In this document: piece by piece, positions 1-60,000 of the stretch
Position numbering within the stretch: position 1 is the stretch's first letter
Layout: each line of letters begins with the position of its first letter
Assembly: GCF_026151205.1 (NCBI RefSeq)
Contig: NC_087082.1
Coordinates: 1,190,001-1,250,000 of the forward strand
Length of the DNA stretch: 60,000 bases
From: Bolinopsis microptera
Lineage: Eukaryota > Ctenophora > Tentaculata > Lobata > Bolinopsidae
Direction: 5' to 3'
Made by a program: the position numbers and the translations under genes
The notes under the pieces: generated by a model
What the model was told of the DNA's origin: nothing
What the model saw: only the letters and a program-made list of their open reading frames with translations
Database searches by the model: none

Positions 1-378
1 CAGAGTGTGGTGAACTGTCCAGCGATAAGGGTACAGTTTCAGTTCAGTCCTCAGAATGCGTTGCAAAGTCGTCCTAGGTATGCCAAGATTGGCCGAACGT
101 CTTCTGGTCGATTGCCTGGGGTGGTCTGCCACAGATCCTACTACAGCCACAGTGTTCTCAAAGGTCACTCCCGTAGATGGTGGACCAGATGCATCCTTTT
201 GTCGGTTGGTGACAACTCCATGTTCTATAAATTTCTTCTTAAGGTTGTAGACTGCTTTCCTAGTAGGGGGAGTGATTCCAGGGAATTTCGCTATGAACAG
301 TTGGATAAGAGCTGCGAAGGGGGTATCCTTGGATTCAGAAACAATAAATATCCGTTGCTGGAGAGTTAGTAGAGGCAT
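1..378 (-). CDS. Transposase N-terminal fragment (DUF4817/mariner-type HTH), cut by the window edge
   Basis: From an ATG at 378 the minus strand is open for 126 codons down to base 1. The protein opens with MPLLTLQQRIFIV and has the pattern PTRKAVYNLKKKFIEHGV, typical of the first helix-turn-helix of DUF4817/mariner-like transposases. A second HTH-like stretch follows (GIPRTTLQRIL, then LKLYPYRW), which in these families precedes the DDE/D catalytic core. That core would lie outside the window. The role would be binding of transposon ends. It sits upstream of, and antisense to, the exons at 1216-1528, probably in an intron of that gene. Whether the rest is intact cannot be judged. The family call rests on motif resemblance only. 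Confidence 0.6.
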   Translation of the reverse strand, partial: MPLLTLQQRIFIVSESKDTPFAALIQLFIAKFPGITPPTRKAVYNLKKKFIEHGVVTNRQKDASGPPSTGVTFENTVAVVGSVADHPRQSTRRRSANLGIPRTTLQRILRTELKLYPYRWTVHHTL

Positions 379-1215
379 GATGAGATGATCGTTAATGGTT
401 AATAAATTGTTGCGACTTTTAAGGGGGAAATCTATCCCTGCTATCGTAAAATTCCCATGAGAATTCATAAGATTATGGATTATCGACCGGAAATCTACGT
501 TATCGTTTGTTTTCTTTTCAAGTTTATTTACTCATCTCATGGGAATCGGCTGACCTGCTGTAAACCTATTTCAAACCACCGTTTGTAAAATCGATAAAAT
601 TGTAGGCTAATCATCCAGCTATAATTTTAAATTTGTTAAGGCAAGTGAGCAGAACGATATAAACAAGCAGGAAGGATCATCTGTGATAGTCCTTATCAGT
701 TATCTGCAGTTAAAATATAGGATGTACACTGTACAGCAGTGTAGAGAATGGAATGTGCGATGCATCGTGGTGAATAGAATTGGTAAAACATAAATAAATC
801 GGTGGTTTTTTAATTTTTTTACCCAGGATTTTTTTTGGTGGTTTCTATTAACCAATGTAAACAGTTCTGGGTGAGAAATTCAAGCTAGCTCGCTCAGGGG
901 CTTAATTGGTCAAATAAGCTCAGTGAAGCTCTCAATCACACAAAACTTGCCACAAAGGTTCATCTACTTGTTATTAACATTCTGTGAAATTTAGAAGAAA
1001 AAATATTTATCAGAACATAAGTTATGCCACTTTTTGTTTTTAAAATAATTAGCAAGATCTCAGCGACCTGTAACAATTTTAAGAGATAAGGATGTGTAGA
1101 CTATCATGGGCCACCCTATATCATGAGTTTACTATGAGAATGATTTCATTTAAGCATTAAGCATCTTACATCTTAGTTGTATTATTATTAATCATATTAA
1201 TAATTGTTCTTTCAG
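379..1215. other. Non-coding stretch, probably intron
   Basis: AT-rich sequence between the transposase fragment and the first supported exon. I see no conserved reading frame, RNA gene or tandem repeat here. Confidence 0.4.
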
Positions 1216-1528
1216 AAAAGATTGAAGAGCTGAATATATCACTGACAGAAACTACCAAACGTGCTGAAGAGGCCGAACGTCAACTCATTGTCCTAAAATC
1301 AAAAGCTTCGTTTTCGGAAAAATTGGTAAGTCATTATGATGATATATGGCATCACTAGAAAATGTAGTGATTTCAAAATATTACTCAATACTGATCATCA
1401 ATCTCAGAATTTCAGTGAGTAAATTGACCCTTTTATTTCAGGACATATCACTCGAAGAGGAAGAGGAAATAAAATCTTTACTGACATCAGAGCCAGAAGA
1501 GTTAGGCTCACAACAAGCTGCTCTCTGA
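1216..1528 (+). CDS. 3' end of an unidentified coiled-coil protein gene (last two exons)
   Basis: Two exons fit together: 1216-1325 (acceptor ttctttcag, donor gtaagt, ending in phase 0) and 1442-1528 (acceptor ttatttcag, stop TGA). They encode about 65 residues. The first is a heptad-like charged helix (KIEELNISLTETTKRAEEAE), the second a very acidic tail with a run of five glutamates ending in QQAAL. This looks like the C-terminus of a coiled-coil protein, but I do not recognise the family and propose no function. The 5' part lies outside the window or upstream of the transposase fragment. Good splice signals and matching phase support reality. The gene is on the same strand as, and about 850 bp upstream of, SNRNP27. 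Confidence 0.6.
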
Positions 1529-2047
1529 CTCAGCCTGTTTATAATACAAGAAGTGTAACAACACAGCTACTCAATCTATGATCTCACATGAACTGTGTCC
1601 ACCAGTTTGTTTAAAGATGTTGTCCAAGTTTCCTTGATATTGGAGGCTTGATCTATCAGGCATTCGACATTTTATTCCTTGAAATCAGATTATTTATATA
1701 TTTGTAATAATTTCATATTTTAATGGTTTTTGACATTTTTAGGGTTCGACAAACAGAGCAATATTTTAATTTTAAGGAGTAACGTTACAGAATATACATT
1801 TGCAAGTGTGCCACACCTGCGGTTAAGTTAGAATTTTAATTTCATCGAATTAGACTTGAATGTAATGGAGCAGTATCTGTATTGTGGATACTAGTAGACT
1901 AAGTGAAGAAGATGATATATTGATAGTTAATTATTTAAACAGACAAGACACAAATTGAGAGCCAGTATCGTCTATGTTTTGTAACTCTGTAATTGTGTCT
2001 CAGATATCAGGTGCCAACTAAAGCTAAAACACGTGCCCTTTGTCAGC

Positions 2048-2135
2048 AATAAACCCGAGTGTTAATGTTATAGCTCACATATCTGTGGGCTAGTTGTAAA
2101 TTTCACTATATTGCCAAATTTGTTTATTCAATAAA
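2048..2135 (+). terminator. Candidate polyadenylation signals for the coiled-coil gene
   Basis: AATAAA hexamers occur at 2048-2053 and 2130-2135, about 520-600 nt after the stop at 1528, with no other gene between. Their position fits a 3' UTR end, but no transcript data are available. Confidence 0.35.
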
Positions 2136-2370
2136 TAACATCTATAGTTTTTAATCATGTAAGGGATGTAACACATCGTTTAACTCATTGTCTCTTCAAT
2201 TGAATCAATCAGCTGGCCAATTAAATCATGTTAACATCAGTTATCGTTACTCCAATTTCATTGAAGCTGATGTTGTCAAATCATTTATCTATTATAATGT
2301 TTAACGCTGCTATGTTCGAAAGTTATAAATGTCAAGGTAACCAAGCTAGTAACCAAGGTAACCAAGCACC

Positions 2371-2382
2371 TTTTTAGATCTG
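2371..2382 (+). promoter_or_regulatory. Splice-acceptor-like site just before the SNRNP27 start codon
   Basis: A T run and AG (tttttag, AG at 2376-2377) end 5 nt before the ATG at 2383. This is either the end of an intron inside the 5' UTR or a spliced-leader trans-splice acceptor. The second reading is suggested because similar sites precede other genes in this window. Confidence 0.4.
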
Positions 2383-4185
2383 ATGAGTGATGAAGAAGTA
2401 GACGAATTTGGTCGAACTCGAGTGAAAAGTAAGTTATATTAGGGGTGGGCATATTCCTGAATGCAAGTCAAATTGTACACTTTGTGCAGATTTTCTTTGT
2501 TTACTCATTTATTTTATGCCAGCTATACACTGTACACTCAGTACTGTACAGTTAACAACAATCAAAGTGTTTAATATGCTAAAAGTGTTAACTAACACTT
2601 TTAGCATTATATATACACGTGTGTATCATTAAGTCCTAACTCAAGTCCTACCTCCCAATAAATTGTTTTTGCCTAGACCGAGAAAAGAAGAAAAGTCACA
2701 GCCCGTCCCCGCCTGCCCGATATAAAAAGTCCAGAAGGTCACCAAGACGGTCTAGAAGTCCCCGAAAAAGAAGTCGGAGTCCCAGGAGGTCTCCTCGAAG
2801 GGAGAGAACTAGAAGGTAATTAGTCGATCAGTAGCTTAATATTAATTATTTAAAACCGGTTCTTATACATGGCTTTTAATCTAGCAATGCAAATGGTCAG
2901 TTCGTCCAATAAGCAAGATGTAGCTTATTTAGTTTACTAAGTTTCGTTTTTATTCGGATAATTATGTTCGGCCGAAAATCAACCTTTCGTTCCTTTATTA
3001 TGATAATAAAATTTAATGATTTCTTGAAAAGCAGCAGCATGCCAAAGCTCGATCGTTTATATAATTATGAATTCATCTAAACAATTAAATTACTTTAAAC
3101 GTTTGGATAATCGACTTCCGTAGGAAAGTTAACCGAACATCATTCGATTTACTTTTGATTTGGTCGCTTCACTACCAAACCAAACTGTCCTATTCACGCT
3201 CTTGAAAACAGCGGTGTTTCCTAAAAGCCCGAACATTAAGGGTAGAAATTAGGGTAGACATTAGGGTAGACATTAGGGTAGACAACTAAATCAACTCTCA
3301 CTCCCAGTCCACGAAGAGCTGGCCGAGAAACACGTGATCGTAGTCCGGTAATCCCGGAAAAGGGCAGAGAAAGAGAAAGAGAGAAACCCAGGAAGAAGGA
3401 AGAACCAGGCCCAACATTCGACTCAGCAGTTGATAGTTATGTTAATACCCTGAAGAAGTTGACCAGGATACCTCGGGTGGTACCGAATCCAGGTTTGTTT
3501 TCTTCTTTGGTTTCTCACCAGTGATACATTTCACGTTATTGCGGGGAATGGTCCATACATTGACATAATTGAATATGTGTCATGTGTGTACGATGTAAAG
3601 AATAGCCTTCACCTCTAACATTTGACTGCCAACGTCTTATACTTCTTATACTATTTGTTACTCAGTAGTGTTATAATATGATATATTTGTTACTCATTAG
3701 TACAGTGTTATCATGCGAGTACAGCTTGGTAATCCACACTCTACACCACACCACACTCCACACCACACCATATTTAATACCTCTGTTCTGCAGAAGAAGA
3801 TGACGATGACCCTGTATTAGCTGCAGCTCTGGAAGACGATACTAATCTAGAAGACGAACAGATGGCTAAACTCATGGGCTTCAGCAATTTCGATACTTCC
3901 AAGGTTCCTGTCTTATTCCCATTTTGAAATTCTACTTTAATCATGTGGCTGCATATTTTATTTTACAAGATCCGAAAAGATTTTTACAATTTTATTCTTA
4001 TAATCATAATCTTTCCAACGGCAGGCTATTTATTTAACATTAAAGTTAAAATCATCTTTTCGCAGAATAAACACGTAGATGGATCCTGCAACGCATCAGG
4101 GACACACAAAGTACCGAAACGAAAGTACAGACAATATATGAACCGTCGGGGCGGGTTCAACAGACCACTAGATCCTATTTTATAG
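2383..4185 (+). CDS. SNRNP27: U4/U6.U5 tri-snRNP 27 kDa protein
   Basis: Five exons with GT/AG junctions and consistent phases: 2383-2428, 2677-2815, 3308-3492, 3794-3903, 4066-4185, giving 199 aa. The first half is an RS domain rich in RSPR/SPRR repeats, followed by RERERE-type charged sequence. The C-terminal block has the family hallmark: [14 protein letters not shown], a K-x-VDGS stretch, then [19 protein letters not shown] up to the end. In the known family this protein sits in the spliceosomal tri-snRNP in the nucleus and helps position the U6/5' splice-site region during activation. The human protein is about 155 aa; the extra length is mostly RS domain. The call is firm because the C-terminal 60 residues are nearly invariant across eukaryotes. 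No AATAAA is obvious in the 550 bp before the next gene. Confidence 0.93.
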
Positions 4186-4732
4186 CATTTTATAGCACTT
4201 GAGTTCTTATAGACTCGGTGTCATATTTGTTATGTTGACGATATTTTTACTGTAAACTGAAAGTACTGTGTTGTGGATTAATGATCGCATTGGTGATCTT
4301 GCAATTTGTTTCCTGGAATATACTGAGACAACTTTTATCGGAGATCTGTCACTGTACACGTCACATAACATAACTTGACTTATGTAATATTTCTTAAATA
4401 CCAAATTATATTCTTACTGTGGTGACGTTAAAGAACAGTCTACCAAATTTACCAATATCAGATTTAACAGTTTAAACAGTTTACAGACGCAAGTATAAAA
4501 CATTCAAGACTTATTTTTATAAACACAAACTTCGTTTCATGATAAAAAGGTTTATTCTAAATTGCTCAGAATTCTTTCTTGATACAATTGTGGTCTAGCG
4601 CAGATACTCACTTAATTTTCTTCCTGACTCCAGCTCCATGCATGCAGTCCCCTTTTTCTCTAATTCATATAATTGTGGACCTATGATCTAAACTGCACCA
4701 ATTTACATTTGCTTTCTTTTTTAGAAGATGAT
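4186..4732 (+). promoter_or_regulatory. Short SNRNP27/PHF20-like intergenic spacer ending in an acceptor-like site
   Basis: Only 547 bp separate the SNRNP27 stop from the next same-strand start codon. The spacer ends in a pyrimidine-rich run plus AG (gctttcttttttag, AG at 4723-4724), 8 nt before the ATG at 4733. No clear AATAAA or core promoter is seen. This fits a downstream gene of a trans-spliced operon, or a 5' UTR intron whose first exon lies further upstream. Confidence 0.35.
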
Positions 4733-7700
4733 ATGTCAAAGTCAAGTCTTCAATTGGTAGAAAATGAGTTGATTGAAGCACGTGAAGACGATTCTAGTCC
4801 CTGGTAAGTAACCCTAAACAGTGAACTGTATTTTTTATGAAGGAGTATTCTGAATCATATGCCAATAGCTCCGTTTTCTAACTTGAACCTAAAGTAGATT
4901 TATTAAAACGAATATCATACCAGGGTGCAAAACATGTGCCTTTGTTTCTACAACATCTATATTACTATATTATTTAAATAGACCTTTCAGAATTCAGCGC
5001 GGCACTATTTAAACAAAATAAAACCAAATTTTTACCACACGGCGCTTTGGAAAGCTTATGTGCCCACTTAAGCTTAATTTCGGAAACACTTTATATACTT
5101 AATTTCCTACACAAGTCCACTATTGAACAAATGATTATAATTTTGTACCCTGGCTCAGTTAAAATGTATAATTTAAAGTACATACCTCAAATACCTCCAC
5201 AACATACCCCTTATCCACTATTCAGGTATGTTGCACGAATATTAAAAGTTGAAGGCCGGCGAATCTTCATCCACTATCTTAACTGGCACAAAAGACACGA
5301 TCAATGGCTGCCTTCTAGGTCTCCCCGTATCAGAGCACTTAGTAAAAAGAATGCTGATAAACTCCCCGAGGAACAAAATTTAAAGGTGGGTGTTTGAAAT
5401 GTTTGGCTTTCTGTGGTTTATGGGAAATTTTGCTGTTTCAAGCAAAGGGGGTTTGAATTAATTTACATTTATTTAGCTTTAAAGCTGATACAGATTAGAT
5501 ATTGTTCGTAAAAATATAAAGTAACAGTTTACCGTCGAATTAAATGTAGTGAAAATGTGGTCGACTAACATTATTATATTTTACAGAGTGTAATGTTTAA
5601 AGTTGGACAAGCTATTGAGGCCAAATGGATTGATAAGCATTACTACCCTGGAACTATTCTCTCTGCTGAAGGAAACGGTATGAGATTTCAAACACAAGGA
5701 AACATTTTCTTTCTTTCTAAATATTGTTATTCTGCATCTTTAAGGCTGACATTTTGTTCTCGGGCAGCATGGTGTCTATCTTGGGCATCATCAGTAATAC
5801 GAGAACATTTATTACTTTGAACAGGTTTAATCCCGGAGCATTTCCTTTTGCTACTGATTCATGGCCTGCTCACAATTTCATTAAAACTCTTCTTTTATGG
5901 GTAGTACATACAGTCAAACTCACATTCCGACCAATCGTAGCTAATATTATTCCTTCCATTCCCATGTTAAGCTACTATAAGTGCAAGCGCGATGAAAATA
6001 TACAATTTCATTTCAGAATACTACCGAGTATTGTTCAGCGATGGGTTCAAAAAGAAGCTCCGATTCTCTCAGATACGTCACCCACTGGGAGCAGTTGAGG
6101 TATGTTAGACCACGTGTTAGACCACGTGTTAGACCACGTGGTTAGACCACGTAGAATTTAAGTAGCAACAAAAGTTATATTTCTGCTTGCTAAACACCCC
6201 TGTTTAAATAGAGAGTGGGGTGCTTAAATAGGCGCACACGGAGCATATTTTAAAAGGATCTGAATTCTTTTTGAAGGAATAGATTTTGCATGACGTTATT
6301 TACGCACTCAGTTCAAACCTTACCATCCAGCTATTTTCAAACTGATCCCTGATTTCAGGAGCCAGAACCAGAACCCGAACCAGAGAAGGAAGAAGACACT
6401 TCAGCAGTAGTAAGTGTGAGTAGTCGAGCTAAACGTCTATCAGCCAGGAATTCAGACGAACTAGTCTCCACTACTCGCTCAAAACGGCTCTCAGCACGAC
6501 TTAACCGCAACTCCTCCAGTGAGCCAACATCCAGGAACTCTTCTTCAGAGCGAAGTAGGAGGGATTCCAGCCCGGGAATTATAACTCTGAAGGACATGGT
6601 GAAAGATTCGGAAACCAAACCCTCGTCCCAGCCAAAAGATAGTCCTCCTAAAAAGGGGAGCCCGGTTAAGAAAGAAAGCCCAGCTAGGAAGGAAAGTCCA
6701 AACAAAAAGGAGAGTCAACCTGCAAAAAACAGCAGTCCGAAGACACCGGTGATGCCAAAGAAAAACTCTCCTAAAGCTGAATCTGACACAAAATCTTCCC
6801 ACACGCTGATAATTGATGACGTAATCGAGTTTGAGGTACCGAAGAAAGCGTCTCCCATAAAAGAGAAACATGATTTCAAGAAGGAGGCCCCCACTATTCA
6901 GATAGCGACTACTCCGGTACTGAAGCCGCACAAGTTGGAGCTGACCGAACCTGAACCTGTTCCAATAACCGACACTAAGATAACGAAGAGAGGTCACTCA
7001 GGCTGTGCTGATCAGGTTAGATTGTCTGTCATTTTTGGAAGCAACTTTTTAGTCTGACAGTTTAAAAATGCCATAATTGTCAAAAACATATTCTTTGTCG
7101 TTATGTTAGAGCTGAGAAAGTACATTCGGTTTTTCCTTACATATTTTCTCTTTTAGAGGCACAAAAGAGACCATTCTGACAGCAAGATATCAGTTGTTAA
7201 CTCGAAAGGATCTCGGAACAACAAACAACTCGACCACTCCAAAATCCCAATCATAGCGAGTGAGAAACAAGACAAATTGACTGACCAGAAAGTTGGTGAA
7301 AAGCAAGCTGGAACCGATGGACTGAAGTCAGATCTGATGTCAGATCATATCAGTCAACTTCAGAGAAATCAAAGGGATCAGTCAGCTAGGTTAGTTGATA
7401 TGATAATAAAGAGATAAATAGCGAGTCTAAAGAATGACGAATATAAAACGGGGGGAATTCAATGGTGAAAAATGGTGAAATTTTACAATTTGGAAACCCT
7501 ATTCACCATAAAAATCATTCACCATTTTTCACAATCTTTCACCATTTTAATTTTTTATTTTCAAAGTATCAAATTGAAATATTAAATGTGTACCAAGGTC
7601 CAAGAGCTCAGTTTTGATGAACCTTACTCGCCATGTTCACTAAAGTAACCAATTTTGATGTACATTGTACTCACCATGATCACCAAAAGTTACTAGATTT

Positions 7701-10700
7701 GATTTATCTTACTCGCCATGTTCACTAAAGTAACCAATTTTGATGTACCTAATACTCGCCATGTTCACCAAAAGTTACCAGTATCAATGTATCTTTCTCA
7801 GCATGTTATGTTCAGTGTTCACTAGTTTTGATGAAAAATGGTGATTGATAGTTTTGGTGAATCGAGTTTCCGAATTGTAAAACCTAGACTTACTTTAAAT
7901 TTAATGAAACATACCAAGTCCTTCTCCATACTGATATTCAATATATTTCACCTTCCCCAGACTGATATTCCACTCTCCCAGACTGATAGCAGCTAAAGGA
8001 GTGAAGGAGGTAGTTTACCAAACAGCGGGTTACAGCCAGGCAGCCATGATGGCCGGTTTAAAGCAGGGTCCAAGTGGTCCGGTCTACATGCCGCACATGC
8101 CGGGCAACATGCCGCACATGCCGGGCAACATGCCGCACATGCCAGGCATGTTTGGGACGCCTCCCTACTCTCAGTACTATCCGGTTAGTGAAAAAGTTCG
8201 TATTCGTTTATAACGAGATGTAAATAGAAAATTAAGAATTACATAATCTAGTTAGGAATCAATGTTTTCAAATAGAAAATTCAGAATTACATAATCTAGA
8301 ATCAATGAAATAAAAACGTTCCTTTACAATCTTGTATCATGTATTGTTATCCAAATTGCAAGGGTTGCCGTTACTTACTAAAGGCACTTTAGGTAGGTTC
8401 AGCAGGGATTGCTTCTGCTCAGCAGTATGTAGTACGACCTCCAATCACTTCTGGTCCAAAACTTTTTGCAGAAACCATTCCAAGTGTGAGTTTTGGGTAA
8501 TAGCGCGGTGTATCATTTGGTTGGTGTGGTATCAGAAAAACCCCTTCTAAAATTTAACCAGTGATACAACCGAATATTTTAAAACTTACACCAGCGTGTG
8601 ACCTTGGGATTAACTTGCAGATCTGAATTAAATGTAGACAAGAATTTGATCTATTAATGTGTGTGGTTTGTGGAAGACGGCGGGTTTTGTAGATAACGAA
8701 TCAACATTTAAAAGTTCAGATGTCATGATAGTTTACTCTTGAATTAAAATTACTGATGTCTATGTAGTGAACCACTCAACAACTAATTCTGACATTAGAG
8801 AACAATGAGAATGGTCTACGGAAGGGAAGTAATATCACTGTTAGTCTAGATTCTGGTTACATCAAAACCGTAGAATTTTGTAATGTGCCAGGGATTTCTT
8901 GGAAATATACCATTCGAGACACTATTACAGACACTTAGAAACACTATTAGAAACACTGTTATAGTTCCCGAGTCCATTTTAACACCAACCTCCCCCAGAC
9001 GACGTCCCACACAAACGCGTGGGGAATGCCAGGTCAGTACGCAGTTGCTAGCTCCTACTCTCCCGCCATGTCTCCCCATCACACTGCTGGCATATACGTG
9101 ACGTCACAGCAATTCGTGACGTCATCACAGCAACATCATCCCTCCCCTACTATTGTGTCTCCTGCCATGCAGAGTCCTGGGGTTGCTATATCTAGCCATC
9201 CAGGGGTTGCTATATCTAGCCATCCTATTGCCAGTCATCCTGGTCAGCCTCAGGGGTTTCCTTTGGAGTTCCAACAGCGAGCAATACCACAGCAAATTCC
9301 GCAGTCTAGGAAAACTAAGGTTTTCATTTTATTACAAAAATAAATTTTAATTATTTAACTGTTGCGTGGTTCAATTGCATGATGTTCCAATATTATTTAA
9401 CTAATTATCGGAACTGTAAGAGATCTTGCCTCTCTATGTTGGTCTCTTCAGCTCCCTCCCAGATTTTAACCCATCCAGTCAGGAATGTTCACGTGACAGC
9501 AGTATTTTCAGGCTGCAAGTGAGCCGAGCTCAAGTCCGTCACCTTCCAGTCACATGTCTCAATCTCCGTCCAGTCACATGTCTGCTTCTCCCTCTCATCC
9601 CTCCAGTCACATCTCCCCGTCTCCCTCGCATCCAGCGAACAGTCCTATACCTCACCACGTGACCAATGCTACTGGTCCCGTAACAGCCGGTACTGGCAGG
9701 TAAATACCGGGCATACCGGGCATTTCATTAGTTTCCAGTTATAGCTAGGGTAGAGGGAGCTACGGGTTTTAGTTCTGGTGTTTTATCGATATCACCCCAA
9801 ATATGAATGTGATGATGAAATAATTGTAATATCTTGATTAGATTTTAAATAGCTGCTACTTAGTCAAATTGATACGTCTTGTCGCGACGAAAAATTACCT
9901 TTTATGCTTTCAAGAATCCAATAAAATTTCTGCTTCTTAAGCCACGGTGTCTAGTAGGATAACCGTAAGTTTATTGGCATTAACCTTATATTTTACCAGC
10001 AGTGGAGGAGCGCAAACCCCGCCTAGAAAACTAGAAATTGCCAAAACGGACTCAGGGAAACAGAAGAGAAACAGAAGAGAAGGCTCTTCTGACGTAAGTT
10101 AGCCAAACATTTATAGTAACCATTTAATATTTATATTCTAATTCTTTATAGATAGTCATGTCAGCCGAGATTCCATTCTGTTTCACTAGCGCCGAGGCTG
10201 CTATACTATTAACTGTGATAAAGTAGCAGCCATTCTTTCTGCTACTACGAAACTTAATCATAAACGTGTGATTTTTCAGGGTTCGGGTAGAAAATCGCAG
10301 AAAAGGGGTCCTGAAGAACCAAAACAAGTTCGGAAGATTGTTAAAAAGAGTGGAAATCAAGCTGAAGCTTTGAAAAAGATCAGTTATGATATCTACGATT
10401 TCCCAGTTTCACTCACTACCAAAGCATCCAAAAAGGTAAAAATAATCTAAAACTAATAATTTCTTCTTTCTGAAGCTCCTAAAAACGGGTGGGCGACAAT
10501 TGACCCCCCGACAATTGACCCCCCGACAATTGACCCCCCGACAATTGACCCCCCGACAATTGACCCCCCGACAATTAACCCCCCGACAATTGACCCCCGA
10601 CAATTGACCCCCCGACAATTGACCCCCCGACAATTGACCCCCCGACAATTGACCCCCCGACAATTGACCCCCAAAAATATAATTGAATACCCCTGACCCT

Positions 10701-13700
10701 GACCCTGACCCTGACCCTGACCCTGACCCTGACCCTGACCCTGACCCTGACCCTGACCCTGACCCTGACCCTGACCCAGGACCCCGACCCTGACCCTGAC
10801 CCAGGACCCTGACCCAGGAACAGCTGTCCCTGACCCTAACCCCAACCCTAACCCTAACCCTAACCCTAACCCTAACCCTAACCCTAACCCTAAACCTAAC
10901 CCTAACCCTAACCCTAACCCTAACCCGATTAATTTACCCCAGTTTAATTAAAATTGTCGGGGGGTCAATTGTCGGAGGGTCAATTGTCGGGGGGTCAATT
11001 GTCGTACTAAGCCCTAGATTTCGCGACAATTGACCCCAGTGTAATTACATAGAGGGTCAATTGTCGGGGGGTCAATTGTCGGGGGGTTAATTGTCGGGGG
11101 GGTCAATTGTCGGGGGGTCAATTGTCGTACTAAACCCTAGATTTCGCGATAATTGACCCCAGTGTAATTACATAGGGGGTCAATTGTCGGGGGGTCAATT
11201 GTCGGGGGGTCAATTGTCGGGGGGTCAATTGTCGGGGGGTCAATTGTCGCGGTACCCCTAAAAACCAATTGCATTTACTGCAACATAGAGATTATAGCTA
11301 TTATCTGCGTTGCATCTCATCCTGTCACCTGTGCTAACCTGTCTTACCCACTTCAGACGACAGAGACAACCAAATCAAAAGAGAGCGACCTGTCGGAGGA
11401 AAGTGAGAGTTCAGCAGGAGAAGAGAGCAGCAGCGCTCACTCAACCCCCACCCACCACCTACCCCACCAGATCCCTCCCCCTTACTACGTCAACTATCCC
11501 TTCTACCCCAACATGCAGAACACTAAGATTACCAACCCTATCCATCAGATGAACATGATAGCGCAGCAGTACCACGCGCAGAACAGACACCACCTTTTCC
11601 AGCAGCACATGATGCACCCCCAGCATAAGCAGCGCGGTCGGAAATCTTCTCACACGAACAGAAGTGCTCCACAATCGCCCTCCAAGATGAGACTTCATAA
11701 TCAAGCCATCGACGCGAACACTGCTTCTCTCTTGCGGCACCATCATTTGACACAACAGCAGAAAGCTACCGGTCAGAAGGTTCCAGGGCAGGCGGCTCCA
11801 GTAAGATATAAAACACCTGAACCTGTTGCACCTGCTTCATTTAGGGGCATGTTGGAATCAGACGAAGTCGCAGCAGCAGGGAGCCCAGCTAAATGTGAAA
11901 AATCTGACGGTCAGCAACCACAGGCATACCTTTCTGTGATGAAGCTGGACAAAAACAAGGGTCAGGGTCCCATGATAGAAAGTTATCCTGTTCATGGTTC
12001 TTTTAAATCAACTGTCCCCAGGGCTCCTAAATTAGCTTCACCTAAAGGTTCACAGCCAGGTAGCCCGGGCTCTGCAGTTTCAAAGAAAACATCAGCTCCA
12101 AGCCCCAGTCAGGGAGCGGCACCTCAACAAATCATAGCTAAACCTCACTTTAACCCAGTCACCCCAGCACAGATACAGAAAGTGTCCAACCCTGCCCGTT
12201 TACCACCCGGTTATGACATGCAGCAGCAGATTTACAGGTACCCCCAACCCATGGGAACCTACCCTCATCCTGGTAACAATCCTGCAATGTTTAAACCTGT
12301 TAGTGTTCCTGCACCTGTACCTAATACTGAGGAAAAGGGTGGTCAAATCGTTCAGCCAACTCCCATTATGTCACCTAAACCTGTACCTGTTTCCGGTCAA
12401 GCTCCTGATCTTAAACCTGATGATTCTATAAGTGCAGGCAATTCAAGATCACCTGACTTCAGATGATCTGTGGATGGCAGATGACACTAATTTCGATGGT
12501 AACTTTGATATTTCAGACCTTGCAAATTATCTTGATGGTGGATCAAACTCTGCAATTCCAGACGATTTGATGGATCAGAAAACTGAACCAGTAAAACCAG
12601 AACCGAAAGATGAAAATACGGTCAAGGAAGAACCAAAAGTTAAGCAACCTGACCCTGCTTCATTTCCACCAACATCCATCATAACTGCTGAGGGTGTGAG
12701 AAAATCTCTCCGAGAACGCCGAGCATCTGCCAAGCTGCTCGAAAGTGGAGAATCAACCATCCCTCCCAAAATAACAGTTTCAGTTCCTGGCACCATTCCA
12801 GTTAAACCGAATACCATAACAGTGCTACCCTCGATCGAAACTCTGGCAACAAAACCGCCTCCCGTAACTAGCACCTCCAGCAGCAGTAGCAGCTCATCTC
12901 AAACTCCCTCCCAACAACGTAAACCACGTACCCCCATCAGTGATATCCATGGTACAAATCCTAGCAACCGACGTGCTTCTCCGCCTGCCCTCAACAAAGT
13001 GGTCCCCACATCACCTTTGAAGCAGAAGTTGAAGCAGTATGTTTTGGAGAGGCAAGCCAGACAAGCGGCTAATCGTACCCCTCCAAGGACGGTTCAGTCA
13101 GAGACGGCTGCACACAAATCTCCAGGTGGCTCGGTAGGGATTGAGAATCCTCTTATCCAGCGCAGGATGAGTCAGTCTCCTAGTCCTACAAACTGGCAGC
13201 AGTTGATTCAGTACGGCAGGAATTCTCCTAATTTCATTGCCAGTTTGTCGCCTCGGTCACGTGATGCATTATTTAACATACAGAATAAAGATCCGAGGAT
13301 GTCTCCGTATTGTAGAACATCGCCTGTACCAGCTGATCTTACAACCAAAAAAGAAGCTGTGTCACCAAAACCTGCTAGCTCGAAATCTCCTAGACCTAAT
13401 ACCAAATCCCCAAAATCTTCCACTTCATCAACAGAAGATCCACCCATCCCAACTACTTCCGTTCAGAAATCATCAATCTCCAACCCTCCGCTGTTTGTCG
13501 AACCTAAGACTTACATCAAAGAGGAACCAATTGAAGCGCCCCCGCCCAAAACAAACGTTCCGGTGCAAGCGATACAGCCACCATTGGAACATAGTCGACC
13601 ATCATCTAAATCAAACGATCATACTTCTTTGACTTCATCAAAGTCTGTACCGTTGCAAATCAAGCTACAGTCGGGGAGCACAGAGGTTCCGAGGCTTTCC

Positions 13701-16700
13701 AAATCAGTACCTACTACTCCAGACGGTGGATATAACACCCGGAAAATCAAGGTTCAAACTTTCGCTTTGTTGGGGAAAAATCCCAAATCAAAGAGAAGCT
13801 CAGAGAACCTCAAGAATTCACCTCGTCACACGCCAAGTATGAAGGCTCCTCAAGCTGATCCTCCAAAACCACCCCAACTTCAACCACCTCGACCACCTCA
13901 ACCACCCAAATCTCTCGACCTCAAGGACAAAACTCCCGAAAAAGTTGTCCCTAAAACGGAAAACTTGGAGAACCCCTTCGAACCGGTCTTCACCTCAGCC
14001 TCAGCAGAAATCATCTCTCCATTCAAGGACGTAACATCTCGTCACCTCAGTATCCCCACCTCATTCGACATTAACTTTGACGAGGCTGATCTGTTCAACA
14101 TGGAGGTAGACGAGACGGAGACAAAGGTGGAGCAGAATGTGAGCCTGGAGGATCAGGAGCAGGTTACCAGACCCCCCATGCAGGCGGACAGTGATCTTAC
14201 TACTCCGCTCGTCGGGGAGCTCAGTTTAGAGGGAAAGGGAAAAGATTGTTTGAAAGATATCGTTGGACTCGACTCTCCGTTTGGTTGGTTACATGATTTA
14301 CTTCATTTCACTTTATATAGATTTTTTAGATCTTATTCTTAAGTTGTGACTACACATAATTTTTACTTGTCACGTTTTTAAATCGTCATGCATTATATAA
14401 AGGAGCAACTATATTTCTAATCTTAAGTTTCAGATAAGCGGCGAGGTAAGATAGGAAGACCCAGATCTAAGTCCACTATATCTCCCGAGGGTGACGAACG
14501 ACGGAAATCTGGCGATTCGGGTAATTTATATGCTTATTATGTTGAGCATGTTCGCTGACTCGTTAATTTAAGATTTTGTTGAATGTTTCCCACAGTGTTT
14601 GTTAATAAATGTAAAAGTTATTATATACTTAACTATTTTCTGACAAATCTACTTTGACCAATCTACTCAAGTATAGTTGTTGTTCGCTTTTTCACTTTTT
14701 AACAACCCAACTTTAATTATTGTAAAGATAGTGTTTTATCAGACGATCGGAAGAAGATAATAGAGCCCCGGCTGCTGTTAGCGAGGTCTGTTATATCAGA
14801 GACGCGCGCATCTAAGCGTGCACGAAGCTCCAGCGAACCTTTCAGTGCAGCTAATATTGACGACGATCACCGCAGTCGAAGTATGTATATTTTATATATT
14901 TCTCCAGATAAGATATTACTTTTATTTTTTCCCTATTCTTGCCGAAGGCAAAAAGATCGTAGGGAATAAGTAATCGGGTTTGGATATATGAGGTGGCCCG
15001 ACGGTCCTACGTTGACGACAAAAGTCTGCTCCTTCGCAGTATAGACCATTCCCCTATAATTATTTGTATTGGAAGCGTTTGTTATGCTGCGCGCGACGCT
15101 AGCCATGTGTTAATTAATTACAGTGAAGTTCCTCCTTCGCAAAGTTATTTTCCGCAATTTTCTGGATTCATTTATTGTTGATGCGCGCGGCGCTACATTG
15201 GTCAAATAAATCGTCAATTTTTACCATGCGTGAATCCCACTCATTTATTAAAAACATAGTATGTAAATATGTTGCACTTTTTCCGGTCACACTTTTCACT
15301 CGAAAGAATTAATGGTACAACTACAAGATACAAGTACATCGTAGGGAAAATTGATCGTGCGTGGTTTAACCGCGGCGAAATTCTTGTTGTGCTTTGTTTT
15401 GTCTATGAATGCATTATTGTTTATGAATCGAATTTTTTTTATTAATTTTACAGTTTATTGTTAATCATAGTGTGGTATATATGATATATCAATAAAACTT
15501 CTTATGATTACTATAATATGATATAATTAAAGTGATATTTTCTGAATAGATTTGTTTTTTGAGATGATCTAGTTGTTTGTTGCTGGATATTTTTCACCTC
15601 ACCCTTTAGAACCGCTCTGACATGGTTAGTACCTGACACTTGTGTCAGTTGCTAACCACATGGGCGGTATACAAGCATATCATTTCATTTTTATTCCTGA
15701 TTATTTTATTTTATTTTATTCCTGAGTATTGATTTTATTGTGCTACTTTGTATAACAGAATATTTTATAATATTATTATATTACAAAATATCCCCAGTTT
15801 ATATAATAGCAACTAAATTACAGAACAGTACTACTATTACGGAGAACCTAAAGCCACTAAAGCGATAGAACCGCTGGATGACCACTTGGAGTTCAAATGC
15901 AACATTTGTAAGAAGGGATTTCCAAAACAAAGCCGTTTAGAAACTCATCTAAAACACTATCACGAGGGCAAAGGTAAAGCTTACTTAAACTTACTTAAAC
16001 TTACTTAAACTTACTTAAACTTACTTAAACTTACTTAAACTTACTTAAACTTACTTAAACTTACTTAAACTTACTTTAACTTACTTTAACTTACTTTAAC
16101 TTACTTAAACTTACTTTAACTTACTTTAACTTACTTTAACTTATCAAATAACGGAGTAGTTCGCTGTTTATTAGTCTCATGATTGAAATACTGATATCTG
16201 GATATTATCCGGTTGGAAGAGACAAGGACAAGTGAAACAAGGAAGTTAGGAGTAAGGGCAAATTTTCGGCGTCAACGCCATCTTCAGGCTCAAATTATTT
16301 GTTATATAGTAGTGTTGAAAGTATTAAAAAAAATGTTAATACTTTCAACACTACTATATAACAAATAATTTGAGCCTGAAGATGGCGTTGACGCCGAAAA
16401 TTTGCCCTTACTCCTAACTTCCTTGTTTCACTTGTCCTTGTCTCTTCCAACCGGATAATATCCAGATATCAGTACTTTAACTTACTTAAACTTACTTGAA
16501 CTTACTTGAGCTTACTTTAACTTAGTTGAACTATGTTAATATTGTTGGTTATACAATTGTTTGTTTATTCCGATGTTCATTATATTTATGTGTGTTTTGT
16601 TAAATGTAGTGTGTTTAAAGAATAGTAATAGATGTCTCATGATGTTGAATTGTTTAATAATATAAAGGATTATTTCATAACCACTGCCTTGTACGCTAGA

Positions 16701-19700
16701 CAGAAATTGAACTTACATTTGATTTCAGAAAATGTAGCTGACGAGGAATCAGATGAAAGGGAGGACATCAAGTAAGAAATATTTATGTAACTAATTCTAT
16801 AATTCTGGAAAGTTCTCCTCCAAATTCCATGCTTGTGACTAACAAATCAGTTGACCTCAACTCATTAAATTATAATCATCCTGCATGACACATATTCCAA
16901 TGATCACCTTAACAACAAATACCGCTAATCACCTCCAATTACCCCACAATTACCGTTAATTACCGTTAATGACCGTCTCAGGATAACAGTTCGCTGCACC
17001 TGTGACTCCCCACATGAAGACAGACTAATGATACAGTGTGACGAGTGTTCTCAGTGGCTCCACGCTATCTGTATTGGTGTCAACAACTCTAACATTCCCA
17101 GCCAATATATCTGCCCGTACTGCTACGCTATCGTCAAACAACTACACGATTGGTAACGTCAATTATCTTGGAATGGACTTTGTTTTATATAGTTTTCCAA
17201 CAAGTCTGTGTGATATTAGACATTCCTTTTGTGGAAGCTAAAGACTATTTGAAAAGCGCCCGCCCTAATCTTTTTGTATGTGGCTCCTGGCTCCTCTAAT
17301 ACTTTATAAGGGTCAGGAATTATAGGTAAAACTGCTCTGCTCTTGCTTATTCTCCATTATAGTAGAAACCAGTCTATTTTACATCCTTTTCAGGTATGAG
17401 GATGGCAATTTACCAAGAATGATCCCGAACGATAGCGAGAAGCCAAATGAGCCCATGTTACAACTGCACGATATGACGGATCAATACCATAAAGTATCGA
17501 AAGGAATAACTGCTACACGGCTAAAACTTGATGCGCTCGAAAGGTACTGTAAATTTTAGGTCCGGCTGCATTAACTTGGTTTTCTGCAATGTTTGTAATC
17601 TAAAGTGTGGAATGGATAGGGTCTACGGCACACTTTGAACGTCACGCGCGAAGGCAATATCGTGTTACAGACAGCTTTGCTTTCAGCGAACTTTCGCGCG
17701 CATGCGGCGCGCGCGATGTATCTACGGTTGATTTTATTGGATGTGGCTGTCGGCGCAGCGCACCTTGTGACGACAAAGGCGAAAGAGAAACCATGCGGAT
17801 TAAAAGTAGCGGGCTACTGTTTCTTTGAATTTACAGGTTGCAAACATTTGTTTACCTTTCAGGAGCGAAGCAAGACGCCTCCAAGACAAGAAGGATGGAG
17901 TGTGGCCCACTAATGGAAGGAAGATGGAAGGCACGCTCGTGGTTATCCCTGGAGGAGGCTCTGTTCTTCTTCCTAAGTAAGTTTTGTAGATAACATAAAT
18001 ATAAGCCAGACCCGGAACGTAACCATATTCTTCTTCAAATAACATCATTGAATTGAATTTGTTTTACTGTGATTATATAAGCTTGTTCTAGGCGGAGGTG
18101 AATTATAAAGTCGCTGGGCTCTTGGGTTGGACAAGAAACTGTTGTAACCCATTTGTTCAGGTCAGACGTATCACCAGGCATTTATTGTGGCAATAGCTAA
18201 ACAGACACTCATTCAAAATTTCATATATTTTAAAGAATTTACATTCGACTGAATACTTATTACTTATTACTGATCTTAATTTTTTTGTCCCTGATGTTTG
18301 ACACTTAGTAAATTAAACCACTGGATATTAATGTGTTCAACATTTTCAGTTCGACCCAGTCTAATACTGGAGATCCTAAAACGAGCAATGCTTCGTTAGT
18401 ATATGTTCTGTCGCCTGGCACAGCTAAAACATCCACTACCACCACAATCGGGGGTGAGAATGGGAATTATGTTTAACTTCTTCCAGTTATGTTCACTGCT
18501 TACAAAGCTCAAACATTTAGCTTTGAAATAATGAGCACGAATTGACCTCAAGAGTACATTCTATACCTCAAATCAAAATGATACGAGCTGTCTTTACAGG
18601 TAAAACAGTGTACACGGTATCCAGGCCCCCACTAGTAATGTCCCTAGCACAGCTCCGACAACAGAACCCTAACTTCAGGCCGGCTGCCATGAGAGGACAG
18701 CTCAGGCCACTCTCCATACGACCTTCCTTCAGAGGAGTTCAGACAAGTTCACCTGGCAGTTCTCATAGACAAGGTACATAGAAACTGGGTTTTGTGGAGT
18801 AATTAGTGGTTAACATTCCACACTTAATTGAGTGTCCCAGATATAGCGTTATGTTTGCAGCTGCAAGTTGGGAATATTCTAGGTCACCCTGTTTATATAA
18901 TGTCCATGTTAAATCTTTACCAGCTAACCAGCTGTTATCGTCATCTCTCTGTCTTTTACCATAAGGCTGAATGTTCTTTTCTTTCTTTCTAATATGATAT
19001 AAGGTCTGCTAAATACAAGGTCTGATAAATACAAGGTGTGCTAAATAACACCCCACATGTGTGCTAAATAACACCCCACAGGTGTGCCACATGTTGTCCG
19101 AGGAACGACTCTCCGAGGTAATCCTCGTGCTGCGAGTGCCCGCTACGCGTCACCCCGCGGAACACTCACTCCACCACGAGCTTCTGGTCCCCGCTCAGCT
19201 AGCTCTCTTGCTATATACCCTCCGGCTCGTATGCCTCATTCTCCTGCCACAAGACAACCTAACGCTGGTAAATTTCTCGAGGATAAACTATCCAATTATT
19301 CGCCATGCTTAATAAGCAGATAAACTGCTGTTTTCAATTCCCTTATTTGCTTAACTTTCGTGGTACGGTGGTACGTTTTAAAAGTATCTCATTTGATATT
19401 TGACACTCCCCTCAGGAATACGGCCATCTGGAATAAACTCTCTAGGAAGTCCCCGTATGAGCCACCCTAGATTACCCGGTAGTAACACTACCGTCACCAG
19501 AGCCAGGATGCCTGGCGTGCGCCCTGCTCCTCCCTCCATCGATAGGTCAGTGTCAGCAGCAGTTTAAATTATCTGTTATTATAAGGCATTTGTTTTGTAA
19601 TACAGTTTATAATGGAGTATCTCAAAACCTACCTAACATTTCTTACATAATCTAATATCTATTCTCACTCAGTGCTAACTTGGCTCCAAGGCCTGGCCAG

Positions 19701-22700
19701 ATTCGACAGCGAAGCACCACATCACCCAGAGTCCAAACTCCCTTACCGCGACCCTCCCCTCAACCGGGCAGCAGTCCTCGACACCACACCAAGTCTGAGC
19801 CTGCCACGGTAATTTACTAAATACCCTTTTCTCCTCCACAACTTAACCCTCCTGAGAATACCTGCTTAGTTTCTTATCCCCGGTTAAGATTAACATGTTT
19901 CAGCCGACGTACTTGTCGAACAGCCGGTCCTCCTCGCCCCATCTCCCTGGTAACAGACTTACTTCCCGCTCACGTCCTGTCAGTCCTCGTCTTCAGAGAG
20001 CCGACATCTCGCAACTCCTCGCCGCTGCTAATAACCCTATATCATCCCTCGCTGCTAAACAGGTGAATAAAAGCGGAACTTTTTTTCACCTGTTATTTTT
20101 CCAAATTTTAAATTTGTCTAAAATTAGTTAATTTACCCTATATAGCTATGACGAGCTGCAATTTATTTTTAAGGGAAAAAATTAAATAAATATCATGAGG
20201 AGTACACTAACACACGCTAAATAATACAATTATGTAACTGCAACTGGTATTTATATATTTATTTGGTATGCCATGTAAGGATCGGGATATGTCAAACAAA
20301 ATTGTCAAAAAGTGATCTGTCACCAAGATGTAACTAGAAAGAACGGAGAAATTATGGCTCACGCAAGAATTAGGTCTCACGCAGGCGCGTGATACACATA
20401 TAAATAAACTTAAAAGCCGCGCCTGCTTGAGACCTAATTCCTGCGTGAGACCTAATTTTTCTGTTCGACCTAGTTACATCTTGGTGACAGTAAGAAACAA
20501 ATTTCATATAGAAACATATGACGCGACGGTCAAACGATAAAGTAAAAATACCAATTTAGACGGTTAATTATAAAGATATAACAAATCTCCTCTTTTACGG
20601 CTATATTGTCTTGTTCGTATTATTTAATTCACAGAATAGAAATGAATATCAATCGAACGAATTTAATTTTTGTCAATGATCATCTAAATCATAAATCAAT
20701 ACCTATTTATTTTCCTTAACATATTTTTTCTTTAAAAAAATGTTAATCAAATTTGCACCAGGCTTTTTATACTCTGTATATCCTAGTCTTCTTTGAGCCA
20801 GATAACAAACTTTGCCGAGTACGTATGTAGTTCTGATCAGATCTCTGTATATCCTCGTCTTCTTTGAGCCAGATGACGAACTTTTCCATAGATGGTGAGT
20901 GGTAGAAGGAGAACTTTTGCTATGTAGTTTCTGTACCGTGCTCTCATTTCCGGTTTACGCAGGATCAGGATGGTTGGGAACAGTGCTGCGTTCATCAGAG
21001 GAGGTGTGAATCGTAACAATGCATAGATGGCAGATGTCTGTGTGGGGGTAATTATATATTCCCACAAGGGGTATGTCATAATACAGTACAAAGAGACGCT
21101 ACACAAGTACAGTAATGAGATTAGAAACACTGTTAAGTTAATTTGGTTTGCAGTGTTCAGCAGTAAGTTTTCGTGACCACGAAAGGCTTTCTTTATATAT
21201 ATCATCTGAAGAACCATGCATACAAGCACGATCAAGCAAGGCAGACCAAACTGAACTAAAGGCACAACTATGTCCATGATAGTCATCATATGTGTTGCTG
21301 CGCCATCAGATAATGCAAAGTAACGCATCATCAACCTTAATACAAGACGTATTGTGCCATCTCCAATTGTTTCTAAGAAAGTGATGATGTTCCACAGCAG
21401 ACCCGCAGCAGCACCACATTTTGGGCTATCATTATCTGTAGTTATGAGATCATTCCATACCCAAACATCAATAATGCACACGACCATGAGAACGGACGGG
21501 TAAATGAAGAGGACTATCTTCAAAAGTCGGTTATTCTGCCTGTAAAATGGACGCATTATGTTGATAGTCTTCACAACCGTTAGCACAAGAACACAAAACA
21601 TAGAAGTAACGTAGCAGAGTACACCAAACTTTTGGCAGACCAGAAATGTCCAAGGATGCATCCTCATAGAAGGGTCCTTCAAGCACAGTAGTGATATTGA
21701 GCCTCGTCCTATCTCTAAACACGCACTTCCAATATCCACAGCACCGACCAGAATGAAGAATAGGGAAGAAATCCTTCTCCAGTCCTTGTGGTAATCATAT
21801 ATGATCATGGAATTCTGGATCATGATATAAACAGCTATCGTGATATTGAGTGGGGATATATACTGAAAGCCCCACGTTTGGCCGTCTATAAGTGAAGTAC
21901 TGGGGGGCAGGTTTGTGGTAGTCGTATTATTTGTCCACATCATAGCTCTGCAGTCTGCAGGGTCACTTTACGAGGTTTTGGAGGAAACGAACTAACTATA
22001 CTATCCTGAAATAAACTGCGGAAGAAAAACTTTTTGTATCAAATTTTTTCTAAGGAAGATAAAGCACCGTACGAATCTTACTTTTAGTATCAAATTTCTT
22101 ATTAAGAAGATAATGCGCGTGACTTTATTTTCTATACATTTTATTTATTTCCTATTATTTCGAATATACAATTACAAGAGCTTTAAAACAAAAATAGGTA
22201 GCCAATTTTAAGTGCTCGCCAGCTCGCTGTTTTACAACTGTCCGATGTTAGCATCTACGCGCGACATATTGACCGTGAAATCGTTTTGACAAAACCAAGA
22301 TTTAAACGAACAGTGAAATCGCTGTAATTTACTTAGGTACCAGGCAGAAGGCAACCCAAACGACAGACATCGTTTTTAAAAGGACAATCCAACAAGCGGA
22401 GTCGTGCCACTTACGAATTCTTCACATATTATATTGTTTTACAATCACAGTGCTGGCAAGCACAACCGTTAGCTTTTATAGTAAATATTCCCGTCAATAC
22501 AGATGCAGATGTGGAGTGTGGAGCAACCTTATTTGTAACACTTATTATCGGATCATGAATGCAATGATTCTCACTTTTAACGATTTAACTGATATTGCAT
22601 TCAAGTTAAATTCTAATGTTTCCCTACGGAGTTGTAATGTTCAACAACAGTTTCAGGACAGTTTAGCACAAGAGATAGCTGATAGTCAAGACTTATTAGA

Positions 22701-25526
22701 AGCTCACATCAGCGCCCTGGAGAAACAGCTGGACGGTTAGTTTTAATTCAAGAGTAAACTACAAGTTCTTAAGACTATGAGTTTACAGCTCAGCAGCCAA
22801 TTTCCATGTATTATGATCTATTAGAGGCCAGAAGAAGGGGTTTCAGCATTGTGGCGTAGTCACGTGATGAGGAGTAGTCACGTGATGAGGAGTAGTCACG
22901 TGATGAGGAGTAGTCACGTGATGAGGAGTAGTCACGTGATGAGGAGTAGTCACGTGATGAGGAGTAGTCACGTGATGAGGAGTAGTCACGTGATGAGGAG
23001 TAGTCACGTGATGAGGAGTAGTCACGTGATGAGGAGTAGTCACGTGATGAGGAGTAGTCACGTGATGAGGAGTAGTCACGTGATGAGGAGTAGTCACGTG
23101 ATGAGGAGTAGTCACGTGATGAGGAGTAGTCACGTGATGAGGAGTAGTCACGTGATGAGGAGTAGTCACGTGATGAGGAGTAGTCACGTGATGAGGAGTA
23201 GTCACGTGATGAGGAGTAGTCACGTGATGAGGAGTAGTCACGTGATGAGGAGTAGTCACGTGATGAGGAGTAGTCACGTGATGAGGAGTAGTCACGTGAT
23301 GAGGAGTAGTCACGTGATGAGGAGTAGTCACGTGATGAGGAGTAGTCACGTGATGAGGAGTAGTCACGTGATGAGGAGTAGTCACGTGATGAGGAGTAGT
23401 CACGTGATGAGGAGTAGTCACGTGATGAGGAGTAGTCACGTGATGAGGAGTAGTCACGTGATGAGGAGTAGTCACGTGATGAGGAGTAGTCACGTGATGA
23501 GGAGTAGTCACGTGATGAGGAGTAGTCACGTGATGAGGAGTAGTCACGTGATGAGGAGTAGTCACGTGATGAGGAGTAGTCACGTGATGAGGAGTAGTCA
23601 CGTGATGAGGAGTAGTCACGTGATGAGGAGTAGTCACGTGATGAGGAGTAGTCACGTGATGAGGAGTAGTCACGTGATGAGGAGTAGTCACGTGATGAGG
23701 AGTAGTCACGTGATGAGGAGTAGTCACGTGATGAGGAGTAGTCACGTGATGAGGAGTAGTCACGTGATGAGGAGTAGTCACGTGATGAGGAGTAGTCACG
23801 TGATGAGGAGTAGTCACGTGATGAGGAGTAGTCACGTGATGAGGAGTAGTCACGTGATGAGGAGTAGTCACGTGATGAGGAGTAGTCACGTGATGAGGAG
23901 TAGTCACGAGATGAGGAGTAGTCACGTGATGAGGAGTAGTCACGTGATGAGGAGTAGTCACGTGATGAGGAGTAGTCACGTGATGAGGAGTAGTCACGTG
24001 ATGAGGCGTAGTCACGTGATGAGGAGTAGTCACGTGATGAGGAGTAGTCACGTGATTAGGAGTAGTCACGAGATGAGGAGTAGTCACGTGATGAGGAGTA
24101 GTCACGTGATGAGGAGTAGTCACGTGATGAGGAGTAGTCACGTGATGAGGAGTAGTCACGTGATGAGGCGTAGTCACGTGATGAGGAGTAGTCACGTGAT
24201 GAGGAGTAGTCACGTGATGAGGAGTAGTCACGTGATGAGGAGTAGTCACGTGATGAGGAGTAGTCACGTGATGAGGAGTAGTCACGTGATTAGGAGTAGT
24301 CACGTGATGAGGAGTAGTCACGTGATGAGGAGTAGTCACGTGATGAGGAGTAGTCACGTGATTAGGAGTAGTCACGTGATGAGGAGTAGTCACGTGATGA
24401 GGAGTAGTCACGTGATTAGGAGTAGTCACGTGATTAGGAGTAGTCACGTGATGAGGAGTAGTCACGTGATGAGGAGTAGTCACGTGATGAGGAGTAGTCA
24501 CGTGATGAGGAGTAGTCACGTGATGAGGAGTAGTCACGAGATGAGGAGTAGTCACGTGATGAGGAGTAGTCACGTGATGAGGAGTAGTCACGTGATGAGG
24601 AGTAGTCACGTGATGAGGAGTAGTCACGTGATGAGGAGTAGTCACGTGATGAGGAGTAGTCACGTGATGAGGCGTAGTCACGTGATGAGGAGTAGTCACG
24701 TGATGAGGAGTAGTCACGTGATGAGGAGTAGTCATGTGATGAGGAGTAGTCACGTGATGAGGAGTAGTCATGTGATGAGGAGTAGTCACGTGATGAGGAG
24801 TAGTCATGTGATGAGGAGTAGTCACGTGATTAGCATTGTGGCTCAGATAGTTCTGGTAGTTCTGATCGAATATAGGAAATGTGAGCTGATCAAATGACGT
24901 GTCCCACTGTCCCTATTAATAGGTTCAATTTTCACCTTTTGAGTTGTTTGTTTAATAGCATGCAAGGCATTAAGATGTAAAGAAAACACCGTACAGTGCC
25001 TCTCTTGAATAAACAATCGATGGCAAACAGATTGAAGTTCCCTAATCAAATTGACTGGATCGATCGCTAAATGGGTAATGAGGTTAACAAAACAAAAACT
25101 TCTAAAAGAAGCGGGAACTTTGGAATTGCAAGCGGGCAGTTGCATATTTGCTGTTGCTCTGAAGTCACGGTCTGCTTGTTAACGGAGAAAATTCATCATA
25201 TTATGCTCATAATTGGTATTGTTTCGCACAATAGCGAACATATTAACCAACAAACACGTAATTTATGGTATTGGAACCATAATCTCTGTTAGTATATATA
25301 CATAGATATATAGCTTTAAAAAATTGAATTACAGCGTCGTTTCATTTCGTTATTCACTATGTCTCTACTCTCCAATACCAAACTATGTAAATTAGCTGTT
25401 TAATCATGACTTATATCTACTGTTTCAGAGTTCGAAAGGTGCAGCGAAAAGTTGGACCCTACCCTACAACTCGGTCACGTGTTATACGACCTGGAACAGC
25501 TTAAAATCTTTACTCAGACCGTTTGA
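4733..25526 (+). CDS. PHF20-like: PHF20-like Tudor / AT-hook / C2H2 / PHD chromatin reader, about 29 exons
   Basis: Proposed exons: 4733-4803, 5226-5385, 5587-5677, 6017-6099, 6359-7015, 7157-7389, 7982-8183, 8393-8483, 9033-9319, 9512-9699, 10000-10093, 10280-10435, 11357-12431, 12463-14283, 14434-14520, 14743-14880, 15824-15973, 16729-16771, 16982-17152, 17394-17543, 17863-17976, 18350-18453, 18600-18773, 19082-19267, 19416-19545, 19673-19808, 19904-20062, 22657-22735, 25429-25526. All phases agree, giving about 2375 aa; human PHF20 is about 1010 aa. Two Tudor/MBT-like domains come first (IHYLNWHKRHDQWLP; then AKWIDKHYYPGTI with VLFSDGFKKKLRF). Next are long Ser/Pro/Lys-rich linkers, an AT-hook (RRGKIGRPRSKS), a C2H2 finger (CNIC...HLKHYH), a PHD finger (CTCDS, CDECSQWLHAIC, CPYC) and a C-terminal helical exon pair. 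In known animals such proteins (PHF20, fly MBD-R2) are nuclear methyl-lysine readers of the NSL/MOF acetyltransferase complex. The 9033 acceptor (poor pyrimidine tract) and the 12432-12462 frame change are the weakest points. Confidence 0.85.
6103..6151 (+). repeat. Short CACGTG-containing tandem repeat at a donor site
   Basis: Directly after the exon ending at 6099 the intron starts gtatgttagaccacgtgtt, and the unit ttagaccacgtg recurs about four times. Each nearly complete unit carries an E-box palindrome CACGTG. Confidence 0.7.
7481..7882. mobile_element. MITE-like element with about 50-bp terminal inverted repeats and internal tandem units
   Basis: The left end (ttttacaatttggaaac...) and the right end (...gtttccgaattgtaaaa) are inverted copies for about 50 bp with a few mismatches. 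The interior (7604-7800) is built of diverged units of about 57 bp around tactcgccatgttcac. No ORF is present. It lies in an intron of the PHF20-like gene between the exons ending 7389 and starting 7982. Non-autonomous DNA transposon is the simplest reading; superfamily unknown. Confidence 0.65.
8085..8160 (+). repeat. Coding 21-bp tandem repeat in the PHF20-like gene
   Basis: Three near-identical copies of a 21-bp unit encode MPHMPGN inside the exon 7982-8183. The reading frame is kept because the unit is a multiple of three. Confidence 0.8.
10493..11253. repeat. Compound satellite: inverted 15-mer arms around CCCTGA and CCCTAA telomere-like arrays
   Basis: Within the intron 10436-11356, 10493-10672 holds about twelve units of gacaattgacccccc. 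CCCTGA repeats (about 10690-10835) and CCCTAA repeats (about 10832-10926) follow. Then 10959-11253 holds the same 15-mer family in inverted orientation (ggggggtcaattgtc), interrupted by a duplicated higher-order block starting near 11002 and 11123 (gtcgtactaagccctag). The layout is palindromic, with telomere-type DNA in the middle. Confidence 0.9.
12432..12462 (+). other. Frame change in the PHF20-like gene: 31-nt mini-intron or 1-nt indel
   Basis: The open frame from 11357 reaches a TGA at 12464-12466, while coding sequence clearly continues in the +1 frame up to 14283. Both frames overlap at 12432-12463. Bases 12432-12462 start with GT and end with AG (gtgcaggcaattcaagatca, then cctgacttcag). 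Removing these 31 nt restores the frame exactly. A single-base sequencing or assembly error would do the same. Confidence 0.5.
14881..15823 (+). repeat. Intron with a 58-nt hairpin
   Basis: In this 943-bp intron, 15611-15668 is an imperfect inverted repeat: accgctctgacatggttag on the left pairs with ctaaccacatgggcggt on the right around ctgacacttgtgtcag. The rest is AT-rich apart from a CpG-rich patch at 14985-15190 with no supported gene. Confidence 0.5.
15977..16145 (+). repeat. Minisatellite of ttacttaaac decamers
   Basis: About 16 copies of a 10-mer ttacttaaac, drifting to an 11-mer ttactttaac, start at the donor of the exon ending 15973. Similar units resume at 16475-16530 on the far side of the foldback. 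Confidence 0.85.
16189..16474. mobile_element. Perfect foldback: two 138-bp inverted arms with a 10-nt loop
   Basis: 16189-16326 and 16337-16474 are exact reverse complements (tactgatatctggatattat... and ...ataatatccagatatcagta), separated by aaaaaaatgt. No coding frame is evident. Minisatellite units flank both sides, so the foldback appears inserted in or beside that array. Transcribed as part of the PHF20-like pre-mRNA it would form a 138-bp perfect RNA hairpin. Confidence 0.9.
17544..17862 (+). other. Intron with a CpG-rich patch
   Basis: 17630-17790 is unusually rich in CGCG (cgcgcgcatgcggcgcgcgc) against an AT-rich background. No gene or RNA is recognised. Similar GC-rich patches occur at 14985-15190 and 45080-45250 and may belong to one repeat family. 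Confidence 0.3.
20317..20490. mobile_element. MITE-like inverted repeat
   Basis: Imperfect arms of about 70 bp: ctgtcaccaagatgtaacta at the left end and tagttacatcttggtgacag at the right end. The inner parts share gaattaggtctcacgcaggc-like sequence in inverted copies. It lies in the intron 20063-22656, with no ORF. Confidence 0.7.
20773..20891 (-). repeat. Tandem duplication of the GPCR 3' end
   Basis: The segment starting tctgtatatcctagtcttct (about 20773) is repeated about 69 bp on as tctgtatatcctcgtcttct (about 20842). The second copy holds the last codons and stop of the receptor gene; the first lies just beyond the stop. Confidence 0.75.
20837..21943 (-). CDS. Seven-transmembrane receptor, divergent rhodopsin-like, intronless
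   Basis: A single 368-codon frame. The N-terminus has Asn-X-Thr glycosylation signals (NNTTTTN), and seven hydrophobic segments follow. TM3 ends with TINIMRPF where class A receptors have DRY-plus-basic motifs. The TM7 region has LMNAALFPTI in place of NPxxY, then a basic tail (RKPEMRARYRNY). Length and topology fit a class A-like G-protein-coupled receptor of a lineage-expanded family; the ligand is unknown. It lies entirely inside an intron of the PHF20-like gene on the opposite strand. CTGCAG ends 4 nt before the ATG, so a 5' UTR or leader acceptor is possible. The missing canonical DRY/NPxxY makes coupling uncertain. Confidence 0.8.
   Translation of the reverse strand: MMWTNNTTTTNLPPSTSLIDGQTWGFQYISPLNITIAVYIMIQNSMIIYDYHKDWRRISSLFFILVGAVDIGSACLEIGRGSISLLCLKDPSMRMHPWTFLVCQKFGVLCYVTSMFCVLVLTVVKTINIMRPFYRQNNRLLKIVLFIYPSVLMVVCIIDVWVWNDLITTDNDSPKCGAAAGLLWNIITFLETIGDGTIRLVLRLMMRYFALSDGAATHMMTIMDIVVPLVQFGLPCLIVLVCMVLQMIYIKKAFRGHENLLLNTANQINLTVFLISLLYLCSVSLYCIMTYPLWEYIITPTQTSAIYALLRFTPPLMNAALFPTILILRKPEMRARYRNYIAKVLLLPLTIYGKVRHLAQRRRGYTEI
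22845..24842 (+). repeat. About 110-copy minisatellite of an 18-bp unit containing CACGTG
   Basis: The unit agtagtcacgtgatgagg repeats with few changes (gattagg, cacgag, gaggcg, catgtg variants) from about 22855 to 24831, in the last intron of the PHF20-like gene. Each unit contains TCACGTGA, a palindromic E-box. An identical 11-bp sequence, agcattgtggc, borders the array on both sides (22845-22855 and 24832-24842). The long open frames across the array come only from its 18-bp period and are not genes. Confidence 0.97.
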
Positions 25527-26507
25527 ACTTTAAACTGTTCTGTTTTATCAAATTAAATTCTATTTCTTAATTAATCATGCTGGTATTTATCTACATCGGA
25601 TACGGAATAATATAGAACTTATTTTATGTAACTTATAAACTTGTTTTAGTTTACTTCATTTGTTGACTTGATTTTAACACTTTGATACGCTGTATTCATG
25701 CATCATATGTTTATGATCACTTCGTGATTTTCATCAAAACTTCAGCATTCATCGAAGATTCTGGAATTTTTTAGTGTATTGTTGATAAGTTATCACCTAA
25801 GCTAGTATGCCTCGCTGTTTTTCAGAATTCATTTATGATTTAAATAGTTTCCATTTTCCTTTACCGAATATTCTGGAATTTATCTGGTAGTAAATTAAAT
25901 ACCTAGCATACTTCTGATGGGCACGAGTCTGCCAATTCATTGACATTCCCTTAAACTTTTAGATCTGAAGTCTGAAACTTTTGCAATGTTATGCGACATA
26001 TAATGTTTTCTATAATTGTTAATGATAACTGAACAATGAATTTGAAAATCTAAATTTCGCAGTTTTATTTCTTTTGATTTAAATTTACAATGAGACATGA
26101 AAACGCGATTGTTTTGTTATAAAAACCATTCTGCGACCAAGAATAAGTAATATCAAAATATAAATCCTTTATAACATGTAATATATAAAAAGAATATAAA
26201 ATTGTTAAATACAAAATAAAAGAAAATTCCCTATGATACACATTTTTTGGAAACAGTATAAAATCATAGAACGTATAACAGTATAAACTTACGGTATAAA
26301 ACTTAATAATTCGATAAAGATTTTACTAGTTTACAAATAGCTTTAAACAATTAAATTTAGGGATGCTCGTGATGATAATAATTAATATAATAGATCCCAG
26401 TCAAAATTGTATATGAAATGGTTAATGGATAAAGAATATACAGCAGGCCTAAAACACAACTCAATTAACACTTAACAGTAGTATTATCCCGTAGCTGCTC
26501 AACTAAT
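25527..26507. other. Intergenic region between convergent genes
   Basis: AT-rich DNA between the stop of the PHF20-like gene (+) and the stop of the ASPH-like gene (-). It should hold both 3' UTRs. I see no ORF, RNA gene or clear repeat. Confidence 0.5.
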
Positions 26508-29500
26508 TTATAAATCTGGATGCGGAACTGATGTTACTATAACAACAGCCGCGTCTGACCCGTCGTTGGAGAATTCTTTGTCAAATGATGGATCTATTAC
26601 GACTGGATCGTCAGTTAGCACTCTGGAATGATAATCGGTGTTAGGTTGCGAATTTTTCAAAGTGAAAATTGGTATAGCATATATGAATTAGGTATCCAAT
26701 ATCTGCCACGTCGATTGAACCTACGTGTGCATGAATCAGCACTCTGATTTCTCTGAACCAGCCCTTGAAATAAGAGTGAACCGCCAGCTTGCGTGAAATT
26801 CAGCACTAGTTCATTTGTAGCCACGCAATCTACTTTGTAAGTTGCACAACCAGTGTCAAATTTGTAAACCATAGAAGCTACCAGAAGCAACATCTGGTTA
26901 CTGCGTGTGTGATTTTTAAGAACAAAGCGCGGTTTTAGGTGAAACGCGCGGCAAAATTTGCGCGCGCCACCTAGGCAAGGTCACGTGATCTCTACAAATA
27001 TCAAATTGGCGAGTGCGCGTGGCACACACGTAATCTTTGCTACGTGTACAACTCGGCAAATTCTATCCCGATAAACGGCCTTGCCTCACGAAGTGCCGTG
27101 TCACCTTCTCATAATATACAAGTAACGTACACACGAATCATATGCCGTGTACTGTATCAAATAGGTAGCCGTGGATACACTCACTAACTCAGAAGTCATG
27201 CTTCAGTTTCTTTTCGACAAATATAGCATCTCAAAGCGAGCTGAATATCAAAATGATAGCAATTAATATTTGAAATAACTTACAAGTTTTTATCTGCGAT
27301 CCTTAAGTTCATAATCCCGCTAGCAGGAATTATAAGGTGTAAGAGTTCGTTAGTGGCAGCGTTGTGTGGGAATGTGCTTGATGATGGGTACAGCAGCGAC
27401 ACGTACGTCTGAGTGTAATAATCTGACGTAAGCGACTAATCTATACCGATTATAGTCACGTAACTCCAGAGAGAAATTAGTTGTACACTCACCAAATCTT
27501 GAGTTACACGTCTATAATAGGGTCAAATTTCAATTGATAGCTCTCTGAGTAACTTGTTGAAGGATAGCGTTGAGATTTTATCCCATTAAAGTTCGCAAAG
27601 CATAACATTTGTGCAGCGCTTCCACGTTAAATGAAGTTTTAAATATCAAATTACCTTTCCGACTGTTCCATAACCAGCAGCTTTTAACTTCTTACATATT
27701 TCAGGTACTGCTTTACACTCCTCTTTTAACCATTTACCATTCTCAGATAAACCGAAATAGCCCCAGACTCCCTCTCTAGTATTACCACCCTCCATATCAC
27801 CGAATAAACCTGAAACACAAGGAAATATTTTAAATATGATACTCTTCAGGCCGAGTAGAGTGTTAGCCGTTAGGCGGGTGCACAATTTACTGTACTGTGT
27901 TTTTGGTGGAGCAGGTTTGGATGACGTGTCAAATTGTTTATCTAAGCTTGAGGAAACTAGCAATTACTTAGCCGGCGAGGATTTAACAAATACAAAACAG
28001 TACATGCGTACATAACATGTACGGTGGAGACTGGAGAGTTATTACATATTTTATACGTGTCATGTCGAGATGTCTTTTTAAATAGCGTCCAATGCACACC
28101 AATATAACTTTATAGCACTGAATATATATAATGCTGACACATATTTTATGCAGTCTTGCTGCGTTAATATATACACATAAATACAGAAAGTATATAATAT
28201 GTACAATCTAATAATATGTGTCCATGCCCACAAAAAATACGCATATATATAAGTAAATAAACACGCTAAAAGGGTCCCATTACATGGCTTGATTAAAATT
28301 GAGTAACAGTTTTAATGACATTGACTAGGTGAAATTATGCAGCACCACGTACGCTTTACTAACATACCATTTGCAATAACACACAATATAATATACTTGA
28401 GAAACCGAATCACATCCCTTAGAGCCTTAGGGACTGTTCACATATTATGCAAGGTATTTATTATGTAAGGTATTTTTGGGTAGCATAAAATTAGTTCCAT
28501 AAATACCATGATATTTTATGGAATGTCGGAAAGCAACAAATAACAAAGGTAATATGTTAATATCTTCAACTTAACGGGAAGTAAGCATGGGATAATTACC
28601 TTTGTAGATAACAGCCTGTACAATCGCCTCCCTATCCTCAGGAGTCAGCTCCACTGCTGTCAGTTCCAGATCAGTCCACACGGGGATTCCCTTCAGGGCT
28701 CTGTTCATGCTACTGGGACGTTGGAACACGGAGGTCAGTAATCCCGCTGCTACAGCATCTTCGTATATTTTCATGGCCTGAAACGGGGGAGTTGTTAGTA
28801 TTTTATTGTGTGATTTTATGCGGGAATTTCAAGATTTGTTTAATTTTAGTTTTGTGATAATTAGCAACGTAATTAAGCGATTTCATTATAAAACATATTA
28901 AAATATACATATGTTATGTAATTATATATACTGCTATAAATGTCCATTTGATAACAAATCAGCCCATCAATTCCAAATTTGATTAACATGTTCGGGAATA
29001 TTCTTTAATCCCAGCTGCTAAAAATAATGTTTAAAACCACCCAAAATTAGCCATAGAAATGTAAGAATTATCAAACCCCGAAATTGTCATTTGACAATTG
29101 AATTTGAAGACTTCGACTGCAATAGAAAATCAAATACTGAAAGTCTCAAAATGACCGGATAGGTAGGTCCCTATTTCTCCTGGAAGTTTTTCACTTTAAA
29201 GTAGCTGCATTATTTTGGATCACTTGAGATTCAGTGACTACCACTGCACTACCAATATCACACTCATTCTCCCGCACACAAAGTGAGGGATGTTTGACCC
29301 ACTCCTCCCTACCCAACACCAGAGCTACCCCCACACTTAGCACCCCTACCACACTCACACCCCCGTTAAACAAGAAGAAGTTTCTCCATCTTGTTTCCCG
29401 CACTTGCCAGTAGTCTGCTGTTCCCTCGTCCAGACTGGTAAACGCAGCGCTTACTAGAGGAGCAATGAACCCTGATGCCTGACCAATTCCGTTCAGAATA

Positions 29501-32500
29501 CCTACAATAACAGTACAATTGATGGGGTCCAGCTCAAAAGTAACGGTCAATATTCCACCAGCATATACTGTACCCGTGAGAATATTGTGGATAATCAGGA
29601 GGACAACTGAAGCTGTCAGGTTTCCAGTAATCGGAACAAGAGCCACACAAAGACCACGCAGAAACATGGGTACCACCATCATTAAAACCCTGCAGTGTAG
29701 CCAGGGGATCCTCGCGTCTAAATACGGGAGGAGCCGACTAAATAAAAAGATAGCAACACCCGTTGTGAGGCTGAGGGCTAAGAAGAGGTATCCTAGGAAT
29801 TCAGAGTCCGTGCCAAATACCTCGTTGAAGTAAAAGGGCATCATTGTGGAGATTGAGAAGAAGAGGAATGTTCGGCAAATTCCGTAGATACTGAAGCAGT
29901 AGAGATATTTCCGTTTGAATATCAGCTTCAGCGACAGTTTGTCCTCTGTTTCAGTTTTTATTCTATTTTCTTCATTCTCCTTCTTCTTAAGAAACATTTG
30001 GCGCTCTTTTTCTGACATAAACTTAGCATCTATAGGGTCATCTGGCATGAAGATACACATAAATGTCAAGGCAACCAGGAAAACTGCCCCACTCAAATAA
30101 AAGGCGTACCTCCATCCTACTGATTTACTGAGAAGACCCGCAGCAAATGGCCCAATTCCAGCCCCAGAGTAAGCCATTATCCCAGTCAGAGATATAACCA
30201 GCTTGGCCTCGTCATTGAGGCTCCACTTTCGAGCACAATCGAAATTGTTACTCAGAAACACCCCACACACGAACCCACGGAGACCCTGAACGATGGTCGC
30301 TAATACGGGAGAAAGGGCGACCGTGGCGGGAACAGTAAGCTGCACTACCCCGCAGATAAACGTAGCTAGTCTAACACATCTAGTGAACCCCAACCTTACA
30401 GCCAGATACGTGCTGACCATCTGGATAGCGTATCCGTAGTAGAAAACTCCTAGGAAGGTAGCTTTGAGTTGGTCTCCCCAGCAGTAGTCACCAGTGTCCA
30501 GTGGGTCCGAGCAGTTCTTCTTTGCCATTCCACCGATCATGGCGAGGGGAGGGATGGCACGTGATGCGTTGTCGTGGAAAATAAGGAACGTACAGATGAA
30601 GAAACTGAGGAATCGGTAACAAACCATGATGAGACGATTTAGGAATGATAATATTGTTCATAAAAGGAACTGTGAGTAATAGGGCGGTTCAGAATTGGAC
30701 GGTTCAGAAATAACCTGTTATAAAAAGGTGTCACGTCCTCGAACGATGTGAGACAGTGAAGTATGAATGAACCAGAATACTGGTTTGGACTTGTTAATCA
30801 GATTGATCGATCAAACAATCAGTTGAGTGGAGCTCTTATCACCGAATTAGTCGTTTGGTAACCATCCAATTGTTAAATTCCATTCATCTTTCACAGCACT
30901 TTTTTTTTTGCCATTTTATTAATTAAAGATTTGTGCGCATTCCTGAGATTTTAATTCCACAGATAAATCAATATTCTGATTCGATATCTTTAACCCCGTA
31001 CAAATCCTTAATCAGTACTCTAAATTTCCTGTTTTAGATAACGATATTGTATTTTTTGTTTATTGTGGATATATCTTTAGCTTTGGGTGACCGACAACTG
31101 AACCCAATTAAACCTAGTTCCCACTAACCAATCAGCTTAATTGGTTAGGGTTAGGGTTAGAGTTAGGGTTAGTCTAAATTGTCATATTGGGTTCAGTTGT
31201 CCGGTAGCCTATCTATATTTTAAGCTTTTTAGTTCATTAATTGAACAAACCTAGTATGCCTTGGTTGCAGCATCACTTCACTTATAGGTGCGGTGCACTT
31301 ACGGCCCGATGTAATTGCTATGACCAGTTTCTGGCAATCTGTTGTTTCGGTGTCCCTAATTTTGTTTACACTCGGTCACTTGACAAGCCATGTACTATAC
31401 AGGTGATTTGGTGATTTGTTTGTAATAAAATTATGAACTAATTCGTGTAACAGATTGAAAGTTCATTGATTAAAGATTAAAAAACGTAAGGTAAATATGG
31501 CGTGATTTCACTGCTGCTAGAAATTTAAATCACTAGAACAAAGGCAGTGGGAATAGCGATGATAACATTTCAGTTTGAAATAACATTTCCGTTGAAATAA
31601 ATGTAGTTTATGAAATTATCGCGTAGTAATGACATTTTTTAAATGTGTAAAACCGTGAATTAAACCGTTCAATGTAAAGGATTATAACTTATAAAAGAAA
31701 GCATCGACGATTTATCTATTTCATTTCAAGGTTAAATAAAACTGCAACTCAGAATGAGTTTAAAACTTTTAGACCATCGGGTATGTAGATAATACTGTCA
31801 CCTTAGAATAGAACATTCCCGTCAATTAAAACCGCGCATATTTTACATTTTTCATGGTTGTCCGAATCTATTGTTCAGCTAATAACTAGTGTACTACACA
31901 TTGTATAGTTGAGTTGCCTAATAGCTGAACAATGCAGGAGTCACCGGGGAAGTGAAACGTCCACAACCCTCAACATTCTTTTAAAACTATCCTGCTTTAC
32001 TTACATTTCTTACATAACTCCACTAATTTTATTACAAATCTAATTGATGGACCTGACAAAGGGGATGGAGTGGAATTAATAATTAGTGGATAAATGACAT
32101 GGCAGTTTCAAAGCTTGTAACTCTAGGACAATCTGTGCTGTTTGCGCATTCTGCTCGCACATTCATATGAAATTAACTTTGTCAACCCAATCATCATGTA
32201 AGACATTTATCTTTTTTAAACCGACCTCAATTCAGAGAAAACACGTACCGAACAAAATATATTCGAGCATATTGTGCAACATTTCCTTCATATGCCCCGT
32301 TAAGGGGTACTCCTCATCTACATTGTAGGTAACAAACATAATGTGATATAGCTACAGTGCATGCCTGCCACAATTTTATTGAATTACAAATATCTAATCA
32401 TTCCAAAATCTGATTTAAGGCCTATCCCATATATCACGTACGTCGTACAAAGAGCAACAGTATCATGTACGTGTTATTCAGTACGCTCAATGGATATTAT

Positions 32501-35500
32501 AGTGCTATACTAATTCATGTGTACATTAAAAGTTACCACTTGATTCATGAGGTTGACGTTATTTTATTACTATACCGTTATTTTCATTAACTATGTATAA
32601 TATTACTCATAACAGTGTGGTTACTGTGGTTACTGTTACGTGTTACACTTGTGAGTGTTACACTTGTGTGGGTTACACTTGTGAGTGTTACACTTGTGAG
32701 TGTTACACTTGTGAGTGGTACACTTGTGAGCGTTACACTTGTGAGTGTTGCACTTGTGAGCGTTACACTTGTGAGCGTTACACTTGTGAGCGTTACACTT
32801 GTGAGTGTTACACTTTTGAGTGTTACACTTGTGAGTGTTACACTTGTGAGTGTTACACTTGTGAGTGTTACACTTGTGAGTGTTACACTTGTGATAGCTA
32901 CACTTGTGAGCGTTACACTTGTGAGCGTTACACTTGTGAGTGTTACACTTGTGAGTGTTACACTTGTGAGTGTTACACTTGTGAGTGTTACACTTGTGAG
33001 TGTTACACTTGTGAGTGTTACACTTGTGAGTGTTACACTTGTGAGTGTTACACTTGTGAGTGTTACACTTGTGAGTGTTACCCTTGTGAGTGTTACACTT
33101 GTGAGTAATATAACTGTGCTTTATAAGTATAACATACCAATCAGCTTACCAGAACTACATAAGTACTTAGTACAGGTCTTAAAACTGTACTAAGCACTTA
33201 GTTCAGTTAAGAAACACGGTAATAATATTGAGCCGGGTAGTGATAGCTTCAAACCAGATTTAAATATTTACAACAAAAACTATTTACAACAAATCACACA
33301 CACACACACACACACACCTCATCATTAGTTACCACCTAGTTACCACCTAGTTACCACCTAGTTACCACCTAGTTACACACCTCATCTGGTCGGCCAGCTT
33401 TCTGTAAGCAGTCCCCCAACATAGAGACAACCTCGACAGTCTTATCAGTCACTGATAACAGGATATCTGCGGCTTTGTTCAGAGGTTCTACTTCTCCACT
33501 CCTGTCCTTGTCCCAGAGTGTCTTGTACGCTTGCGCTTGTAGCAACTGCAAATATTCGATTGATTAGATTGGTGTGCTTCAAACGCCTTTATTGAAAACA
33601 TGTCTCATTATTAAACTTATATTTCTGGGAAACAGTGGAATTTCTAAGAAAACTGTAATTTCCTAGAAAACTGTGACTCATAAGAAAGGTAACACGTATG
33701 AGTTCGATAGATAAAATTGCGTGGAACTCTTATCTTCTGCACGCATAATTCACCAATCTTAGAAATAGAAGTACTACTTTCAACTTTTCAATAAAAAGCT
33801 TTGAAGCGTGCGGGAAAAGATGTACAATATTGGTCAATAATTATATTTAACATATTCAATACAAAGCATAGATCTATAATAATAAAATTTTTAAAGCTAA
33901 GAAAAGTCACACACAATCATTCGCCATGATAATCTAATATAATTACATAACGTAATTTTAGCCTATAGCACTTCAGCACAGTAAATTTAATCTTCATAAA
34001 ACACGAAACCCTTACAATTCTACCAAAATAAAGCGTAATTGTAGATAAAGAAACTCCGTATCCTAGTTCAAATCTAATATACGAATTAAACCACTTTGTA
34101 CGTGATTTCATGTTGTACGTGGTTCTGTACGTGGTTCTGTACCAGCTTAGGTACAATAATAACCGGAACACACCTGAGCAGACCCACCAGTGTCCAGTAC
34201 GTGATATTCTGTGTCTGTGACACGACCACACAGTTGCTGAGTCACAGTAACGAGATCTATATTATATATAATGTGTGTGTGTGGAACACCTGTGATAATG
34301 ATACGTGTTCGTACGGACCTCGTGTTGTAAAGGGTCTGGATCTAAGGTATAATAGCGCCACCTATCAGTTATATACATGTTACTATGTTGTGTAAGTATG
34401 ATACTGTAAGTAGTAGAGTAATTACAGTCATCATACTTATTTAAGAGCATTTAAGGATAAATGAGAGTTTGAACTTAAAACTGGTCCTCAAAAGAGATTC
34501 GATTAGTTCCGCTGCAGTATATATAATGATATTGATAGAGATTTTTCTAGAGTTGATATGGTAAAGGAAGAAAGATTGAATTAATCTTGTATAATGTACC
34601 AGGGACACAACATCTACGTGATAAATACTAAACATGTTGTAGTCCTGAAGTTTGGTAGAGAAGGTGGATATACCGGACCGAAATATTTAAAAATACTTAA
34701 ACAGACAAAAGGTCTCACCTTAACAGAAATTGAATCTTGATTAAGAGAGGCGGCAATCTCCAGGGCTTTTTCAGGATCGTCATTTTGTATATGAGTATCC
34801 ACTGAAAAAACAAGGTTTTATACATTTAAACAATTATAACTAACGCATCATTCAAGACGTAGTCAAAAAAAGGAGAAAATAAGAAACGAAGCATGCAATT
34901 TGATACTTATATTATTTTGCATATATTATAATGTTATTCTAATAAAAGTAAGAGTATTTACCTAGCAATAAGTTATTTACCTAGCAATAAGTTATTTACC
35001 TAGCAATAAGTTATTTACCTAGCAATAAATTATTTACCTAGCAATAAGTTATTTACCTAGCAATAAGTTATTTACCTAGCAATAAGTTATTTACCTAGCA
35101 ATAAGTTATTTACCTAGCAATAAGTTATTTACCTAGCAATAAGTTGAGTTCCAAATCTTCACCGTGGTGTGGTAGATACTTCTCTAGTGTAGACACTGCC
35201 ATTCTCACTCTTCCTGACTTTATTAACAGCCTTACTACACTGAAATACAAGTTACTAGTAACCTAGAAACCTAGTAACCTTACTAGACTGAAATACAAGT
35301 ACTGTGACCAAGTGTACTGTGACCGAGTGTTATACTGTGAGTCTGTGACCAAGTACAAGTGTACTGTGACCAAGTGTACATTTAAACAAGAGCATGGTAT
35401 TATTACTGTTACTGATTGTAAGGCATGATTATGAAATGTTATTTCGTTGTAATTAATAAACTCTCACGGAACATTCTTAATATTTTCAGGAACAAATGAG

Positions 35501-37690
35501 AAACTTAACTATATTAGTGAGCAATTATAATATTATGCAACTATTATCTATTGGATCTATCATCTATACCTTAATCCTTATGCAACATTAAATGAACTAA
35601 GGCAAAAATATACACAAATATTTACATACCTTTGAAGAGCAGGCTTTAAAATTTCTTTGGGGAGCTTTTTCCCGAAATTGACCACAGTTCTGAATGCTTG
35701 TATCGCATTTCTCTCCTGTTTAGGATCAACCTCTATTAATTTCTCTAATGCTAAAGCGCTGCCGTACATTGCAATATGTGATCGTTTGCCGAGGTCGTTG
35801 TTTAATTGGTCAAACTTTTCCTTAGCTGCACCAGCATCTGTCTTCATGAGTTCAAAACTAGCTTTTATGTCAGACCATCTTTCTCTTTCTTTGTCTGTCA
35901 AATATGATGGAATTTCTTCTTCTGTAACTTCCTCCTCAGCTGCAGGAGCTACCTCTTCAACAGGAGCTGCTTCTTCGATAGGAGCTACCTCTTCGACAGG
36001 AGCAGCTTCTTCGACAGGAGCTGCTTCTTCGACAGGAGCTGCTTCTTCAACGGGAGCTGCTTCTTCGACGGGAGCTGCTTCTTCGACAGGAGCTGCTTCT
36101 TCAACAGGAGCTGCTTCTTCGACAGGAGCTGCTTCTTCGACGGGAGCTGCTTCTTCGACGGGAGCTGCTTCTTCGACGGGAGCTGCTTCTTCGACGGGAG
36201 CTGCTTCTTCGACGGGAGCTGCTTCTTCGACGGGAGCTGCTTCTTCGACAGGAGCTGCTTCTTCGACGGGAGCTGCTTCTTCGACGGGAGCTGCTTCTTC
36301 GACGGGAGCTGCTTCTTCGACAGGAGCTGCTTCTTCAACGGGAGCTGCTTCTTGGACAGGAGCTGCTTCAACAGGAACTGCTTCTTCGACAGGAGCTGCT
36401 TCTTCGACGGGAGCTGCTTCTTCGACAGGAGCTGATTCTTCAACGGGAGCTGCTTCTTCAACGGGAGCTGCTTCAACAGGAGCTGCTTCTTCGACAGGAG
36501 CTGCTTCAACAGGAGCTGCTTCTTCGACGGGAGCTGCTTCAACAGGAGCTGCTTCTTCGACAGGAGCTGATTCTTCAATGGGAGCTGCTTCAACAGGAGC
36601 TGCTTCTTCGACAGGAGCTGCTTCAACAGGAGCTGCTTCTTCGACAGAAGCTGATTCTTCAACGGGAGCTGCTTCAAAAGGAGCTGCTTCTTCGACAGGA
36701 GCTGATTCAACAGGAGCTGCTTCTTCGACGGGAGCTGCTTCAACAGGAGCTGCTTCTTCGACAGGAGCTGATTCTTCAACGGGAGCTGCTTCTTCAACGT
36801 GAGCTGCTTCAACAGGAGCTGCTTCTTTGACGGGAGCTGCTTCTTCGACAGGAGCTGCTTCAACAGGAGCTGCTTCTTCGACAGGAGCTGATTGTTCGAC
36901 AGGAGCTGCTTCAACAGGAGCTGCTTCTTCGACGGGAGCTGCTTCAACAGGAGCTGCTTCTTCAACAGGAGCTGCTTCTTCAACAGGAGCTGCTTCTTCA
37001 ACGGGAGCTGCTTTTTCAACGGGAGCTGCTTCAACAGGAGCTGCCTCTTCAACAGGAGCAGTCTCTTCTTCTATGGGAGCAGCTACTTCAACTGTTTCAG
37101 TAGTCTCCTCAGCTTCCATCTCGTTTTCTTTAACATCTTCAGCTGCATCTTCAGAAACAGAAAAGGGCACTTCCTCGACTTTTGCAGGATCCTCTTCTTC
37201 AGATTCTATAGGGGCTTCTACTGTTGGTTCACTTTGGTCTTCAGTAGCTTCCTCTTTTTCCTGAGCAGTTTCGGGTTCACTCAAGGGAGTATCAACAACA
37301 CTTTCGGAAGGTATCTCAGCCTGAAGTACAGGTTTGGCTGGAGCAACGATGCCAAATTGTTGGAAAATGGGAGATACATAGGGTATGTTGATGCCAAATT
37401 GTGAAGTTGCTAGTGCCATGCCTCCAACTGCACATACTAGTAAAATAGCTCCAATTACTGCACCTGATGTTCCTGAAAATAGTCTTACATGAGTTTCAAT
37501 CGCGAGTGCTACAATTATAAATAACTAACACAAAGGATTTTTACATGGGATGCAATCTCTGAAATGGTCAACTTTAGCTCCATTCAGATACCTCACATCA
37601 CTCCTATTAACTTGATGTGGCAAACTCACCATTTTCTTGAGTAGGTGCTGCTTTGGGCTGTTTCGTGGCTTCTTTGTTTTTGCTCGGCAT
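26508..37690 (-). CDS. ASPH-like: ASPH-like type II membrane protein with acidic repeat and probably inactive hydroxylase domain
   Basis: Nine exons in transcript order: 37690-37630, 37472-35630, 35239-35133, 34801-34719, 33545-33381, 28777-28600, 27809-27655, 27408-27284, 26622-26508. All phases agree, giving 943 aa. Residues 1-23 are basic and cytoplasmic; 24-42 are transmembrane. Then comes a roughly 400-residue Ala-Pro-Val-Glu-Glu repeat, a TPR-like helical region (e.g. KALEIAASLNQDS, LGDCLQKAGRPDEAMKIYED) and the C-terminal domain. In known animals ASPH is an ER protein hydroxylating Asp/Asn in EGF-like domains; shorter forms (junctin, junctate) act in ER calcium handling. The junction KIYEDAVAAGLLTSVFQRP and the end VIDPSFDKEFS...HPDL align with ASPH. 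His879 matches the first iron ligand, but Lys921 stands where the second His is expected and Ala931 where a 2-oxoglutarate Arg is expected. Four residues are missing near the Arg688 region. Catalysis is therefore doubtful. Confidence 0.8.
29191..30627 (-). CDS. SLC17-type major facilitator transporter, intronless, nested in an ASPH-like intron
   Basis: A single 478-codon frame with about 12 hydrophobic segments. An N-terminal anchor and a short luminal loop with Asn-Cys-Ser come first. QGLRGFVCGVFLSNNFDCARKW corresponds to the SLC17 TM4 region, and SVGWRYAFYLSGAVFLV to TM6 with the following FMPDDPIDAKFMSEKER loop, where SLC17 proteins have a Pro-x-x-(I/M)S-x-x-E pattern. Known relatives move organic anions, phosphate, glutamate or sialate with protons or sodium; the substrate here cannot be told. 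The C-terminal tail is cytoplasmic and polar. It lies between ASPH-like exons 33381-33545 and 28600-28777, on the same strand, so the host pre-mRNA contains it in sense orientation. Intronless structure and nesting suggest a retrocopy or an intron-poor lineage expansion. Confidence 0.8.
   Translation of the reverse strand: MVCYRFLSFFICTFLIFHDNASRAIPPLAMIGGMAKKNCSDPLDTGDYCWGDQLKATFLGVFYYGYAIQMVSTYLAVRLGFTRCVRLATFICGVVQLTVPATVALSPVLATIVQGLRGFVCGVFLSNNFDCARKWSLNDEAKLVISLTGIMAYSGAGIGPFAAGLLSKSVGWRYAFYLSGAVFLVALTFMCIFMPDDPIDAKFMSEKERQMFLKKKENEENRIKTETEDKLSLKLIFKRKYLYCFSIYGICRTFLFFSISTMMPFYFNEVFGTDSEFLGYLFLALSLTTGVAIFLFSRLLPYLDARIPWLHCRVLMMVVPMFLRGLCVALVPITGNLTASVVLLIIHNILTGTVYAGGILTVTFELDPINCTVIVGILNGIGQASGFIAPLVSAAFTSLDEGTADYWQVRETRWRNFFLFNGGVSVVGVLSVGVALVLGREEWVKHPSLCVRENECDIGSAVVVTESQVIQNNAATLK
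32632..33108 (+). repeat. Minisatellite of a 15-bp unit (ttacacttgtgagtg)
   Basis: About 31 units with single-base variants (gagcg, gagtgg, gatagc) in ASPH-like intron 5. The 15-bp period keeps two plus-strand frames open; these are not genes. Confidence 0.95.
33297..33376. repeat. (CA)n and agttaccaccta 12-mer repeats next to a splice donor
   Basis: A short (ca)n run at about 33297-33317 is followed by four copies of the 12-mer agttaccaccta. These directly abut the donor of the ASPH-like exon 33381-33545 (minus strand). Confidence 0.8.
34960..35152 (-). repeat. 19-bp tandem repeat that copies a splice donor ten times
   Basis: The unit (minus strand) cttattgctaggtaaataa occurs about ten times. 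The first copy in transcript order is the exon-intron boundary of exon 35239-35133 (ttgctag|gtaaat). All following intronic copies repeat the same potential donor. One copy has a t for g (aataaatt). Confidence 0.9.
35945..37060 (-). repeat. Coding minisatellite of the ASPH-like acidic repeat
   Basis: 18-bp units (APVEEA) mixed with 15-bp units (APVEA) and variants (APVEES, APVEK, APIEE). All lengths are multiples of three, so the frame is intact over about 1.1 kb. The 3' half is more uniform than the 5' half, as expected for recent expansion. Confidence 0.95.
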
Positions 37691-39026
37691 CCCTATAAGC
37701 CTTTTAAAGATGAGAATTGTCAAATCATGATTGTTGTTATTGAAGGTAATCATGAAATAGACAGAGAAGTGAATCAATAAGGAATGAATCCAATCGAATT
37801 TCAGATTTTGCTTTACAATCAATGACAACTTGTGCATTCAACTTCTTTTATCAAATTTTCCCGGATTTGATAAAATCGAATCGGAAAATAAAGAAATAAT
37901 GGCCCTTTTGTGAAAAATTCAAACAACATGTTCAATAAAACTGTTTTAAGAGTGTAAGTATAAATAATAAATGATCTTAACATTGCATTGGCTCGAGTAA
38001 CACGGTAACAATGAACAAATAAACTCAGGATATTACCCTCAACTCTGTGATCAATGCTACCAAAATAATGGAATAGAAATGTTCGATCTGTAATTATATC
38101 TTCACATAGCACAAATTCAATCAAGTGTTTCACGATATATCAAAATCGTTCCAATAACAATCTGTTAGTTCAGCAATCTTTGATTATGAAAAACACACGA
38201 TCATCATTTCACACTGAACACAGGACACTATTGCCATCGACCAGTATGATCAAATATTCAAAGAATGAAATTGTTTAAACCATTACTCAATCAAGACATC
38301 GGTTATCGTGCCCATCTAATAATTATTAACCCCGAGCTACATTACACGTTCGGCAATTTGCAACAATCAAATAAATATAAAAACGAATCATACCACAGAA
38401 TTAGATGAGACTTAACACTACTTAACTATTTCAAAGTAATTTGATCGCTATTTGTTTTGTCCCTGCCTCTTTGGGAATACATTCGATGAATTTTAAGTAT
38501 CCTCAGCTCAGGTTGAGTCTTTTGTTTGCACATCTTATCATAAATCTTAAAACATAAGGTCACTTTCATATTAGAAGAAGGATTGATCACGCAAAGGCAT
38601 TTTAGTGACACAGACAAAACAAACAGCGACGTCCTCAACCAATACCATAATATCTGTTAACATAAGACGTGAATGTACCATAAACAATTTTATATCTTCA
38701 GTTGATGTGAAAAGCAGAGTTCCTCCTAAAGGCTAAAGCAGCTACTACATAAGTTCAATATCAAAAAATCAAACCTGAGGAACTCATTACAATTAATCAT
38801 TGCTGTGCTATACAATTCTTCCAAAGTAGCTGCAAATGTTTCAAACCTTATCTCTGAGACAAATCTAGGTCCCAAGTCGTCATGTTGGACACTGCAATCA
38901 ACTTTATTAGGTTATTTAAATACTTTCTCTTTAAACTGATAATTAAAAAATTCTAATTCAATCGTGACTGATCCGATTAGGACACTGACATTGATTAAAA
39001 TTTGACCTGATGTAGTGAGCACAATT
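37691..39026 (-). other. Spacer between the ASPH-like gene and its upstream paralogue
   Basis: AT-rich DNA holding the presumed promoter/5' end of the ASPH-like gene. The start codon at 37690 is preceded 2 nt upstream by a weak acceptor (gcttatag). One open stretch at about 38770-38900 (minus) follows a cag but shows no homology. No other feature is seen. Confidence 0.4.
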
Positions 39027-42000
39027 TTACTCATTTACCGATGCCTCTATATGGGCATCATCATTAATTTCAACATTGTCTTCTTCAACAGGTGCTTCTT
39101 CTTCGACAGGTGCTGCTTCTTCGACAGTTGCTGCCTCTTCGACAGGTGCTTCCTCTTCTTCAACAGGTGCTGCTTCTTCAACAGGTGCTGCCTCTTCGAC
39201 AGGAGCTGCTTCTTCTTCAACAGGTGCTGCCTCTTCTACAGGAGCTGCTTCTTCGACAGGAGCAGCCTCTTCTTCGACAGGTGCTTCTTCTTCGACAGGA
39301 GCTGCCTCTTCTTCGACAGGTGCTTCTTCTTCAACAGGTGCAGCCTCTTCTTCAACAGGCGCTTCCTCTTCAACAGGAGCAGCTTCTTCTTCGACATGTA
39401 CTTCCTCTTCGACAGGAGCAGCTTCTTCGACAGGATCAGCCTCTTCTTCAACAGGAGCTGCTTCTTCGACAGGAGCAGCCTCTTCTTCGACAGGTGCTTC
39501 CTCTTCGACAGGAGCTGCCTCTTCTTCAACAGGTGCTTCCTCTTCGACAGCAACAGCCTCTTCTACAACAGGAGCTGCCTCTTCTTCAACAGGTGCTTCC
39601 TCTTCGACAGCAACAGCCTCTTCTACAACAGGTGCAGCCTCTTCTTCAACATGTGCTTCCTCTTCGACAGGAGCAGCCTCTTCGACAGGAGCAGCCTCTT
39701 CTTCAACAGGAGCTGCCTCTTCTTCAACAGGTGCTTCCTCTTCGACAGCAACAGCCTCTTCTACAACAGGTGCAGCCTCTTCTTCAACAGGTGCTTCCTC
39801 TTCGACAGGAGCAGCCTCTTCTTCAACAGGTGCTTCCTCTTCGACAGGAGCTGCCTCTTCTTCAATAGGTGCTTCCTCTTCGACAGCAGCAGCCTCTTTT
39901 ACAACAGGAGCTGCCTCTTCTTCAACAGGTGCTTCCTCTTCGACAGGAGCTGCCTCTTCTTCAACAGGTGCTTCCTCTTCGACAGGAGCTGCCTCTTCTA
40001 CAACAGGTGCTTCCTCTTCGACAGCAGCAGCCTCTTCTACAACAGGTGCTTCCTCTTCGACAGGAGCTACCTCTTCTACAACAGGTGCTTCCTCTTCGAC
40101 AGCAGCAGCCTCTTCAACAACAGGAGCTGCCTCTTCTTCAACAGATGCTTCCTCTTCGACAGGAGCAGCCTCTTCTTCGACAGGTGCTTCCTCTTCGACA
40201 GCAGCAGCCTCTTCTACAACAGGTGCTTCCTCTTCGACAGCAGCAGCCTCTTCAACAACAGGAGCTGCTTCTTCGACAGGAGCTGCCTCTTCGACAGCAG
40301 CAGCCTCTTCTTCAACAGGTGCTTCCTCTTCGACAGCAGCAGCCTCTTCTACAACAGGAGCTGCTTTTTCGACAGGAGCTGCCTCTTCGACAGGAGCTGC
40401 TTCTTCGACAGGAGCTTCTTCTTCAACGGGAGCAGCTTCTTCTTCGACAGGTGCAGCTTCTTCTGCAGGAGCAGCTTTCTCAAAGTGGATATGATACTTT
40501 TCAGGGGTAACCCGTTTTAAGGCGTTTTTCAACACTTGGAATCCTGTTTGGATTTTTTCATCAATGCCATATTCCTTCAGCATAGGAGAAATTATAGGGT
40601 GTGCCAGGTTATGACTCTTCAGAAGTGGGGTCACATGAGGAATGTGATAACCGAATTCTGATACAAGAACAAACACGGACACAGCAGCCAATGTGATGAA
40701 GAGAATAGTGGGAACAGCATTTCCCTTTGGAGCGGCCATTTCTTTTTTGGTTGCACCTGTGGAATGAGGATAGAGTTAAATATTATCATTTCACAAATTA
40801 TAAAATATATTTCAGCTTAAAATGATTTGAAACAGCTCATGAGGGGGGCAGGGGGAGCAGCACCTGATTTTTTGTGAAACTTGATTTAGACAGCAGTTGA
40901 GAAACAAAATAGGATCAGGGACCAAATTCTCAGGCACCCACTGCCTAGACTTGCAAAAGGGCTGCCAGACCATTGCGAACCCGTGAACCTAACCACTAAC
41001 CAATACAAACAAAATCAAGTTGTTAACATGTTGCTTGAAAGTTGAAGCACCATTAGAAATAATTGTATAGCTCCGACATTTTAGGATTAATTAATGCGAA
41101 TTATACACATCTAGCATAACAAAGAACCGTCAGAAAAGTAGAAACCATCAAAACCTGGCAGATAGATGAATCAAAAAGAATATTGAAAATTTTCAACCAA
41201 ATTGTCTACCATCCAATTGATTTAGAAGTGATATTATAGATTATGCTGATGTGTAAGAGCATATATACTGCATGCAAACTGTGACCCAGAAAGCCTGTTC
41301 AACTTCAAGGTATTGACAGAAAAGAAAGTGGAATTGTTGAGTAAAACATTGTTAGAGCTTTGATAAATTTTAATAACAATTTGCCTTGTATGTGTTTTCA
41401 GAAAATGATGTTTTGCTCTGACACTGAGTATTGTTCTTGAAGTGTAAATTTGACATGAACTGTTGGAATCTTAGGAATTTATCAGATTGTTGTTTGTCCA
41501 TGTGCTGGCATGGAGTACTTTTAGAGCGCATCTATTTGTGTAAGACTGCTGTCCCTTAATACCTAAAGTCTCCTCTGATCTGTTATTATTCAACAAAGGC
41601 AAGGAGAAACAATAGTAGCAGCAGCCACCAAATCTATTGTGTGTTAATTTCCATAGTAGGAAACAACAGTTTTATGCAGCTAATCTAAGTTTGTAGGAAC
41701 TGGGACACCCCCCCCCCCCTAACATTCTGATTTCAAACAAATAGGCACTCAATAAGTTCCTAGAGAAAATTGAACTTGCTCGGTTTTATAGCATATTATA
41801 GGCTCATTTAATTAACAAGCTTGTAAATCATTAAAATCGAAAGAAGATTAATAATTTTGGCTCTGAGTTGGAATACTGCGCATGTTGGAGTTACAAATAG
41901 AAATATGCACTATTTCAGAGACAAATTAATGATTTAGATTTAAAGCTCATTAATGCAAAACTTGCTGAGAAGGACAAGGAATCAAGAAAGCAAAACCCAG

Positions 42001-42319
42001 AAAACTTCAAGCGTTGTGTATAATTAACAGTTTTTAGAGGTACCTAGTATGTTACTGTATTCACTGTGGTATCAATGTAAATAAACAAAAATTTTATTCT
42101 AAGTGATCACTGATTTTGGAAACAGGTAATAATCATGAAATCCGAATCACAGATTTAATTTGTGCTACGAAACAATGACAACTGTGTACTACTATTTATT
42201 ACAATGAATCAAAGGGTGCTTTATTATTCCTCAACAAATTACAGTAAGAAAGCTATATCACCTTGGCTTTTCCTCTTCTTTTCCCTGTTAGCGGAGGCGG
42301 TTCTTTTGCTCACAGGCAT
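39027..42319 (-). CDS. Junctin-like type II membrane protein with long acidic repeat, paralogue of the ASPH-like N-terminus
   Basis: Exon 1 is 42319-42262 (MPVSKRTASANREKKRKSQ, phase 1). Exon 2 is 40756-39027 (acceptor ttccacag) and runs to a stop, giving about 595 aa. Residues 1-32 are strongly basic; 33-51 form a transmembrane helix (TILFITLAAVSVFVLVSEFG). HIPHVTPLL follows, matching NIPYVSPIF after the ASPH-like helix. About 470 residues of Ala-Pro-Val-Glu-Glu repeat make up most of the rest. The intron phase after exon 1 is the same in both genes. By analogy with junctin/junctate from the mammalian ASPH locus it could anchor in the ER with an acidic, calcium-binding luminal part; this is inference. 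A possible donor (TCG|GTAAATGAG) lies three codons before the stop. If used, exon 2 would join a phase-0 acceptor, such as ASPH-like exon 33545. An acceptor-like tttctag lies 9 nt before the ATG. Confidence 0.7.
39080..40485 (-). repeat. Coding minisatellite of the junctin-like acidic repeat
   Basis: 18-21 bp units encode EEAAPVE/EEEAPVE with variants AVEEEAPV, APVVEEA and AHVEEE. Indels are in multiples of three. The repeat is similar in peptide but not identical in codon pattern to that of the downstream gene (gtgcttcctcttcgac here, gagctgcttcttcgac there). Confidence 0.95.
41440..41650 (+). repeat. Diverged 200-bp duplication, copy 1 (copy 2 at 43503-43700)
   Basis: Shared landmarks in order: ttgacatgaact, gagtactttt, taagactgctgtc, agtctcctctgatctgttat, ttattcaacaaagacaag/gcaag and cagccacca/gtagccacca. 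Similarity is roughly three quarters by eye. No coding sense is seen. Confidence 0.75.
41919..42023 (+). CDS. Isolated candidate 3'-terminal coding exon, plus strand
   Basis: After an acceptor-like gcactatttcag, a 35-codon frame encodes a charged helix beginning RQINDLDLKLINAKLAEKDK and ends at TAA (42021-42023). The amphipathic pattern and acceptor suggest a last exon of a coiled-coil protein. However, I find no partner exon on the plus strand in the preceding kilobase, and it lies antisense within intron 1 of the junctin-like gene. It could be a remnant or chance. The family is unrecognised. Confidence 0.25.
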   Translation, partial: RQINDLDLKLINAKLAEKDKESRKQNPENFKRCV

Positions 42320-42759
42320 GGCTACTGGCTAGAAACAAGGCTAGTTTTAAAATTGAACAATAATATTATCATTGTGAACAGAACATTAATAGCAATTTGT
42401 TTGCATATTTTTGTTCATTAAGTAAAAAGGCTGTCGATTGAAAATAAAAACTTAAACCTAATGGGCCAGAAAAAAACCCTTGAAAAACTCAAATTATTTT
42501 GGTCAGAATTGCTCATAAATTTCAGAGGTCATAGATATGGGTCATACATAGATTCCCATAGAGTCGTAATTCTTAAGCATGAAACTAGTTGCAACCCAGG
42601 AAATTTTAAAATGAACCACTAAATCACAGCACTTTTTAATATCAGCAAATAATGCTTGCAATGTTAACAAAATGGTCCTAGAATTTGATGTTTTACAGTA
42701 AAGGGTAAAGGTACAGATCTTTAAAGGGTTAAGTATATGGAGTATTATTGTCCTTAAAG

Positions 42760-43503
42760 TTTAAGGGGGCCGGGGGGGGGTCTTCATCAAAATTCTCTCG
42801 AAATTGACTTTATAGTTGTTTCTGATAGAGGGGAGTGATATCTATCAGCTGTTCTTAGTCCCATGGAAAAATATTGTTCCTAGCCGAAATTATTGCCGGT
42901 CAGAGGTCAGCGCTTATGAGTAATTGTATTGCGCGAGCGATTTTCAATCGCGCGCCCTGAAAATCGAGTCTAAAAATCTATCTTCTCCTACATTTTTTGA
43001 GCAATCACCCTGAAACTTTCAGGATATGTTCTAAGGACCATTTAGAAGAGATTGTCGGGCCAGAATTTTGAGATAGGCCTTAAAAAATGTTTTATTCGAT
43101 TTTGAAAATCTTGGACCTCGTTTTTTGACGATTTTTTCAGGTCCAAGATTTTAAAAATTGAATAAAAAATTTTCTAAGGCCTATCTCAAAATTCTGGCCC
43201 GACAATCTCTTCTAAATGGTCCTTAGAACATATCCTGAAAGTTTCAAGGTGATTGATCAAAAAATGTAGGAGAAGATAGATTTTTAGACTCGATTTTCAG
43301 GGCGCGCGATTGAAAATCGCTCACGCAATACAATTACACATAAGCGCTGACCTTTGACCGGCAATAATTTCGGCTAGGAACAATATTTTTCCATGGGATT
43401 AAAAACAGCTGGTAGATATCACTCACCTCTATCAGAAACAACTATAAAATCAATTTCGAGAGAATTTTGATGAAGACCCCCCCCCCGCCCCGGCCCCCTT
43501 AAA
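42760..43503. mobile_element. Foldback element, 744 bp, with arms of about 360 bp
   Basis: The left arm starts tttaagggggccgggggggg and the right arm ends ccccggcccccttaaa. Arms match with scattered mismatches through aattctctcgaaattgac, cctagccgaaattattgccg, aaaatctatcttctcctaca and gggccagaattttgagatag to a centre near 43130. No ORF is present. A non-autonomous foldback/MITE-type transposon, or a transcribed-hairpin locus, is likely. Confidence 0.9.
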
Positions 43504-44516
43504 GTTGACATGAACTATTTTATATATTGGAATCTATCATATCCATGAGCTGGAGCAGAGTACTTTTTGAGCACATCAATTTATATAAGACTGCTGTCAC
43601 TCAATACCTCGAGTCTCCTCTGATCTGTTATTATTCAACAAAGACAAGTAGAAACAATAATTGAGGTAGCCACCATCTTATGAAACTTGATTGAAATAAA
43701 TTGTCTTTTCTCAACTGCGACCCATGCAACGTTTGTACAATTGTGACTAAGAGTTACAGCGTTATTCTTTCCCACTCTTTAGTATTACGCTAAGTGCAAA
43801 GCAATCCATAGGGTTTGACTAATTTACTCATAATCCCCATAATTAACCTTTAAATGTTACATTTCTTAGTGATATCTGCAGCCAGTTGGAAATAACATAA
43901 AAAGCATGAAATCGATTCAGAAATATATCATATAATTATATAGTTTTGGTTTGTTTTATAAAACTAATTTTGAACTTAATTTGAGAAATTGTACAAATCT
44001 TGATATAAAATATAAAAATCTGGTCACACCAATTGTTTTATGAAGAGCAGAAAACTTCGGAAGCGGTTTCTAGAGGTGTGATAATTATAAATCGATATGA
44101 TTAAAAGTTCAATACAGCGTTCTCTTCCTGAAGAGTACCCTTACAAGATTCAAAATGTCGAGCAGGGCCTCCCCTCATTTCACCCTCGATCAAGATTTCC
44201 TGATCATTTGGTAGAGTCGGCCAAGGATACAAGGATATAAGGATACAAGAGTGATAATTACTTTAATGAGTACACAATAGTTGTAATTCTGAAATAACCT
44301 TACAATCACAAACAGTGCAAACTACTACTGCACCTCAAAAAAAACAAGAGTGTTATTAGCAGAACTAACATTTACTTTGTACAGTAACAATTGGAACTCT
44401 TCGACCAAATAAATAAAAGCCTAAGTAAAATTCTCATTGTCCCAGTACAGGGAAAACGACTGTTTAATAACTTGAAATGTTGCACTGGTATGACTTCCCC
44501 ATGAATAAAATATGTC
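43504..44516. other. Non-coding region after the foldback
   Basis: Its first 200 bp are copy 2 of the duplicated segment (copy 1 at 41440-41650). The remainder is AT-rich with no gene seen. Confidence 0.5.
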
Positions 44517-44750
44517 TTAACGATCATAATACACTTTAAACGTACACTTGGCAGTTTTATCTAAGGCAGACAATCTGCCTTGATATTCGACATTTCGTGA
44601 GTATAAGTCTCTAAAATTAAGGTCATATATTGATAATTTAAATAAATTTAATTCATTACAAAATTCACTTATATTGCAAGGTCGGTCATCGAAACAATAA
44701 TTGGCGAACTCGTTGAAGAATGGCACAATTACCCGAATATGCACTAACAT
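44517..44750 (-). CDS. Hypothetical 77-residue ORF
   Basis: From ATG at 44750 the minus strand encodes MLVHIRVIVPFFNEFANYCF and continues to a stop at 44517 with several Cys and Tyr residues. No family is recognised and no splice partners are evident. It could be an exon of an unrecognised gene, a transposon remnant or chance in AT-rich DNA. Confidence 0.15.
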   Translation of the reverse strand: MLVHIRVIVPFFNEFANYCFDDRPCNISEFCNELNLFKLSIYDLNFRDLYSRNVEYQGRLSALDKTAKCTFKVYYDR

Positions 44751-44771
44751 CTTATAAAAACCGGAAAGCAA

Positions 44772-45281
44772 TATTACTTACAATATAAACAGTATATTAC
44801 TTCAAACAGTATATTACTTCACAGCTTTACTTTTGACTTTGTACTTAGTTCGCTTAAATATTATACTATTATGCGCGGCGTAGTTGAAATTTGAATTATA
44901 TTTGGAAGTCCTTTTTAACATTCATTAATTGATTTTTTTTAAATTGTTGGAATAAAAAATTCAAAACGTAATATGAATACCAATACCAAATACAAAGGTT
45001 GGGTTTTAATTTATGTAATGATTTTAATTTATGTAATGATTTTAATTTATGTAATGATTTTATTCACAATTTCAATCTTTCGCATCTTACCGATCTGTGG
45101 TTGCGAGAAGATGCACGGCGCGGTCCAGTAGTGCATTGTTGTCATACGTTGTATGACCCGCCGCGCACGAGTGCGCGGCTCCCCTGTATCGTAGAAACAC
45201 TATAGTGAAGCGACAGTGGGGGTCACCACGTGATACAAGTGCATCGCGCTACAATGGAACGATACTTTAAATTTATATATA

Positions 45282-45313
<32 letters not shown>

Positions 45314-47519
45314 ATATATATATATATATTATATATATAATATATATATATATATAATCAATAATAAAAATGCTTTGCTAAATAAAATGCAAAAAATAAT
45401 TTGTAGGTTTATAACCTACCAGGACGCGCGCCGAGTTGGACTCGACGACGGTCCTGCATTTGTAAATATTTGGAACAAATATGTATCACTCGTTAAAAAT
45501 AATCAAAAAATAAACATGTACTATACTTAATTGACGACGTCAATTCATCGCAGCTCGGCAAAGCACAGTAGCGCATTTTGTGAGAAGCCTCATTGAGTGC
45601 GCGGCGCGGCACAGTTATGCATCGCGCTACAAATACTATACTATGACCTATTTACTGGAAACAAGCACCCGCCGCTTTTTTCTCAAAATGCAATGTTAGT
45701 CCGGCCAAAGCAAGTGTTACGAAGTCAAAATAAAAGTAGAATGATTAAGGGAGGGGGGTTTGGAAAAGTTAATATTGGAACTTGAGCCCTTAATCTTGTT
45801 AACAGCGCATTGGGCCTTTTGAGCTGCTATCCTTCAGCTTCTGTTTCAAGAAATTATCATTAATCCAAATTGGGGAATCATGAATCAGCGGACGCGCGGC
45901 TTTTAATGTTTAAGGACACTGAACACTAGACTTAGCTTGTTAACGGTTACCTGGGGACCTCTGGCTATCATGTTTACGAATAGAGATTAGGCGGAATGAC
46001 AGGCTGAGCGCGGCCCAGTAAGTTAACGGGTAATACTCGTAAAATATTGGTTTCAAATATTATACCGTCGACGCGCGCGAGTCCAACTCGCGCGGCTCGT
46101 GTAGGTTTTTGGTCTATTGCTTGCTTAAATCGAGCGCCATATTAGTAAAACAAAATTTCTTAGTAAAACAAAATTTTTATTTACCACAAAACAATCAATA
46201 CATATTTAATATTATTATACATTTACAAATAAATCTAAATTTAAATTCAGCTATATACACAATACACAGCCCGCCGCGCAGACAGCCACACATTTCTGAG
46301 AGATTCTCAGGTGCAGATGTAAGCGCTGCGCGCGCGAGGTTTGTTATCTTACAATTACATGTCACGATATATTATTAATTATCAGAGAATTTTAGAAGCA
46401 AAATAAAAATTTTTTTTATTGAAAATTTTTCCAACTCACAATGTCCATTTTTGTCGCGATCCTCATTTAGTGCTTGAGTAATTAATAGCACGCTCGAACC
46501 AGCTCGAACTGCTATACTGAGCTGGTTATATTCTAAGGGTTTAGTATTTTCAATTTTATTGTTCATTCAGGTTTTCGTGGTACGCCTGTGCATTATAAAA
46601 TAGATGTGCCACTATAATACTAAATTCGAAATTATCTTTATTGTTCGCTGAAAGAAGGTCGACCGTTGAAATAGGCCTTTGGTCGCGAAATAGACATTAG
46701 ATAGTCTGGGCTTTATGTTTCGCTGTATAACATAATTGGAAAATGTCATTCAATTCTATTCAAGTTGTTCAAACATATCTGCAACCCACTTTTGGATTTT
46801 GTTTGTTACATAATTCCTTATGATTCCACCATTTAAAGAGTTCTTCAACAGTTCTTGTGGCGGACATATCATCTGCGTACCTAGTTTGTTATGATTTGAG
46901 TCTACAAATATCCTTCAACCATCATTCAAGATCTTCTTTTGTCCACAACTAAGCACAGCTAATCTGCTATGATGGCGTGGAAATAAACTTCGTCGATATC
47001 TTTCTATGAATTTTTAAAACGTTGTTCGTCGTCATTTCGATGTTTCAGAGTGAAATTCAGTTAAAATATCGCGTATCTGATTAAATAATTAATTGGGACA
47101 CTAATCGATGAAATAGAAGTAATTATTTATACATTAATGTCTCTTCGTCTGTGAGACTCTGATGAAAAGGCATGTTTGATAAGATTAAGTCTGTTTTATA
47201 TTTATCAATTTGGCAGTTCAGTGCACAATAACCAGTAAGAAATTAAGTTATGGATCTTTTTTGCTAAATTTTGTAGATATTTTACTGTACTATTTATATT
47301 GTATCAAATCAATTTGGTTTGGACACATAGTAAGACAGCACAAATATAGGTGAATTCTTCGTATATTTACATCACTAGCCTATAAAAATAAAATTAGGTT
47401 AGACTAATGAAAGCAATTTAAAAGTTAACAACTTGAAAATTCAAACAGATTTTAATCTGAAACTTTACTAAAGAGCTCAATGTGCTAGGTAGAATGGACA
47501 ACAGAGCATAACAGATTAT
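44772..47519. other. AT-rich intergenic region with small repeats
   Basis: It contains three copies of ttttaatttatgtaatga at 45003-45060 and a (TA)n-rich palindromic block at 45274-45360. CGCG-rich patches occur at 45100-45250, 45420-45460, 45595-45630 and 46065-46100 (e.g. acgcgcgcgagtccaactcg). No gene or RNA is recognised. Confidence 0.5.
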
Positions 47520-48190
47520 TCAGCGAGTAACTACAATCCTATTTAACCCAAAAATATTAGTTCTAAATTTTGAAATAAGAATGCTCTCTTCTCTATCAAG
47601 TGCTGTTGGTCGGACTTTTCTTACTACACCTAATTTAAAAACTCCCATAGTGAAATCAGATTTATGCGCTAGAAAACAATGCATGGAAAGTGCCGACTTC
47701 TCAAATGACAATTCATTATCAATTTTAAACTTGTTTCTGTGTCCATTCATTCTGATATGAAATGGAGAAACCGTTCGGCCGAAATAGGTGTCGTCTTTTA
47801 GGCTCTGGGGAAGTTTATTACAAATTTGGCATTGGGCGACATAAATTATATTGCTGTCCTTACATGTCAACCGGAAATCCAGAGTTAAATCCAAACCATT
47901 GACAGTGATAACTTCGTTGGAGTTGAACAGTTGGGGACAGGTTGCACAGCCTCTCCCGCCACAGTTTTGGCTGACGGTGAAAGAATCCGTTTCGGAGCAC
48001 GAACTGAGTTTTCTATTGCGCACTACTGTGTTGCCTATAGATGGCTGTTTACGTAGTGCAAACAATATCTGTACGTCTCCGCATAATTGTTTGATGTCCT
48101 CACTAGTAGTGTGTACCAACTTCCTAAGTTCAGTGACCTCTTTGAAAAATTTCACTGAAAAGACAACTTTGTCAGTGATTGGCTTCTTAT
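47520..48190 (-). pseudogene. GIY-YIG endonuclease part of a Penelope-type retroelement, split by a copia insertion
   Basis: The minus frame runs from the copia target site to a TAA at 47520. It carries a Cys-rich patch (GGRGCATCPQLF) followed by the GIY-YIG core. NIIYVAQCQICNKL stands for the GIY strand, YFGRTVSPFHIRMNGHR holds the conserved Arg/His helix, and a distal Glu lies in LDREESILISKF. Penelope-like elements carry such a nicking domain C-terminal to their reverse transcriptase. The upstream part of the same frame lies at 53905-54067, and the two halves are in frame once the insertion and one target copy are discounted. No RT palm is present in the window, so the copy was probably already 5'-truncated. 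It cannot be expressed as one protein now. Confidence 0.7.
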
Positions 48191-48195
48191 CTTCC
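48191..48195 (+). other. Copia target-site duplication, left copy
   Basis: CTTCC directly before the left LTR; the same five bases follow the right LTR at 53905-53909. Five-bp duplications are typical of Ty1/copia integration. Confidence 0.9.
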
Positions 48196-48385
48196 TGTTT
48201 TACTGGTTAGACGGTGCAATGATAGGCAGTAATTGTAGTGTAAAAACAGCCCCACCACTCCTATGGAGATAGATGGTTAGTCATCTTAATAAATAAATAA
48301 ATGAATATAAATACAAATACAATCCATAATAGAAATAGAAACACTGCAGCGATGTGGCCCTCGCAGCTCAGTGAGAATAGTAACA
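48196..48385 (-). repeat. 3' LTR of copia element 1
   Basis: A 190-bp direct repeat of 53715-53904 with no difference seen by eye. In element orientation it starts TGTTACTATTCTC and ends CCAGTAAAACA, the TG...CA ends expected for LTRs. Confidence 0.93.
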
Positions 48386-48748
48386 TCTTACCCCAATTTC
48401 TAAAACAGATTAAAACTTTTCCAAAAACTATCATCATCACTTTTCCAAAAACTATCATCACATTCTCAATTCTTTCTTCCTTCCTTTTTCAAAAATCATA
48501 ATAATACTGTTCATTTCAATTCTTTCAGTCCTTTCAATTTCTTACACTGTACTAATCATAGTCTGTATCCCGTTCTCACAACGGCCATAGATAGCAGGAG
48601 AAAGTAAGTAGTCTGTCACGTTGAGAGCAAGGTGAGAGTAGGTACTAGCCAAGAGGAGAGCCACACTACCACAGAGAGATCACAAGATCCAAAAACAAAG
48701 CAGAGATGCACAGGTACCAATTCCTTGTGAAACCCTGTAAATATTGTT

Positions 48749-48796
<48 letters not shown>

Positions 48797-48903
48797 GGCT
48801 GATTCTTGACAAAGTGTCACCGGGACTTCGGATTGTCTTTTTCTTTTAATAAGCTGTTCTTGACAAAGTGTCACCGGGACTTCGGATTGTTGTTGTTGTT
48901 GTT

Positions 48904-48963
<60 letters not shown>

Positions 48964-49098
48964 TTTAAAAAGGTTAATTATACATTAAAGTCATCGTCAC
49001 TCGTAATTATAAACAAATTATAAACAATTAAAAAACAAATGCACACTGTTTCATTGGCGTCAAAACCTACCGCTAATTAAAAAACCATTAAATACCAA
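48386..49098 (-). repeat. 3' untranslated part of copia 1 with two poly(A)-associated 34-bp repeats
   Basis: On the plus strand there are T runs at 48751-48793 and 48904-48954. Two copies of a unit starting ttcttgacaaagtgtcaccg and ending acttcggattgt lie at about 48806 and 48855. The tract just before the 3' LTR (minus, aattggggtaaga) is the likely polypurine tract. Confidence 0.6.
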
Positions 49099-52000
49099 TT
49101 AAATTGAAACAATTTCTCCTTTATTTAGCATCACTAAAAGTTTATCACTGTTACTGGTTATTTTAGTAAAGGGATCCGCAAGCTGTTTAGCTCCCTCTTC
49201 CCATTTTACTTCAATCTCATCTTTCTGCTGCATTTGTCTAATGGTAGCCAGATCAACGTTCAACCTCTTTTCTTCAACATGTTTACTTGATCGCAAAGCT
49301 TTATCTAATGATTGATTGTCTGTAAAGCCTATTACTGGAACCATTGACTTATCAAATTGATCGAAGTAGATCTCACTTATCAGATGAGAGACATACACTC
49401 CATGATCTAATGTATCTTTGAATGCCAAAGTCTCTGCGCTCAAAGTGCTGCTTACAACTCGTTTACATTTATGACTTCCCCATGATAACGGTGATATCTT
49501 TCCTTCCTCATTCATTAGGACTATTAGATGACCTTTTCCTGTGGACACCTTGTCACCGAGGTTCATAGATGATGCATCAGAGTAGATCACAATCTTTAGT
49601 GTAGAAATGTCTCCTAACTTTGAGAACTTTGTGTTGTAACAACCGTTGAGCTCTTTCATCCGTCTGAATGCTTTATTGGCCTTCTTAACAGCTTCTACTG
49701 GATCTACACTCTTTGTTACATTTAAATCATACGTCATGAATGACAAATCTGGGCGTGATTGAGCAGCTACCCAGTTCAACTGACCACATATTGTTCTAAG
49801 CTTCCTGTCAGTCGACAGATGATATATCTCATGTTCTTTATCATTGATGACATCTGCTAGATCTCGGATATATTCATGTTGGTTCACTAGGATACCGTCT
49901 TCTGTCTGCTCAACTGATAGACCAATGTAATTGAACTTTGATTTGCATATTTTACCAGCTTCAAAGTTTGATGTCAGTTCTTTTACAACTCTATCAAAGA
50001 ATGAATTTGTACCAGCTACTAAGAAATCATCAACGTGAAGCACCAGTATTCCTTCGAATCCAGTACTAGTTCTCCATATGAACAAAGCAGGATCTAACAC
50101 TGATTGAGTACAACCAAGGTTGATAAGAAGTCCCTTCACACTGATAAACCAAGCTCTTGCCGCATCATTTAAACCATACACTGTCTTTCTCAATCTCCAC
50201 AAATAACCTTTTTCTACATGAGCTTCCTTGGGTGGTATGACATAAACATTTCTTTCAATTTTATTTCCTTGCAGAAAAGCAGCTTTGATATCAATCGTTG
50301 TTAGTTGCCACTGCTGGTTTGCAGCTATAGCAAGTACAACCTTAAGAGTGTTTTTGAATACTGTAGGTGACTCCACTTCAATCGACTGATTTTGCTCTTG
50401 AAATCCACGGACTACTAACCGGGCTTTAACTCCAAGTTCAGTGCTGGGTTTTTCTGTTATTACCCAAGTTGTTGTAATGACATTCTGATCACAATCCTTG
50501 ACTTCATCATATACTTCTCTCTGCTTCCAGTTAGTCAATTCAATAACTTTAGCCTTAATAACCACATCTTCATTGTGTCTGGAAGTGGGAATTGTCACAA
50601 CATTACATTCTTCGTGATCGTCTCCAGGTTCTGCATGAATAGCAGCATCAGCTTTGTACATAGCCGTCTTTGTACAATCTATCAGCTTTTCTTCACCTTG
50701 GGTTGTCATAAGTTTCACCCAGTGATCTTTTCTGCCAAGCCGTTTTCCTTTTTGAGTCACGGTACATGTCTCCCATTCATTTTCTTTTCCTTCTTTAACA
50801 AGTTTCACCGTATCTCCGACCGAAACATCGTTTTTCTGAAGTCTAGTTTCCAAATACTTAATCTTGAGTTGTTGTTTTTGTTCATTGGAAATTATCTTAG
50901 AGTCTATTTCAAGTATTGGAGAAGAGCTCATAATTTCTTGTCCTGTTGGTATTTCCTCTGTTTCCACTGGCACTTGAAATTGAATAGGCATTTCTTCTAT
51001 GTTTTCAGCAGCTTCATCAAACTGATCATCGTTAAGATTGACTGCTTCATCATGTTGGCTATTCTCTGTTTCCAAGATATCATCATTGTTTTGGTTGTGC
51101 TCGTCACTCATTATATATTCTCGTTTCACAATTCTACAGCTTGCTGCTTTGATAAGCAGTCCTCCATGCCTCAGTATAAGAGTCTTTCCTTCCTTGCCGA
51201 CTATCTTGGCAGGTCCTTTCCAGCGTTCAATATTAGGTCTTTTGTAGAATACAACATCACCAATCATAAAGTCTTGGTTGATATCTCGTAAGGGTCTTTT
51301 CAAAGCTCTTTTAACTCTTTCTGAATTCTCTGCCTCTAGATATGCTTTTCTGCTTAGATACATTGCATTAAGATTCCTTTGAATGTCGCTTGATAATGAT
51401 TCATCTGCTCCTTCATTAGCAGGTAGCAAGTTGTAAGATACCCCAGGAAAGTTTGGATTCTGACCTGTCACTATCTGCACTGGAGAAAATCCACTGACAT
51501 TGTACAGTGTGTTCTTGGCATTGATTGACCATGCAAGTGCTATCTTCAATGGAAACCCGTCATACATCATTTTAAGCACTGATTTGTCAACCACAGCATG
51601 GTTTCTTTCACATAAGCCATTTGACCAAGGTGAGTAGGCACTGGTAACACAAATTTCAAAGTTGAGTTGTTCACTGAGATCATTAAGTTCATTGTTTGCG
51701 AATTCTCCTCCATTGTCCACTAATATTTTTCCTGGAGGTCCCATACCTGCTGCAATCCATTCCATAGTAAAGGCTTTTATTACTGTCTCTGGCTTTTTGT
51801 TGGAAATCACCCTAGCTTTGCAGAATCTTGAGAACATATCAACAATGTAAATCACATAACCATTGATTCCAGTAAATTGTTTCAAATCAAGAGCTACTAC
51901 CTCATTGAACTTCGTTGCCATAGGTAATCCAACGACTGGTGTGGAGGGTGTTCTTTTATATCTCGCACAGGCATCACATTCTTTTAGCACTTGATCAATC

Positions 52001-53715
52001 ACCTTGTTCACATTTTCACCTTGTACGTTTGCATTTTTGGTAATCTTTTTCAGATTCTCTGCTGAACAATGACCCAGCTGCTTATGAAGTTTGGTAATAC
52101 TGCTGACTGTGTCATCTAGATTGACTAGATTACATTGCTCTTCTATAGCAACTTCATTATAATCCCATAGAGATATGCCAATCAGACCTGACTCGGTTGT
52201 TATAACAGGGATCACCTCTCCATCTACTTCAATCGTACTTGTACCAAGGTCTAATTTAAACCCTCGCTTTGCCATCTCTTCTTTGGAGATCAGAAATGGA
52301 ATATTCCTTTGCACTATATCAGCCCAAAGGAATGTCTTTTTTCCGGCAATTATACAAGGTACTCTCACCGCATCTGCGGCAGCAATAGGGTCACTACCTC
52401 CAAAACTGTATTTTGAACGGGCGTCTGACACTTTCAGGAGTGCTTTGTCCTCTTCTGTCAGGTTATCTATGTACTCACGAATCCATTCTTCGCCAACTAC
52501 ATTCTTCGAGCAAGCAGAGTCTAAAAGTGCTACCTGATGGCATTCTGCTGTCTCCATCTCTGAAATCTCTCTACATTCATTAACATTTTCTGATCTATCT
52601 GAATGAGGACAATCTTTAATCAAATGCATTACTGATTCGCATCTATTACATCTCAACCGGGGGTTAAACTTCTGAGTTGCCCTAGAGTCGTCAGCTGTCT
52701 TATATGTCTTAGAGTACTCTTTTTTGAAACTTCTAGAGTTATCTCTTCTTCGATCATTATCTGAATATCTCTTTGGCTTGTATTCTCCTTTGCCATTATC
52801 CCTTTTGTCACGATTAAATCTTGAGATGTGATTGTTGTATGATCTGTTATTATCTGTTCTTCTCCAAGCCTTTCCTCTATTTCTCCAATTGGTGTAGTAG
52901 GCTTCCTCTTCTTCAGACATGTTATCAGGATCTGATGATGAACGTGTAGATTCTGACGATTCAGAAAAAAGTCTCTCACCATTGAATACTGGCTCTTCTT
53001 TGATGGGCGTATCACATTGTGGTCTCTTTTCAACCTCACGGATTCCTTCACCAAAGTATTTCTTGATTGAATTCATCATATCTTCAACAACAGACTCTGT
53101 TTTAACTAACTCAACTCCAGTCATTACCAGCTTTTTGTCATTTGCTGATAAACCGGATCTTTCTAGCATGTGTAATGCTAACACAGTTCCAGGAAGAGTT
53201 ATCTTGCTAATTTTCAAGTTGGTGTTGGCTTGATCAAAGTTATTGAGAAAGCTTGACATATCTTGACTGTCCTTTCTCCTAAGATTGATAAAATCCGACC
53301 AGGATTTCATCATCTTACTGGTATCATCTTTCCTGTATGTTCTATCTAATAGCTTCATGATGTTTTGTACTCCTTCCCCGTCAAGAACATCGATGTCTTT
53401 GTTTTTTACTGCTGAGTTGAGCTTTGATACGATATTATGATCAGTGTGTTGAGATACTAGGTTGAACAAGGCATACCCTTGCTCTGCGGGGTCTACTTTT
53501 CTGACTGCACATAATTTGTCCCACATCTCAACTTGTAGTCTCCATTCCTCATAACTCATAGATGCTTTCCATTGCGGTGGGGCTGTAAGGCGGGCTGCTG
53601 GCTGTTGGTACTGCACTTGTATTGGCTCTGGTTGCAGTACTGCTCCTTGAACATTTGATGATGTTGCTGTATCAGGTGGTGGATTACTTTCTTTTTCATC
53701 TTCACTGTTTACCAT
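49099..53715 (-). CDS. gag-pol: Copia 1 Gag-Pol polyprotein
   Basis: 1538 aa in one frame. Gag comes first, with a CCHC knuckle near residue 354 (CNRCESVMHLIKDC). The aspartic protease is near 394 (ALLDSACSKNVVG, Asp-Ser-Ala rather than Asp-Thr/Ser-Gly). Integrase follows, with its HHCC motif near 540 (HKQLGHCS...CDAC) and catalytic region (VALDLKQFTG, LVDNGGEF, SNGLCERNH). Reverse transcriptase is marked by FLQGNKIERNVYVIPP near 1150 and the catalytic LHVDDFLVAG near 1226. RNase H follows (IVIYSDASSMNL, FTDNQSL). The order protease-integrase-RT-RNase H defines Ty1/copia. The first ATG overlaps the LTR/primer-site junction, so translation might start at a later Met. No frameshift or stop is seen, so the element may be active. 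Confidence 0.93.
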   Translation of the reverse strand: MVNSEDEKESNPPPDTATSSNVQGAVLQPEPIQVQYQQPAARLTAPPQWKASMSYEEWRLQVEMWDKLCAVRKVDPAEQGYALFNLVSQHTDHNIVSKLNSAVKNKDIDVLDGEGVQNIMKLLDRTYRKDDTSKMMKSWSDFINLRRKDSQDMSSFLNNFDQANTNLKISKITLPGTVLALHMLERSGLSANDKKLVMTGVELVKTESVVEDMMNSIKKYFGEGIREVEKRPQCDTPIKEEPVFNGERLFSESSESTRSSSDPDNMSEEEEAYYTNWRNRGKAWRRTDNNRSYNNHISRFNRDKRDNGKGEYKPKRYSDNDRRRDNSRSFKKEYSKTYKTADDSRATQKFNPRLRCNRCESVMHLIKDCPHSDRSENVNECREISEMETAECHQVALLDSACSKNVVGEEWIREYIDNLTEEDKALLKVSDARSKYSFGGSDPIAAADAVRVPCIIAGKKTFLWADIVQRNIPFLISKEEMAKRGFKLDLGTSTIEVDGEVIPVITTESGLIGISLWDYNEVAIEEQCNLVNLDDTVSSITKLHKQLGHCSAENLKKITKNANVQGENVNKVIDQVLKECDACARYKRTPSTPVVGLPMATKFNEVVALDLKQFTGINGYVIYIVDMFSRFCKARVISNKKPETVIKAFTMEWIAAGMGPPGKILVDNGGEFANNELNDLSEQLNFEICVTSAYSPWSNGLCERNHAVVDKSVLKMMYDGFPLKIALAWSINAKNTLYNVSGFSPVQIVTGQNPNFPGVSYNLLPANEGADESLSSDIQRNLNAMYLSRKAYLEAENSERVKRALKRPLRDINQDFMIGDVVFYKRPNIERWKGPAKIVGKEGKTLILRHGGLLIKAASCRIVKREYIMSDEHNQNNDDILETENSQHDEAVNLNDDQFDEAAENIEEMPIQFQVPVETEEIPTGQEIMSSSPILEIDSKIISNEQKQQLKIKYLETRLQKNDVSVGDTVKLVKEGKENEWETCTVTQKGKRLGRKDHWVKLMTTQGEEKLIDCTKTAMYKADAAIHAEPGDDHEECNVVTIPTSRHNEDVVIKAKVIELTNWKQREVYDEVKDCDQNVITTTWVITEKPSTELGVKARLVVRGFQEQNQSIEVESPTVFKNTLKVVLAIAANQQWQLTTIDIKAAFLQGNKIERNVYVIPPKEAHVEKGYLWRLRKTVYGLNDAARAWFISVKGLLINLGCTQSVLDPALFIWRTSTGFEGILVLHVDDFLVAGTNSFFDRVVKELTSNFEAGKICKSKFNYIGLSVEQTEDGILVNQHEYIRDLADVINDKEHEIYHLSTDRKLRTICGQLNWVAAQSRPDLSFMTYDLNVTKSVDPVEAVKKANKAFRRMKELNGCYNTKFSKLGDISTLKIVIYSDASSMNLGDKVSTGKGHLIVLMNEEGKISPLSWGSHKCKRVVSSTLSAETLAFKDTLDHGVYVSHLISEIYFDQFDKSMVPVIGFTDNQSLDKALRSSKHVEEKRLNVDLATIRQMQQKDEIEVKWEEGAKQLADPFTKITSNSDKLLVMLNKGEIVSI

Positions 53716-53904
53716 GTTTTACTGGTTAGACGGTGCAATGATAGGCAGTAATTGTAGTGTAAAAACAGCCCCACCACTCCTATGGAGATAGATGGTTAGT
53801 CATCTTAATAAATAAATAAATGAATATAAATACAAATACAATCCATAATAGAAATAGAAACACTGCAGCGATGTGGCCCTCGCAGCTCAGTGAGAATAGT
53901 AACA
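53715..53904 (-). repeat. 5' LTR of copia element 1
   Basis: Identical by eye to 48196-48385. It directly abuts the gag-pol start codon and the TGG of the primer site. It should carry the element's promoter. Confidence 0.93.
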
Positions 53905-54067
53905 CTTCCCTCTCATACAAATCGTGTTCTATTGACCTCAAGACTGCTTCAGGCTCTGTTTCCGTTAAGGTCCCCTCCTTGTGTCCACTTTTCATTAGGT
54001 CTTCTTTAAGTTCCTCCAGGTCCTCCACACATGTGTGATCCTGCGAATTTTTATATTGTATATAATT
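53905..54067 (-). pseudogene. Upstream half of the split GIY-YIG retroelement frame
   Basis: The minus frame is open from after a TGA at 54070-54068 down to the copia target site. It encodes a charged linker (VEDLEELKEDLMKSGH, then RSIEHDLYERE) of the kind found between the RT thumb and the endonuclease in Penelope-type proteins. Its phase matches that of 48190-47520. Further upstream the frame is closed, so the RT part is missing or decayed. Confidence 0.55.
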
Positions 54068-54200
54068 TCACGGACGAAATGATTCCAGGGGGGACTCCCA
54101 ACCCACTGCTTCGGTGGGTAGTTGATGCACCGTTCACAAGCAAGAGCCACTTTGGTCTACTTGCTGTGAGGTGTCTAAGCTACATGGGTTGGGGTCCCCC

Positions 54201-54287
54201 TATTGGTATTTGTGATTTATATAATGTGCTCGTTTAAAAGAGTGAATATATTGGTATTTGTGATTTATATAATGTGCTCGTTTAAAA
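54201..54287 (+). repeat. 48-bp tandem duplication
   Basis: A unit beginning tattggtatttgtgatttat and ending gctcgtttaaaa occurs twice, separated by agagtgaata. It lies between the split retroelement and the first LTR piece of copia 2 and may be near that LTR's true 5' end. Confidence 0.8.
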
Positions 54288-54437
54288 CGATTTTCTATTA
54301 CATGTTGTGCATGTATCCACAAAGAGGGAAGTTATATTTAGAAAGATTATAGTCTTTCTTGTGACACCTTTATTTTATATTTAATATTTTAAATCTTTCA
54401 AAGCCTTTTTAAGAAAGAACGGGAGATTGTGAATTGC

Positions 54438-54565
54438 TATATATTTGGTTTATATATTTATGATAGTCGATATAATATATACTAATTGTGTTCTATTTCA
54501 GAATGTACCACAAACATGTTGTCTGTGGGGTTTGATAATTACTTGTAACAACTGGTGTGTTTCAT
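54438..54565 (+). repeat. Copia 2 LTR piece, left copy
   Basis: It matches 55932-56060 (tatatatttggtttatatat... through ...aactggtgtgtttcat). It stops abruptly at about 54565, where an inverted pol fragment begins, so its 3' end (including the primer-site border) is missing. Confidence 0.85.
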
Positions 54566-55919
54566 TTTTCGAGGTTTGGATAGCATCATGTAGAGACTTG
54601 CAATCAGTCATTACAATGACATCAAGTTTTCCAGATAACATGATCTCACTCAGCTGAGCTTGGATCAACTCACATGTTTCCACTGCTTCGATCATTGCCC
54701 AACTCTCCGCTGCTAAAGTACTTTTACATACTCTCCGGATTTTTCTACTCTGCCATGTAATGGGGCAAGATTTTCCTGTAAGCGAAACAAGGAAAATTAT
54801 GAAGCCTCCCTGAGAGCTACCATCCTTCAAGTTTCCATACGATGCATCACAGAAAACCACTAAGACTGACTCAGGCAACAGTAGTTTCTTAAACCTGAGT
54901 GTTAGAGGATTCTTTTCTAAGAACTTTACTGTTTTGTTTACCATTTTCAAATCTGCGATGGTCCCTTCAGTCACAGAATTACTAGCAAAACATGTAGCAT
55001 AAGCTACATCTGGCCGTGTCTGTGTTGATACCCACAACAACTGTCCGCACACAGTTCTCAGTTGTTGCTTTTCTTTCTCGTTGATTGGGAGCGTATTTCG
55101 ATTCACTCGGGTGGGGTCGATCTCTATTCTTGAAATCTGGTCTGCATACCCCAGTTGTGATACCAGAATTCCAGATTGTGTTTGCTTTACATCAAGACCA
55201 GTATAAGCAAATTCAACTTCGACCTCCGTACTTAGACGAAACTTCTTCTTCAGTTCCCCAATAACTTCCCTTTCAAACTTCTTGCTTCCACTGAACATCA
55301 GATCGTCAACATGCACAGCAATGATACCCTCGAGTTTTCCTTCATCATACCAGAACATGAATGACTCATCAAATGACGATACCACAACATTTAACTTCAC
55401 TAGAGTATCACGAAGCTCAACATACCACATTCTAGGTCCGTCTACTAACCCGTAAATACATTTGTTCAGTTTCCAGATTTTCCTCGTTTCAGCTTCCTTC
55501 GGAGGAATAATGAAGACATCTCTTGAAATCTTCTTGCCTTGCAAGAAGGCAGCCTGAACATCGATGTGTTGTAACTTCCAACTTTCTGTTGCAACTATTG
55601 TAAGGAGCAGTCTTATAGAGTCCCTGTTACATGTTGGGGAGTCCTTTCGTATGTTGCTACTATTTTCTTGATAACCAAGTGCCACTAAACGAGCTTTAAC
55701 AGAACCTTCTGCTTTCTTTGTAATTACCCAACGAACACCAACATTGGACTGTTCGTTTGCATCAACTTCCACGTAAACCTTGTTTACTTTGAACTTCTCA
55801 AGCTCTGCTAGCTTGGCATCTACAACTGCTTGGTCATACATACTCACACTGGACAGCAACACCTCTTCTTCTGTTTCTGGTGACAAGTCATCTCTCCAAT
55901 TCACAGCAAGCTCATACCA
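54566..55919 (-). pseudogene. Inverted RT-RNase H fragment of copia 2
   Basis: The minus frame encodes about 445 residues from NWRDDLSPETEEEV through reverse transcriptase (FLQGKKISRDVFIIPP, VHVDDLMFSG) and RNase H (VVFCDASYGNL, VMTDCKSLHDAI). It then runs into LTR sequence that adds a spurious C-terminus. Its reverse complement equals 58919-60000 of the plus-strand copy, with no difference noticed, so it is a young inverted duplicate. It has no gag, protease or integrase. Breakpoints lie in short shared bases (cataccat/ccc at about 55919; tttcat/ttttt at about 54565). Confidence 0.9.
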
Positions 55920-55931
55920 TCCCTTGTTTGG

Positions 55932-56086
55932 TATATATTTGGTTTATATATTTATGATAGTCGATATAATATATACTAATTGTGTTCTATTTCAGAATGT
56001 ACCACAAACATGTTGTCTGTGGGGTTTGATAATTACTTGTAACAACTGGTGTGTTTCATTGCATAGTGATCCATTTAAAGTTAACA
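55932..56086 (+). repeat. Copia 2 LTR piece adjoining the primer site, 5' end truncated
   Basis: It starts in the middle of the LTR (tatatatttggtttatatat) right after the inverted pol fragment and ends ttaaca at 56086, two bases before the primer site. Its 5' end is lost, so the element may lack part of its promoter. Confidence 0.85.
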
Positions 56087-56088
56087 AG

Positions 56089-56099
56089 TGGTAGCAGAG
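56089..56099 (+). promoter_or_regulatory. Primer binding site of copia 2
   Basis: TGGTAGCAGAG, two nt after the LTR end, is complementary to the 3' end of eukaryotic initiator tRNA-Met, the usual copia primer. It lies 10 nt upstream of the gag-pol ATG. Confidence 0.75.
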
Positions 56100-56108
56100 A
56101 AGGACGCA

Positions 56109-59100
56109 ATGGCACCCCCAGAGACAGTTAGAGTAACTAGTAATTACAAAGCCCCACCGGCATACAGTGAGGATCAGGACTACTGCAATTGGAAGTTAGA
56201 CCTGCAGCTGTGGCAAGAGTTCACGGGTTTAGAGAAAAAGAGACAAGGAACTGCATTGCTCTTAGAATTGAAACAAGGGAAGATAAAGGATACAGTACGA
56301 TCATTGGGGAAAGATGTCCTAATTGCAGAGGATGCAATAGCGAAGATTTTAAGTCATCTTGACAAAATCTATTTAGAGGACTCAGCTCAAACCTGTTACC
56401 GAGTTTACGGTAAGTTTGAAAAATATGTGAGACCAGAAGGGTTGTCTCTACAGAGTTACATATCTGAGTTTGAGAAGTTGCTAGCGGATCTCAGGAGACA
56501 CAAAATCACTCTTCCTGAAGCAGTCCTGGCCTACAGATTCCTTAACAGCGCTAACCTTCCGTCAGAAAAATATGATCTCGCTTTGGCAACTGTAAAGGAT
56601 CTTACTTATAAAGATATGTGTGAAACAATCGGGAAAATCTTCTCTGTCCAATCGAACCTTTCCACACCGCCTGCGTCAATATCAGTGAAGGTGGAACATG
56701 AGGAATGTAACTATACATACAACTCAACCCCAAGAGGTGGACGAGGAAACTACAGAAGGATGTCAAGAGGACGTGGGAATCATCATCATCCGTATAATCG
56801 ACAAAAGAGTGCGTATACTGGATGCTATGCTTGTGGCGATAAAAACCATATTGCAAGATGGTGCACAAGCAAGAACAGAGCTTCTTCAAGTTCAACAGAT
56901 AATGCACAGTATTTCGCACAAGATGGTGCTGAGAATGTTACGGCCATGGAAGCAGAGGGTGCATTCTTAACATTCATGGTGGTGTCTGAATCTGAAGATG
57001 TTGTTGAGATTCCTGAAGAGTGCCTGATGAGTGATACGAACCTTGGTTCTCTTGTATATGAGTCATTAGCATGTGCAGTTATTGATTCCGGATGTACAAA
57101 GACAGTTGTTGGTAGGAACTGGGTGAATCACTACAGAGAAACTCTGGAAGAAAAACAACTGAAAATGATGGTTAGTGAACCTTGCTCGACGCCTTTTAGA
57201 TTTGGGGATGGACTCGAAGTCATTTCCACAGAAAAGACTATCATCCCTGGGCGAATAGGAAAGACAGATGTTCGGATAGAAGCAAACATTGTTGAGAAAG
57301 AACTGCCGTTGCTTCTCAGTAAAGCATCGTTAAAGAGAGCTGGTGCTGTGTTGGATTTCACAAATGATACAATGAGATTCAGTGGAGATTGTGTTGATTT
57401 GTTTGAAACTAAATCAAAGCACTATTGCGTTCCTCTTTGTAATAAAAGACGCATGACCATTGGGCCGCCAGATCGAAAGACCCCACATCTGGTGATGACA
57501 ATCAGCGAAGAAGGTTTGTTTGGTACTGACGAAAAGGAGATTAGGAGGAAAGTGGAAAAAATCCACAAACAATTCTCACACCCTCCTAGTGATAAACTGA
57601 AAACATTGCTGAAAACTGCAGGATTTAAGAGACCAGAATACACGAAAGCAATTGATGAGGTATCCAGCAGTTGTAAAATATGTCTGATGTACAAGAAACC
57701 CAAGTCAAGACCAGTGGTGGGTCTCCCAAGAGGAAAGGTGTTCAACGAATGTGTTGCAATGGACCTTAAGAATGTTCCTGGCACTCCTAATGTGTATATC
57801 TTGCATATGATTGATTCGGTGACAAGATATTCAGCAGCTAGAATAATCTACAATAAGAAGAAAGAGACAATCATCCAAGGAATTTGCTCTGGATGGATAT
57901 CCATCTTTGGAAATCCAAAGAAATTCATGGCTGATAATGGTGGAGAGTTCGCCAATGAGGAGTTTAATGAGATGTGTCAAAGATTCAATGTGGATGTGCA
58001 AAATTCAGCTGCCGAGAGCCCTTGGAGCAATGGGATTGTAGAACGTCATCATAAGATGCTGACAGAGATGATGGTAAAAACGAAGGAAGATTCAAAATGC
58101 AACTGGGAAGTTGCATTGTGTTGGGCACTAAGTGCGAAAAACTCCATGCAGATGTTTGGTGGGTTTTCTGCAAATCAGTTGACAATGGGCCGTAACCCTT
58201 CACTTCCGAATGTCATCGATGATAGACTGCCAGCTTTAGAAGAAACAACGGTGAGTAAAACCGTGGCTGATAATGTTAATGCAATGCACAGTGCAAGGCA
58301 AGCATTTGCAAAGTGTGAAAGTAGCAACAAGATACGTAGAGCTCTGCAAAGCCAAGTTCGGACAAGCAATGATGAGTATTATAGCAACGGTGAAAAGGTG
58401 ATGTACAAGAGAAAAGGATCTGCAAAATGGAGTGGGCCAGGTGTTATACTGGGGAGAGACATTACTCATTTATATATTTTAAAGCATGGAAATCAGTATT
58501 ATAAGTGCAGTGCATGTCATCTAACCAGGGATACAACAACAGGATATCCCATTACCTCAGAGTCAGTTGTTGGGCAACCTAACCCGAGTATTGTATCAAG
58601 TTCACCAAAATCCCCATTAGAGACGCAGAGAAATTTCCTAGAGGATCAACCATCTTGCTCTATGGAAACAGCAGTTTCTGTACCGGAAACAGAAACACTG
58701 CCTCAAAGTGAGACAACAGCAACAATCAGACCTCAGCACAAATCAGGACTTCCTAAAGCAAGAAGTCACGTGGAGTTTCTTCCAAAGTATCCAGAGGAGG
58801 ATGGTGAGATCTGGCATAAAGCTTATATCCATAGCCGTGCGGGGAAATCAACTGGCAGTTACAAAAACTGTGTAAATATTCAACTTGATGGTGAGGAGAG
58901 CATCCAATGTGTGGATTGGTATGAGCTTGCTGTGAATTGGAGAGATGACTTGTCACCAGAAACAGAAGAAGAGGTGTTGCTGTCCAGTGTGAGTATGTAT
59001 GACCAAGCAGTTGTAGATGCCAAGCTAGCAGAGCTTGAGAAGTTCAAAGTAAACAAGGTTTACGTGGAAGTTGATGCAAACGAACAGTCCAATGTTGGTG

Positions 59101-60000
59101 TTCGTTGGGTAATTACAAAGAAAGCAGAAGGTTCTGTTAAAGCTCGTTTAGTGGCACTTGGTTATCAAGAAAATAGTAGCAACATACGAAAGGACTCCCC
59201 AACATGTAACAGGGACTCTATAAGACTGCTCCTTACAATAGTTGCAACAGAAAGTTGGAAGTTACAACACATCGATGTTCAGGCTGCCTTCTTGCAAGGC
59301 AAGAAGATTTCAAGAGATGTCTTCATTATTCCTCCGAAGGAAGCTGAAACGAGGAAAATCTGGAAACTGAACAAATGTATTTACGGGTTAGTAGACGGAC
59401 CTAGAATGTGGTATGTTGAGCTTCGTGATACTCTAGTGAAGTTAAATGTTGTGGTATCGTCATTTGATGAGTCATTCATGTTCTGGTATGATGAAGGAAA
59501 ACTCGAGGGTATCATTGCTGTGCATGTTGACGATCTGATGTTCAGTGGAAGCAAGAAGTTTGAAAGGGAAGTTATTGGGGAACTGAAGAAGAAGTTTCGT
59601 CTAAGTACGGAGGTCGAAGTTGAATTTGCTTATACTGGTCTTGATGTAAAGCAAACACAATCTGGAATTCTGGTATCACAACTGGGGTATGCAGACCAGA
59701 TTTCAAGAATAGAGATCGACCCCACCCGAGTGAATCGAAATACGCTCCCAATCAACGAGAAAGAAAAGCAACAACTGAGAACTGTGTGCGGACAGTTGTT
59801 GTGGGTATCAACACAGACACGGCCAGATGTAGCTTATGCTACATGTTTTGCTAGTAATTCTGTGACTGAAGGGACCATCGCAGATTTGAAAATGGTAAAC
59901 AAAACAGTAAAGTTCTTAGAAAAGAATCCTCTAACACTCAGGTTTAAGAAACTACTGTTGCCTGAGTCAGTCTTAGTGGTTTTCTGTGATGCATCGTATG
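56109..60000 (+). CDS. gag-pol: Copia 2 Gag-Pol polyprotein, continues past the window
   Basis: Open from ATG 56109 to the right edge (about 1297 codons). Gag begins MAPPETVRV and has RGGRG-type repeats and a CCHC knuckle near residue 239 (CYACGDKNHIARWC). Protease has IDSGCTKTVVG near 325. Integrase has its zinc motif near 487 (HKQFSH...CKIC) and catalytic region (VAMDLKNVPG, MADNGGEFA, SNGIVERHH). Reverse transcriptase has FLQGKKISRDVFIIPP near 1062 and VHVDDLMFSG near 1139. RNase H begins at the edge (VVFCDASY). It is only distantly like copia 1, so this is a second family. No stop or frameshift is seen inside the window. Its upstream LTR is truncated and preceded by an inverted copy of its own 3' part. 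Confidence 0.92.
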   Translation, partial: MAPPETVRVTSNYKAPPAYSEDQDYCNWKLDLQLWQEFTGLEKKRQGTALLLELKQGKIKDTVRSLGKDVLIAEDAIAKILSHLDKIYLEDSAQTCYRVYGKFEKYVRPEGLSLQSYISEFEKLLADLRRHKITLPEAVLAYRFLNSANLPSEKYDLALATVKDLTYKDMCETIGKIFSVQSNLSTPPASISVKVEHEECNYTYNSTPRGGRGNYRRMSRGRGNHHHPYNRQKSAYTGCYACGDKNHIARWCTSKNRASSSSTDNAQYFAQDGAENVTAMEAEGAFLTFMVVSESEDVVEIPEECLMSDTNLGSLVYESLACAVIDSGCTKTVVGRNWVNHYRETLEEKQLKMMVSEPCSTPFRFGDGLEVISTEKTIIPGRIGKTDVRIEANIVEKELPLLLSKASLKRAGAVLDFTNDTMRFSGDCVDLFETKSKHYCVPLCNKRRMTIGPPDRKTPHLVMTISEEGLFGTDEKEIRRKVEKIHKQFSHPPSDKLKTLLKTAGFKRPEYTKAIDEVSSSCKICLMYKKPKSRPVVGLPRGKVFNECVAMDLKNVPGTPNVYILHMIDSVTRYSAARIIYNKKKETIIQGICSGWISIFGNPKKFMADNGGEFANEEFNEMCQRFNVDVQNSAAESPWSNGIVERHHKMLTEMMVKTKEDSKCNWEVALCWALSAKNSMQMFGGFSANQLTMGRNPSLPNVIDDRLPALEETTVSKTVADNVNAMHSARQAFAKCESSNKIRRALQSQVRTSNDEYYSNGEKVMYKRKGSAKWSGPGVILGRDITHLYILKHGNQYYKCSACHLTRDTTTGYPITSESVVGQPNPSIVSSSPKSPLETQRNFLEDQPSCSMETAVSVPETETLPQSETTATIRPQHKSGLPKARSHVEFLPKYPEEDGEIWHKAYIHSRAGKSTGSYKNCVNIQLDGEESIQCVDWYELAVNWRDDLSPETEEEVLLSSVSMYDQAVVDAKLAELEKFKVNKVYVEVDANEQSNVGVRWVITKKAEGSVKARLVALGYQENSSNIRKDSPTCNRDSIRLLLTIVATESWKLQHIDVQAAFLQGKKISRDVFIIPPKEAETRKIWKLNKCIYGLVDGPRMWYVELRDTLVKLNVVVSSFDESFMFWYDEGKLEGIIAVHVDDLMFSGSKKFEREVIGELKKKFRLSTEVEVEFAYTGLDVKQTQSGILVSQLGYADQISRIEIDPTRVNRNTLPINEKEKQQLRTVCGQLLWVSTQTRPDVAYATCFASNSVTEGTIADLKMVNKTVKFLEKNPLTLRFKKLLLPESVLVVFCDASY

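What the first reader, a model, noticed from the sequence alone, without database searches (positions are those of the whole stretch)
26508..27408. ASPH homologue that appears to have lost its catalytic residues
The last two exons align with the ASPH hydroxylase core. As I recall the human protein, iron is held by His679 and His725, and 2-oxoglutarate by Arg688 and Arg735. Here the first His is kept (FPHNAATN, residue 879). The second is Lys921 (SFDKEFS), the Arg735 position is Ala931, and a deletion of about four residues removes the Arg688 segment. The frame, splice sites and C-terminal HPDL are intact, so this looks like a maintained pseudoenzyme with a structural or calcium-related ER role rather than a decaying gene.
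Basis: partly seen in the sequence, partly recalled or inferred. Interest (0 to 1): 0.75.

Follow-up and report, generated by a model that had tools for sequence, protein, structure and literature searches.

The report
Comb jelly hydroxylase with dismantled active site
A comb jelly gene related to the human enzyme that hydroxylates EGF-like domains keeps its overall layout but has lost most of the residues needed for the chemistry, so it probably survives as a membrane-anchored structural or calcium-handling protein.

Summary
The minus-strand gene (9 exons, 37690-26508) encodes 943 aa: basic N-terminus, one hydrophobic helix, an acidic region with a ~390-residue PVEEA-type repeat, TPRs and an AspH-type domain (PF05118 above cut-off). 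His879 is kept; Lys921 replaces human His725, Ala931 replaces Arg735, and four residues around Arg688 are missing. No rescuing exon was found in the window. Two points need correction. The genome is a ctenophore's, not a cnidarian's; size and 13 contigs fit Bolinopsis microptera. And His725 loss alone proves little: human H725A is still active, and Arg688 varies in relatives. The case rests on the combination, chiefly Arg735 and Asp721. The only other AspH-type gene found (contig C2) looks like ASPHD1/2 and keeps all these residues. Maintenance is supported by open, correctly phased exons and a kept hydrophobic pattern, but not proven: no sister-species or RNA data were at hand. A calcium or scaffold role is inference. 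Verdict: probable AspH pseudoenzyme, a new variant of a known kind.

The parts
37630..37690 (-). exon 1 (candidate): MPSKNKEATKQPKAAPTQEN plus one base, basic N-terminus
   Evidence: one of four ATG-to-phase-1-donor candidates that a scan of 37473-47500 listed (three of the four share this donor); joins exon A in frame to give 943 aa
35630..37472 (-). exon A: hydrophobic helix (residues 24-42), acidic region with PVEEA-type repeat, start of TPR
   Evidence: 142 E + 5 D against 6 K/R in the 517 residues from the exon start (helix included) to EEIPSYL; repeat part 391 residues
35133..35239 (-). exon B, TPR
   Evidence: AG/GT and phase; TPR_19 hit
34719..34801 (-). exon C, TPR
33381..33545 (-). 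exon D, TPR
28600..28777 (-). exon E, end of TPR and hinge (SVFQR, as human SVWQR)
27655..27809 (-). exon F, start of AspH domain
27284..27408 (-). exon G, AspH core: Ser668 and His679 equivalents kept, four residues around Arg688 missing
26508..26622 (-). exon H, AspH core end: Asp721 to Pro, His725 to Lys921, Arg735 to Ala931, HPDL stop

Best explanation
A ctenophore AspH (TPR-type ASPH) that no longer works as a 2-oxoglutarate hydroxylase but is kept as a type II ER-membrane protein. Shown by sequence: basic N-terminus, one hydrophobic anchor, a long, strongly acidic region, TPRs, and an AspH-fold domain whose hydrophobic pattern is largely kept while the second-sphere Asp721, the second His and the 2OG arginine 735 are changed. 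Inferred: the acidic repeat lies in the ER lumen and binds much Ca2+ weakly, as in junctate and junctin, and the TPR plus dead domain serves as a protein-binding scaffold. EGF hydroxylation, if it persists in this animal, would fall to the ASPHD-like gene on C2.
For: H725, R735 and D721 are invariant in 31 of 31 compared sequences (29 of the 30 bacterial loci found, human, own ASPHD-like) and all three are changed here (Asp721 lies inside a peptide pattern used to find the loci, His725 and Arg735 do not). In human AspH, R735Q, R735W and R688Q were inactive under standard assay conditions (passages of PMC12816917), D721A is substantially less active (passage of PMC13168262), H725A kept reduced activity (passages of PMC8252765). 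Human substrate contacts are changed too: Lys666 and Gln627 to Tyr; His493 to Leu, Arg526 to Glu, Tyr565 to Ser (read by eye; human roles in passages of PMC6817910). Maintenance: nine exons, no internal stop, consistent phases; hydrophobic columns hold a hydrophobic residue in 26 of 35 against 15 of 70 at polar columns; exons G and H score 3.9 and 4.9 in their own frame against a 95% point of 1.1 in 857 overlapping stop-free windows. Acidic region: 147 acidic against 6 basic residues in 517.
Against: Single-His human variants are active; R735Q and R688Q kept reduced activity under optimised conditions and R735 variants accept other 2-oxoacids, so residual or altered chemistry cannot be excluded from sequence. 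His679, Ser668 and possibly His690 remain. The EGF-contact argument is weak: among the 31 relatives Lys666 is Lys in 1 and Gln627 is Gln in 6, and the TPR alignment around His493 and Arg526 has low confidence. No RNA, no sister species, no dN/dS. For exons G and H one reverse-strand frame scores higher (4.1 and 6.5), and the null windows largely come from the introns that also set the background, which flatters the test. 9 of 16 near-invariant positions are kept overall, so preferential loss at the active site is not shown statistically. Calcium binding is untested.
Confidence: 0.6

Rival explanations
1. The domain is under relaxed constraint: the gene is selected for its anchor, acidic repeat and TPR, while the oxygenase domain is merely tolerated and drifting toward loss.
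For: Longest terminal branch of 32 sequences, 2.11 against 0.56 for human and 0.97 for own ASPHD-like; only 9 of 16 near-invariant positions kept.
Against: Hydrophobic pattern largely kept, no stop or frameshift, HPDL end intact.
Confidence: 0.25
2. Still an enzyme: a single-His iron site that uses another 2-oxoacid or another substrate.
For: Human H679A and H725A retain activity; human R735Q/W accept hydrophobic 2-oxoacids; His679 and Ser668 are kept here.
Against: Asp721, His725 and Arg735 are lost together; Lys is a poor iron ligand (general knowledge).
Confidence: 0.06
3. Gene-model or assembly artefact: the true last exons lie elsewhere and restore the residues.
For: No transcript data; exon prediction is by homology and splice signals only.
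Against: A profile scan of 2378 window ORFs of 15 aa or more ranks exons H, F and G first, then chance-level frames; genome searches reported no AspH exons besides this gene's and those on C2, though they score only the best candidates.
Confidence: 0.06

Closest known systems
Human AspH (ASPH), aspartate/asparagine beta-hydroxylase
   Same: TPR domain followed by an AspH double-stranded beta-helix domain ending in HP[ED]L; type II anchor and acidic lumenal region in the human protein (anchor and lumenal side; acidic region recalled)
   Different: His725, Arg735 and Asp721 lost; acidic region is a PVEEA-type repeat; ends at HPDL, whereas the human chains run about 11 residues further
Junctate, humbug and junctin (non-catalytic products of the vertebrate ASPH locus)
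   Same: anchored proteins of that locus without catalysis, with calcium or structural roles
   Different: those lack the catalytic domain by splicing (starts of the abstracts of PMC2625362 and PMC1764734); here the domain is present but altered
ASPHD1/2-type protein (own genome, C2, L003)
   Same: AspH domain
   Different: keeps the metal and 2OG residues, 149.3 bits against 27.2 for PF05118; I noticed no TPR in the ORF list of L003:5000-10000 and did not look further; the name ASPHD is recalled from sequence resemblance

Membership tests
PF05118 (Asp_Arg_Hydrox) domain family | score above curated cut-off | tested here: met
   27.2 bits against 22.6, profile 31-157 of 157 (most PVEEA repeats left out of the query)
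Catalytic AspH | two metal histidines (679, 725) | tested here: not met
   H679 kept, H725 is K921
Catalytic AspH | 2OG arginine 735 | tested here: not met
   A931
Catalytic AspH | second-sphere Asp721 | tested here: not met
   Pro
Catalytic AspH | TPR domain before the oxygenase domain | tested here: met
   TPR_19 34.7 bits against 25; human TPR-Ox aligned over query 50-405
Catalytic AspH | EGF-domain hydroxylation | not testable with these tools
   needs an assay
Junctate/junctin-like ER calcium protein | single anchor and acidic region | tested here: met
   no 19-residue window above 1.6 (Kyte-Doolittle) beyond residue 60, best window at 24-42; 147 acidic against 6 basic of 517
Junctate/junctin-like ER calcium protein | Ca2+ binding and ER location | not testable with these tools
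   needs bench work

The most novel reading that the evidence does not exclude
In ctenophores the two jobs of the vertebrate ASPH locus are split between genes: the TPR-type ASPH has given up chemistry and become a dedicated acidic ER calcium-store scaffold, next to a junctin-like gene, while an ASPHD-type protein carries any remaining EGF-domain hydroxylation.
Probability: 0.22. Interest if true: 0.62.

Novelty: new variant of a known kind. Interest (0 to 1): 0.42.

Why it matters
AspH is the only characterised EGF-domain Asp/Asn hydroxylase that I know of (general knowledge), and human variants of it cause Traboulsi syndrome. Loss of the catalytic residues in the only TPR-type AspH found in a ctenophore would be a natural experiment on which parts of AspH are needed, and would point to ASPHD proteins, for which I know of no established activity, as possible enzymes. 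The genome still encodes EGF domains with the hydroxylation consensus (the EGF_CA profile itself favours that motif), so the question is directly testable by mass spectrometry.

Tried and rejected
Alternative catalytic exons in the window: none found. The next-ranked frame after exons H, F and G, at 27691-27581, overlaps exon F in another frame and is chance-level (E 0.18).

A second TPR-type ASPH in the genome: not found with PF05118, human Ox or the window protein. Sensitivity is limited: only best candidates are scored, human TPR did not find even the window's own TPR exons, and human Ox found exon F only at E 4.02 and did not list G and H. An intact gene should score like the ASPHD-like exons (E about 3e-5).

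Loss of all EGF substrates as the cause: not supported. 12 of 12 EGF_CA loci examined (of 43 matches) hold the motif C-x-[DN]-x4-[YF]-x-C-x-C; five of the 12 overlap in one gene region, and the family profile that chose them favours this motif. The four DSL loci examined (of 72 matches) held none.

A shared first exon for the junctin-like ORF and ASPH: not supported. The candidate ASPH first exon lies downstream of that ORF. Both exons have the same acceptor phase (by eye), so it is not excluded. A resemblance of the two post-anchor segments is by eye only: the genome search with the junctin-like N-terminus listed just itself at E <= 1, not exon A.

No collection was searched for a sister-ctenophore orthologue; those offered are described as prokaryotic, viral, plasmid, phage, E. 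coli and metagenomic, and the one scan made returned 30 bacterial loci.

Literature: no paper on an AspH pseudoenzyme or on ctenophore AspH appeared among the rows that I saw: 5 of 5; 15 of 37; 15 of 1,355; this search counted ASPH twice and so says little on ctenophores; 15 of 54; 7 of 8; 12 of 71; 7 of 7; 8 of 15. Most subscription journals are absent from that library. Papers: PMC6817910, PMC13168262, PMC12816917, PMC8252765, PMC10232365 and PMC11797021 seen as passages; PMC2625362 and PMC1764734 as starts of abstracts in a listing.

Full report
What is there. The gene lies on the minus strand. Exons A to H were chosen by homology, AG/GT signals and phase and checked; a candidate first exon at 37690-37630 completes a 943-aa protein with no internal stop. 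The protein reads: 21 residues with four Lys, one hydrophobic helix at 24-42, then an acidic region: the 517 residues from the start of exon A (helix included) to EEIPSYL hold 142 Glu, 5 Asp and 6 basic residues, 391 of them in the PVEEA-type repeat. TPRs (TPR_19 34.7 bits) and a PF05118 domain (27.2 bits, cut-off 22.6) follow. Human AspH TPR-Ox matches query residues 50-405 of 405 at E 1e-15; designed PPR proteins rank above it because of their many repeats. Against a profile of 31 relatives the domain scores 45.7 bits; the best of 500 shuffles scores 6.0.

Which residues are lost. Human roles are taken from passages of PMC6817910 and PMC13168262. Kept: His679 and Ser668. Changed: His725 to Lys, Arg735 to Ala, Asp721 to Pro, Gly681 to Ala. 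Four residues around Arg688 are missing; whether His690 is among them depends on the aligner (differ). Among 31 relatives (29 of 30 bacterial loci, with L063 dropped as too short; human; own ASPHD-like), His725, Arg735 and Asp721 are invariant and Arg688 is Arg in 11. The loci were found by peptide patterns that cover positions 677-684 or 716-723, so invariance there, Asp721 included, is partly by construction; 725 and 735 lie outside. Human EGF-contact positions are also changed: Lys666 and Gln627, and, read by eye, His493, Arg526 and Tyr565. These weigh less: Lys666 is Lys in 1 and Gln627 is Gln in 6 of the 31, and the alignment near His493 and Arg526 has low confidence.

What this means for catalysis. 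But H725A raises the Km for 2OG about 200-fold, R735Q cuts kcat/Km for 2OG from 280 to 0.09, R735W was inactive with 2OG under all tested conditions (passages of PMC12816917), and D721A is substantially less active. R735Q and R688Q did keep reduced activity under optimised conditions, and R735 variants use some other 2-oxoacids. All three positions, 721, 725 and 735, are changed here together. I judge normal AspH activity very unlikely; residual or altered chemistry is not excluded.

Organism. The best PDB match of a glutamate receptor from this genome is the receptor ML032222a (that this name means Mnemiopsis leidyi is recalled), and the closest gene here is 81% identical to it over 109 residues, so it is a ctenophore but probably not Mnemiopsis leidyi itself. 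The genome holds 264.65 Mb, and the matches listed lie on contigs C1-C13; I saw the length of C2 only (23.0 Mb). Bolinopsis microptera is listed as 265 Mb with 13 chromosomes and 346 scaffolds; 232 contigs are held here, so the species is likely, not proven.

Other AspH genes. PF05118 and human AspH both find one further gene, on C2. Its exons, joined by eye from L003, give a domain with 149.3 bits for PF05118 and all of His679, Arg688, His690, Asp721, His725 and Arg735. It resembles ASPHD1/2 (recalled). The window protein found only its own seven exon matches; no second TPR-type ASPH was found, within the stated limits of sensitivity.

Maintained or decaying. For maintenance: nine open exons in phase; a hydrophobic residue at 26 of 35 hydrophobic columns (3 are gaps) against 15 of 70 polar columns; exons G and H score 3.9 and 4.9 in their own frame, best of the three forward frames and above the 95% point (1.1) of 857 overlapping stop-free windows from outside the gene's exons. 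Against, or neutral: one reverse-strand frame scores higher for each (4.1 and 6.5), exon B does not score best in its own frame, the highest null window reaches 10.1, and most null windows come from the sequence that set the background; the window has the longest branch of 32 sequences (2.11); only 9 of 16 near-invariant positions are kept. No sister-ctenophore orthologue was at hand, so selection could not be measured.

How it probably works. Shown: an anchored, very acidic protein with TPRs and an AspH-fold domain lacking key residues. Inferred: lumenal ER orientation (basic N-terminus), low-affinity Ca2+ binding by the repeat as in junctate and junctin, and protein binding by TPR plus domain. 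The neighbouring ORF at 39027-40756 has a hydrophobic start, a similar acidic repeat and no catalytic part; this recalls the junctin side of the vertebrate locus, where splicing makes enzyme, humbug, junctate and junctin (start of the abstract of PMC2625362). Its likeness to exon A is by eye; a genome search with its N-terminus did not list exon A. The genome still encodes EGF domains with the hydroxylation consensus (12 of 12 EGF_CA loci examined of 43, five of them overlapping, chosen by a profile that favours the motif), so wholesale substrate loss does not explain the change.

Verdict. A probable AspH pseudoenzyme in a ctenophore: real, moderately surprising, a new variant of a known kind.

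Noticed in passing
39027-40756, minus strand: Junctin-like ORF (570 aa from its in-exon ATG: hydrophobic start plus acidic repeat, 196 Glu) directly upstream of the ASPH gene; its post-anchor segment resembles that of ASPH by eye, but a genome search with its N-terminus listed only itself at E <= 1.
   Followed up: partly
29191-30657, minus strand: Intronless MFS transporter gene (MFS_1, 101.6 bits) nested, same strand, in the intron between exons D and E.
   Followed up: partly
34955-35145: The end of exon B with its GT donor is part of a 19-bp tandem array of 10 copies, so the splice donor itself is repeated in series.
   Followed up: no
22856-24830: 18-bp tandem array, about 110 copies at 98% match, downstream of the gene.
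   Followed up: no
49099-53718 and 54498-55943, minus strand: Two long frames that look like Copia-type retroelement polyproteins (recalled resemblance, not tested); a frame at 55207-55455 (plus) recurs at 59381-59629 (minus).
   Followed up: no
L003:6021-6782, plus strand: Frames that look like a Rho-type GTPase lie antisense within the ASPHD-like gene, apparently in an intron (label recalled).
   Followed up: no
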